Shown piece after piece: positions 1 to 64,000 of a DNA stretch of 64,000 nt; positions within the stretch are counted from its first letter, which is position 1; every line of letters begins with the position of its first letter. Under the pieces are notes generated by a model that saw only the letters and a list, made by a program, of their open reading frames with translations, was not told the DNA's origin and made no database searches. The stretch is from Owenia fusiformis (Eukaryota; Annelida; Polychaeta; Sabellida; Oweniidae), in contig CAIIXF020000007.1 of NCBI GenBank assembly GCA_903813345.2, positions 35,990,538 to 36,054,537 of the forward strand. Direction: 5' to 3'. The position numbers were made by a program, and so were the translations under genes.

Positions 1-3000
1 TTAATCAACACGGTCAGTTAACCTAGTAATAAAACTGCAATGACTCTACAAATTGTGGTCAAATTGCAAAAGTATATTACATCGCCTGGAAATACTGAAA
101 TCTCTTTCAAATAGAGCAGTTTAAGCATCTTAACTACAAATTCTGCTCACAATTACATTGAATAAATCTTAAATGTGTTGATCAGCTGCCTCATACCCAC
201 AATATCCATAGATAAACATGTATCCATGACAATGGCTTAATCAATAGCTAACAACTATGCTAATCTAGCCATAGACTGCTGTGTGGGGTAAATCAATCAG
301 GTCAATTCTGATCAATGTAGTATGTGGTAGGTAAAATTGATGCATGATCAATGTATTTTAAGTTGATTGATTGAGGTTCAAATAGGGTCATATTTTATAT
401 ATGGTCTATTTCGATGAATGCATTATTCAAAAAACTTTTATAATTGATATGTAGCCACAATGACCAACAATAGATAATACCATGGATATGCTCACTGAAG
501 AACATGCCTCATATTTTATGAAATAATTTTGAACTTTTAGAAGATAATCATGAAACTTTTTCTTTTGAGAAATAATTGTTATTTGCCAAAATCATCAACA
601 TGCCGTAGGCATAATTATAGAATATGCCTCACTTGATCAATATGTTTTGGATGTTTGGGGTTTGCTTTCCTCATAACTGGTTGTACTCTTTAATGTTTCA
701 TTTTGGCTCATAAACATTGGCACTTTTCTAAAAGTCCAATGTTTTACCCCCCCCCCTCATTTTCCAGTTGAAATATATGTCTAGTGAAACCTAGGCATAG
801 GATATTTAAAAATGTAACATACCTGGATATAATTTGAACTGTAAGTTGGGTTAACGTTGGATTGTATCGTAGAAGCAGCAATCACAACTATATCAACACT
901 CATAGAACCACCTTGTAGTATCCCTCTTAATAAAACTTTTCAAAACTTTATCCTTGCTCAACTGTGTCAGAATGTTACAGAGCAGAATTTACAGCTGTCG
1001 ATCAATGAGAATGACACAATTTAATATGTTACATACCTCAGCTTTTTCAACAAACTTAGGATAAGATCAAAAGCTTTTGTGTAATCAAACCAAACCAGAG
1101 TATGTTGAAAGTGTGGATTCTGGGTTAATTCTGTCAATCAAGTCTGAAAATCACATTGACTATTGGCTCCAGAAGGATTTTCTCGTAATCTTGCATTTAA
1201 TAGCAGGTCAATGAAGGAAGGTTTAATTCTAAAAATTAAGAATAACACAGAGCCGCATTCACATTCAAAACATTCAGAACAGAATCATTCTAGCATAAAA
1301 AAAGTTACTTATAATTTCAAATAATATTATTACTTCATATTATGTAGAATCGATAAGGCAAGGCCTTGCTAGACCTTGACATCAGTAAGAGGATGAACAA
1401 AATTTTTCTCATGTAATACAGCATTTTTGACCTATGAGCAGTCAAGGATATATAATAAGGTTTTGTTCAGATGGATACTACAAGGTGGTTCCATGGGTGT
1501 TGATTACTTCCTTTACAAAAAACGGTTTCTTAAATGAGAAGGATGCCTCTTAAGAATAAAAGATTCAGATCAATTTTTGCACATATGAAATATGACTTAA
1601 AAGTACCTCTGAGTACTGACTTTTCACTGACTGATCATTCTAATCATATTGTTACACATTCTCACATAAGTAAAACTTGATTCATTAGAAAACAAACATT
1701 CTGAAACCCCATACAAGCACTTATTATATTGCACTTAAATAAATGATAATATTTACAATCTAATTATAACAAATATTTTATAAGTCAATAATTTAAAGAT
1801 TTGTTTAATTTTCCTTCAGCAATGTTACATTGATCAGAAACTAGACCTGAGGTTCCTCAGTTTGTTTGTAGATGCATTTATAGTTGGGCAGTTTTTAATA
1901 GGGAGGTCTGAATGAGATAAAAATGGGATTGAAAAAAATGTTCATATTGAGAGGTGTTCAGATTAGGTGTTTTGGCTACTGGAGTTAATCCCTTTGCATT
2001 TGTTTGACTTCGCTTCTTATAAGAGAGCTTCGTAGTTTATAACTAGACCCTGCGCAGGGTACTGGAGTTATAGATCATACAGAGTCTTTTTTTAAAAAAA
2101 ACTGTCATAACATACCCTTTGCATTCGTTCGACTTCACTTCTTAAAAGAGAGCTTCATCTTAACTCTCAGTTTACAATAAATCTCTGATCTCACCGAGCC
2201 AATCAGAATTTGTCGTCGAAATACGGACAACTTTCTATATGGTTATTTTCTATGGCATCACCGCATAATTAATGAGCACGTATTTAGCACGCGTTCCTTG
2301 AGGAAGGGTCAGCGTGGTAGATTTGGAATGATTTATTACCCAGGCTGTCACAGGCACCAATCTTTGGGGCGGGGCTGCTAAACTGTAATATAGTCTATAC
2401 TAGGCAGAGGGCAGTTCATAACTAAACTCTGCACGCAGGGTAGTCATGACGTAATCGCCTCTCAGTACAAGATTGATTGTTGTAAAGTGAGTACATTCTG
2501 CGCTTCATATTAATCTTAGCAATATCCTGAAACTGGAGTATTTGCTCATGTCAGCATCTGATGACAATAGATATTGACATTATAAGGATTCCCATTACTG
2601 AGAGCTTCAAGGTGTGTGCCATAACAATACCACATTGCTGGCATCAAATTAAATATCAAAATTATCATTTGAAGTAATTTATAGTACTGGAATAACAGGA
2701 TAGACTTTGACAAATATATTGTGCTTCAGATTTCATGAACATGTAAATTGTTTGAATAATTTACTATTTCTAAGGTGTGCAATTAGGTGATTAGGTGCAA
2801 ACTATTCAATTCAATGTATAATTACAACTCCATCCGATGGGCTTTCAGCTAGACTAGTTGAAAGCCTATGTCCATCCACACTGATTCTGAGGGAATACCA
2901 TTTATAGCGACAGAATATGAAAGGATGAGATAGTAAGTGAAAAAGAACATGGAAGAAATTGTAAAAATAATGAGATTTCTTTTTGATGAGAAAGTGATAA

Positions 3001-3378
3001 GATAAACACAAAAAGCGCAAAAAGTGTCCTTATTAAACCAAAAAATGGCATTGGTCAGAGTAAATTACAGGAAAATGGAGATCAATGATTTCCAACTAGA
3101 CCTTACTTCATAACAGAATTAAGATCCAATCTGCTAAAATGCAATTGTTATATGTGTTCAAATTTAATTAAAAGTAAGGCTTGACCCATAAAAAACAGTG
3201 TAAATGGGAGAACCAAATTGAGAGACTCACAATTAGATCATCCAGCAAGAAAAAAGGGCAAAAAAGTTTTTGGAGCTAAATGGGTTATCATTCTTTAACA
3301 CTCTGAATGTTTTTAAGTCAAGTGGAATAGATTTGTTTCTCAACAACTTGAAGTAACTAAACCAAGTTTTGTGTATTT
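1..3378. other. No gene recognised
   Basis: AT-rich DNA. It holds a remnant of the CAGTAAAACC family (gagaggtgttcagattagg near 1949), two related cttctta(t/a)aagagagctt segments near 2010 and 2136, and ccctgcgcaggg near 2047. No supported exon was found on either strand. Confidence 0.6.
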
Positions 3379-3441
3379 ATCACAATTATATTGTAGAATC
3401 ACAATTATATTGTAGAATCACAATTATATTGTAGAATCACA
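3379..3441. repeat. 19-bp tandem repeat, about 3 copies
   Basis: The unit atcacaattatattgtaga is repeated in tandem. Confidence 0.9.
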
Positions 3442-3640
3442 CCTTTATAGAACAGTTTCACCTTTAACTCCCTAGTAATCAAGTTTTAATAAGTTCAGAT
3501 CAAATCAACTTTTTCTTGTAAACACCTCTCTAAAACAACACCATTTCTCAGATTATACTCTATTTACTCCTGCATTCTCAAAAGTGAACACCTTTAATTA
3601 CAATGAACACTTTCACAACTTCAAAGATGTTCATCATATA

Positions 3641-3796
3641 CAGTAAAACCTGTATAATCTGTATACATGTACTTTCTAATCCAAATACCTCTCAATGTGA
3701 ATTCTTTTTTGGTCACATTTTTCACATCTCTGATTGACTTTGACATCAAAATGTGAACACCTGCCAAATTAAACACTTTTGGCCTGTCCCAGTACT
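3641..3796. mobile_element. CAGTAAAACCTG MITE, right end interrupted
   Basis: Begins cagtaaaacctgtataatct, holds gaacacctgccaaatt and tttggcctgtcccagt, and is cut by a GGCCCGTAGCC MITE at 3797. Ends and TA flanks suggest the pogo/Tc1-mariner type. Confidence 0.75.
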
Positions 3797-3977
3797 CAGG
3801 CCCATAGCCAGGATTTGCCAAGGGGGGTTCACTTTTTAAAAAATTCCAGGGGGGTTCACTTTTGACTACTTTGGCCCAAAAGGGTCAAAATCAGAAGAAA
3901 AGTGCTCAGAATGGTGAAAAACTGCATGAATTTTTGGTGGGGGAGGGGGGTCAACCGAACCCCACGAACTGGGCCCG
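3797..3977. mobile_element. CAGGCCCGTAGCC MITE
   Basis: Starts caggcccatagccaggattt and ends gggcccgg; interior ggggttcacttttt and tttggcccaaaagggtc. Confidence 0.75.
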
Positions 3978-5090
3978 GTACTATTTAGATTAGTATGTAC
4001 AAGTTCATGTACTTCATACTATGTGGGTGTATAAAGGAGCCACATCTGGAATAGGATGATGTAATGAGCTGATCTGATCTAATTGATCACAAGTTTTTCC
4101 GCCTCTGAGGAATACGGCTTCATTATGTGTTTTTTGATTAGCTACTAGAAATAATAAACGAATAATTGTAAATTTAAATGAAATTATGAACCAAAATATA
4201 GTTCCCCAGTTGACTGATAATTTAATTGGTTGCATAATTCAACACTTATTTCGTATATTTTTACGTATTATTTTTTAAGTAATGCAAAATAGCAAGGAAA
4301 TCTGTTTGCGATAAAGAGAGAGTGCATCACACTGAGCAAAATTTCTAAAAACGATGAAAAACTACAAATTGTGAAACCTTTGAAAGCAAATAAGGTATGT
4401 GGTATAATCAGAAATGATAATCGATATGTGTTTATCTGTGGTATGATTCAATAGAAATGATTGGGTTATTCCTGAAGGAACATGTATTCATTTTAGGGAC
4501 AATACAAAATTTTGCAAGTATATCAATCTCAGAAAAGGTATTAACATGCAAAATGCCACCACCTGCCATTTGTTACAGATGCTGAACACCAACTGCTGAA
4601 TGCCAAACACCAACCATCAACCACTGAATACCATCCATGAAAAAGTTGGAGACTACAACAATATCTCACTACTTCTGTTGGTGACATAAAAATCATACTT
4701 GCATGAGCATTGTATTGTAAAAACATTGAGTATGACCCATGTGAAAAATTTGGAGCCAGCAATGAATGTGCAATTGGCAATGAATAAAATAAAAGACATG
4801 AAGTCAACACTCATAATTATATAGAAATTCAAGAAAATCAGATGTATGAATACCTCTTGAATGTGAACACCTAATGAACAATTTTCTCTGTCCTAATTTT
4901 GTTACACCCTATGCCAATAGTTCTGGAAGAAAGATGTTATCGCCATTGACTCACAGACATATTAAAAAAAACCTTAAACATGAACACCTACTACATCTTC
5001 GAATTCCAAGTGGTTTTGACGAGATGCACCGAGTAATATACACTGTATACACTTTTGCAAGTCCACAGATGCATTCTGATTAGGAGAGGT

Positions 5091-6663
5091 GAGTGAAAGG
5101 AGTGGGCGGGGCATGCTGAGAATACCATTCTAGGCATGGAGGATTGAGAGACTGGCCTATTGACAATCACCTATAAGAGAGATGAGTGAAAGGAGTGGGC
5201 GGGGCATGCTGAGAATACCATTCTAGGCATGGAGGATTGAGAGACTGGCCAATTGACAATCACCTTTAAGAGAGATGAGTGAAAGGAGTGGGCGGGGCAT
5301 GCTGAGAATACCATTCTAGGCATGGAGGATTGAGAGACTGGCCTATTGACAATCACCTATAAGAGAGATGAGTGAAAGGAGTGGGCGGGGCATGCTGAGA
5401 ATACCATTCTAGGCATGGAGGATTGAGAGACTGGCCTATTGACAATCACCTATAAGAGAGATGAGTGAAGGGAGGGGGTGGGGCATGCTGAGAATACCAT
5501 TCTAGGCATGGAGGATTGAGAGACTGGCCTATTGACAATCACCTATAAGAGAGATGAGTGAAGGGAGGGGGTGGGGCATGCTGAGAATACCATTCTAGGC
5601 ATGGAGGATTGAGAGACTGGCCTATTGACAATCACCTATAAGAGAGATGAGTGAAGGGAGGGGGTGGGGCATGCTGAGAATACCATTCTAGGCATGGAGG
5701 ATTGAGAGACTGGCCTATTGACAATCACCTATAAGAGAGATGAGTGAAGGGAGGGGTGGGGCATGCTGAGAATACCATTCTAGGCATGGAGGATTGAGAG
5801 ACTGGCCAATCGACAATCACCTTTAAGAGAGATGTGGAAAGGAGTGGGCGGGGCATGCTGAGAATACCATTCTAGGCATGGAGGATTGAGAGACTGGCCT
5901 ATTGACAATCACCTATAAGAGAGATGAGTGAAGGGAGGGGGTGGGGCATGCTGAGAATACCATTCTAGGCATGGAGGATTGAGAGACTGGCCTATTGACA
6001 ATCACCTATAAGAGAGATGAGTGAAGGGAGGGGTGGGGCATGCTGAGAATACCATTCTAGGCATGGAGGATTGAGAGACTGGCCAATCGACAATCACCTT
6101 TAAGAGAGATGAGTGAAAGGAGTGGGCGGGGCATGCTGAGAATACCATTCTAGGCATGGAAGATTGAGAGACTGGCCAATCGACAATCACATTTAAGAGA
6201 GATGAGTGAAGGGAGGGGGTGGGGCATGCTGAGAATACCATTCTCGGCATGGAGGATTGAGAAACTGGCCAATTGAAAATCACCTTTAAGAGAGATGAGT
6301 GAAAGGAGTGGGCGGGGCATGCTGAGAATACCATTCTAGGCATGGAGGATTGAGAGACTGGCCTATTGACAATCACCTATAAGAGAGATGAGTGAAGGGA
6401 GGGGGTGGGGCATGCTGAGAATACCATTCTAGGCATGGAGGATTGAGAGACTGGCCTATTGACAATCACCTATAAGAGAGATGAGTGAAGGGAGGGGGTG
6501 GGGCATGCTGAGAATACCATTCTCGGCATGGAGGATTGAGAAACTGGCCAATTGAAAATCACCTTTAAGAGAGATGAGTGAAAGGAGTGGGCGGGGCATG
6601 CTGAGAATACCATTCTAGGCATGGAAGATTGAGAAACTGGCAAATTGACAATCACCTTTAAGA
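5091..6663. repeat. 93-bp satellite, about 17 copies
   Basis: The unit begins gagtgaaaggagtgggcggg, contains gcatgctgagaataccattc and ends cacctataagagagat. Two variants alternate irregularly: gtgggcgggg and gggggtgggg. As 93 is divisible by 3, long spurious frames run through it on the minus strand. The GGGCGGGG variant matches the GC box bound by Sp1/KLF factors. Confidence 0.97.
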
Positions 6664-7799
6664 GAGCTCAAAACAAGAAATTAGCAAAAAGTAATACTAG
6701 AGAAAATCAATACAGACAAAGATTCTAATAGCTTCTTCTTCCACAATGCATTAAGGTGAACTTATTCAAGATCAAAGAAAATATATTTCAAGGTCACCTG
6801 GAATGGGCCGGGGCAAATCATTTTTTCCATATTGTAAAGGATTTTGACAATAACATATTCACCATGAACTTTGCCACATTTCCACAATTTTATGATTTTT
6901 GTTTTATCAATGTTAATTTCATGTTTCCAGTCATTACAGAAAGATTAAAGAGTGTTTAGTGTTCAATAGAATACTGTATAAGTGGTATTTAATCTGAGTG
7001 GTTTATTTTCCGAATGGTCAAATTTCATAATTTTCCTAATTCTAATTTTCCTAATGACAAGAAACCTCCCATTGGATAACATTATAAAGATAATATTTCC
7101 GACATTTAATTTTCCGAACCTGGAAAAAATTAGGAAATAGGCAAATTAAATGATTAGGCAAAATTACCACTTATACAGTAATCAAATAGTGTCAGAAAAT
7201 GTTAAAACGACCCAATTTGGCTGAAATGAACGAAATCATCTAGATGGTCACTGCCATCTTCGACTCCAAAGGTGTTATAATACTGAAGTTGGAGCAATTG
7301 AAACCTTGTGAATCAAGATGTGTCGCTGCTACATGTGCCAATTTCTCTAAACAAACAGGAATGTATAGGTAGCTTGCATCATTCTAAATATCACTGAAAG
7401 ACAGATCCAGGAATCCATCCTCCAAGGAGACTTGTGTTCTAATATTTTGACATAAGGGCACAAGAGCACAGTATTTTGTGTGAATTATGGACCACTTTGT
7501 GAAACACCTTGAACCAAGAACATAATGAATCAAACAAATTGGAAAGAGAGCATTATACAAAAGCTAAAAGAGTGAACCACAAGAGTTCAAGCTAAAACAG
7601 TTTCATTAGGTGCAGGTCATTATTTTCTACTTAAACCTTATCAGCAATGAGGTATAACGGAAATAAATCTTTGCTATCTTGCCCAAACATAGGCCCATAA
7701 ACCTGTCGTATATATCACCATACCTATAAGTGGCCAGCAATATACTGTTACTTTCTGACCATTAAACAGTAGGTCAGCCATGCACTAAAATATAACATA
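6664..7799. other. No gene recognised
   Basis: Unique AT-rich sequence; one short open frame (6756-6959) lacks splice support. Confidence 0.5.
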
Positions 7800-8007
7800 C
7801 AGTATCCTCCCCAGGATTTTTCCTCAGGTAGGTGCAAAACTCTCATTTTCACAATTCAGACCAAAATTGGTCAAAATATGCCAATTTTTCATAATTTTTT
7901 CATAATTTTCAAGCGGGTGCAAATGAATTTTCAGGTGGATGCAAGCCTATTTCCAAAATCCCAGGTGGGTGCTGCGCCCACTTGCTTTAATGCTGGGGAG
8001 ATCACTG
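7800..8007. mobile_element. CAGTGATCTCC-family MITE
   Basis: Opposite orientation to the 21.55-kb copy; contains ggtgggtgctgcgcccac and ends gggagatcactg. Confidence 0.8.
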
Positions 8008-8408
8008 TTTATTATGTATAAATGCTATCTTCACAGGTTTATCTTTTACTCTGCTATAATTGTTCACTTTGTGCATCAGTTCTTCAGTTTATGGCCATGT
8101 TAGTATGCAAAAACATTATGTGTACTAGATGATGGTTTAACGATGACAAGACATACTGATATACAGTTTGTAATCTCAGGTGGTAGAATGGTGTTTTTCA
8201 CTGCCAAGCTCTATCTAATAATCAGATTTTTTGATAATTTGGCTTCATGACGAACAAGATAGGAGCTAATATAGGATTTGAATTATATCCCTGAAAGATA
8301 ACTTCCTATGAGCTTCTAGTAAAACTTGCTATTTTTCCAATTAAAAACAAGATCAGCATTGTACATACACTGTATATACAAAATCTCAAGAAAATACCCT
8401 CTAGGAAA

Positions 8409-8454
8409 AATACTTGTTTGTTTGTCTGTTTGTTTGTTTGTTTGTTTGTTTGTA
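8409..8454. repeat. (TTTG)n microsatellite
   Basis: About eleven TTTG/TCTG units in a row. Confidence 0.95.
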
Positions 8455-9349
8455 CAAAACATTACAGAAAAGAAGTAAGATAAATACACAGGATATAAAA
8501 ATATAACCTCAAATGACAGAGTATAATCCATAGGAAAACAATTAATTACATGCGATTAGCGTACTTTAATCACAGGCATTACAGATGGGGCAGATAAATC
8601 ACCCCAAGATGATTATTTTGTTGCTATGACATCCATGTTTCTATAGTTACCATGACAATGGCCGCATCAATTTGCAATAATACTCCAGATATAAACTTAA
8701 TTATTGCTTTTTTCCATCAATATCAAATATGATATCTGTATACATCAAATTACTTGCAGTGAGCAATCGGAAGCAATTTTTCTTTTCTTAAATAGCTATT
8801 CCAGGAAAATCTATAACAAAAATAGCATCCAAGGTGCATCTTTGCAGGTTAAATTTTCACGATATTCTGATTCACTAAGACATCCAAAACATTGAAAATA
8901 AAATATACAACCGATTAAATCAAACAATCATTCTATTTGTCAATTGGACAATTAATCAATAATCAATTAATTACAATTAATCAATGGCCTATATAATCAA
9001 TCAATAATAGCCCAATACAATATTGCTCGATCAACAGATTCAAATAATCTATTCACGCTTGACTTGTACCAACTAAAAGAACCAATTCACGCTTGACTTG
9101 GTATTTCTATATATTCAACTTATATCATTATAACATGTTTTTACCAATACAATAAATTCCAATAATGCACTCGGAATTATATAAATAATTCATCGAGCTG
9201 AGATATAACTGTTATACCTCATTTCCTTTTCGTAATGATTTTATGTCTTCTCGGCAACTGGCAAGATGACATTCTCCAAACAAAGAGAGAACTCTATGCC
9301 TTAAAAGATTCCCTACTGAAAAAATAAAGAGAGGGCTTGGAGAAAGAAC
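8455..9349. other. No gene recognised
   Basis: AT-rich, with many ATCAATTAAT-type stretches around 8930-9010. Nothing else is supported. Confidence 0.5.
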
Positions 9350-9503
9350 AGAAAAAATCTGAACACCTCTGAATATGAACACCTTTTCTCAGTTCTTATT
9401 TATAATCTCCACCATTGTTAAAGAAACCTTGAAATGTGAACACCTACTAATCTGAACACTTTTGGCTGGTCCGAGTGGTGTTTGCATTAAACAGGTTTTA
9501 CTG
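9350..9503. mobile_element. CAGTAAAACCTG MITE
   Basis: Contains ctgaacacctctgaatatg and ends ggttttactg followed by TA; the left tip is lost. Confidence 0.7.
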
Positions 9504-11159
9504 TAGTGTACCAGATTATCCTTTGCTAGCATTGGTATGTCACGAGCCTCATTGACAAAACATTATTCTTAAGTTGTTTTGTTATTGTAACAGATCTTGA
9601 GTATAATTATAAATACTATAGAGAAATGAAAAAACTAGTTTATTTATATATCAAAGTCCAATAAAGCACATGTTATTATTAGTTAGTGAGGTAGCACCGA
9701 AAAATGTACCCGCTTCTGAACAAATTGAGATTACTTGTTTCTTATGTATTTTTATGTGATTCTTCAGAAAATTTTAGTCTGACGTGCCGTATCCGGGGCG
9801 AAAGTTGTCAAAATTGGGTTTTTGAACCTAAAAAGGAAAATTACAGGGGGTACATTATCATCATTGAATAATTCATTCAGTTGGTCTTCAATCATCATAA
9901 TAATTTTATTGAGAGTTGATGAGATCATTTTAAGGTAGTATGCAAAGTTTCAATGGTCTGCCACTTGTGGTTGCCATGGAAACCACAATTTTTGCTGAGA
10001 AAATCCTTAATTTTGGTAAAACCTGTACCTGTACATAATATAGAATGTGGATTATTTTTCAAATCAACAGGTATCAGAACATTTTAGCATTCTCAAAATT
10101 ACCAGGGCAGTTCAAACATTTATTTAAATATAAAGGATATTGCAATTAACATAACTGGGGAGTGTCAAAGACCATACAATTATATAAGTGATCAAAAGTG
10201 GGCGTCGCCCTCATCATAGTAGATGATTGCCATTCTCTAAAAATACAGAGTTTTACTTGACTTTTGAGATACATTTATAATGATGTTCTTTGGTTATACT
10301 AAATATGAAGCATTTTTGGTAAATAATGTACATGTAAGTGTTATACTTATTGCATGGGGGAGGGGGTAGATGGGGGGGGGGTAACAGAATTGGAAGAGGG
10401 CAAAGCTAATCACCCTTAAGTATAAATCTCATCTACATAGTTCTGGATTCCATGGGGTACATCTTCTGGGTCTTCTTCACATTCATCTGAATATATCGGA
10501 TATTATAATTCTGCATGATTGGTAAGTATAAAGACCATAGAATTACGCAAGTGATCAAAATTGGGCGTCACCCTTATCATAGATTCATTCTCTATAAATA
10601 CAGAGTCTAACTTGACTTTTGAGATACATTTACATTACAACTTCTTTGATTATACTTAATATCAAGCATTTCTGGTAAGTAATGCACATTAAATTGTAAT
10701 AGTTCTTGCCTGGGGGAGGATGGGGGAGAGTAGTAACAGAATAAGGAGGGGGCAGAGGTAATCGGCCTTAAGTATAAATCTCATCTGCATAGTTCTGGAT
10801 TTCATGGGGTACATCGTCTGGGTCCTCTTCATATTCATCTCAATATATGGGATATTACAATTTACAGGATTTGTCAAACACCATACAATTACATATTAAT
10901 AAATGATCAAAAGGAGTGTCGCCCTAACAATAATAGATGATTGGTTCTTTGTATAAATACAAAATTGAACTTGACTTTTGAGATACATTCATAGTTATAC
11001 TGAACTGCTGTTATTATAATTTATGTCAAGCATTTCTGGTAAATACATCTGTGTAAGTTTTATAGTTTTTATATTGGGGCAGGGGTGAATAGTAACAGAA
11101 TTAGAATGTGTAGATCTCATCTGCCTTAAGTATAAATCTCATCTTTTTAATTCTGGATT

Positions 11160-11362
11160 TCATAGAGTACATCTTCTGGAGTTTTCTGATTCATCTCCTG
11201 GTGTTGTTATATCACCAATCTCTTGTATGAGAATATCAGTCAATACCCACTGGAAAGATATGGAGTCATTTAGTTTCCATTCAAGTCCATCTGGTGGTTC
11301 ACTACGAGGATTTGCAATATGGGCCATACAGACAATAAGTGCTTTATATGGATGAGTTGGTT
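11160..11362 (-). pseudogene. Inverted copy of the transposon gene's 3' coding end (left arm)
   Basis: A minus-strand frame open for about 67 codons reads HPYKALIVCMAHIANPRSEP, PDGLEWKLNDSISFQWVL, TDILIQEIGDITTPGDES and then frameshifts. Its tail aligns with shorter pieces in the arm blocks (SDECEEDPEDVPHGIQN, YVDEIYT, stop) at about 10416-10500 and 10766-10850 on the minus strand, and on the plus strand near 12855-12935 and 13165-13245. It is therefore read as the C-terminal part of the element's gene, duplicated and inverted in the left arm. Confidence 0.5.
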
Positions 11363-11479
11363 ACAACAATCAGACAGTCCTTCATAAGACCAACTTAGGA
11401 AAATTATCTAGAGATGAGATGAGTGTGACACCCATAATGACCTTGGAAAGGCACAAATAGCAAGTACAGAAAAAGACAT

Positions 11480-12482
11480 AAAGATGACAAAAACCGCAAT
11501 CAAAGACTTTCTTGATCCATTTACAATTGAGGATGAAGGTCATCTCTACGGTGTATCATAAGGAAAATCTGTGCCAAATGATGTCGCTGCAGATCTCATC
11601 TAATTTTAGTCAAAAGGGGAAATTGCACGAAGAGATACCATCTGAGATTAGTTGAAAAAAAGATTTCATGATCTAATAAAACATATGAAATTGAAAACTA
11701 TACCAGCAAACTACAGCAGCAACAGTGACAGTAATAAAGTACTCAGAAGAAGCTTATAAGATGGTTCAAATTCATTCTGAATGAAACATCTTTGAACAGC
11801 TTCGATCTTGCTAAGGAACATAAAATTAGCCTAGAATGTCTCCTGCAGTTCCTATTGAGCCCTGTGCCTTGGGCTCTAGGAACACTGACTGGACTTCTTG
11901 CAAGAACAGAGAAACGCATCCCTATGCATGAACATGTACCAACAAGTGCCAAAGGGAAAGGACCAAAATTTGTAATAGAACCCAGCAAGAAAAAGAAAAC
12001 TTCTAAATGTATACAAATCATAAGGAAAACAAACCCCAACTATCCCAAATCATAATTCAACTTGAAAGGTAGTTTTGTTTCTGGATCTGGCGGAGACTTT
12101 TTTCAAGATTCTACAATTGCAGATTGATTAGTTTTTGTATGTGATAATTACATCAAAAATTCTATAAAGGAACCTGAAAGAGGGGAGGGACACCTTGCCC
12201 TATTTAAGGTAGAAAAACAAGAGTCCCTAAAGATTGGATTTAGTTCTTGTATGATGATGAAAACAAAAAGCAAATACAGGAAAGTGTGCTGCTGGATACT
12301 TGAGTTGGAAACAAATGAAGACTGATGTCAGTGGTATTTCCTCCAATATAGACCCTGACATATATGCAGCCTTCCTAGCACTTCACACATTCACAGATGA
12401 AGTGTCATGCAGAAGGGGCAATAGCAAAAGCACCTTTTTAAAAGGCAAAGGTGGAGCGCCATATACAGATGCACTCAACTGA
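11480..12482 (+). pseudogene. Decayed transposon-associated gene (core of the foldback element)
   Basis: Plus-strand fragments in changing frames with stops: KDFLDPFTIEDEGHLYGVS near 11500, an open stretch 11792-12052 (FDLAKEHKISLECLLQFLLS, PVPWALGTLTGLLARTEKR), and 12300-12482 (ISSNIDPDIYAAFLALHTFT, later FLKGKGGAPYTDAL). These resemble motifs I associate with uncharacterised, high-copy invertebrate proteins (NPF plus SSG segment, LSPVP(W/Y)xLxTxDG, ALHxxTGCD followed by GKGK). The canonical GCD is altered to DEVSC. Stops and frameshifts show that this copy is inactive. The family link is from memory and would need a search. Confidence 0.5.
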
Positions 12483-13962
12483 ATGACTCTCAAATCTACA
12501 AGTGTAATGGTATACTAGTATTATCCCACATGATATTGTTAATATATTAACATCGGGGGGTGAATGAAAATGATCAGACTATGATATTAATACTTAAAAC
12601 TGACTGGCCATTGGCTCTGCCCCCTCCCATTTCTGCTACTACCCCCTTGCCCCCCCCACAGGGAATAACTATTACAATACTAAATGTAATCAAAGAAGTT
12701 TTAATTCAAAAAATTAATCTTAAAGTCAGGTTAAACTCCATATTCATAGAGAATGAATTATCTACTATTGTTAGAGCAACACCCACTTTTGATCACTTAT
12801 GTAATTGTATGGTCTTTGACACTTACCAATCATGTAAATTGGAATATCCCATATATTGAGATGAATGTGAAGAAGACCCAGAAGATGCACCCCTTGAAAT
12901 CCAGAACTAAGTAAATGAGATTTACATTTAAGGCTTATTAGCTCTGCCCATTTCCAATTCTGTAACTCTCCCCCCCCATCCTCCACCCCCAGACAATAAA
13001 TATTACAATTAGATGTACATATATAACTTACCAGAAATGCTTGACATTAACTATAAATCAAAGATGTTTTTAAGTAAATGTACTTCAAAAGCGACGCCCA
13101 CTTTTGATCACATGTGTAATTCTATGGTCTTTGACACTTACCAACCATGTAAATTCTAATATCTTATATATTGAGATGAATATAATATGACCCAGAAGCT
13201 GTACCCTATGAAATCTAGAACCATGTAGATGAGATTTACACTTAAGGCTGATAAGCTCTGCCCCCTCCCAATTCTGTTACTACCCCCCTCCCCCTGTATC
13301 CCAATGCAATAACTATAACACTTAGATGTAAAAATGCTTGATATTAAGTATAACCAAATAAATTAAATATAAATGTATCTCAAAAGTCAAGTAAAACTCT
13401 GTATTTATAGAGAATGGCAATCAACTACTATTATGAGGGCGACGCCCACTTTTGACCACTTATGTAATTGTATGGTCTTTGACACTTACCAGTCACATAA
13501 ATTGCAATATTCTTTCTCCTTAAACAAATGTTTGGACAGCCCTGGTGATTTTAGAGTGCTAAAATGTTCTGATATCTGTTGATTTGAAAAATAATCCACA
13601 TTCTATATTATGTACAGGTACAGGTTTTACCAAAATTAAGGATTTTCTCAGCAAAAATTGTGGTTTCCATGGCAACCACAAGTGACAGACCATTGAAACT
13701 TTGCATACTACCTTAAAATGATCTCATCAACTCTCAATAAAATCAATATGATGATTGAAGACTAACTGAATGAATTATTCAATGATGATAATGTACCCCC
13801 TGTAATTTTCCTTTTGAGGGTCAAAAACCCAATTTTGACAACTTTCGCCCCGGATACGGCGCGTCAGACTAAAATCTTCTGAAGTATCACATAAAAATAC
13901 ATAAGAAACAAGTAATTTCAATTTGTTCAGAAGCGGGTACATTTTTCGGTGCTACCTCACTA

Positions 13963-15579
13963 CCTATATGTCATTACGCAAAACATGTTATCATACAAAA
14001 ATATATCAAATATGGGGGCCACATGCGTCATAACATAACGTGAGAAATGTGGCAAAATTGCATAATTGGGGTTGAATTGTAGAGTGTACATTGTGTGTCA
14101 TCTCTCGGGGATAAAAGCTTGATAAAATAATTCTGGGGGATCCTGATATCAAGAATTGATTTCTCAGATCGATGTTGCAAACTAGAAAAATAAAATGATT
14201 GTCCTTTTCTCTATTAAATTCAACTGCACAAGAAAAATCATTAGAAGATCATGATCCAAGGCATATTTTGACTAACTCATCATACAATTGTATAAATTGA
14301 ACACAAAGAAGCAAAACAGAATTGGAAAGGTAGCTTTTGTATGTATAAGGATTTCATTAGCAGCAGGCAACAGGCGATTTTCACCAGATTTTCACAAAAT
14401 CGCCTGTTGTTTTTAGGGACTTTTCAACTTTTCCATGTTAAATTCATGATTTCCATTAATTTTGCCTGTTGTTTTCATTTATTTAGCCTGTTGTGAGAAA
14501 TTTTAGCGAAACCCCTGATGTACAAAGAATACCTTGAAATGAGACGCCTACGCTGTGATAATTTGAGACGAAGCAATCCTGAGTGATTGTGGGATTAGCG
14601 TAGAATCAGGCACTGAGGATAAAGCAACAGAGAATGCTTAATAATTATCTGGAGGAAATAAATGATCTTACTTAAGGACTTCGCTTGATTATTGCAAGTT
14701 TTACATCTAGTGCAAAATAAAATCATAGAATCTAGGTCTTTATACTGATATATGTGCTAAAGTTACATGATTGTTTTATGTCACCGTGTAGAGATGGTGA
14801 CATAATGAAGTTTGTTAAAGTTTATACATATATAGATCATTGAAATATCATCCAGTAATATGTAAACTAAAATCTCTTTATCCTGAATCTCAGAGGCCAG
14901 AAGTAATACTGAGTCAAATTTTTCCAAAGGGTATTATTACCTGTTACAAATACATGCAATATTCTGTACCATAAGCAGTAAAGAACATTCAGTGTATTAT
15001 TCAGAAAATCTAATACAGTGACTCCCAAAGGGTTGGTAACAATAAATGGTTTCATTGGAGAAGGAGAGAATATCCTTGGATGTATATGAATAAAATTATG
15101 AATATGAAATAATAATGTATGGTTCACAGACAACATAGATTTCTGGTGACATAGACAAGGATTATATAGACAAGTCACTCAAGTGACAAAGACAAGTAAT
15201 TCAGGTGACATGGGTGACATAAACAAGTCTTTTAGTCTCAGGTGACATACACAGACAAGTCAATTGGGTGACATAGACAATTTACACAGTTGTGGTTTAA
15301 ATTATAAATAAAAAATGGAAAAAGACAAGTAAACCAAGCTTACTGTAAACAAAATGGCAAACTGCCTACAACTAACCCTGGGGGTCTCTCTTAGTACTAT
15401 CTACTATGCAGTATATATGTACATTCAGAAAATATGATAAGTGTTTGACAAGTATGTATGTCAAGGATGACAGATCATAATATGATAAATCAAAACTACC
15501 TTATACAGGCAAATGTTCAAGAGTGTAAACTTTATACATAATCGATCAAGGCCAATATTCTGTGCTAAGATGATATACC
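13963..15579. other. No gene recognised apart from one MITE
   Basis: Beyond the MITE at 14.35 kb I see only scattered gtgacata phrases (15120-15290), possibly a decayed relative of the adjacent 29-bp array. Confidence 0.5.
14346..14517. mobile_element. CAGGGGTTTC MITE, flanked by ATGTA
   Basis: About 172 bases with attagcagcaggcaacagg at one end and the inverted agcgaaacccctg at the other. ATGTA occurs on both sides. Ends and short duplication fit a hAT variant with a 5- or 6-bp duplication. Confidence 0.75.
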
Positions 15580-16111
15580 TTCTTTAATGTCGCTAAGATG
15601 TCACATCATTCTTTTATGTCACTAAGATGTCACATCATTCTTTAATGTCGCTAAGATGTCACATCATTCTTTAATGTCGCTAAGATGTCACATCATTCTT
15701 TTATGTCACTAAGATGTCAGACCATTCTTTTATGTCACTAAGATGTCGAACCATTCTTTTATGTCACTAATATATCACACCATTCTTTTATGTCACTAAT
15801 ATGTCACACCAATCTTCTATGTCACTAAGATGTCAGACCATTCTTTTATGTCACTAATATGGCACACTATTCTCTTATGTCACCAAGATGTCACATCATT
15901 CTTTTATGTCATTAATATGTCAAACCATTATTTTATGTTACTGAGATGTCACACCATTCTTTTACATCACTTAAAGGCACACCATTCTTTTATGTCACCA
16001 AGAAGTCATATCATTCTTTTATGTCACTAAGATGTTACACCATTATTTTATGTCACCAAGATGTCACACCGTTCTTTTATGTTATCAAGATGTCACACCA
16101 TTATATTATGT
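15580..16111. repeat. 29-bp minisatellite, about 18 copies
   Basis: The unit is approximately atgtcacatcattcttttatgtcactaag, with single-base variants (cgctaag, cattctttaa). The open frame across part of it is a by-product. Its period differs from all other arrays in the window. Confidence 0.93.
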
Positions 16112-16904
16112 CGTATTGAAACAAACAGTAAAGCATTATTTTAAAGACATCATGGTGGAAACCTTTCTAGTCAAATATGGTTAAAAGATTCATCATATAT
16201 AAACAAAAATGACATGACATTTTGTTGATATAAAAACATCTGGAACTCAAAACTGCAAAAAAATATTTAGAGTCGACAATCAATAATTCCTTGGAATCCA
16301 TATATAGAAAACAAAATAGCAATAAAGTAAAACAATAGTAAGCACAAATAGAAATATGTTTTTAAATCGCATCCTGATCCCTGAAGTTATGTGAGGTCCC
16401 AATAATTAATTTATCATTGTCATACTGGACAGATCACCTGCACAACTGACATATGTGTACATGTATACTGGGGATGAGAGGTCAAATATAGACAATGTGT
16501 CAGTCGCCAGCCACTGTTCTGTTATTTTAAACAATTCTAGATATTTACATATATGTGCATGCACAAGAATCAAATGGAAAAATGTTACAAAAAACAGAAC
16601 AAGAAAATCAAACAACCACTCATAAGGACAAAAATATCCCAAATTATGATCTAGCTGGTAATGAAACAATATCTTATACCTCCTCATTCCTGACACTATG
16701 TAAGAGACAATAATATCCGGCACAAATCTAATAACTTTTAAAATTGAAATACAGATTCTGTATCGCAGAGTATGAAACCAGGATTGATTGACTTTATATC
16801 AACCAATCAAACTGCAAAAAAATTTCATTTTAAAAAATTGTAATTAGCAGGGAGACAATATGAGACAATGGCAACATGAACTGTGACATACCGGCATACA
16901 TATA

Positions 16905-17105
16905 GCGATCTCCCAAGCATTAAAGCAAGTGGGCGCAGCACCCACCTGAGATTTTAAAAACAGGCTTGCACCCACCTGAAACTCCATTTGCACTCACTTG
17001 AGAATGAGAAAAATCATGAAAAGATGGGCATATTTTGACCAATTTCAGTCTAAATTGTGAAAATTAGAATTTTGCACCATCTTGAGAAAAATTCCTGTGG
17101 AGAAC
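16905..17105. mobile_element. CAGTGATCTCC-family MITE (decayed ends)
   Basis: Interior matches the family (gtgggcgcagcacccacctg, catattttgaccaatttcag); the right end is degraded. Confidence 0.75.
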
Positions 17106-19316
17106 AAAGCAGTGTCAGAGTCTAGTTAGGAGATGAAGCTCTCTTTTAGGAAGCGCAATCAAACTATTGTATTGGAAAAAGTAACTTAAACAACAAATAA
17201 ACAATAAAATTTTATGATGAATTTAGGGCCATCAATAAAATATTTCAGAACATGCTATTCACAGACACAAATATGTGTGAACTAAAAAAAAGAATAGAGA
17301 TCGATAACAATTAACCCGGAAAGTATTACACAATGATAAATGAGATCATTTTGTAATGCTGCATTAGAACATTGCACTGATCATACACTGCAAATCCCAA
17401 TAGATTCATCAGGGCATATATTCCAAAACAAAAGGAATTACCACTTTGGCTAATATACTCAAGTTTGATACATTATGGCAATCCTGAATTATCAAACTAA
17501 ATCCTGAATTTGATATCATGAATATGCAAACCAGAATAAATAATGCTGAATCAGCAGTCTTGAATTAGCAAGTATTAGCATGATATGATCTCTCTAGTAG
17601 CCTTTTCAAGGTCATTACCATGACAATATCATTGCCATGACAATACTGATAAACAAGCATGTTTTACAAGAATATTAGCCCTCTTTGACACATATAATGA
17701 TCAATGTTCCTGGTTCAAACCATTCCTTGCTTACTCATCTATGATCAACTCTCAAATCTTCAAGGTCATTACCATGACAATGTTATTACCATGACGATAC
17801 CAACAAACAAATGCTGTACTTACTGTAGCGTACTGCTGGTGAGGAAACATGTGACGTTGGTTTATTTTAGCGAGAATAGCTGGCTAAAAGCTTTGCTCAT
17901 CCTAATCCAGAATACAGTCACCTCACCACACCTACACTTGCTTAACACTTTCTGGCTGCATCAAACCAGTGTTCAAGAGGCCACTATATATAGCAGAATA
18001 CCCAAACATAAACAATAACCTTGACTGAGACATTTTGGGGAATTTCGTTCCGATAGTCAAAAGAATTACGACATTTTAGGGCATTCTATATAATCCAAAG
18101 TGTTGATTTCATGTATAAATAACCATTTCTCATAATTTCCATTGTATTTCATATTCATCACCATGGTAATTCGTTGCCAGGTTACAACCATAGAATGGCC
18201 AGATTACGAGCCCTGCCTATCCTAAATCCTAACAGCACTTGAGCAAGGGGTGTGAAAATATAAGCCTACTAAGCAGGTTTTGCTTAACTTGGCTGATCAC
18301 AATAGAAGAAAACAAGAAAATAGACTATAAAATTGTGGTTTACCAATGGTCTGTAATGGGCTCTGGATGTAGTATTGTCCATGGTTATTATTTTTTGCTG
18401 GTATTTTCCAGTTCTGTTTTATCGTCCCTTATTCTGTTTGTTCCATGGAACTATAATTAATCCTATGGCCTGTTGCACTGATGCTGACACTCCAGAGGTG
18501 ACACGTCACAAAGTACTGACACACCAGTGTTGACACACCACAATCAGCCTTGAACGTCTCTGAATTGTACTGATGTTACCACTGTATTATTGTGTATCTT
18601 AACAAACAACATATCTGTACATGTACATGTAGCTATAAGATAACCTTCACTTCAAGAAATGAACCACATAAGATTTACTTAAATATAGTAGAAATGATGC
18701 TTCTATTTTTAGCATACAAAATTATTTAAAAGTTTAAGGATGTACAGTAAGTATTCAAAAAACAACAAGGCAAATTTATTTTTTCTTAGTCTACAGGTGC
18801 TAACAATTGTATTCAATATTGTATTCAATTACAATATCAAAACGGTAGTAACAAAATATACAATAGTCAAGACTATTCAGACTGACTATAACCAAACTGA
18901 CTATAACCAGACTGACTATCACTATGGCTCATACCTGACTTGAATAACCAAGATGCGAGTAGAAATAATCTTGATTTACGTCATTGAAAATTCAAAATTC
19001 AGTCAAAGTAATATCATATTTGAAATCTACATGTAAAATTACATCTAGAAATGTGGTTTTAAAAAGTGTTTATCAACTTTGAAAAATTTATTTTCTTTGA
19101 AAAGGTGACTTCTAGCTCGGGGAGATTCGCCATAGACCCCTAGACCCCTGCTATAAAATCACAAAAAATGAAATATCTTTTCTTTTAGTGGACAGATAAT
19201 ATTTTGCTTTACTGGACATATTTTCATTAGTATAAGTATCAGACACATAAGGGTTATATGAAAATTGAGCCACTTAAATTGATAATATTCAAGTTTAAGG
19301 GAACTTTCTTATATAC
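17106..19316. other. No gene recognised
   Basis: Includes three short copies of a 14-base gactgactataacc repeat near 18880-18920 and repeated tcattaccatgacaat phrases near 17610-17790. Open frames here lack splice signals. Confidence 0.5.
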
Positions 19317-19416
19317 CTGCCATGTTAATTGACCCGAATCAGCCACCTGGTGGTGAAACTGGTAACTACCTACTCGCATTTGGGTAATTGCACGAGCATC
19401 TGAATCACTCAAGCAG
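19317..19416 (-). CDS. Possible internal exon of an unidentified gene
   Basis: Minus strand: a weak acceptor (ggtttcag), 100 bases open in one frame, and donor gtatat after CAG. The peptide reads CLSDSDARAITQMRVG then SYQFHHQVADSGQLTWQ. Its mixed, non-repetitive composition looks like folded protein rather than repeat-derived sequence. The polypyrimidine tract is poor and the entry phase does not directly match the Gln-rich exon at 26.8 kb, so a direct splice between them is not possible without further exons. I do not recognise the gene. Confidence 0.3.
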
Positions 19417-19688
19417 CTGAAACCTTGTGATACCCTCAATAAATATCTAATTTTCCCATGAGAACATCAGAACACAATGTGTCCTATTCACGATAGAAGA
19501 CCTCGATGATCTAAGACACTCCAGTTCACATGAACTTTTGATTATTTTTCACCACTAAGTAGAACGAAGGTTTATAGTAATAATCTGATTTCTTTGATTC
19601 ACTTGTTAAAAACATTTTTTACGAGTTCAGTAAATTGGAATAAAAAACTTCTTGATGTAAACTCAAATTATTAATGACATGCATTTAC

Positions 19689-19861
19689 CAGGGGTTTCAT
19701 TAGCAGCAGGCAACAGGCGATTTTCTCCGTTTGTTTTCACAAAATCACTTGTTGTTTTTAGGGACTTTTCAACTTTCCATGTTAAATTTATGATTTCCAT
19801 TAATTTTGCCTGTTGTTTTCATTTATTAAGCCTGTTGTGAGAAAATCTAGTGAAACACCTG
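19689..19861. mobile_element. CAGGGGTTTC MITE, flanked by ATTTAC
   Basis: Same family; the 6-bp ATTTAC is found at 19683-19688 and 19862-19867. Confidence 0.82.
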
Positions 19862-20337
19862 ATTTACTATTTATAAAATTCTAAATCACTAGAGAACGTT
19901 ATGAGAAATTGTTTATCCAATAATTACCCCACATTAAAATTGACCATTTACACAATAGCACGTCTACTATTTTATTTTATAATTTACCAGTTCATCATTT
20001 TATGAACTATTGATCAATGAGTTGTCAAACCAGCAGAATATTTCAATAGAGGTTATGTGACTTAGATGTGATGATAAATCAGCTGCTGACAGTCAATCCA
20101 ACAAAACAAACATGTTATAGGCCTATATATCAGCTGTATGTACATGTATATACATACATACCAAATGTCTATACATAAAGCTGTGCCACAATAATTAGCA
20201 ACATTTTCACCATATTATTTCAGTCTATGTTACTTAAATGGCATTCTCCAGGTGCAGAACTACAGATATGATCCATTCTTTAAGCATTCCTGCCTTCATG
20301 TTTGGTTTGGAGGATGACTTCATGAAAGCTTCCATGA

Positions 20338-20740
20338 AATATTAGGCAACCATGAAACAATAGGCTGCACTGAAATAATAGGCTAACATAACACAACTAA
20401 CTCCCAAGAAATAACAGGCTTTCATAAAATAATAGGCTGCCATGAAACAATAGACTGTCATGAAATGACAGACTGCCTAGAAATAGTAGGCTTCATGAAA
20501 AAATAGGCTGCCCTGAAAAAATAGGCTAGTAAAACACAACAGACTACCATGAAATAATAGACTGCCATAAAACAATAGGCTGTAATGAAACAACAGACTG
20601 CCTAGAAATAATAGGCTTTCATAAAACAATAGGCTGCCATGAAACAACAGACTCCCCTGAAATGATGGACAGCTTAGAAACAGGCTGTCGTGAAACAATA
20701 GGCTGTCATGAAAACAATAGGCTGTCATGAAAACAATAGG
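20338..20740. repeat. Degenerate 18-21 bp minisatellite
   Basis: About 20 irregular copies of ccatgaaacaataggctg, with spacing that varies between copies. A minus-strand open frame across it is repeat-derived. Confidence 0.9.
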
Positions 20741-21553
20741 TTGCCACACGTGTTGACTCAGTAGTCTTTGTTCCACACGTGTCTATATATACCTTATAAT
20801 TCTAAAAATACTAAATGAAAGTGGAAGTACATGGGGATAGCATGTTTGTATAATGTGGCCTCCTGTCTTTGATATATTGATACCATATTCCTGTGAGACC
20901 TCAATTCTAGAATAGACTGTGGCAGATAACATGATAATATGGATCTTGCTTCTCTTGCTTGCATGCAATAATCTCAGTTGACTCAATTTTATTCTGTACC
21001 CAATATATACATACTACTTCCCTTTCTAATAATTTGATTTAGTACAACCCTTGGGGTATATATCTATCGATATCCCATAGTTAGAATATTACAGTCAAAT
21101 CTCTTGTTAAAATCTTCCTTCGAGACCTTTTTGTAACCCCCACCCTCCACCCCCACTAACAACATCTTGTCTACACACAGCACATATTGCTTCACAGCTC
21201 CATATGGCTTCTTGTCCAATTTTTAGACAACCGAAAATAACAATCTATAGACAATACTGCATATACTATATCACGATGAGACCTTTCTCATTATGCCATT
21301 ATCTCATTGATTTTCTCTTGACTTTTCAAATTAAATATATCTATTTTTCTATGTTGGTACATTGAGGTATTTTCAGCTGTGGAACTTCATCATATTGTTC
21401 ACATCCCCCAAGTCATTGATACACTGTATGAAAATAGGATTGTACCCACCTGAAAATCCATTTGCACCCACTTGAACTCTACTATGATTAAGATATATCA
21501 TCAGATTTTTAAAACTACTGGCTAAAATTGAATAACCAACAAGTTGTACCATG

Positions 21554-21753
21554 CAGTGATCTCCCTAGCATCTATGAAGCAAGTGGGCACCTGAGATTTT
21601 GAAAATAGGCTTTCACCCACCTGAAAATCCACTTGCACCTACTTGAAAATAAGAAAAATCATGAAAAATTGGCATTTTTTGACCAATGTTGTTCTGAATT
21701 GAGAAAATGAGAATTTTGCACCCTTCTGAAAAAAAATCCTCAGGAGATCACTG
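21554..21753. mobile_element. CAGTGATCTCC MITE with 13-bp flanking direct repeat
   Basis: Inverted ends CAGTGATCTCCCTAGCAT / ggagatcactg bound about 200 bases with cacccacctgaaaatccact and tttgaccaatgttg. AAGTTGTACCATG stands directly before (21541-21553) and after (21754-21766). Confidence 0.85.
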
Positions 21754-21864
21754 AAGTTGTACCATGATATACAGAAAGTAGACGTTACATCATGACAGTG
21801 TGACAGTCACAGACCCCCTCCTTTCACCTGTATACTACCTGTTGGTAAAGGGGAGTCGGTGACT

Positions 21865-22046
21865 CAAGCCTCAATCACATTTGCTCTACGGCAGTCGTAT
21901 GGCAATTGTAGCTTCATAAAATCGATATAAAAAATCTACATCGTACTGCTTGCCCCTATATTTTATGCTGCATATTTATCTAGATTTTGGGAAGATACTG
22001 CCACCATACTGTTGCCGAAGATCAAAGGTGACTGAGGCTCTAGTCT
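21865..22046. mobile_element. CTTCAGTCACATTTGCTCTACGG MITE
   Basis: Left end caatcacatttgctctacgg, right end gccgaagatcaaaggtgactgagg, with tgtagcttc inside. Confidence 0.6.
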
Positions 22047-22049
22047 CAC

Positions 22050-24838
22050 AGTGGTAAATGATAGGTATTTTTACTTACCAGGCTCATGGAACTGTAGGCC
22101 CTGTTTTAACAAGGACAGGGTCAGCGAAGGTGATATATAAATCCACTGTCACGTGTCAAATATGCCCTGTATTGATATAGAACCTAGCCCTGCTTTCTGT
22201 CAATAGCCCTGTAGTTTATGAATAAGCCCTGGCCCTGGTTGTAGATCCTACACTAAGCACACACACTATACACACTGGATAACTGAAATCCTGTCACCTC
22301 CTCTCCAGATATACAGCAACACAACTCAGTTGGTAATAGCAAGCAGGCTGCTATATTAGCCAATAAATTATGAAGCAAGCCAGGAGGGAAATGACTGAGT
22401 GGCACAATAATACATTACAGAAGCAATAGTATAGAAACATTCATTCAAGATGATAGGCAATACCATGCTAGTATTGACTATTGACTGAATACATAGAAAA
22501 AATCACTTTATGATTTACAAAGGGATAATACATTAAAAAAGATTGATTTTTTCAAACAAGATCCATCCCGGATAGTATTGACCAAGATGTAGCATCCTAT
22601 ACTATTTTATTACCCTTAGCCAGAATCTGACTACATCTCCCCTCTTCAAATTACAAATCATAATAGATCTGGCCTTAATCTAAACTACATTTTATGCTAA
22701 TCTGTAACTTATATTAATTTCACATTAAAACTCCATTAAAATCCATAAAAGATACATTAGAGATCATAAAGATCCCATAGAATATAATAGTCAGAGGGGA
22801 GGGTGATTTCCCCACCTGAATACAGGGTTATATATTATTTATCATGTTCATAATGCTTCAATCAAAGGCTGCTAATCAACACAGATATATCCTGGTAATT
22901 AAATTATTAAAGCTAGCTACAAACTTGATACAATCATTGCTAGATGACATAATTAGCATATACCTCTTATAAAACACTATTAATATGCAAAAACATAATA
23001 GAGAAAATAAAGAACGCAATGTGGCCTCATTAAAAGATCATAGGCTATGCTATAAGGCTATGTTAAGTTTTGTGAAAACCTCGAAATGAGCATTGCCACG
23101 CCCCTTTTTTTTATCATGTTTGCAACAAAAACTACATGGAATGTTACTGTATTTACTTGGAGAAAATTATACAAAGTGTAAGATAATGGTGTGTGGAAGC
23201 AGTGATTAAACATTTTTTAAGGACAAATGGTGAAATCTCCTACTATTGAGCCCAGGGGATAGAACTACTGTACTAACAAACAGAAAATCATTAAAACTAA
23301 TGCCATTTTTTGTACAGTTCAGAATTGGTCAAAAATAACTATAATTGTGAAGAATCTATGGGAAACTATGTGGCTCATGACATTTTTTTCACATTCGATA
23401 AAAAATAAAACTGAAATCAATATTTATGTTTAATCACCTGACACCAACAAACACAGGCCACAATTATATTACAAATGACAAAAACTCTAATCTGTATCGG
23501 CAAAGATATAACTAATTATGCTAAATGTTCTTCTTAGAGACTGAAAAAATGCAATTATCAATTAATGATAAGCCAGCGTCATGAAAAGCCGAAGAATTAT
23601 CAATATGCTAAGAATACAAACATAAAGAAACTATAATTATATAAATTAATTGATCTAGATGCGACAGATTTCGTTCAATACTTACTTCCTGCTGCCACTT
23701 TCAATTAAGCCGTCGCTATTCTATATTTCATTGAATTCTCGTCATTTCAGAATAAAAAATCACATTGAAGAGTGACAAGCATGTAAGAGCTCGGAACTTT
23801 GTAAATCTGTAAGACTGAATATGACTGAACATATTAATTCATGATTAATATATTTCAGGATGAAATTTCTATTATCAATAGTTCTGATTAAATATTAATT
23901 GTTTTTCATTGTTCAAAAAAGGTATAAAAAACCGAATCATTGACCCTTTTGACAATGAAAAAAGTGTTTGTTTGTTATTTATTCAAATATAGCTAGGCAA
24001 GGTGTATCTGATTCCAGCCAATCAGAACACAGTATTTCATATATCTGAAGTGCATTATATAACAAATCACCGCATCTTTGATCATTCCTTATGTGGTTGT
24101 CAAGATGACAACTTGACGTTACAGAATGAAATCGATGGTTTGCCGACTTGACCCTTGCAAAAAGTTTCAGCGCATCCCGTGCAAATTTTTGGAAGCAACA
24201 CCTTCAAGGAATGGTCATTCCACATTGCACCGAGTCAAGGGCTTAAATCCTTAAACAATTCATGATAAAAAAATGGGACTTTACAAGTAGATTGATATCT
24301 TGTTGTTCAATGATTTAAACCGAAGGCATTTTTTCATTATTTTTTTAAATAATGTTTGAGTACTACTGTTTTTATAACTGTATGTCCAATGCATTAGTAT
24401 TGATCTGATTGTAATCTCAAGCATATTTGACCACAGATTCATTAGATGAAAAAAAAAAACCATTTACCCTATTTCTTGTTCGAACAAAATTACCCAAACA
24501 CTAAAGAAGCAACTTCACTTTGAAACACTGAAATGCTCCTTCTTAAAAAGTAATTAGGCACATTAGATAATGAGGAAATCAGTGAGCAGTATAGATGATG
24601 CTATCTTTTAAGAAGCTAAGTTAAACAAATGCAAGGGTACAGTATGAGCTATAGGGACTGGATACTTATCACAATAATTCAAGGGGCCTTCACCAGCAGG
24701 CTCCTATCTACTGGTTGAATGGCCACATTGGCACGTGCCCATTAAATAATACAGTTACCAACTGTTACGGGACAATCATCACTGCAAATTGCCATATCAT
24801 TATCAAGCATTCACCTTGGTCATCAGCTCCCCTGGGCT
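22050..24838. other. No gene recognised
   Basis: AT-rich. The segment 22085-22250 repeats gccctg(t) several times and may be a decayed MITE. No coding support. Confidence 0.5.
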
Positions 24839-24973
24839 CAGGCCCGTAGCCAGGATTTGCCAAGGGGGTTCACTTTTTGAAAAATTCCACTTTTGACAAT
24901 TTTGGTCCAAAATGGGGGGGGGGGGTTGTTCACTCAAACCCATCAAATCCCCATCCCCCTGGCTACGGGCCTG
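24839..24973. mobile_element. CAGGCCCGTAGCC MITE
   Basis: Near-perfect inverted ends caggcccgtagccagg / cctggctacgggcctg. Confidence 0.85.
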
Positions 24974-26155
24974 GGGTTTATGGCACACCAGCTCATAAAA
25001 TATACCTAATCAGTTTATAAAGAAAAAAGAATCCAATGTGATAAAGACTTCTATCTTGCCTCTGGATTCTCCCCCAAAGGGGAGGAGGAGAGGGGCACAA
25101 GGACAATCATCATTGCAAATTGCCATATCATTATTATCAAGCATTCAAATTGGTCATATCCCCTGGGCTAATGGCATTCTATTCAGTATTTTTACACCAA
25201 ATTTTGACAAGTTGTTCTAATGTGATAATCCTTGCTAAAAATTGTATTTTATTGATAAAATCTAAGGTATGGGTGTCAAGGGTATAGGTTTATTGCAGTT
25301 TTTCCCTAAAAACCACCCTTACTTTTCCTCTATACAGTATATAGTTGTACAGTTAAACAGTTATACAGGAGTACAGGATCTAGTATGAACTTTTTTGGCC
25401 AGATATGTCTTTAACAAATTTTGATTATTTCTATTTATCTAACAAGCACTATGCTAATCATTTTACTGAACATTCATTATTTGTACTCTTAGTGATCGAT
25501 AAAGCTGCTGCTGAAATGTACTTTCCTAAAAACTAGTTTCTCTTTCATACATTGCTTGCCAGAATATAAGGAAAGGAAAAAGTAGACGTGGACTTAACAA
25601 GTCAAAAATACAATTTCATCATTTATGAATATAATATAGAACTTACCTTAGGTCCACATATCATTGAAATTTGTATTTTTTTCGTCTTAGCTTTAACTCG
25701 TTTACATTAAATCTCCTTAAAACCTTATAAAAATAAACTGAACACAAAACATTTCTCAATATAGAAATCACTCAGATAAAAATCAAGGAAGTAAGAAAAA
25801 TATTTCGAAATATTTGCTTTTTAACTTCTAGTCCCCATATATTGCCTTATATGAGGTTACTATGACCTTGACCTCTCTTTGTCAGAAACTATCAATTTAT
25901 CAAGAAAAGCAAAAAATAAGTCTATCTTACTTAGATTTAATTATTTTTTATTAGAATATATTTTGATAGATATTATGAGACACAAATGTATAGTAAGACA
26001 TGTTTTAATATTTTTGTTTATAGCTCTTTAATGTTTATTTGATCAATTGACTTTTATGTGTGTTTTCCTTTGAAATTCTCACCAGCAAAAACTGTTCTGT
26101 AAAAACTCATTAAAATCTGATATTCTATACTTGAGGAAGTATTTTGAGTTCCAGA
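24974..26155. other. No gene recognised
   Basis: Contains a short repeat of the sequence beside the MITE at 24.8 kb (acaatcatcattgcaaattg at about 25100 and ggacaatcatcactgcaaat at 24770). Otherwise featureless. Confidence 0.5.
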
Positions 26156-26312
26156 CAGTAAAACCTAATATCACTTCTCAATAAAACACTTTTTCTCAGT
26201 CCCTATTTTGTGACTCCCATTGACCACCATGTTAAAAATTGAAATGTGAACACCTGTTTATATGAACACTTTTGGCTGGTCCTAGTGGCATTCAGACTAG
26301 ACTGGTTTTACT
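26156..26312. mobile_element. CAGTAAAACCTG MITE
   Basis: cagtaaaacctaatatcac at the left, agactggttttact at the right, with gaacacttttggctggtcct inside. Confidence 0.75.
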
Positions 26313-26803
26313 CTATTTTCACATTAATCCTAAGTGAATACCCCTCCTAATAAAAGATACATTTTCAATGCAAGGTACCCCTTCAAGGTACCCAGATACC
26401 CTTTACCTTGCCTCTGAGAGAGAGAGTGAATAGGAGAAGGTTCTAGATGCAAGACATACACAAGGCTGATATTGGTAAAGGGGCCCTGAGTCAAGATAAA
26501 TGATCCTAATGCTAGATTATGTATCATTGTCCTACTTACATGACAAACAAGAATATGATCTTTTGATCAGCGTGCGTCATAAGCATTATAGACAGGCTGG
26601 TCAAAGATGAACCATGGATAATTGCAATGTAATTTTCCTAAACATTCAGAAAAAGTAACCGGGCCAAGACCAAAAGAAACGGACTGCTCAGAACCCCCTG
26701 GAGTCTGAACCAGTGCTTGTTTTGAACTCTGCTCTTGATATCAAACATTTTGACTGTCTTAAATACTATTACACACGTAGTAAATGAATAAATCACAACA
26801 TAC

Positions 26804-26962
26804 CTGTGCCCCAATTTGCTGAACCTGGAACTGTTGTTGTAGCTGTTGTTGTTGTTGTTGTTGTAGCATAAATTGTTGTTGCGGAGATGTGATAACTTGA
26901 GGGGGGTAGATCTTAACTTTACTTTGTCCCTCTAAACCATTACTCCTCTGAACATTTACCCC
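26804..26962 (-). CDS. Glutamine-rich internal exon of an unidentified gene
   Basis: Minus strand: a pyrimidine-rich acceptor (ctcttttcag) precedes 159 bases of open frame (53 codons, phase 0 at both ends), followed by donor gtatgt. The peptide starts GVNVQRSNGLEGQSKVKIYP, continues PPQVITSPQQQF, then a Gln tract, and ends QFQVQQIGAQ. Part of the tract is a run of consecutive CAA codons interrupted by CTA and CAG, so it is not a pure microsatellite. Low-complexity Gln-rich segments like this are common in transcriptional regulators, but I do not recognise the gene. It may belong to the same transcription unit as the Lys/Glu-rich exons at 30.1 and 33.2 kb, which share the strand and are also phase 0-0. 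That link is inference. Confidence 0.55.
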
Positions 26963-27028
26963 CTGAAAAGAGCAATAATTATTTCTGTACAATAACATAT
27001 TTTTCGAGATCAATAAGGTAAGATTTTA

Positions 27029-27174
27029 CAGGCCCGTAGCAAGTGGGGTTCGATGGGTTCGAGCGAAGTGATTTTGTCCATTTTTGGACTAAAACTGTCA
27101 CAAGTGAACCCCCCTGGAACTTTTCAAAAAGTGAACCCCCTCTTCGCAAATCCTAGCTAGTGGCTACGGGCCTG
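27029..27174. mobile_element. CAGGCCCGTAGCC MITE
   Basis: Ends caggcccgtagcaagtgg / tagtggctacgggcctg, same interior in the opposite direction. Confidence 0.82.
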
Positions 27175-27436
27175 TTTTATCACCTAGGTAATATCAAGAT
27201 AGCTAATGCAGAACAGGAAAAGATGGACAATTCTGTGTAAATCAATGATTATACTGCCATCTTTACATGAATAAATTAATAAAATAGCATAAAGTAAAAA
27301 GTATAAAGTATCATAGACTGGCATCATAAAATGACTATCAAAAGATATGACGGTCTTTCATTCATTGGTTTGGATTATATATATGGAGATAATATTTGAT
27401 ATTTAATCAAAAAATAAAAATTATAGTTGAGGTAAT

Positions 27437-27607
27437 GCTTCAGTCATATCTGATCTGAGGCAACAGTATGGCAGCTGTAGCTTCCCAAAACCAAGAAAAA
27501 TGATGCAATATAAAAACAAAGATAGGCAATATGATGTTAATTTTCTATATCATATTTCTGAAGCTACGGCTGCTGTACGCCCACCGTAGAGCAAATGTGA
27601 CTGAAGC
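27437..27607. mobile_element. CTTCAGTCACATTTGCTCTACGG MITE
   Basis: Left end gcttcagtcatatctgatct, right end ccgtagagcaaatgtgactg then aagc. Confidence 0.7.
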
Positions 27608-28733
27608 TTAAATCATCAGCCCTTTTGTAGCAGGGGCAGTCCTAGAAGCAAGAGGGAGGGGGACAAAAGTTTTAATTGAAAAAAATTAATTTCTGTTCTT
27701 GTAGAGAAAAAATTGGGGCACTGAAACAAACAAATGGGCCCCAATGTTGAATATGAGGCCCCCTTCCTATACAATCAGATCCAAGAAATAATGCCAAATG
27801 CCAAGGGGGGCTGGGCCTATGTCCGCCATTGTGTAGCATCTTCAAGTGCCCAGTCTTCAGCGAATGATGATGATTGTAACTAATTTCAAGAAATGTTTCT
27901 ATTTTTATATCAAATATCTGTTTCTGTTTGTCCCTGTATTTTGCAACCAGGATAGAGCTATATAATACTAAAAGCGCATGAATATTCATCTTCTTATCTT
28001 CTATATAACCAAAAAGGTTCACACCAAGTTTAACTTCAAACTTCATAAATCAGCGAGACTCAATGGGGTCAAGTGGAGGAGATTTGGTCAGAGAAGAGTG
28101 AAACCTTTACAGGGTCAAGTGCCTTGATGGATCAAACTGTCAAACAGAAGCTAGATCAACACTCAAGTTCAAGCAATATGTTCTATATCAAGCCACAAGT
28201 AAGATCTCCAAGATCTTTTTTTATAGTTTGCAGCTTTACAAGCAGATGTGTACAGGAGCTTCGTTAGCAGCAGGGAACTGGAAAATGCTGTTTTTCAGAA
28301 AATGCCTGATGAGATGAATAATTTGTCAAAACATTCCATGTCAAAATAATACTTTCTAAAAAACTGGCTGCTGTTTTTCATTATTTTGCCTGTTAAAATT
28401 AAAATACATTGAACTGAACTGTTTTCAAACACACATGGTTATATGAAAATTAAATAAAATAAAACCAGTAAACAAATATGTATATTAAATCATATAAGTA
28501 TAAAACATATTAACCAAAATGAACCAAATTTCTACATAAACTATAATAACCCAAACCCCAGATAGTAGAAGTAATAATTTCTACCCTCTAACTAGAATAG
28601 CTTGCATCACCTTTCATGTGAGTTAAAATCTGAAATGAAAGACAGCTACTTAATCTGTCTTGATTTTGTTTTGAAAAGGGAAGAGCTCTGGTAAGAATAT
28701 TTATTTAGAAATCAATGTCAATACAGGGGTTTC

Positions 28734-28908
28734 ACTAGAATTTCTCACAACAGGGTAAATAAATGAAAACAGGCAAAATTAATTGAAATCATAGATTTAA
28801 TTTTTTAAATTAAACATGGAAAAGTTGAAAAGTCCCTAAAAACAACAAGCGATTTTATGAAAACAACTGGTGAAAATCACCTGTTGCCTGCTGTTAATGA
28901 AACCCCTG
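28734..28908. mobile_element. CAGGGGTTTC MITE, flanked by CAATA (unit 1 copy)
   Basis: Inverted orientation relative to 19.7 kb; CAATA on both sides. Confidence 0.82.
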
Positions 28909-28919
28909 CAATATCAATA

Positions 28920-29270
28920 TAGTAAAACCAATATATCTGAACACCTCTCTGATCTGAACACCTCTGAATGTTGTGAACACTTTTTCTCTGACCACATATT
29001 GTTTTCTCCCATTGACTCACATATCAAGATTATAAGTTATTGAATGATTTGAAGTGCAATATAGGATATATTCTGCTCGAGAAATTCCGTATTGGAATGA
29101 AACGATCAACTGGAAGAATCTTAGTAGCAATACAAATTGGTACAGCACAACAACTGACCAATCAGAAAGCTTCATTTTACAGATCATACGATAAACCTTA
29201 ATATGAACACCTGATAATCTGAATACCTTTGGGCGGCCCCAGTGGTGTTCAGACAAGACAGGTTTTACTG
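28920..29270. mobile_element. CAGTAAAACC MITE, longer variant (unit 1)
   Basis: About 350 bases with tagtaaaaccaatatatctg and caggttttactg ends; includes about 190 bases of interior not seen in the short copies. Confidence 0.78.
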
Positions 29271-29644
29271 TACAATTTTTAACACAGATTTTTGAAGGTT
29301 ATAAAGATAAATAAATCAATCATATAAAGATGTTTTGTCAAGATGTTTTATGGTGAACTTTCCTATAATGCCAAGTAATATGACATCAATGTCAAGTCTA
29401 AGACCTAGAGATGACATCAACCATGGCCTAATTAACAGCTATCAGTAAACAATGGAGTCATATTCCATTCACAGTTTATATAGCAACCATTTGGATATTG
29501 CCTGTCTATGTCTCATGTATCATTACAGTATTTTCTTAGAAATGCTCTTAGTTATAAGACAGAGTCATCTATAACTTTAACTGAATGGGTTAATATAACA
29601 CAGATTTTATTTTAAAACCTACCATCTTACAACTCTCTGTTATA

Positions 29645-29870
29645 CCAATGAATGCCAGAATTTGGCCTTTTTGACCATTACTGGACCTTTAAGGCCCTAT
29701 TTTTTAATTTTAGGCCAAATTTAATTTTGAAGAAAATGGGCCTCAAATTTTCAAAATTTGGGTCCACTTTTTGGTTTTAGGGGCCCATATTTTTTTTCAG
29801 GAAGCGCAGAATTTTTTTATCAGCCCTGAAATTTGACCCCCCCTCTTGTTGGTTCCCAGATCAGCCCCTG
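29645..29870. mobile_element. CACTGGCGGATC MITE, truncated left end
   Basis: Right end ttggttcccagatcagcccctg; interior aggccaaatttaattttg and gggcccatatt. Confidence 0.6.
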
Positions 29871-30131
29871 TCCACAGTCTGTTCGTTGAAATACACATCA
29901 TTCTCAAGCATTAACTCGTATAAAAGGCTGTGGTGTGTACCTGTATGTCTGTGTACCTATGCACACAAAAGAACACAGGGCTCCTCCAAGGAGGGATTTC
30001 TGGCTCTGTCTTTGAGTGTAAAATACGGAATATACCAATGAGGTATTGCTCGCCAAATATGGCGATAACCAAGATATAATAATAATAATTAGAAAAAGAA
30101 GGACTCCTGTTTAATCAGGGATGTTACACAC

Positions 30132-30251
30132 CTTTACCTTATCAGACTCAGCCACTTTTGTCCCATTGACTTTAATTTCATCTGAGCTTTCCGTTTTGAC
30201 TTCTTTCTCTTCTGTCACTTTCATAATGCTTTCCTTCCTTTTTCTAGATCT
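30132..30251 (-). CDS. Lys/Glu-rich internal exon, copy 1 of a tandemly duplicated exon
   Basis: Minus strand: acceptor ttttatctaag, then 120 bases in phase 0-0 (40 codons) and donor gtgtgt; an alternative donor gtaaag lies 6 bases earlier. The peptide begins RSRKRKESIMKV and continues through TEEKEVKTESSDEIKVNG to SDKVK. The basic start resembles a nuclear localisation signal and the rest is acidic and lysine-rich, typical of disordered parts of chromatin or nuclear proteins. The other frames contain stops. The exon recurs at 33240-33359 with only three amino-acid differences and no stop, which supports coding function or recent duplication. The gene is not recognised. Confidence 0.5.
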
Positions 30252-31676
30252 CTTAGATAAAAAATGTCCTCTTTAAATCCTAATCAGATTCCAAAACTAA
30301 TCCAGAAACTAGTTCATAAAATACTACAAGCCTATTTCGATGTACAGTTGTATATCCCTGATTAAATCTAACTGAATCAGGACCTTTATTCCTTGGACTA
30401 AGTTGACTGGTAAAATGCAGCAATAGATGCAAGAGAGGGGAGCAAGAGAGGGGAGCAAACATTTTGATTGAAAAGAAAATTCTGTGCATGCATGTACTGA
30501 AAAAATTGGGGTACTGAAAAAACTGAATGGGCCCCAATTTTGAATATGAGGCCCACTTTCTATAGAATTAGGCCCAAGAAATAATGCCAAGTAAAGTCAG
30601 TGTGTTATCCATATTTATTCTGTTGCTCAGTTTCTATGGTAAGGAAGCAAATTTTGATCCAAATTTTTTTCGCCCATCTTGAGGGGGGGGGGGCTGGGCC
30701 TATGTCCGCCATTGCGTATTATCTTCAAATGCTCAATCTTCACTAGAATATTCTAAAGTCCAGAGAATGATCATGATTGTAACTAATTTCAAGAAATGTT
30801 TCTATTTTTATATCAAATTTCTGTTTCTGTTTGTCCCTGTATTTTGCAACCAGGATAGAGCTATATGATGCTAAAGCACATGAATATTCATCTTCTTATC
30901 TTCTATACAACCAAAAAGGTTCACACCAAACTTCATAAATCAGCAAGACTCAATGGGGTCAAGTAGAGGAGATTTGGTCAGAGAAGAGTGAAACCTTTAC
31001 AGGGTCAAGTGCCTTGATGGATCAAACTGTCAAACAGAAGCTAGATCAACACTCAAGTTCAAGCAATATGTTCTAAATCAAGCCACAAGTAAGATCAACA
31101 AGATCATTTTTTATAGTTTGCAGCCTTACCAACAGATGTGAACAGGAGCTTCGTTAGCAGCAGGGAACTGGAAAATGCTGTTTTTCAGAAAATGCCTGAT
31201 GAGATGAGGAATTTGTCAAAACATTCCATGTCAAAATAATACTTTCTAAAAAACTGGCTGCTGTTTTTCATTATTTTGCCTGTTTTCAGAAATTAAATTG
31301 AAACTTGTGAAATATGCTATACATTGAAATATGTTTTAAACACATATGGTTATATGAAAAGTAAATAAAATAAAACCAGTAAACAAATATGTATATTAAA
31401 TCATATAAGTATGAAACATATTAACCCAAATGAACCAAATTTCTACATAAACTATGATAACCCAAACCCCAGATAGTAGAAGTAATAATTTCTACCCTCT
31501 TACTAGAACAGCTTGCATCACCTTTCATGTGAGTTAAAATCTGAAATGAAAGACAGCTACTTAATCTGATTGGGCAATATCTGCTCAAAGATCTTTCTTT
31601 AACATATTTGTCTTGATTTTGTTTTGAAAAGGGTAGAGCTCTGGTAAGAATATTTATTTAGAAATCAATGTCAATA

Positions 31677-31860
31677 CAGGGGTTTCACTAGAATTTCTCA
31701 CAACAGGGTAAATAAATGAAAACAGGCAAAATTAATGGAAATCATGAATTTAATTTTTTAATTTAACATGGAAAAGTTGAAAAGTCCCTAAAAACAACAA
31801 GCGATTTTGTGAAAACAACCGGTGAAAATCACCTGTTGCCTGCTGCTAATGAAACCCCTG
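31677..31860. mobile_element. CAGGGGTTTC MITE (unit 2 copy)
   Basis: The duplicated partner of 28734-28908, carried along by the segmental duplication. Confidence 0.82.
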
Positions 31861-31877
31861 CAATGCAATATCTATAT

Positions 31878-32227
31878 AGTAAAACCAGAATATCTGAACA
31901 CCTCTCTGATCTGAACACCTCTGATTGTTGTGAACACCTTTTCTTTGACCACATATTATTTTCTCCCATTGACTCACATATCAAGATTATAAGTTATTGA
32001 ATGATTTGAAGTGTAATATAGGATATATTCTTCTCGAGAAATTCCATATTGGAATGAAACGATCAACTGGAAGAATCTCAGTAGCAATACAAATTGGTAC
32101 AGCACAACAACTGACCAATCAGAAGGCTTCATTTTACAGATCATACAATAAACCTTAATATGATCACCTGATAATCTGAATACCTTTGGGTGGCCCCACT
32201 GGTGTTCAGACAAGACAGGTTTTACTG
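31878..32227. mobile_element. CAGTAAAACC MITE, longer variant (unit 2)
   Basis: Duplicated partner of 28920-29270. Confidence 0.78.
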
Positions 32228-32883
32228 TACAATTTTTAACCCAGATTTTTGAAGGTTATAATTAAAAGATAAATAAATCATAAATATAAAGATGTTTTGT
32301 CAAGATGTTTTATGGTAAACTTTCCTGTAATGCCAAGTGATATGACATCAATGTCAAGTCTAAGATGTAGAGATGACATCAACCATGGCCTAATTAACAG
32401 CTATCAGTAAACAATGGAGTCACATTTCATTCACAGTTTATATAGCAACCATTTGGATATTGCCTGTCTATGTCTCATGTATCATTACAGTATTTTCTTA
32501 GAAATGCTCTTAGTTATAAGACAGAGTCATCTATAACTTTAACTGAATGGGTTAATATAACACAGATTTTATTTTAAAACCTACCATCTTACAACTCTCT
32601 GCTATACAAGAACGAATGAATGCCAGAATTTGGGCAGAATAGTTTTCACAAAATTTGTAATCTATCATACCCATCGTGGGATCACCAGACTGTACTATCT
32701 CTCGAGTACAGGCCCTCTCAAGTTACCAGGAGTAAGTAATCTACCGACCCCCCCCCATCATTCCTTTATAACCTAGACCTATGGTTATGAGATGAAGGGG
32801 CAGGGTCAATATTTGCAACAGGAATGGTGAATAATATGAACAATTGATTTAATGAACAATCTCTTCTCTTTTGTGGGATCTAC

Positions 32884-33153
32884 CACTGGCGGATCTTTCC
32901 TTCCTTGGGTGGGCCCAGAAAACAAAAATTGGGCCCAAAAAATGTTGGGCATAAGACCCTATAAAGTGGGCCTTTTTGGCCATTACTGGACCGTTAAAGC
33001 CTTATTTTTTAATACTAGGCCAAATTTTGAAAAAAGGCCTCAAATTTTCGAAATTTAGGGGCCCAAAATTTTCGGTCAAGCAAGTGCAGAATTTTTTTCT
33101 CTGACCTGAAATTTGCCCCCCCCACCCTTTGTTGGTTCCCAGATCCGCCCCTG
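32884..33153. mobile_element. CACTGGCGGATC MITE
   Basis: Ends cactggcggatc / gatccgcccctg; interior holds gggcccaaaa and a decayed attattttta run. Related pieces end at 29870 and fill 34213-34465. Confidence 0.72.
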
Positions 33154-33239
33154 ATGTCCACAGTCTCTCTGTTGAAATACACATCATTCTCAAGCATTAG
33201 AAAAAGAGGGACTCCTGTTCAATCAGGGATGTTACATAC

Positions 33240-33359
33240 CTTTAACTTATCAGACTCAGCCACTTTTGACCCATTGACTTTAATTTCATCTGAGCTTTCC
33301 GTTTTGACTTCTTTCTCTTCTGTCACTTTCATAATTCTTTCCTTCCTTTTTCTAGATCT
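33240..33359 (-). CDS. Lys/Glu-rich internal exon, copy 2 of a tandemly duplicated exon
   Basis: This is the second copy of the exon at 30132-30251, again 120 bases with phase 0 at both ends. Compared with copy 1 it changes Ser to Arg (KERIM), Thr to Ser (NGSKVAES) and Val to Leu (DKLK). The upstream donor option is destroyed here (gtaaag has become ttaaag), leaving gtatgt as the only donor. Because the exon is symmetric, including one or both copies would keep the reading frame. By position it would be transcribed before copy 1. It could be a mutually exclusive or skipped exon, or a silent copy; the sequence cannot decide. Confidence 0.45.
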
Positions 33360-33680
33360 CTTAGATAAAAAATGTCCTCTTTAAATCCTAATCAGATTCC
33401 AAAACTAATCCAAAAACTAGTTCACAAAATACTACAAGCCTATTTCGATGTTCAGTTGTATATCCCTGATTAAATCTAACTGAATCAGGACCTTTATTCC
33501 TTGGACTAAGTTGACTGGTAAGATGCAGCAATAGATGACCAAGTAGGCGTTATCCTCAATGATGGATAGAGCACCAAGACTGACAGAACTCACATGACCT
33601 TAGTAAATGGCTGAGTAATCTGATACTCTAGCAAGATTGGGGCTGTATGTGAATGCCATGCACTTTGCTATATGCATATA

Positions 33681-33868
33681 CAGTTAAACCTATTTATCTG
33701 AAAACCTCTCCAGTCTGAACACTTCAATTCTCAATATGAATGTTTTTTCGATCCCACTTTTTACTCTGTCATAGTCTATTACATAACCTCAAAATATGAA
33801 CACCTGCCAAATCGAACACTTTTGGTTGATCTCAGTGGCATTTGAATAAGTCAGCTTGAACTGGACAG
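33681..33868. mobile_element. CAGTTAAACC MITE (diverged)
   Basis: cagttaaacctatttatctg at the left, decayed cttgaactggacag at the right, with gaacacctgccaaatcg inside. Confidence 0.6.
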
Positions 33869-34187
33869 TAGTATCACTCCAGTTTACAATATCATGTATG
33901 CTGTTACATTTTCCCTTGTAGAATCTCCTACCAGTATGTTAGTATGCATATCCTATGACAGGTTGAAAATCCCAGGAGAAATCTACACCTTTACATTAGC
34001 AAACAGTAAATATTGTCTAAACAAATACCTCTCTCTGGTAAACACCTTCCTCTAAATAGTGAACACTCATTCGCTTCATTCAGAGTAAAACTCCTGTTCC
34101 TAGTAAAACATCATTTCTATTGACTTGGAGTAAAACACTTTTGGGGTTCCAGAAACTATTATTTATGAACTTGAATAGAAACAAATA

Positions 34188-34490
34188 CAGTAAAACCAGT
34201 ATATCCAAACATACTGGCGGCTCTGGGGGGGGCCCTTGGATGGGCCCAAAAATTCAAAAAGCCTTGAGGCCCCAAAAGGTTGGCCTTGGTCATTTCTTCA
34301 GGCCTTCTTTTTTAATTTTAGGTCAAATTTTGAAGAAAATGGGCCTCAAAATTTGGGCCTACTTTTTGGTTATATGGGCCCAAATCTTTTTTTCGCACAA
34401 GCGCGGAAGTTTTTTTCTCAGACCTGAAATTTGGACCCCCTTGTTGGTTCCTAGATCCACCGCTGAAACACCTCTCTAATCACAATAGAA
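34188..34490. mobile_element. CAGTAAAACC MITE interrupted by a GGCGGATC MITE
   Basis: cagtaaaaccagtatatcc is broken at about 34212 by an inserted element ending near 34465; aacacctctctaatc resumes after it. Confidence 0.65.
34213..34465. mobile_element. CACTGGCGGATC MITE nested in a CAGTAAAACC MITE
   Basis: Ends actggcggctctgg / agatccaccgctg. Confidence 0.7.
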
Positions 34491-34599
34491 GATTATCAAA
34501 TGTCACCTCACACATCCTTTATCAATCATTCAATATAAATTAAGGACACAACATTTCAAAATGCTCCATCAAATGATTTGGCTGGAAATGTGTAGACAA

Positions 34600-35330
34600 G
34601 ACTTTACAAACAAGTTCTTCGTAATTTTTAGTTCAAAATGACCACCTAACATTTACCCAGAATGCTCAAAGACTAATCAGTTATAAACCTATACGAAAAA
34701 ATGTCCCTGAAAATTTCACATTGATCCATGAAACGATTTGGCTGAAGGGTGACAAGATTTTAGGAAATTTACATCAGATCTTTTGACTTGAACCGTATAG
34801 ACAAGACTTACCCAGAATGCCAAAAAACTAATCAGTTCCCTTAAAGTTTTTCATCAATCAGTCAAACAGATTAACCTGGAAATTGTAGACTCGCCTTTAC
34901 ATACAAGGTTTTAGGTTGGAAAATCCGAAGTGGCCAGTTTAACAATTGACATTTACCCAGAACGCCTAAAAACTAATCAGGTTCTATATTTTTCAGATAA
35001 AAAAACATCCCTGAAAGTTCTAAAGCGATCAATCACCAAAGGGTTTGCCTGGAATAGACAAAACTTTGCTTTTAGGATTTTAGGATGGAAAATCTAAATA
35101 GGTCACATTTACGTTTACCCAGAATGCCCAAAAACTGAACAGTTTGAGGTTTTCATACCAAAAATCATCCCTGAAAATTTGAAATTAATCCGTCAAACAG
35201 TCCATCAGGGAATGCGAAGAGAAGACTTAGATTTTAGGACTAAAAATCCAAAATGACCACCTTAACATTTACCCAGAATGCCCAAAAATTAATCACTGAG
35301 ATTTGCATACAAAAAATCATCCCTGCTTCA
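34600..35330. repeat. Degenerate tandem repeat of about 150 bp, five copies
   Basis: The phrase catttacccagaatgcc...aaactaatcag recurs near 34650, 34808, 34950, 35114 and 35268, each followed by atccctgaaaatt and a gattttagg segment. Confidence 0.8.
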
Positions 35331-35460
35331 TCTACCTAGTATAAACATAAACAAATGAATACTAGTGGTGTTGTGATGCACCATAATTATACATCGATGC
35401 ATCTGCAATTTTCATGAGTAAACATCTATGGCTTTGTATAAAAAATCTCCTACCTCATAC

Positions 35461-35923
35461 TAGTGTTGTCGCGATTAATCGATACATCGCGATATACATC
35501 GCTAAAGCTGGTTCTGGCGATGCATCGATGTCTGAAACAAAACATCGATGTTTTTAAAAAATTTTAATTTGCTAAAAATCACCCTTTCTTATCTTATTTT
35601 GACGCAAGTTGCTTACCTTTTTTCATGTCTTATTTCATTTTCAAATGTTTTCTGATATTCTTTCGCTTTAAAACTGTTTTAGCTATTCGAAATGAACCAT
35701 TAATCTAAAAAAATTACTTTAATTTCACCGTTACTATGTTCCCGGATGTACCAGCGTACTCTTATTAATTTGTTCTGTTCGATATTTTAGTGCATTAGCG
35801 TTCGGTATTTCAGTGCACTTTTCTCGAACTTTTTCTTGATGTACATCGCGATGTGCATCGATGTTTACTACTGAAAATTGCCGATGCATCGATGTACGAT
35901 TATGGCACATCGCGACAACACTA
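35461..35923. mobile_element. 463-bp hAT-type MITE with perfect 8-bp target duplication
   Basis: Inverted ends TAGTGTTGTCGCGAT / ATCGCGACAACACTA, flanked by CCTCATAC at 35453-35460 and 35924-35931. Eight-base duplications are the rule for hAT transposons. The interior is rich in ATCGATG/CATCGAT. Confidence 0.88.
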
Positions 35924-36189
35924 CCTCATACCCACCTACGTGGAACATGATTCAGTCATTGAAGGGTTCAATTTTAAAGATTATTAAATCTCAAAATAGC
36001 TAAAATTATTAACATTTCTACAATTCCAGCTTTATTTTATGATTAGAGTAGACAGATGGCATATCCATAAATAAAGGCATATCAATGCATTTTAATGTGT
36101 TATGACCCGAGGGCCCCCCAAGGGAATAAATAACTAACGACCGCAAGCATAGGTCCAACAAGCCAGATAAAGAAATTGAAAGAAAGTGT

Positions 36190-36262
36190 TCTAAATTTGA
36201 TGCCCCGAGTGGGAATCGAACCCAGCTAGGATGTAGTAGCAACTTGCTATCAAGGGTCGTTA
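36190..36262 (-). other. tRNA-like / SINE-head fragment with box B
   Basis: On the minus strand GGTTCGATTCC (36222-36212) matches the Pol III box B consensus exactly, and TAGCAAGTTGC about 27 bases upstream is a weak box A. A full tRNA cloverleaf is not formed (no matching 5' acceptor stem), so it is called a SINE-like remnant, not a tRNA gene. Confidence 0.35.
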
Positions 36263-36845
36263 CAAATGCATCTATAATTCATCATAAACTAAGATTTAAT
36301 AAACTAAGATCTTTAAAATTGAACACTTCAAAGACTGTTTCATGTCACACGAAGGTGGGTAGGTGGGTATGAGGTACTATGAGGTTTTTTATACAAAGCC
36401 AACATCCATGCTCAATGCGATGTTATCACGAAAAAGTAGGAGAAAAATACTGAATGCAAATTACTTGCATTCAGTAAGGTTGGGCTTCTTCAACCATGGG
36501 ATTATTTCGACCATTATCGATAATTCAAATTTCCGGGGTTGACCATCTTGGATTAAGATCTCTCCTAATAGAGATTTTGATTTATTTTTAAAAAATTTCC
36601 AAAAACAACATCGATGATGGTGGATAGCGCGAATTGAAAATATTGAGGAAGTACCCTCATACATCTATTAGTTTCCCAAACTCATGCCAGATAGTTTGAA
36701 ACAAACTTTGTCAAACTCGATCATAGATGCTCCCTGGGTAATACGAGTGTTAGGCATCCCGGTAAGTAATCTTATTACCCGGGGAGCACCATAACTGTGT
36801 ACTAGATCAACTGAGCCGAGGCATGTCTTTATCCCCCTTACGGAA

Positions 36846-37115
36846 ATACATTGCTGCGGCAGCGCTGCTGCAGCGCTGCCGCAGCGCTGCCGCAGCAAAT
36901 TGGCTCCAAATGTTGGATGCAGGTAATTGCAGCCAATCGCTGCGGCAGCATGATGCTGCGGCAGCATCATATTTGCAGCGAATTGGCTCCGACAGCGCTG
37001 CAGTTAATTGCAGCCTTCTCGGAGCTGGCTCCGACAGGGCTGCAGCAGCGAATTGGCTCCGACAGCGCTGCAGTTAAGTGCAGCCTTCTCGGAGCTGGCT
37101 CCGACAGGGCTGCAG
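36846..37115. repeat. GC-rich GCTGCGGCAGC repeat block 1
   Basis: Multiple palindromic GCTGC(G/A)GCAGC and GCAGCGCTGCCGCAGC units, plus two copies of a 61-base unit with ttggctccgacagcgctgca and ttctcggagctggctccgac. It stands out in AT-rich surroundings and carries spurious open frames on both strands. Confidence 0.9.
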
Positions 37116-37149
37116 TATTTTCCCGCTCTTTTTATACCAAAAGAAAGAT

Positions 37150-37183
37150 GGCTGACAAAGAATGTTCAACTGTAAGAGATTTG
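37150..37183 (+). CDS. Weak candidate first coding exon (MADKECSTVRDLG)
   Basis: An ATG in good context (aaagATGGC) directly after a GC-rich block opens a short frame reading MADKECSTVRDL, which reaches a donor-like ggtaatttt. The GC-rich upstream DNA could serve as a promoter. Support is limited to start context and one donor. It may join the Cys-rich segment at 38.6 kb, but no intermediate exon is proven. Confidence 0.15.
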
Positions 37184-37599
37184 GGTAATTTTATGATTTT
37201 ATAATAATAGTATGAAAATGACCAATCAAATATAGATTCAGAAGTTAATGACATACTTGAACATTCTGCATGTCTATTTTGTGAGAGATAAAATGTAAGT
37301 ATTGCTGTGTTATTCCAGTTTAGATGGGCAAATCTCATTTTCTTTGTGAATTTATAAAGGCTAAATTTTAATTCTATTCATACAGTCAAAGTGGTCAAGC
37401 ATAAATGTGTTGTGTATGAGGATTGTACCATGCAGTAAAAATATAAGGTATTTTATAAAGATTATGAAGATAAATACTGCTGGAGGCATAGAGGGTCCTT
37501 CAATAACTGGAGCCTTCTGGCCTTCAGGACAATTCTGAATGGGTAAAATCACCAGTGATGTCCCATAATAATTGCTTATATCGTCTTACGTCCTGGGCC

Positions 37600-37935
37600 A
37601 ACCTAAAATGAACAATTTGCGTGAGATTTCCAAAAATTGTGGTACTTTTATGGGAGATTTTTCCAAAATCTGGTAGTTTTTAAAAGAATTGGTGGTTTTC
37701 GCCGTAGATTTTTAAAAATCGGGAGTTTTTGAGGTAAATTTCAAAACAACTGAAGTTTTTACGGTAGATTTGAAATAAAACAGTACTTTTTAAAAAAAAG
37801 CAGATTATCTCAAATTTTTAATTTTTTTCTAATAAAAGCAATAGTTTTTGTGGTAAATTCTGCAAAAAGTGGTACTTTTATTGGAGATTTTTGACAAAAT
37901 CTGTAGTTTTTGCAAGAGAATTTTGAAAAAACTTT
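37600..37935. repeat. Degenerate tandem repeat of about 38 bp
   Basis: Recurrent gg(t/g)agttttt...gtagatttt..aaaatc phrases repeat about eight times with decay. Confidence 0.6.
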
Positions 37936-38574
37936 AACTTAATTAGTACGCTGTGCATGGCCAGATTTGAATATTCACGGGAATAACATATCCTTCGAAT
38001 TTGTGTGTCCCTACCCAATTTTGCATATTATTTGATGTTTTGGGTTCGTATAGTAGAAAATGAATTTTGTAGACAATAATGCATAATGGGTAAGAGTAAT
38101 GCAAGAAAAAGGTTTTAAATATAGCTAATAAATAGGTAATACTCTGATAATTCTCATCTAACACTACCTTGTTGTTACAATGTAATTTTCATTTTATAAT
38201 CAGTCAATATTCTACATGAGCGTTGAATGGTAACAATACCTTATTATGAACACCTATGTATTTATTAACGTAATTCTCTCTAATTTGCGTGATAATTTTT
38301 TTAGTTGTTTGTTAGCTAAGAATTAATAGAGTATTACCTATTTATTGTCAATATTTTCCCATTGATTTATTTCACTTGGGCCCTCATTGATAAAAACAAT
38401 AAAATGCCCCAAAGCATCTCGAAACTGAACAAATATTACGCTAATAAAATAAGGGGTCGGGAAAGGGCTAAAACCATGAGACTCAAGGCAAACAACAAGG
38501 AAATCTATGAAAATTCAATATTAAGATTTAAGAAATCCAAAAATTGTGCATTGCTTTCTTGTTAACTCATATAG

Positions 38575-38752
38575 GCAATCAAGTCGTAAACAAGGTAGAA
38601 AGTGTGTGTGTGAAAAATGTACAAATAACTCTGAGTCTGATTACCACCATGTTTCTGACAATGTTTGTTCAGTTAGGCAAACTGGGGGATATAACCCAAC
38701 AAAATCACAGCCATGCAACTATAATGGAAGAGATAGGCATCCATCATATTGG
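38575..38752 (+). CDS. Weak candidate Cys-rich exon
   Basis: The segment has an acceptor-like catatag, 178 open bases and donor gtgaga. The chosen frame reads SSRKQGRKCVCEKCTNNSES, later DNVCSVRQTGGYNP and QPCNYNGRDRHPSYW, with CxCxxC spacing suggestive of metal binding. Immediately upstream (38362-38565) is a separate basic open frame (KYYANKIRGRERAKTMRLKA). Both lie between two GCTGCGGCAGC blocks and could belong to a gene or to a mobile element. No family is recognised and a second frame is also open, so the call is tentative. Confidence 0.25.
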
Positions 38753-38814
38753 GTGAGATGTTTTCAATCCCCCTCCCCCTAAAATACCTCAGGCCAATGG
38801 TAGCCTTCTCTGCA

Positions 38815-39120
38815 ATTGCTGCGGTTAACCGCAGCTCAAGTCCCAGAGTGAAATGGCTCCGACAGTGCTGCGGTTAATTGCAGCCTTCTCGCAGCATGCT
38901 GCGGCAGCGCTGCGGCAGCCTAATTTGCATGCTGCGGGAGCGCTGCGGCAGCCTAATTTGCATGCTGCGGGAGCGCTGCGGCAGCAGGCTGCGGCAGCGC
39001 TGCGGCAGCCTAATTTGCATGATAAATTCCAATGTGCTGCCGCAGCGCTGCGGCAGCATGCTGCGGGAGCGCTGCGGCAGCAGGCTGCGGCAGCGCTGCG
39101 GCAGCAGGCTGCGGGAGCCA
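38815..39120. repeat. GC-rich GCTGCGGCAGC repeat block 2
   Basis: Repeats of GCTGCGGCAGCGCTGCGGCAGC separated three times by ctaatttgcat, which contains the octamer ATTTGCAT. It shares ggctccgacag and attgcagccttctcg with block 1 at 36846-37115. Confidence 0.9.
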
Positions 39121-39500
39121 GTAAATTTCCATAAGGGCCATCTCCATCATTCCATGACTAGGCTACAGTGGCTACACTAGAACTAAGAGAGGTCTGTGGC
39201 ACAAAAATAACCGATACACCATGGAGGAATAGTGCCGACCGTGTGAACAGTTCATTTTATTTATCCCACGGTTTATCAAGGAAAAGATTTGTGGGGGGTG
39301 AGTGAAAATCAATGGCAGGTTTCTAATAAAAAATACAGCCAATTCAAACTTATCTATGATGCCAGACCCATATATACTTTATACTTAAAACAAAGCCTTA
39401 GGTTGAAAAAGATTAAACAAATATATAGGTGAAGAAATCCGATGAAACATAAGAAAATGAATAAATGTATATTCACCTGTTCTCTTTAAAAATGCCTCCT

Positions 39501-39526
39501 AATCACGTGACCCTTGACCTACTTCC
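39501..39526 (-). promoter_or_regulatory. Possible promoter cluster: DR1 element, E-box and ETS-like site
   Basis: On the minus strand GGAAGT is followed by AGGTCAAGGGTCA (39520-39508), an exact direct repeat with one-base spacing as bound by HNF4/RXR-type receptors, and CACGTG (39509-39504). It lies 1.6 kb upstream of METTL13 exon 1 and could serve either strand. No transcript evidence exists here. Confidence 0.25.
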
Positions 39527-39967
39527 TAAGGTCCGATTTATTTCCCGGGGATATGGAACATAATACTTATGACTTTATGCGATGAAATTCTCTCCAAAAT
39601 ACATATGTATTCCCTACATGTTTTAACCGTTGATAAGTTCCTTTGTGTGCTTGATACATAGGCAATATTCAATTCAGAGAAAAAAATATCATTTACACTG
39701 AGCGAAAATTCATTGACCGGAAGTTCTGCATGGAAAGTTGAAAAAGTACGTTTTATCATTTTTTGACGTTTCAGCTATCTAGAGTCTAGACTCTACTTTG
39801 ATGCTACATAATAAGTATTCACATATTATTTGTACACGTTTTGTTAAAAATATTTGGCATTACATAAGAATTTAGATCAGTTAGACTCTAAAAAACATTC
39901 TGAATTCTGTTTGTTATGGAATTTTCTCAATTTTTTGCACGTTGTCGTTTGTTTCACTTTTACTTTA

Positions 39968-40094
39968 TAGGGGAGATGCGTCGATCTTCGACATATGGGG
40001 CTACTTCGTCATGGGGCTATTTCAACATTGCTGGCATTGGCAATTGTCATGGTCAAAGTATCCCCATATGTCGAAGTTCAATGCATCTCCCCTA
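39968..40094. mobile_element. 127-bp palindromic MITE
   Basis: Ends TAGGGGAGATGCGTCGATCT and the inverse ...TTCAATGCATCTCCCCTA, with cttcgacatatgggg inverted inside. Confidence 0.8.
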
Positions 40095-41081
40095 ATAAAG
40101 TTTATTTTCTTTTACTTTCCTATGAGGCACAGCAACATACGATGGCTGAGCGAAACTATGATTTTCCTGGTTAGGGTTATCTAGGGTCAGGGATAGTGTG
40201 AGGATTAGGGTTGTAGTTTCTTCACCTGTTGCGATCCAAAAGTGTTACCCTTTTTTCAAGATCTCCTCTACTGCCAAAGGCAGCCGCACAATAGTCGCAG
40301 TAGTAGTTGCAATAGCGACGTCTGTTCATCTGTTTGGTTTTATGTACGATAGCTCAAATACAAGTTGTTAGATTTGGTTACAATTTAATATGCTGATACC
40401 TAGGGACAAAGAAGCTCTGTTCAAGAAGATATTTTCAAGATGGCTGCTATTTATCAAAATATGTTTTGTTTGGTGGGATCTGCTCGTGGGTGGAATTGCT
40501 GTTTTTTAGTGTATTTATGCTATAATTACATACTTTTCCTCGCTTGGTATTTATGAACATGATTTTAATAAACATTCATGTATCTTTTCCTCCTTTTAAA
40601 ATATTATTTCATATCTGTCTGTATTGGTTGTTCTTCATTGTTTCTTGAGAGTATGTAGTTTCACTCACAAACTGCCTCCTTTTTTACCTCTGCAGCCCCT
40701 TGTTGCCCCTTTAACAGGCAAAATAATAATAATATATAATAATAATGTAATATCTTACTTGTGAAATTGCCTACTTCAATTTCAGTGCATTTACTATTTT
40801 CAAAAATTGAATATTCACTGCAAGTGAATAAGTTTTTTAGAGTATACAACTGCAGCAGGCCAAACTTCAGTCAGTAAGAGGTTATATGTTTCAATCTTGA
40901 ATATAAGAAAGCTCACATAGATAACTGTATTCATTCGTTCGTGATCAAACTTGACATATTTATACCATGATACATATTGCCACTGGTATAATTTCCATAT
41001 TCAATCCCTCCCAGTAAGTAAACTCTATATATCAGTAAGTAAGATTAAGTATGTAACAGACTTGTACATTTCTTCTTTTAG
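40095..41081. other. Upstream region of METTL13
   Basis: Probable promoter or 5' intron of METTL13. It includes one unit of the aactcaaatac repeat family (40320-40500). No TATA box or first exon could be fixed. Confidence 0.4.
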
Positions 41082-44000
41082 ATCTCAAGATGGATTTGTT
41101 GCCGAAGTCCCACAAAGAGTTTAGTTCAGCTGAATATTGGGAGAGATTTTTCAAGAAGAGGGGAAACCAAGCATTTGAATGGTACAGTGCCAATTTCACG
41201 TTTTACACATGTATTATTGTATTGTAACATACAGTTGCTCTATGCACTGGTATGATTACTAGAAATTACCATTTATCATCAATACTATCGATAATTGTTT
41301 TTTCAAATGAACTTACCCCTAAAACTGCTTAGGAAATCTCTTTTCTTCTTGTCACAGTGAAATTTAGAAATAAAAATAAAATAGGAGCTAATTCCAAAAA
41401 CTGTATTGTAAACATTTTAGCAAGAAACAATGAATTTAATGATGGTACTAGTATTTTTATGGTTTAATATTTAGAAAACTATCAATGCATATGATATTGT
41501 TTGTATTGCTCATTTTCTTTATATATTGCCTAGTATACATGAACACTTCTAAACATGTTAGCCACTCGTTATCTGTATTGTTAACATAACTTGAAATTGA
41601 TGCTTTTATGCCATATAAGGTATGGACAATACCAGGATCTCTGTGGAGTTATTCACAAATACATGAAACAAGCCGACAAAACACTGGTGATTGGCTGCGG
41701 AAATTCTCGCCTCTCAGCTGACCTTTATGATGTAGGATATCATGACATCAGAAATATTGATATCAGCGAAGTCGTCATAAAACAAATGTCTGATCAAAAC
41801 TCAAAGAGCCGGCCTGATATGAAGTTCATCCAAATGGATCTTACGAAAGTAAGTGTGAATATTCTCCCTCCAACGTTACCGTTCAGCTGGTTGAAAAATT
41901 CTCATATTATCAATTCAGGGAATCACTAACAGAAACTTGAAATTATTTTCAGAATTTCTGATTCAGTTGTTGTAACCATGGATATAACAACATCATAGAG
42001 AACAACGGAATAAATGAATTCTTATCTTGTTTACGTTATGTTTCTGTTGATGAACCCCTAATTTAGAGTTTTCCTAAAGTGCTCAATTAGAGTCTATTTT
42101 GGAAAATTGCACACCGGGCCAGATTGTGACGTATTTTAATACAAACTATGATTTTGCACCACCTATAACGTTGATGCCATATTCGGATTCTTAAAGAATT
42201 AGTTTGAGCCGTCAACTGTCAACACTTCTAGCGCAAAAATCATTATTTTAAAAAAGGTCTAACAGCGCTAAATATTCAAATATCAAAAATCTGAAATCAT
42301 ACAATTGTGAGTCACTGCGATGTTTATTTGCCTCCAAAGTAATACATGTAGATTGAAAAAGAAATAAAAATTTTGGAACAAGAAAAGTGTTCCCGCATTG
42401 GATTCTATGCTAATTACGGCTCTTTGGAACAATACATTCAAAAATGAGCAGCGCTTGCATTAGGTTAGAAAATTTGTGAGTCCCAAGGACGCAATTTTTT
42501 TTTAAAAGTGTGTCCTTTGAAAAAAAGTGTGTCCCCTATTTCTAGCCTGTTTTGAGGTATAACTTTATTTTGAAAGCCTTTTTTACCAAAACACCTTTCA
42601 GTTTTTGATTTCTTGCCGCGAATTTAAAACGGAAGTAAACGTTAAGTACGGACTGAATAAATGCATGTTCGTTCATTCGACAATGAATACATTTTATTTC
42701 ATGAATAACCTAATATTTGTTTCTGAATAGGAAAAACTGTGGCGTGTCATGGTTTCAAATCTAAAAATAAACAAAGTCGAAAAAATATCGAGAGAATCAT
42801 GATTATTTGTAAATATTCAACATGTTGAGCCTTATTTACGATTCAAATAAAGGTGAGAGATCATAATTATTTGTTTTTGTTAGGTATCGTTGTAAACACA
42901 TTGTAGTATTGGCCTAAAAAAATTTTGCGTCCAAAAAACTGAAATATTTTCAATTTTTGCGTCCTCCAAATTATTTTTGAGTCCTTAACATGTACGGGAC
43001 GCCGTTATTGCAAGCCCTGATGAGGCTTACGCGTGTACATTCAAGCCCCAAATTTGAAGAACAGTTTCACTCATTATACCTCATTTGGGCCTGCCATGTT
43101 GTCTCAAAAAACACTTGAAAGTCCTATCAAGAGATTTTTAAACAATTTATTTATCTGATTTCCAGATGACCTTTGCTGATAATGAGTTCAGTGTGGTGTT
43201 AGACAAGGGGACGTTAGATGCCCTGCTGACCGATTCATCGGAAGAGACCATTCAGAGAATAGATACCATCTTTGGTGAAATAGGACGTGTGTTAAAAGTT
43301 GGAGGGCGCTACATATGTATCTCACTAGCGCAGGAACATATTTTGAATAAAGTGTTAGAATATTTTCCGAAAGAGTGAGTATTATTTATAAATGATAATT
43401 CATAGGGATGAAAATGTCAGTAGAAAGTATAAATGTTTTAAAAGAGAAATTAAAATGTCTTCATTATATTTGCCATGCACCTGTTTTATGGGCATCCTAC
43501 CTTTGTTTTTGAGGCATCTGAATTAAAATACATGTGTATAAACTAAAGAAAAAAGAACTTTGAAATGTGAACATCTGCCAATCTGCCAATCTGAACACTG
43601 TTTGGCAGTCATATTGGATTTTGGATTAGGCAAGTTTTACGATATGTTTATCCAAGGATTGACCTATTAGGGCTGGTCCACTGGTCCTTTGGCAGGTTAC
43701 TTTTGATATGGACCAGCTGATTTTTTCAGTAGGTATAGGAAAATAACATGGCGAGTGGTATGTTATGTCATTTTGACCAGCTGCTCTCAGAACCTAAATT
43801 CAACCCCTGATTTGCATCACATGTTGTTTTTGTCTTGCAGAGGATGGATTGTGCGGGTGCATAGAATCATACAAGACAACGACTTGGAGGACAGAGAGTT
43901 CCAGCTTCCAGTCTTTGCCTTTGTCTTCACCAAACTTATGAAGTTACCCAACTTTAAACCTGTATGTATATTGATATATAGTGGCCAAATGTTATAAAAT

Positions 44001-47000
44001 ATGTGTATTTCTGGGCATAATATTAGTTTAAGTTACATTGCAGGTTTAATTGCTTTAGAACAATCAATTTAGAAAAAATAGCTTTGTAACAAAGGATTTT
44101 TGATGTGTTACACAGGCATGAAATCCTTTGTTATGAAGCTTTTTATGAAAGTGCTTTGTAATGAAGCAGTTTAACCCTGCTGTGTACCAGGTACCATAGT
44201 CACATCATTTTAGTTATTTATTTTAAAAGTTTTAAAATTGTTTCATTTTGAATGAATTTTCAATATGGCCACTCAATTCAAAATGGCCACCATTTTTTGT
44301 AAAAATTTAATCTTTGATAACTCAAATACTAGCAAATGGATTTGATCAAATTTTATATGCTAATTCCTTACATCTCTGATCAGTGTGATTGGAAGTATAA
44401 CGAAGCTTTCTTATTTCTTTTGGCTAGATTTTTGAGGTTGGCCAGTTTGATGACACTCTTGAGAGACTTGAGACAGCAGAGAAGGTGTGTGCCTCAATAC
44501 AAGGGATGCAACAATACTCATTAGTCAGGCACCATCTGCAGAAAAAGTAAGTGCAGTTAAAGTACAGTTAAATCAGTATATAAAAATATTAAATCATTGC
44601 CAACATGTATACATATTTAGCTTTCAAGTGAATGGGTTAATAAAAATGAAATTATATAAAAAATGTAAAAAATATTCAAAGAGGTGGTTTGTAAATGTAA
44701 GACAAATAGTAACTTTAGTGTTTTTAATCAGTGAAAGATGTCACTCAGGGTTCTATAGGAAGATAGCTAGCAAAGTCTTCCATCTATCAGTTCATCTATC
44801 ATTTCATTCAGTCGTGTTCTCACACCACATCACTCAAAAATGCAAATTTAGAAAGCGGTCCTTGTCACTCTCAGTATTTACCAAATAAGTAGGTCAGTAA
44901 ATCATTATCAATGCTGCATTCTGATTGGTTGAGAAATTCAATTAGAGCACGGCCATGTTTGAATTTTAATTGAAGCAAAAATGAAGAAGACTTGTCAATG
45001 AATAATGAGAGGGTTGCATACATTAATAGTATTAAGCTGATAGAGGTATCGCTTTTTGTTTGAGGTAAGTAAATTGGCTGGACAATTTTCAGGAATTTGT
45101 CTTTTATTTCTTTTCGTGTACTCGTGTTTTCACAATCTTGGCAAGTGCTTCAATTCATGCCAGAATTACAATTTTAAACATGCGCCATTCTGAATTCGGG
45201 ATTTCACACTACCATGAATGTAACACAAATTCAAGATGTCCGCAAATTTAATGTGTTTTACAGTAATAAGAGCCCTGCTCTAAAATTAGATATGGAAAAA
45301 GGTGTCCCAATTAGAAGACTGTTATTATCGATAAACATACATCTTCATTAAATGAAGTATGATTGGCCTCAGTGATTACCATATATTAAAATGCTACAGT
45401 AAGTGCTACATGTTGACATCAATCTTGTCATTGAAGTCTCAAATTATCTCGAGCGATCGCCCAATTCATCATTTACACTTGCCTTCAGTGAAACCTTACC
45501 TGGCCAAAAAATATCATTCTTCTCAATCTGAATTTTTACGCACTATTCCTCTCGGTGAGTTTGAGTGAATAAACCTTTCTTCTGAATATGTGTAATTTGA
45601 CTGAATATGTGTAATTTGACATGCATTGTTTATGTGTTCTTTGATTATTGGTTTGGGATTGGTTGTTGAATTTTGTTATGCCACCAACAGAAGTGGTGTC
45701 ATATTGTTATATGTTTCAAACTTTTTTTGTGGATGGTGGTTTGTGATTGGTGTTCGGCAGTCAGCATCTGTAACAAATGGCTGGTTGTGACGTTTTGCAT
45801 GTAATTACCTTGTTTCGTTTTCACCAATTGTGCTTTTCGATTTTAATATTACATATTGGCCGTTCTTCTTTCATAACTCATTTTTTGCTTCAAGTCTACT
45901 AAGCCTTATCACTTTAAATATTTCAAATAAGTATAATGCTTTTTTTCTTTCCAAATGTGATATACAAAAGGAAACAGTTCATACCTATGATAAAATTCAC
46001 TTGATTTTGACGTTTGTGACATTTTGAATGTGATTTCATGATCAACAAATCATTTTTCTACGGGAGAACATTGTGATTGAGATGTATTGTACTCTCAGTA
46101 ATGGCAAAATCAGATATATCACTGTCACACATTCCTTGTAATGAAGGTACATTTATACTCCCTGATTTATTCATTGAATTTACTATTACATTTTTACATA
46201 ATACATTTTTACATTGAAATACTGTAGATACACTTAATTTGACGCTACTTTATTTGGCGGATTTGCTCAATTTGAAATATTGGTGGCTATTTAATTTGGC
46301 GGAATCTGAACTGAGCTCAAGATTTACCATAGATTCTTCTATTCTGCTTTCAGTAAGTCTTGGTATAGCACTGACATCCAAATAGGATGAAATAATGAAA
46401 GGTGAAATAATTGCAAATTACAAATTCTCTCGGGATTTTCCAAAATAGATCTGAAAATTGGCGGATTTTTAATTTGGTGGATTTTTTCAATCCGCCAATC
46501 CGTCAAATTAAAACGGTAGCCAAATTAAGTGTATCTACAGTATTACTTTCATATCATGGATATGACGTCAATATTACGTTAGCATTATACAAGATGTCCA
46601 CAAAGTCTCAACAATTCCAATACAAAGTCTGTGTGAAGTGTAAAGAATATTTATGGCCACCCTGTATATTGATTGGATACTTGTATTCACTGGGTATTAC
46701 ATATACATTTACTCAATTTAATTCTTTATACATTATTATACCATCGTCAGAGCAATATCAGGTATATAATAGCTAGTGATAAATCACATATTTGGGACAG
46801 GGATGATATCAGGGATGATATTGATATCATCCCGGGGAAATTCAAAGAATTTTACATTTTTCAAAATTTGTTTTTTTCAAATTAAACATTTTTCATTTTT
46901 TCAAAAAAATTGCATTCCCTTGGGAAATATTGATATCATCCTTGTGATATTCCCCATATCAGATCCTTCCTGGTGAATAACTTCTTTTTATAAGATACAG

Positions 47001-50000
47001 TACATAGGATATCCTATGGTTTATGAGTGATATGATATTCATGTATGGATATTGATATTTATTCCATAATACTACTGTTTTCCCAGGAAAATATGAAGGA
47101 ATAAAAATCGTATTGAATCGTATTACATGAAAAAATTGTATTGTCCCCGGGAAAAAATCGTATTGGAGCGTATTACATGAAAAAATCGTATTGTTCCCGG
47201 GAAAAAAATCGTATTGGAACGTATTCACCTATTTTTGGTTTTCCTGTTATTTTTAACCTTGGCTAATTGATAAAAGTATTTCAAAATGTAACATTTTAGA
47301 GGAATGCATTATGGAATAAATAGGTTATTTCTGGTCGAATTGAATATGGGTTTCATTCCTTGGAAAATATGATATTGACCTTGGGAAATATGATATTGAC
47401 ACTCGGTCGCTGCGCTCCCTCGGTCAATATCATATTACCCTTCGGTCAATATCATATTGTCCCTCGGAATAAAACCCATATTCAATCCCTCCCAGTAAAT
47501 AACCTATATTTATCACATGGTATGTAAAATTCCAGTGATCTGATTGGTTGTAGCCTTCCTGGTATTTCCCGTATCACGACCATGTAACTAGTGGTAACTA
47601 ATTACTGACGTCATATAAGTGAAAGTTCCAGTGTAGTGACGTTACACTATTCAAACTGTTCAGAAATATATGACGTCACATACATTGATACCTAGGAAAT
47701 GACGTTATAACAATAAACTATGTTCTGTATTGTAGACTATATTGTAAGTAAAAGAACTTCAATCTATCATAAACGGAAACTACATAAAAACATACTTTAT
47801 ATGATAAAATTGTCATCAACGTTTCAGCTGATGTGATACGAAAATATTCCACTCAAGCAAAAAGGTATCAACACTTAAGCTTTGCTTTCGTGGTGATACA
47901 ATTTTTACTTTCGTGGAACATTTCCCGTATCACATGCTGAAACGTGTGATAACTGATAGTGCATGTGCTTGCGTAGTGAAAGAGATATAAAAATCATATC
48001 ATGAGTAAATCTGAGGATTTTCTTTTTATTCCATAGCTAAAAATGATCCAAATCAAACTATCAAAATGACTGATGGGTGATTATTACTATACTGTCTATC
48101 TTGTTTTGGGTCAAAGTAGCAAAGGTCCTTTAGCCATCGGATATGATGTTGCATGGTGTAAAGGCTGTATTCTATGGTTTAACGAAAATTTGCAACCCAC
48201 TGGTTCCAAAATCGACCACTTTTATTTTGGCACGATATCCTATGAATATCACAGTAACTATGGAACAATATCAACTGAATCATGTATGTCCTTCTACCCT
48301 AACAGTAAGTACATGACTGTAGCTTTTTAACGTCTTTATGTACATGGATTTTAATGTCATAATTCACCCAGATTTGACCAAACCAAATTATCTACAATTT
48401 TCTGTCTGTCTATTTAATATTTTTATCTGACCATCTTCTACGATTTTGAGGTGAATAAAGCATAAATATGCCAACATCATTGAGTATTAGGTTTGAGAAT
48501 CATATTGTATGGCCACGTCATGGGGTATTTGGTTTGAGTATCATATTGTATGACCACGTCATGGGGTATTTGGTTTGAGTATCATATTGTATAAACATGT
48601 CGTGGTTTTTTGATTTGAGTATCATATTGTATGACCACGTCATGGGGTATTTGGTTTGAGTATCATATTGTATAGCCACATCATGGGGTATTTGGTTTGA
48701 GTATCATATTGTATGACCACGTCATTGGGTATTTGGTTTGAGTATCATATTGAACTCTGATAAACCCCTTAGTGTATCATTTAGTGGGAACATCATTTGT
48801 GGGATACAGATTTCTGGGATACCATCCACATCATTCACAATCTCTGTTCCATTCACCAGGTGGCAGGTCGAGCAATCGTTGTACCAGAATCCTCCACCAT
48901 TTTCATGTGCACAATTCGTTGTAGTTTTGTTGTCGTTGTCAAGATCCCAGCTGGAGAATCGTGATCCATTCAGTTGCCATGCCAACATGGAGGGATCGAT
49001 CATACTGATGTTCCAGTTTCCCGGAATGGGTGTTATGTTCGGTCCTTCTATGGCAGAGAATGATATGCTATAGCCGTTCTGTTCACTTGCGATCTTAAAA
49101 TATTTTAGGAGGTACATCACCTGCAATGACAAGTTTAGTTTATATTTTACTTATGAATTCAAATAAGGGGAGGGGGAGGAATTCAACATTATCAAGAGAG
49201 GCACAGCCAAGATTTAAAGTCAGGCGAGGCAAATAATTAATTGGTGAGGCAAATCGATGTCAAATGAGGTAAATTACAACTTCATTTCCACAATTTTCTT
49301 TGGATAAATGTGGAAAAATACACTTCAGTAAAATTTTGATGGGGCATTTGCTACACTAGTCATAATCAATGGCAGGAATTCAATGCTGTGTTATCAAGGC
49401 ATAATTTTGATTGATCAATTGCGAAGAATACAATTGTCATATTCTGTTATTCATCACATCTTTCTGTTTCGCAAGTTACTCTGATTGGATGAGATTATTT
49501 TCAGATCTAGTGTCATCTGAAAGGAGTGAGTTATCACTGCCATATTTTATATTATTTATATTTCTGCATTGTATTTTATATCAAATGCATTGTTTGGATA
49601 TGTATATGAAATCAGAAATAAAAAAATTAAATATAAAAAAAACAAATACTGTAAATGAAAAATAACTGTCTTCATAAAGTGTGATATCAGTTGGGTTATA
49701 GGATGGGTTCCGATTCACAGGTTAGGTGGACCTGAGATGAGGGATCCCCTGTAAAGATGTATTGCCATGAAGTTGTAAAATGAAATTTTTTAGGCAAAAT
49801 AACTGATCTAGACGATGGCCTTGAAAAACTAGAAATCGCTATTTTGAGCCGTCACATTGAATTATGAATGAATGTTAGTCGAAATAATGCAATTCTCAAT
49901 TAATATATCACTCAAATATCACATTACATTGAAATGAACAATTGAATCATGAATAATAGAATAATGCGTATTATCTGAATGTCATCTATTGTTATTCGTG

Positions 50001-53000
50001 ACATATGATAATAGTATAAATTCGAAAATAAGTCGGTGCCAAAGATTCCCAGTCAACCTATTATGAAAACTAATAGGAATTCTCGGCTTTTATTACACAA
50101 TCTAGCACATATCAAAGTAGAAACGTTTAAAATATTTATGATTAATGACAGGGCTAGATTATATCACCGTGAAGAATAAGTGTTGTTGTTTTTACGTAAA
50201 TGTTGGATTAGTAGATGCCAGCCTGTTATGTTAAGAATAGTCATTGATTGATTTGAGATGAGCAACATTACATCCTTTTTTGGAATTGTTTTGTATTAGT
50301 TATCACGAACCTAATTATTCTGTTTTGTCATTAGGATTGCATGCAATAGTATTTCAGTTTTTTATTCAGTATTTCAAGGACATTGCTAATTTCATAGTGA
50401 CATGTACCTCGTTTATGACCTGTTAAAGTGCCTTAAAATCTGTTCTAAATATGTATTTGTCGTTCTTTTCCACAATATGTAGATGGAAATATATTTGATT
50501 TCAATATGTTTTTATGAAATCTTTAAGAGGCAAATATATTGAAATATTAAATCTTAAAGATTTGATCATACTACTAGAAAAATATAAACCGTATTCTCTC
50601 TAATAAGCACACATTACATTTTCCAAATTATTGTTGATAGTCTTTTTAGTCGTTATCACTAAGGTTACTACTCTACAGCTCCTGTATTTCTTTCTCTGCA
50701 TTAAATATCAATTGATATCATGTTGCATACAGCGTTGTGTTTTCTTGAGCCCATATTCATCTTAAAGCCGCTTGTACATCATGGGAACTGTGAACTCATT
50801 ATAAAGAATATTGTACCCTTTTAAAGATTTTTACTAGAGGATATTTGGTCTTCACTCTGTGAATAAGAGATTTTTGAGCAGGCCAATGAAAATCAGTCAC
50901 CCAAAATGTTATTTTTCAACACTGACATCTCTCTAAAAGCTTACAATCGTTTCATATTTAAAGGCCCCATATAAAGTTTAAACCACTTGTTTCATATTTA
51001 AAGGCCCCATATAAAGTTTAAACCACCTGGCTTATATTGTAGTCTTATCCAATGTTATCAAAGTGTGATATGTGAAATTTTTATTTTTAATTTCAAAAGG
51101 TGGTTTTTGAAGGACTTTTTTATAAAAAATATCATGATTCTATTTAAAACTAACTTTTATAGGTCACGCTTATCTTTTAATAAAGGATAATTCACATCAA
51201 TGCACAGCTTTCATCCTCAAATATTTTTTGCCGAAAGAAATGAATTCACCCATTCATGAAAATGGTCCAGAGAAAAATACATTTCAAAATTTTAGTTCTC
51301 ATAGAAACCAATGGAACAATAATATTTAAACATTACATATTCTTCCTTTTTACCTGGTTAGACAATCAACATAATAGTTAAGCATATTCAGAAAATATTG
51401 ACGTGGAAATTTTTTCCAAAAGTTTTCACCACCTGAGTGATATCAAGATGAGGTCATTTAGGTTGCAAAATATTTTTTGTTATGCTTAAACATTGAAGAA
51501 GTACATTAGATATGGCATTTCTTTATTGAAAAAAGTGCCAAAGCATCAAATGTTGTATTAGTGTATCCTTTGTTCAATATTTACATTGGTGTTAAAAGAT
51601 AATGTTTTTTTGCACTCTATAGTGGTTATTTGATGATTAAAAAACGTCAAAACTTTTATTTGAAAAATGGTGGGAAATTGTATATTGAGAAACATCATCA
51701 TGTTTTTATGAAAAGATTTCTTCCAATATTTTAATCTCTCCAGTCTTTGTCACACCTTTAAAAGTAAAATTTTTTTTAAAAGTTAAAAATATTTAATGAC
51801 ATACTTACATTTACTTGATCAACCTTGATAGACAATTCCAGGTCAAAATCTTTCAATTCAGTCATTTTTGATGCATACTGAAGTCCGAAAAATGCATAAC
51901 TGTTTCCATGAATACCAAGTGGAGCGTTGTCATGGATACCTGTAAACCCGTATTCAAATTGATTCCAAGATTTTTGAAAGAAGTCGGCAGGCCCATCAAA
52001 GGATCTTGACACGAGATGTATGTATTGGTTTGTACACATCACAACTGTTGGTTGAAGTCCTATGTAGGGCATGATTGTGTAATAACCAGAGATGCTACCC
52101 AACCTTTTGTGATACGAGCTGCAATCTGAAATAATTTATTTTTATTTTTAAATTTAATGATAGATCATCATTTTTATGTAAAAGTCCTGAGAATTAGGAG
52201 AAATGATAAAAAGAAATGAGAAAGTTCATGACCTTGTGTATGCAGAAAATTTTTCTTTGTTTAATGCAGAAATTTGATTGATATTAAAAATTAGGATGCT
52301 GTGAAAAACAAAATGCATTATTTTACCACATTTAGTGTAAGTACTTTATTGAGGCCAAGTTGACTTTTTCTGATGTATTCCTTAATTTTTTGTCATTCCT
52401 TGATATTTCTTGAACTCTTTGAAGCGTGATAGGCGCTTATTAGGGAGTGGGCGCAAAATATGGCATACTGGTAAGTGTAAAGAAGTGAATGTGAGAATTC
52501 CTAATATTAGCATGCAAGTAACACTCAGTTGTCATGGAAACTATAATTAATTACTCATATTTGTCTATATTTTCAATGTCAAATTGTATTAAATTTCTGT
52601 CATGCAAACCTTTTTCCTGAATGATAATTGCCAATTCTTAGTCCTTATGTCAGAGACTGTTAATTCGTACAATAGGTTCAATTTCATATTTTGGAAAAGT
52701 GATTATCTTGTAGTGTACCTTTGTCCACGAAGTCGCATTGTTCACCATAGAAACCGTTGTCACAGTGACATACCCCATCAATCAGGTTACCATGGAAACA
52801 TGCAGTCTTGTTTTTCTCTACAAAGAATAGATACCATTTGGATAAGTTATTGATTCTATACCTAAATTAGTAAATTTGGAATCACATACCATATACCATT
52901 TACAATTTTTTCTCTTCAAAAATAGAAACTGTTATTGGTCCCATATGTATCGTAAATCAGGGCAGATATTCTGCATCTAAGACCTATCTATATAACTTTT

Positions 53001-56000
53001 CTGTTGTTTAAAGGATGATAAAATTGATTTATTACTAAAAAGGCTAAATGTCTGTAAATTGAATTCTGAATCACTTCAAATTGTTTTTAATTCTTTACAG
53101 TATCAATCAGCCTCTACAAAGTACTGTTGCTGTCTAATCTGAACAAAACTGGTACTGGTCTAAAGTGTTCGGATTAGCAGGTGTTCAGATTTCAAGGTTT
53201 TTAACAATTTTAATCTATGACAGATTAAAATGGAACAGTAAAAAGTGTTCACATTGAGAGGTATTCTAATCAGGGAATTGTTCAGATATACAGGTAAAAC
53301 TTGTGCATATTGAACATTTTTTCCTGAGAAAAAACATTGAGTGTCGGTAGGTGTTCATTACAGAGAAGTTAATTTATACAGAAGTCATAGTATATGAAAA
53401 ATAATGAAACTAAAACACTAGTATTTTGGTTTTCATCCAGTTTGTTTCATTCTGTGTACTGGTTTCAACCATTGTTCTTACAATGATTTCAACCATTGTT
53501 CTTACACTGATTTCAACCATTGTTCTTACACTGATTTCAACCATTGTTCTTACACTGATTTCAACCATTGTTCTTACACTGATTTCAACCATTGTTCTTA
53601 CACTGATTTCAACCATTGTTCTTACAATGATTTCAACCAATGTTCTTACACTGATTTCAACCATTGTTCTTACACTGATTTCAACCATTGTTCTTAGCCT
53701 GATTTCAACCATTGTTCTTACACTGATTTCAACCATTGTTCTTACAATGATTTCAACCATTGTTCTTACACTGATTTCAACCATTGTTCTTACAATGATT
53801 TCAACCATTGTTCTTACACTGATTTCAACCATTGTCACTGATTTCAACCATTGTTCTTACACTGATTTCAACCATTGTTCTTACATTGATTTCAACCATT
53901 GTTCTTACACTGATTTCAACCATTGTTCTTACAATGATTTCAATCATTGTTCTTAAACATAATATACTTATAGCACATTATATTTAGACTGATTTCACAC
54001 ATTAATCTTAGACTCTGATATCATCAGAATAACATTTGGAGATTTTTAAAAAGAGACAAGAAAAGAAATTGGAAATCCAAAATGATTTTGAAATTGAGTC
54101 AGCTTTATATAAGTTACCAGTGTCGATTGCAGCAAATAGAAAGGTTTAGTTTAGCGGTTATTAGCCTCATAATCAATAAAATGTCAATTATTTCAATATT
54201 TTCTCAACTATTACGTCAAGGATGTGTGGGGCCAAAAACAATAAACCTGTTTTAAAAAATGATTTTTCTATTGTTCCTTTTTTCCCGTGGTCTCTATCCT
54301 GTTTAGAGGTTATATTTTATTTATTCCTCGGGTAGGAAAATGCTACGAGCATTAAATTTCTTCAAAATTCTAATAATTCTTTTATATTTTCTTTTGACTT
54401 CTGACTTTACTGTTTTGCAACTACTTGTTCATCGCCGTTAGGGTGTTGACGTATGTCACCTGTTTATGGTAAGATCAATACAGGATGATGTTCATCTAAG
54501 CAATCTTGACATTTATGATCTTTAAATATTATAAAACATGTTAAATTGATTTTAGCGTGCAATTTTTACTAAATCAATATTTTCTATATTTGTATAATTA
54601 TTATGGATGTCATGTTACATGAAACTGTCCCATTTTACGGGACATTGGATCCATACTGGAATGGGAACACGAGGAAACACTTTCGGAATAGAATGGGACA
54701 AGACAAGTTTAGCACGTTTTCCCTAAACTAATCGTGAATATTTATATGGATATATATCTTTTATTGACTTTTAAAATGTCAGTGTCTCTGACATATGGGT
54801 CACTATACAGTTGTTTCCATGTTTCTTTTGTCTATACTGCAGTATATGATGAATACCATTCTTGGCATACGTTTTTAATGGGACATTTTAGAACTATCAC
54901 TCTTATAAACACTCATGCAGTTAAAACCTTTTGAATCTTACCAGTAATCTCCCCTGGATTTTTTCTCATGTGGGTGCAAAATTCTCATTTTCACAATTCA
55001 GACCAAAGTTGGTCAAAATATGCCAATTTTTCATGATTTTTCTCATTTTCAAGTGGGTGCAAATGGATTTTTAGGTGGGTGCAAGCCTATTTTCAAAATT
55101 TCAGGTGGGTGCTACGCCCACTTGCTTTAATGCTGAGGAGATCACTGATAGATTTTAGACAATATACTGGTTTTTGTGAAATGCCCAATATTCCATATAT
55201 ACGAAAAATATATATTTACCATTGTAAATTGGCTTTGGATATGAATTGTAAGAATTCAATAATTCTGTCAGTTGTTAGGTTTGTGGTAGTCATAAGGATA
55301 CAAAATGTAGCCCCAAGAGTCCTAAAAACATCTCTCAGAAAGAATAAAAGATCTATTCTTGTATTTGTTCATAGCCATTAGGATGTTGATGTTTGTCAGT
55401 TTTTGCGAGAAGATCAATATAGAATGATGTTCGCTCAATTAATCTATTATGTAAGCCCTATAAATATTAGAGGGTTTGGAAAATTTTATCAAGGACACAG
55501 TCTGATTCAAGGTAGTATATTGACTCCATTTTGTACTCCATAATGACTACATTTTGTAGTTTTTTCGACACCACTTATGTCACCACCAAAAAGTGGTGAC
55601 ATATTGTTATGGTCTCTGTTTTTTGTGACTAAGAATGCATGCCCACGGACACATCATGGTCTTCATGAATAATCATACTTTTGTAAATATCTAAGAATGC
55701 TTTGTTGACAAGTACATAGTCTAACCTTGATGTAAGATTGTTTCGTGCCCATGTTATTTCGCCGTTGCATCCTTTTGTTGTATTCAAAATAGTGGTATTA
55801 GTGACTTCACTTACACATCAATCAATTTTCCATTGTAGCTATTTTTGCCATGGGAAAACTTTTTAATGTGTCCATTGAAGTCACCTATTAAAATAATATA
55901 TTCATTGCTTCTACTCAATTCATTAATATTAGGGCTTCGCTTATGTGCACATTCTTCCCACCATTTGGGAAATATACAACGCCAAAGCTAAAAACATTAT

Positions 56001-59000
56001 TATACAGCTTAACCTTAAAATTGGCAAACAGATATAAGATTGCGATTTTCATTTTATTTAAAGAGGGACATGGGGTATAAATAGGAGGCAGACTAATGGA
56101 ACAGCCAAAATAACTGAATTTTTTTATATTTTCTCAAAGCTGGTCAATTTTCTCAAATTTCATATTGATTGTGAAGATGGAATGCTTCAGATTTTGTTAT
56201 GTGTATCTTTCAATGTTTTGATGTTTTTATTCTGCAATTAGATTATAACTCCATCATTTTGTTTGGTTCTGACAAGGCATTTAAAAACAGTAACAACATT
56301 TTTCAAATTTAAAAGTCCTCAAGCTTAGCCAATCAAAATCAAGTATTAAGCAATGCTGTTAATTAAACTTACTTATCCTGACTTTCTGTACCAGGGGAGT
56401 TGCTAGCAACTTTAAAACAAAAAAATCTCACATAAGATATAACTCATGGTTTTTTCCTTAATGGTTCAAAATTATTGGTATAATATTCACGTAAGGTAAA
56501 TGGATAGCATGATCGGCAACTATAAATTACTTTCTTGTATTCTGTTCTTTAGAATCACTTCAGAGAGAGTAGTTATATAATGATGTATGGGAGTTGTGAA
56601 AAAATATCCATACAAATGCCCCTTTTAATGAATGGGGTACTTGGACAATAATATCCATGTATGATATATGTCTTGTAGTACAGGGTGTTCCAAAAGTAAC
56701 AGGACTGGTATTTTGTTTAATTTGTCTTGAACGTTCAAAAAATGTACTTTTAAGTATTTCAACTAGAAATCTGAAGTAATGTAGAGCTATGGTTGCTATG
56801 GTAACATGACATCAACATACTTATTAGTCCTGTATAGTATTGTTGAAAAGTATTTATGGTGCAAGTCCGTTCAGGGGATGTACTCATATTCCAATGTGAT
56901 GCCATTTTCACCTACTATGATCGTTCCCCAAAATGATTTTTCATCATATCAATTAAGATGATTTTAGACAGTGTAAAACTCCCTGTTTATATATAATGGC
57001 ATAAAATGTTGTAACAAGACAATCAACAATTTCCTTGTGAAGAACTCCAAAAAGTAAGTGAGCCAAGAAATCAATTGATACTATGCTTAGGGATGGCTTC
57101 AATATATCAATTACTAATGAATAAATTTAGTTTTAACCTTGACCCTCTCCCCAAAAAAACGAAATACTTTTCTCCTGGAATTTTGTAAAACTTTGTTGTG
57201 GAGTTTTAAAGACACATTCATTGGTCTTCTCACTTTTATTTCCTTTGTACTGTTTAAAATATTCATCATCTTTTTTTGTAGCAATCATAATTCATGATCT
57301 GTTTTATTTCCTGCTGTAACACAGGCTGGTATCGAAAGATTTGTCCGCTGTGACGGAGCATGCTATTTTTCATAAAAAACACTAAGAATGCTTCACGATT
57401 TATTTTTTAACTCATATGTTTCATTATCAAAGATTATTACTTACTCCATGCAATGGATATATCATTTGCGTGTAACCTTCACTTCTGTTTGAAGTCCAAT
57501 AACGCTAGGAGTAAAATCTATTGAAAACGGCGCCAGAGTATCAAACTCTAAAATGTACCATTTCTTTTTTAACTTTTTAATGGCATGATATAGTGACACG
57601 ATAATATTAATATATGTTTTCAGCATAACTCTGAATGTATTAATGAGATATTAATGCATTGGGTCTTTTTAATTTTTTTTATAAAAAAAATTATTAATAT
57701 TTTTTTGTCCGCTGTGACGGAGCATTTTCACAGTTCACATTTGCAACTGCTCCATCACAGCGGACAAAAAAATTAAACATTATTTTTTATAAAAGAATTA
57801 AAAAGACCAAATACATCAACATCTCATTTATACCTTCATAGTTATGCTGAAACCATGTGTAAATATTATCGTGTCACTATATCGTGCCATTAGAAAGATA
57901 AACAAGAAATGATACATTTTGAAGTATGATACTCCGGCGCCATTTTCAATAGCTTTTCTTCCCAGCGTAATTGGACTTCAAACAGAAGTAAAAGTTACCC
58001 GCAAATGATATATCCATTGCATGGAGTAAGTAATTGTGTATGGTATAACGAAATATATGAGTTAAAAAATAAATCGTGAAGTATTCTTAGTGTTTTTATG
58101 AAAAGTAGCATGCTCCGTCACAGCAGACAAATATTTCGATACCAGCCTGAGTGTAAGTATTTGAATGGGGTAGGTAATGACTCATTTACATATTTTGGAA
58201 ATATTGAAATGTTGAAATATGTCGGATAGAACATTAAAACATGTGTTTGCCCCCTCCCCCACACTAAATTTATTTATTTTCATCCAACATTGATATTTTG
58301 ATGCTACCCCTTAGTTAATGTGAGGCTCAGTCAGTGTTTGTTTATTTAGTTATTGATACATATCATTTTCCATGAATTTATTATCAAAAGTAATATATGA
58401 TGACACAATCTTCAGTCTTTATCTCGCTCTTTATGACATTGTGTAATTTGGGTTCAATTTGATCTTATACAGTAAAACCTATAAACTGGAACACCTCTAT
58501 CAGTTGAACACTTTTCAGAGTCCCAAAGCCAATTGATTTAATGATAAATGAACATATATAAGTGGAAACCTCCCAAGTGGAACACTTTTTAGAGGTGGCA
58601 AATGTGTTCTTCCAAGACAGCTTTTTTGTACTTTGGACTTAAATAGATTAAATAATGAGTCTGTATTATTTTGTCATCCATATTAGTTCAAGCATGTTCA
58701 GACACTCAGTCTTCTCTGCACTCAACACTCAGTCTTCTCTGCACTCAACACTCAGTTTCTCTGCACTCAGTCTTCTCTGCACTCAACACCAAATCTTATC
58801 TGTACTCAATACTCAGTCTTCTCTATACTCAAACCTCAGTCTTCTTTACACTCAAAACTCAGTCTTCTTTGCACTCAATACCCAGTTTTCTCTGCACTCA
58901 ACACTCAGTCTTTTCTGCACTCAACACTCAGTCTTATCTGTACTCAACACTCAGTCTTCTCTGCACTCAACATTCAGTCTTCTCTACACTCAACACTCAG

Positions 59001-62000
59001 TCTTCTCTATGCTCAAAGCTCAGTCTTCTCTGCACTCAACACTCAGTTTTTTTTTGTCTTAACACTCAGTCTTCTTTGCACTCAGTGACAGATGGGAATC
59101 GATTGAAGGAAATGAGATCAAGATCTTGAAAAATAATTTTCAAGAATTTTATTGTTATTAAGGTGAGACGTCTTTTGTGCTCTGACACAATGACAATGGC
59201 ATGGTTGCAAGAAATGCTTTCAATTGGTATTTGAAGAAATTCTGAAGAAGCTTTACACGTAAAATTACATGAAGCCTTGGGCATAATTTTATGCAAAGAA
59301 TATGATCTTTCGCTGTTTTTCCCTTATTGTTCCCTCAATTTCAGAATCTTTTTGTCTCTTATCCAAAGTCATATCTTATATTTCTAAGCTAAAATTTTAT
59401 AACTTTTTAGAGGAAATCAATTTTAATAATTTATAAATATTTCTTGTAACTTTTTCTTTTTCTTTATTTATTTAGTGGCAAATTGTACACATTTGTCTAT
59501 ATTATTTTTTTAAAGAATATTGAATATAAGAATCGGTTCAGAGGAGTATAGTTGTCTCAAAAACTTGTTTTAGGTAGTAAATGTTATTGTTTGTCATTAT
59601 TTCTATTAATTGTTCAAGTAATAAGAATATCATGATAATCTGAAAAAAATTAACTTAACTCTGGCAAGTAACAAAACGCAACCATGATATTAGTATTAAA
59701 GTTTGACCAATTAGGAATATTGAAATGAAAAATCTTACCATAACCACTCTTTATGTAGAGGCTGAAATCGGCAGTTGGTTGCAGATAGGTGTCGCCTGAT
59801 TCGCCAACTAGGAAGCAAGTTGTAAAGCCAGCATCTACATTCGTGTCAAAGTTTAGCATCTTACAATCGTCTCCTTGTATGACACATCGGAGCATACAAT
59901 CATCTAATGACTGACTATAGAGTTGATAAATTTTCAGGATGTTACCCATGATCTTGAGTCCCGGCACTTTTAAAAAAGTTGTAGTTTCGCCCAAAACTTT
60001 GTTGATGATCACTAATATAAACCAGAAAGCTTTTTGTCGCCACTCCATATTTGGTGTCCTGTTGTTATCGTAGATTTTGTATTCTTCGGAGTATTCCCGT
60101 TAAGTTTTTTTTTGAGTATTTCTTACTTACTAACCCGTATCATGTGGTTAATCGTGTATTTTAGTATGTGTCAATGATAGGCAAATATCATCTTTATTTG
60201 GCTTATTGTTACTCAATGTTATGTTTTCATTCTTCATGTTTTTCTACTCTTTCATTATTATTCCAATGCCATCTTCTAATGCATTAGACCAAATAGAACC
60301 ACACTGTTTTAGCACAATACCTCCAAATCTTCAGAACCGATCAACCTGTATATAAATCCTCCTCTATAGGATAGCAACCTTCTAATTAGCAGTACCCTTT
60401 TCCAGAGCTATCAATCATTTTTGTCATACCCTCTTAGCATGAGCGATAAATCTCTGAACTTGTTTATTGGATTCACTCAGAGTCAGTGGTTTTCTTGATA
60501 TGTTTAAATCAGTGATTTTCTGTATAAGTTCTTTCTATAGAAGTATGTGAACATGGCATCATTGCTTGCTTATTGGTTGAAGCCAAACTGAGAAAATGAT
60601 CAATCCTTAGTTGTCAGAGTGAAGTATTCTAGTATTACACTAAGCTAGTTAATCAGGGTAATTAGCAGCAACTCATAAACAGAAAAAAGCTATTTTTCCG
60701 CGATTCGAGTTATTTATGAAATTAAATATTTATTGTATTCTACCATCGAATAAATTGTATTTATTGTAGCACTGAGATACAATTCCTTAGAAAAATGCAA
60801 AAATTCAATTTAGAAAATTAATCAATCAAAAGGCTATAATCTCTGGGCTGAATCTGCTCATTAGCCTAGTGATTATGATATTAAATCAAATAACCCTTTA
60901 TTTCAATGATCAATTTTCTTAAGTATACACTTCCTCTCATGCCATAATAAAAGATAGCCAAGTGGAGATTGAACTACTGTTGTAATGTGTATTCAATGAT
61001 CGATTACCAGTTAGTCCTTCATTGATGAAATATCAATCAGGTATTCTTATTATCCCACCGAGCCAAGTTCGAGTAGGATATAGGAAAGCAGTTCGTCTGT
61101 CCATTCGTCCATCCTTCCGTGTCCATCCATTTGTCTGGGCAATAACTCAAATACCAGTTGACGGATTTGAAATTTTATAGGCTTATGCCTTATGGGGTAA
61201 GAACCTCTGTTTGAGAAGAAATTTTCAATATGGGCGCTCAATTCGAAATGGCCACCATTTTTCGTAAAAAAAGTAATCTTTGATAACTCAAATACCAGTA
61301 CACGGATTTGGTTCAAATTTTATATGCTGATGCCTAGGAACAAAGGAGCTTTGCTCAAGAAGACATTTTCAAGATGGCTGCTAAATTCCAAAATGGCCGC
61401 CATTCTTCATAAAAAAGATAATCTTTGATAACTCAAATACAAGTAGACAGATTTTGTTCAAATTTTAAATGCTGATGCCTAGGGACAAAGGCGGCTTTGC
61501 TCAAGAATACATTTTCATGATGGCTGCCAAACAATATGTCTGCCATTTTTTGTAAAAGAACGTAATATCTGATAACTCAAATACCAGTAGATGGATTTTA
61601 TTCAAATTTTTCATGGTGATGCCTAGGGACACAGGAGCTTTGTTCAAGAATAGATTTTCAAGATGGCTGCTATTTATCAAAACATGTTTTGTTCGGTGAC
61701 ATTTGCTACTCCGTAGATTTACTTTTTTCTAGTTTATCCCATGGTTAATATTTTATCTGTACAATAACGCCAAGGGGATTTCTGATATTAAGGAGGTCTG
61801 TTAATTTTTCAGAAAACTGTGTATCAGCCGCATATATAGCTGATATCAGTTATCAACTTATCAGCCACTTATCAGCCACTTATCAGCCACATATCAGCCA
61901 CATATTTCAAATATTCCATTCCATCCCAGTGAATTTTTACTGACAATTTGAGCCTTGTTATCTCCCAGAAAAAAACAACCGTGGCTTTATTTTTCACCAT

Positions 62001-63311
62001 AGATAAAAAACAACCTTAAGATTGATGCTCCTTTAATGGTGATTAATCATCACGTAGGATTTAATTGGTCGATTATTGTTGATTCATGGAGTTAATCTAC
62101 GTCCGAGTCTTGTTTTGTAAGAAAGGATCATGGGATATTGAAAATTGATTTTCCAGTATTTGTGGGTCATATGCGTAGCGCACGTCATAGATGTCATTTT
62201 TATGTTGGTTTCTGGAGTACATCTTGACTTAATTATCAATTTTATGTATTATCGTACATAAAATATCTATTAATGTTCAATTAAATATGATGATCTCTGG
62301 TTTACGTTGGTTATCAGTGCACAGCATACAAACGAAACTGTATTTCTTGGGTGAGATTTCTTAACAATAATGATAATATTGATTCTTTTGAATTGCAATC
62401 TTTCTAATGAGACAACGATATCAGAAATTAACATATAGGTCCCTAGTACAATTGGTCACAAATGAACATATGGGTATGGCCAAAAAAAAATTCAATTTTG
62501 GGTCACAAATTGAAAACATTGGTTGAAAAATTAAGAACTTTGTTCACAAGTAATCGAAAGAACGAAACAGTCGTGAACAAACATGTCGGTCAAAAACGAG
62601 AAAATACAAGTTTTATGTCACCACCACTGCTACCCACCTAGTTACACAGACATATCGTCAGTGTATCGTGGCGGAACTACTTCCGGGACTAGGTTTCGGT
62701 AAGATTTTTTTATTTCTCGATTTACATCTACTTATAAGTCACGTTGTGGATAATAATTTGGCTCGAAGTTAAGGAAGATAGTCTAGTTTGAGAATGTGTG
62801 GATGGTTTTAGGTTTTATATGTTAACGAAGACACAATTCACGTATTTAGTCCCTCGCTTTTGTTACACTGACGAACGACCAATATTGGCAATATTATTGC
62901 CGATCGTCAGTGTAACAAAAGCAAGGGACTAAATATGTGAAATGCGTCTTCGTTAACATACCAAACCTAAAACCATCGACACATTCTCAAACTAGACTAT
63001 CTCCCATAACTTCGAGCCAAATTATAATCCACATCGTGTCTTAGTAGATGTAAATCGAGAAATAAAAATATCTTACCAAATTCAAATCCCGGAATTCGAA
63101 GTAGTTCAGCCATGATACACTGACGATACGTACCTGAAATGAAACAGCTAAATTGTGTTTTCTGTGTTTCCAGGCAACAGAAGAACGAGCAACTCTCTCT
63201 GGATCTCTACAGTTCTGCGTCAACAAAACCGCGATATACTCTCCACATAGTCGATCACCCCAAACAGCGAGCAGCCAACAGATTTGCAGTATTTATAGTA
63301 CCTGAGGGGAG
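41082..63311 (+). CDS. METTL13: METTL13, eEF1A lysine/N-terminal methyltransferase, 5' part (six coding exons, continues beyond window)
   Basis: Exons: 41082-41181 (ATG at 41090), 41620-41848, 43166-43374, 43841-43961, 44428-44546, 63174-63311. All junctions are GT-AG (donors gtacag, gtaagt, gtgagt, gtatgt, gtaagt, gtaatg) and phases agree throughout, giving about 302 residues; the human protein is about 700. The start [11 protein letters not shown] matches the human N-terminus MNLLPKS. SAM-binding motif I ([11 protein letters not shown]) lies near residues 53-62, [12 protein letters not shown] near 76-86 and [10 protein letters not shown] near 119-128, all hallmarks of the N-terminal seven-beta-strand methyltransferase domain. 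Exon 6 begins the linker ([27 protein letters not shown]). In the human enzyme the N-terminal domain methylates Lys55 of eEF1A and the C-terminal domain its N-terminus. A non-coding 5' exon is implied, because an acceptor AG lies 8 bases before the ATG. Intron 5 (44547-63173) is 18.6 kb and holds another gene. Confidence 0.95.
42449..43019. mobile_element. hAT-like MITE in METTL13 intron 2
   Basis: Ends CAGCGCTTGCATTAGG and its imperfect inverse GTTATTGCAAGCCCTG, flanked on both sides by ATGAG. The interior has repeated gtgtgtcc / ttgcgtcc phrases. A 5-bp duplication and CAG ends fit a hAT-type element (inference). Confidence 0.6.
43550..43645. mobile_element. CAGTAAAACC-family remnant in METTL13 intron 3
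   Basis: gaacatctgccaatctg, gaacactgtttggcagtc and aggcaagttttac identify the right half. Confidence 0.5.
44547..47100. other. First part of METTL13 intron 5
   Basis: Contains the MITE at 46.2 kb and a gatgatatcagggatgatatt / gatatcatcc inverted segment near 46800-46940. No exon was found. Confidence 0.5.
46220..46542. mobile_element. MITE with ends TACTGTAGATACACTTAATTTG
   Basis: Inverted ends of about 22 bases and further inverted similarity (aatttggcggatt / aatccgccaat). The TA at each outer edge fits a Tc1/mariner-type insertion (inference). Confidence 0.75.
47105..47228. repeat. Tandem repeat of about 51 bp, 2.5 copies
   Basis: The unit contains aatcgtattg...cgtattacatg, aaaaaattgtattg and the palindrome cccgggaaaa. 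The short minus-strand open frame here is repeat-derived. Confidence 0.8.
47320..47518. mobile_element. Palindromic element of about 200 bp
   Basis: Ends taggttattt...gaatatgggttt and aaacccatattcaatccctc...aataaccta; the interior holds inverted copies of atatgatattgacc. A half-copy (tccatattcaatccctcccag) lies near 40998. Confidence 0.75.
48030..48306 (+). pseudogene. Exon-like open segment with a frameshift, unidentified
   Basis: A pyrimidine-rich stretch ending ccatag at about 48038 is followed by [13 protein letters not shown], a one-base frame shift, and then about 77 codons of non-repetitive open frame (ATG at 48073; segments [43 protein letters not shown]). It ends at a donor-like gtaagt after FYPN. 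Amino-acid composition (Trp, Cys, Tyr) and the bordering splice-like sites suggest a decayed exon or processed fragment. It lies in METTL13 intron 5, about 400 bases beyond the 3' end of the nested fibrinogen-like gene and on the opposite strand to it. The family is not recognised. Confidence 0.3.
48485..48752. repeat. 41-bp minisatellite, 6.5 copies, overlapping the 3' coding end of the fibrinogen-like gene
   Basis: The unit begins tatttggtttgagtatcata and ends ccacgtcatgggg; copies start at 48485, 48526, 48567 and so on up to 48731. The right-most partial copy overlaps the last codons of the minus-strand gene (ending [10 protein letters not shown]). Confidence 0.95.
48722..60048 (-). CDS. 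Secreted PAN/apple-EGF-fibrinogen-related domain protein, nested in METTL13 intron 5
   Basis: Exons, 5' to 3' on the minus strand: 60048-59739, 52817-52719, 52125-51809, 49120-48722 (TGA at 48724-48722). All junctions are GT-AG and phases match (1, 1, 0), giving 374 residues. Residues 1-20 form a hydrophobic signal peptide. Residues 21-103 resemble a PAN/apple domain with four Cys ([25 protein letters not shown]). Exon 2 encodes one EGF-like domain ([20 protein letters not shown], then EQC). Exons 3-4 encode a fibrinogen-related domain: [18 protein letters not shown], then [30 protein letters not shown], and a C-terminal FNMILKPN like the usual MKIRP ending. The usual GGGW before the RxDGS segment is missing, so the domain is divergent. 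Such proteins act extracellularly as lectins or adhesion and defence factors; the ligand here is unknown. No protein with exactly this domain order is named here with confidence. Confidence 0.88.
49121..51808. other. Intron 3 of the fibrinogen-like gene
   Basis: AT-rich intron, 2.7 kb, with a 40-bp duplication at 50.95 kb. No further exon is seen. Confidence 0.6.
50950..51029. repeat. 40-bp direct duplication
   Basis: Two near-identical adjacent copies of a 40-base unit starting ttcatatttaaaggccccat. Confidence 0.95.
53125..53312. mobile_element. CAGTAAAACC-family MITE (diverged, inverted)
   Basis: Contains gtctaatctgaac, gtgttcggattagcaggtgt and aggtgttcagatttcaagg, and ends with tacaggtaaaacttg. 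Confidence 0.55.
53460..53955. repeat. 24-bp minisatellite, about 20 copies
   Basis: The unit is caaccattgttcttacactgattt. It lies in intron 1 of the fibrinogen-like gene. As 24 is divisible by 3, frames stay open on both strands (VLTLISTI on plus; MVEISVRT on minus), which is not coding evidence. Confidence 0.97.
54942..55147. mobile_element. CAGTGATCTCC-family MITE
   Basis: Starts cagtaatctcccctgg, ends gaggagatcactg; interior as in the other copies. Confidence 0.8.
55640..56060 (-). pseudogene. LINE endonuclease-domain remnant
   Basis: Minus-strand fragments read [47 protein letters not shown], then after frame changes [34 protein letters not shown] and [12 protein letters not shown]. 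The series VxYxPN, GDFNxHI, TWxR, DYVLV and DH is that of the APE-type endonuclease of non-LTR retrotransposons. A stop and frameshifts show that it is dead. It lies in METTL13 intron 5 and in intron 1 of the fibrinogen-like gene. Confidence 0.6.
57322..58149. mobile_element. 828-bp foldback palindrome with the end motif repeated at the centre
   Basis: The ends CAGGCTGGTATCGAAAGATT and the inverted copy at 58149 define arms of about 400 bases that match almost throughout, separated by about 30 bases. The motif TTTGTCCGCTGTGACGGAGCA occurs at the outer and inner edge of each arm (about 57340, 57703, 57750, 58115). It lies in METTL13 intron 5 and in intron 1 of the fibrinogen-like gene. Confidence 0.9.
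58470..58620. mobile_element. CAGTAAAACC-family MITE
   Basis: Starts cagtaaaacctataaactgg; interior gaacacctctatcag and gtggaacactttttagaggt. Confidence 0.6.
58662..59087. repeat. 23-bp minisatellite, about 16 copies, with a conserved 45-bp left flank
   Basis: The unit is cagtcttctctgcactcaacact. The left flank (58662-58706, tgtattattttgtcatccat onward) is repeated at 63582-63626, where only about two units follow. Confidence 0.95.
61050..61745. repeat. Tandem repeat of about 125 bp, four to five copies, with distant relatives
   Basis: Each unit contains gataactcaaatacc, agatggatttg, atgctgatgcctagggac, ttcaagatggctgc and aaaatggc(c/t)gccatt. Single related units lie at about 40320-40500 and 44215-44400. 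Confidence 0.85.
61855..61915. repeat. 12-bp tandem repeat, about 4 copies
   Basis: cagccacttatc and cagccacatatc repeat in tandem. Confidence 0.9.
62653..63128. mobile_element. 476-bp foldback palindrome next to METTL13 exon 6
   Basis: The ends TATCGTCAGTGTATC / GATACACTGACGATA bound arms of about 230 bases (shared ttcgagccaaatta, tagtctagtttgagaatgtg, gttaacgaagac, tagtccctcgcttttgttacac). The sequence cactgacga / tcgtcagtg recurs at the centre near 62870 and 62895. The right end is 45 bases upstream of exon 6. Confidence 0.9.
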
Positions 63312-63581
63312 GTAATGTTCAAATTATCAACAGAAAAAATCATTTTTAAACTTTATATTAAAATATTTGCATTTTGCCTCATACAATGCATTTAAGACCA
63401 TTTTTCTTTCGATGGTTGAAGAAATCAGCAAATGAATATCAGGTTTGTCACCATGGAGACAATTGTGTCTCTATAGGGATGTTAAGTCATGTTTTGCTGA
63501 TCTTCAACTCCAAATATACACTAGTATTCAGGGTTTTTATTTATTTATTGAGAGTTCATACACTTGGATAATGAAAGAAAA

Positions 63582-63656
63582 TGTATTATTTTGTCATCCA
63601 TATTAGTTCAAGCATGTTCAGACACTCAGTCTTCTCTGCACTCAACACTCAGTTTC
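63582..63656. repeat. Second copy of the 45-bp flank plus two 23-bp units
   Basis: Essentially identical to 58662-58735, then diverges after cactcagttt. It lies in METTL13 intron 6. It suggests the flank and the array move as one unit. Confidence 0.9.
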
Positions 63657-64000
63657 AAAATGGGCAAATGTCAGACCCATTACTATTTTATTTATTATAC
63701 CTACCGTATGATATTGTTACACTTGAAAATCTTTTGCTTAACAAAATTATTAATCAATGTCCCTATCCTACTGGGAGTTTGGTCTTGTTGAAAGTTTCCA
63801 CCGACTTTTATCTCTCTCGACTGATGTTTGAATTGTACTGTAATTGAGTTATCAGTTTTTGTTTCAATAAAATATAAAACCAAGGATAGATGACTCTGAG
63901 ACAATATTTAGTTTATAAAGCAGACACTAAACGCCCATTTTGAATTCATGAGAAATCTGAACTATTTGTTATTTTGGTGTGAAATTAGGAATTCATTGAC

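Follow-up and report, generated by a model that had tools for sequence, protein, structure and literature searches.

The closest described systems are Galileo, a Drosophila transposon of the P superfamily, and the foldback-like element Tetris. In the accessible portions of the Galileo reports, its terminal inverted repeats (TIRs) are long and internally repetitive, and they grow through tandem repeats as well as by taking in internal sequence (PMC4168063; PMC3573991). In Drosophila willistoni, the last 69 bp of the ORF, and more than 500 bp in another copy, lie within both TIRs, so that the 3' end of the ORF also stands as an inverted copy at the opposite terminus (PMC4168063, excerpt). The D. 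mojavensis copy with the longest TIRs joins tandem-repeat growth with recruited internal sequence, and a repair or conversion model was proposed for TIR extension in this species (PMC3573991, excerpt). Tetris of Drosophila virilis is composed of a terminal domain, tandem repeats of ~220 bp in varying number and an inner domain, and is described in the available part of its report as having no apparent coding capacity (PMC4079207). Plant MULEs with tandem TIRs likewise carry extra tandem terminal sequence and were still amplified, according to the part of the source at hand (PMC3310237).

The locus described here lies within a 64-kb window, by which we mean the whole stretch of DNA analysed; all results on the element concern one copy at this single locus. 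Positions 9680–13966 show the structural marks of a foldback-like DNA transposon: long terminal inverted repeats that themselves contain tandem repeats. This unit is most likely a jumping gene, and the copy is dead. Its arms consist of a gene tail and 3' flank, repeated in tandem and set in inverted orientation, as a reading made from the sequence only had proposed. The element is filed as a variant of a known foldback-like architecture, built like Galileo and Tetris, and this known kind of architecture apparently occurs here in a transposon different from Galileo. With Galileo it shares both routes of TIR growth and the inverted ORF end, and with Tetris the order of a terminal domain followed by tandem repeats. 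In contrast to Galileo, the gene tail and its stop lie inside the tandem unit itself, and unlike in the plant MULEs, where the repeated part is the TIR, the repeated part here is the 3' end of a gene (PMC3310237, excerpt). The sequence-only reading had called the architecture unusual, which holds in part, but Galileo TIRs already contain an ORF 3' end and tandem-repeat growth. Among the literature matches listed, with few subscription papers and in partly accessible texts, no tandem TIR units carrying the gene's own tail and stop were found, which is not proof of their absence.

Anatomy of the inverted arms

The outermost inverted repeat (9680–10097 against 13549–13966) spans 418 nt and is 97% complementary. 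Inverted ends had been placed at 9684 and 13962; they are real, and the inverted match extends 4 bp further out on both sides. The arms are collinear: the minus-strand gapped alignment of 9680–10978 with 13966–12722 gave 83.3% identity over 1318 columns (~1.3 kb), in agreement with inverted tandem blocks. From the core outward, either arm is composed of a 3' coding stretch of the gene, three tandem units and a terminal domain (Table 1). The GC-content of the element is 0.353, compared with 0.356 in 10 kb of flank and 0.344 in the full, AT-rich window.

Table 1. Coordinates of the element and its parts within the window. The bounds of units L1 and R3 are cuts made for the alignment.
Feature	Positions	Strand	Remarks
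Whole foldback-like element	9680–13966	.	4287 bp; GC 0.353
Candidate 3-bp target-site duplication TAT	9677–9679	.	Matches 13967–13969
Left TIR terminal domain	9680–10097	+	97% complementary to 13549–13966; ends TAGTTAGTGAGGTAGCACC...
Unit L1	10098–10496	-	Gene tail with intact frame and 3' flank; adjoins terminal domain; pairs with R3
Unit L2	10497–10854	-	Tail frame intact, 4 aa differences from L1, and 3' flank; pairs with R2
Unit L3	10855–11197	-	Innermost left; tail frame-broken; runs on into upstream coding sequence
Inverted further 3' coding stretch	11184–11360	-	59 open codons, upstream of L3 tail; no Pfam or PDB match
Core, remains of plus-strand gene	11380–12480	+	Open stretches broken by stops and frame changes
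Diverged right-arm counterpart of left inverted coding stretch	12466–12599	+	Smith-Waterman score 81
Unit R1	12560–12859	+	Innermost right; most of tail gone
Unit R2	12860–13172	+	Tail with in-frame stop, and 3' flank; gap of 53 alignment columns
Unit R3	13173–13548	+	Tail frame-broken, and 3' flank; adjoins terminal domain; unit homology to ~13510
Right TIR terminal domain	13549–13966	-	Reads inward TAGGTAGTGAGGTAGCACC...; identity step at 13557

Each unit combines a coding tail of ~75 nt ending in TAA with a 3' flank. About three tandem blocks of ~350 bp per arm had been noted, and three were found in each, starting near 11195, 10839 and 10487 in the left arm (spacing 356 and 352 bp) and near 12560, 12860 and 13175 in the right (300 and 315 bp). 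The tails of all six units face from the core towards the terminus, as had been reported for several of them, and the frame is open in two of the six, the outer left units L1 (DECEEDPEDVPHGIQNYVDEIYT) and L2 (DEYEEDPDDVPHEIQNYADEIYT).

The L3 tail is joined to the open stretch 11360–11184 (minus strand) and shares its frame up to a point where L3 lacks 2 nt that the other units have. The main argument for deriving the repeated tails from the end of a gene is this contiguity with upstream coding sequence. A Smith-Waterman comparison of 11400–11113 (minus) with 12300–12605 (plus) aligned 11293–11145 with 12466–12599 at a score of 81. The highest score was 54 among 1000 dinucleotide shuffles and 41 among 393 other segments of the window, so none of them reached this value. 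The diverged right-arm copy runs in the same direction as the plus-strand core gene. The 3' end of the gene is therefore present in both arms, and the longer inverted piece at 11362–11160, which the sequence-only reading had assigned to the left arm, is real but not unique to that arm.

Identity between the arms changes abruptly near the termini. A change-point scan over 12770–13966, where 121 of the 1181 aligned columns were mismatched, placed the best single change point at 13557, with 14.1% mismatch inside and 2.9% outside. The likelihood ratio was 43.8, compared with a maximum of 18.8 over 500 permutations, and the step described the data better than a logistic gradient (log-likelihood −368.3 versus −378.3). 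Such a sharp step suggests that the outer ~410 bp of both ends were homogenised. Unit homology stops near 13510 (13090–13510 aligned with 12775–13162), so that the step lies ~45 bp past the junction of unit and terminal domain; this position speaks for a tract of recombination or conversion rather than for a constraint boundary, although constrained termini might likewise produce the step.

Target site, core gene and search for relatives

No exact direct repeat longer than 3 bp adjoins the ends. The flanks permit TAT with ends TAG(T/G)TAGTGAGG, or TA with ends GTGAGGTAGC or G(T/G)TAGTGAGG, and TA with ends GTGAGG fits equally well. A 3-bp match by chance occurred in 2.3% of draws at one fixed boundary and in 14% over seven symmetric boundaries. 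An imperfect 12-bp direct repeat (ACATGTTATYAT, 9668–9679 and 13983–13994, 11 of 12 positions identical) was matched in 12 of 3000 random draws, a total that counts draws skipped for lying near the element. It abuts the left end exactly but is 16 bp away from the right one, and is a possible alternative target-site duplication. Given the chance rates, the alternative TA ends and the 12-bp repeat, the target-site duplication is ambiguous.

This ambiguity bears on whether the locus could be a local rearrangement, an inverted duplication of a chromosome stretch that included a gene end, with no transposon involved. Such an origin would suit a single copy, and a search of the rest of the 64-kb window found no second one; the exact 22-base terminal pattern likewise had no match in viral contigs. 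However, the inverted ends are bounded, the outermost part is the best conserved, the identity step falls at 13557, and the core is enclosed by inverted termini and, as weak evidence, by a 3-bp direct repeat. Taken together, these features make a simple rearrangement unlikely.

Open stretches on the plus strand of the core were found at 11484–11558, 11738–12055 and 12261–12482. They bear out the decayed plus-strand gene of the sequence-only reading as a series of interrupted frames, but their assignment to a single transposase gene is inferred from motifs. At this composition, the chance per start is ~0.0004 for an open run of 105 codons and ~0.012 for one of 59 codons, odds that are not decisive across 64 kb.

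Protein searches, which had been proposed as a check, gave no family. With Pfam at E up to 10, none of five queries matched (three pieces of the core, which are short and decayed, and two reading frames from the arms), and the left-arm coding piece had no family at E up to 1. A PDB search with two core pieces and the left-arm piece returned no match. Specifically, the short, decayed core pieces showed no P-type transposase with a THAP domain in Pfam at E up to 10, and no XPG-type nuclease domain was matched in Pfam or PDB by the pieces searched, all of which lie outside core stretch 12063–12248. P elements have target-site duplications of ~8 bp, and no exact repeat of that size abuts the ends here. 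The element differs from Galileo in a candidate duplication of other than 8 bp, and its three core pieces had no Pfam match of any kind.

Scans confirmed by tblastn found no relatives of the core in viral contigs (two pieces) or in genome contigs (one piece). A degenerate pattern for the motif HAFTGCD occurred in 102 stretches of genome contigs and 7 of viral contigs. When four core or arm pieces were compared with these 109 loci by tblastn at E 0.01, none matched; the pattern matches were taken as chance and the loci rejected as relatives.

Core stretches such as SPVPWALGTLTGLLARTEK and PDIYAAFLALHTFT bear a putative resemblance to the proteins of invertebrate XPG-nuclease-like Academ (AcademX) transposons. 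In the available excerpts, AcademX has target-site duplications of 3–4 bp and is tied to a nuclease (PMC10045372), and Academ has been amplified in bivalves (PMC10294476). The candidate TAT at 9680/13966, which has a chance of 0.02–0.14 of arising at random, would fit the 3–4 bp of AcademX (PMC10045372, excerpt). Academ membership of the element is a lead, not a result.

Possible function and history of the repeated units

Repeated gene tails might be functional, as extra transposase-binding sites or as alternative gene ends. Among L1, L2, R2 and R3, the tail diverged less than the remainder of the unit in all six pairs, which are not independent, and the best-conserved 20-column stretch (the TTGTATGGTCTTTGACACTT region) had a permutation p of 0.046. 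THAP-domain sites sit in the tandem repeats of Galileo, according to the accessible part of PMC3688188, and AATAAA or ATTAAA was present in four of the six units as cut. Against this, both signals are missing from L2 and R1, and the tails of R2, R3 and L3 are stopped or frame-broken. Variable tail sites fell at codon positions one, two and three in 5, 7 and 4 cases, with no excess at the third position, and these counts and the frame breaks gave no clear sign of coding constraint on the extra tails.

The units also have no convincing stretch in common with the terminal domain. Shared sequence was limited to words of 10–11 nt (E 0.16 or worse). In Smith-Waterman comparisons of the six units with the terminal domain on both strands, between 34 and 190 of the 200 plain shuffles attained the observed score in 11 of the 12 cases. 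The lowest count, 2 of 200 for R2 on the plus strand, is unconvincing because 12 tests were made. In Tetris, by contrast, repeats and terminal domain have 37 bp in common (~80%; PMC4079207, excerpt). The sequence evidence for units as binding sites is at most a hint, and a functional role for the tails appears doubtful. Somewhat less probable still is a more specific version, in which the element would belong to a non-Galileo superfamily, possibly Academ, and units with the last codons and stop of its own gene, amplified and set at both termini, would act as arrays that bind the transposase or would yield hairpin RNA directed against its own transcript. If true, the end of the gene and the end of the transposon would form one module.

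Pairwise identity among the six units ranged from 67 to 86% (L1-L2 82.3%, L2-R2 82.8%, L1-R3 85.6%, R2-R3 79.2%). Two pairs appeared in the free tree with moderate ultrafast bootstrap support, L1 and R3 (68) and L2 and R2 (77), whereas L3 and R1, both on long branches, stayed unpaired. Over columns with letters in all of L1, L2, R2 and R3, 10 informative sites supported L1R3|L2R2, 2 supported L1L2|R2R3 and 3 supported L1R2|L2R3. An AU test of four trees kept the fully collinear tree (p = 0.949) and rejected separate arm growth (p = 0.006) and crossed pairing (p = 0.044); the tree pairing L1 with R3 alone survived (p = 0.098).

The collinear pairing and the AU rejections indicate either that the array arose first and was later copied to the other end, or that the arms were converted collinearly. 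The simplest reading would be that the unit was triplicated in tandem before the whole end was copied in inverted orientation; arms that grew independently and were then converted collinearly could give a tree of the same shape. The repeated duplication and inversion of the gene end assumed by the sequence-only reading is not favoured, since the unit phylogeny points to triplication and then a single inverted copying. Separate tandem growth of each arm once inverted repeats existed, which that reading implied, is very improbable: unit identities within arms are close to those between arms, and Galileo TIRs vary their repeat number independently (PMC3573991, excerpt), but the AU test and the informative sites (10 versus 2) oppose it, and both arms have three units.

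The best explanation, to which we give a probability of roughly 0.7, is that the tandem array arose first, that inverted copying then lengthened the TIRs into the gene, and that the outer ends were re-homogenised. It draws on the 97% outer TIR, the collinear arms, the contiguity of L3, the right-arm coding stretch, the unit pairing and the identity step; for either route of TIR growth, Galileo provides a precedent. In the ancestral element, the gene would have ended beside the right terminus, and a piece of ~350 bp (the last ~25 codons, the stop and 3' flank) may have been duplicated twice in tandem. The right end, comprising the terminus, the array and no less than ~150 bp of the coding sequence upstream, would then have been copied in inverted orientation to the opposite end, possibly when a gap was repaired by template switching or gene conversion, and the TIRs would have been lengthened into the gene in this way. 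Later, the outer ~410 bp of the ends may have been made alike again, the arrays drifting meanwhile. The terminal domains would be recognition sites for a transposase supplied in trans, and the repeated units possibly weaker extra binding sites, although most likely passive.

Such growth in a second element, apparently unrelated to the first, would point to repair-driven capture of adjacent coding sequence as the general way in which long TIRs are extended. It would also speak against classifying elements by the length and structure of their TIRs. The wider biological effect is modest, and the copy is dead.

Other repeats and reading frames in the window

Two further inverted repeats were observed. 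The palindrome at 57395–58080 has arms at 57425–57704 and 57766–58045 (280 nt, 85% complementary, 61-nt spacer), with arm-like sequence extending outward on both sides as judged by eye, and looks like a foldback MITE. The hairpin at 62735–63043, with arms of 143 nt (91% complementary) and a 23-nt spacer, is probably another MITE.

Direct and dispersed repeats were also present. A large direct duplication at 27647–33537 pairs 27805–29665 with 30688–32633 (90%) and 30088–30429 with 33196–33537 (97%). Dispersed repeats of ~200 bp, 80–89% identical and in both orientations, were found at 7800–8007, 16904–17106, 21554–21753 and 54942–55147. A second dispersed family of ~180–200 bp (14349–14523, 19689–19886, 28703–28908 and 31656–31860) is 82–90% identical, with two copies per strand; one copy lies 383 bp to the right of the element and two lie inside the large duplication. 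A satellite-like tandem array of a 93-bp unit occupies 5084–6666, with 17 copies and 95% matches. Two reading frames on the minus strand, Fibrinogen_C at 48722–49147 (E 9e-11) and PAN_1 at 59650–60096 (E 2e-05), mark the window as animal DNA and are probably host gene exons.
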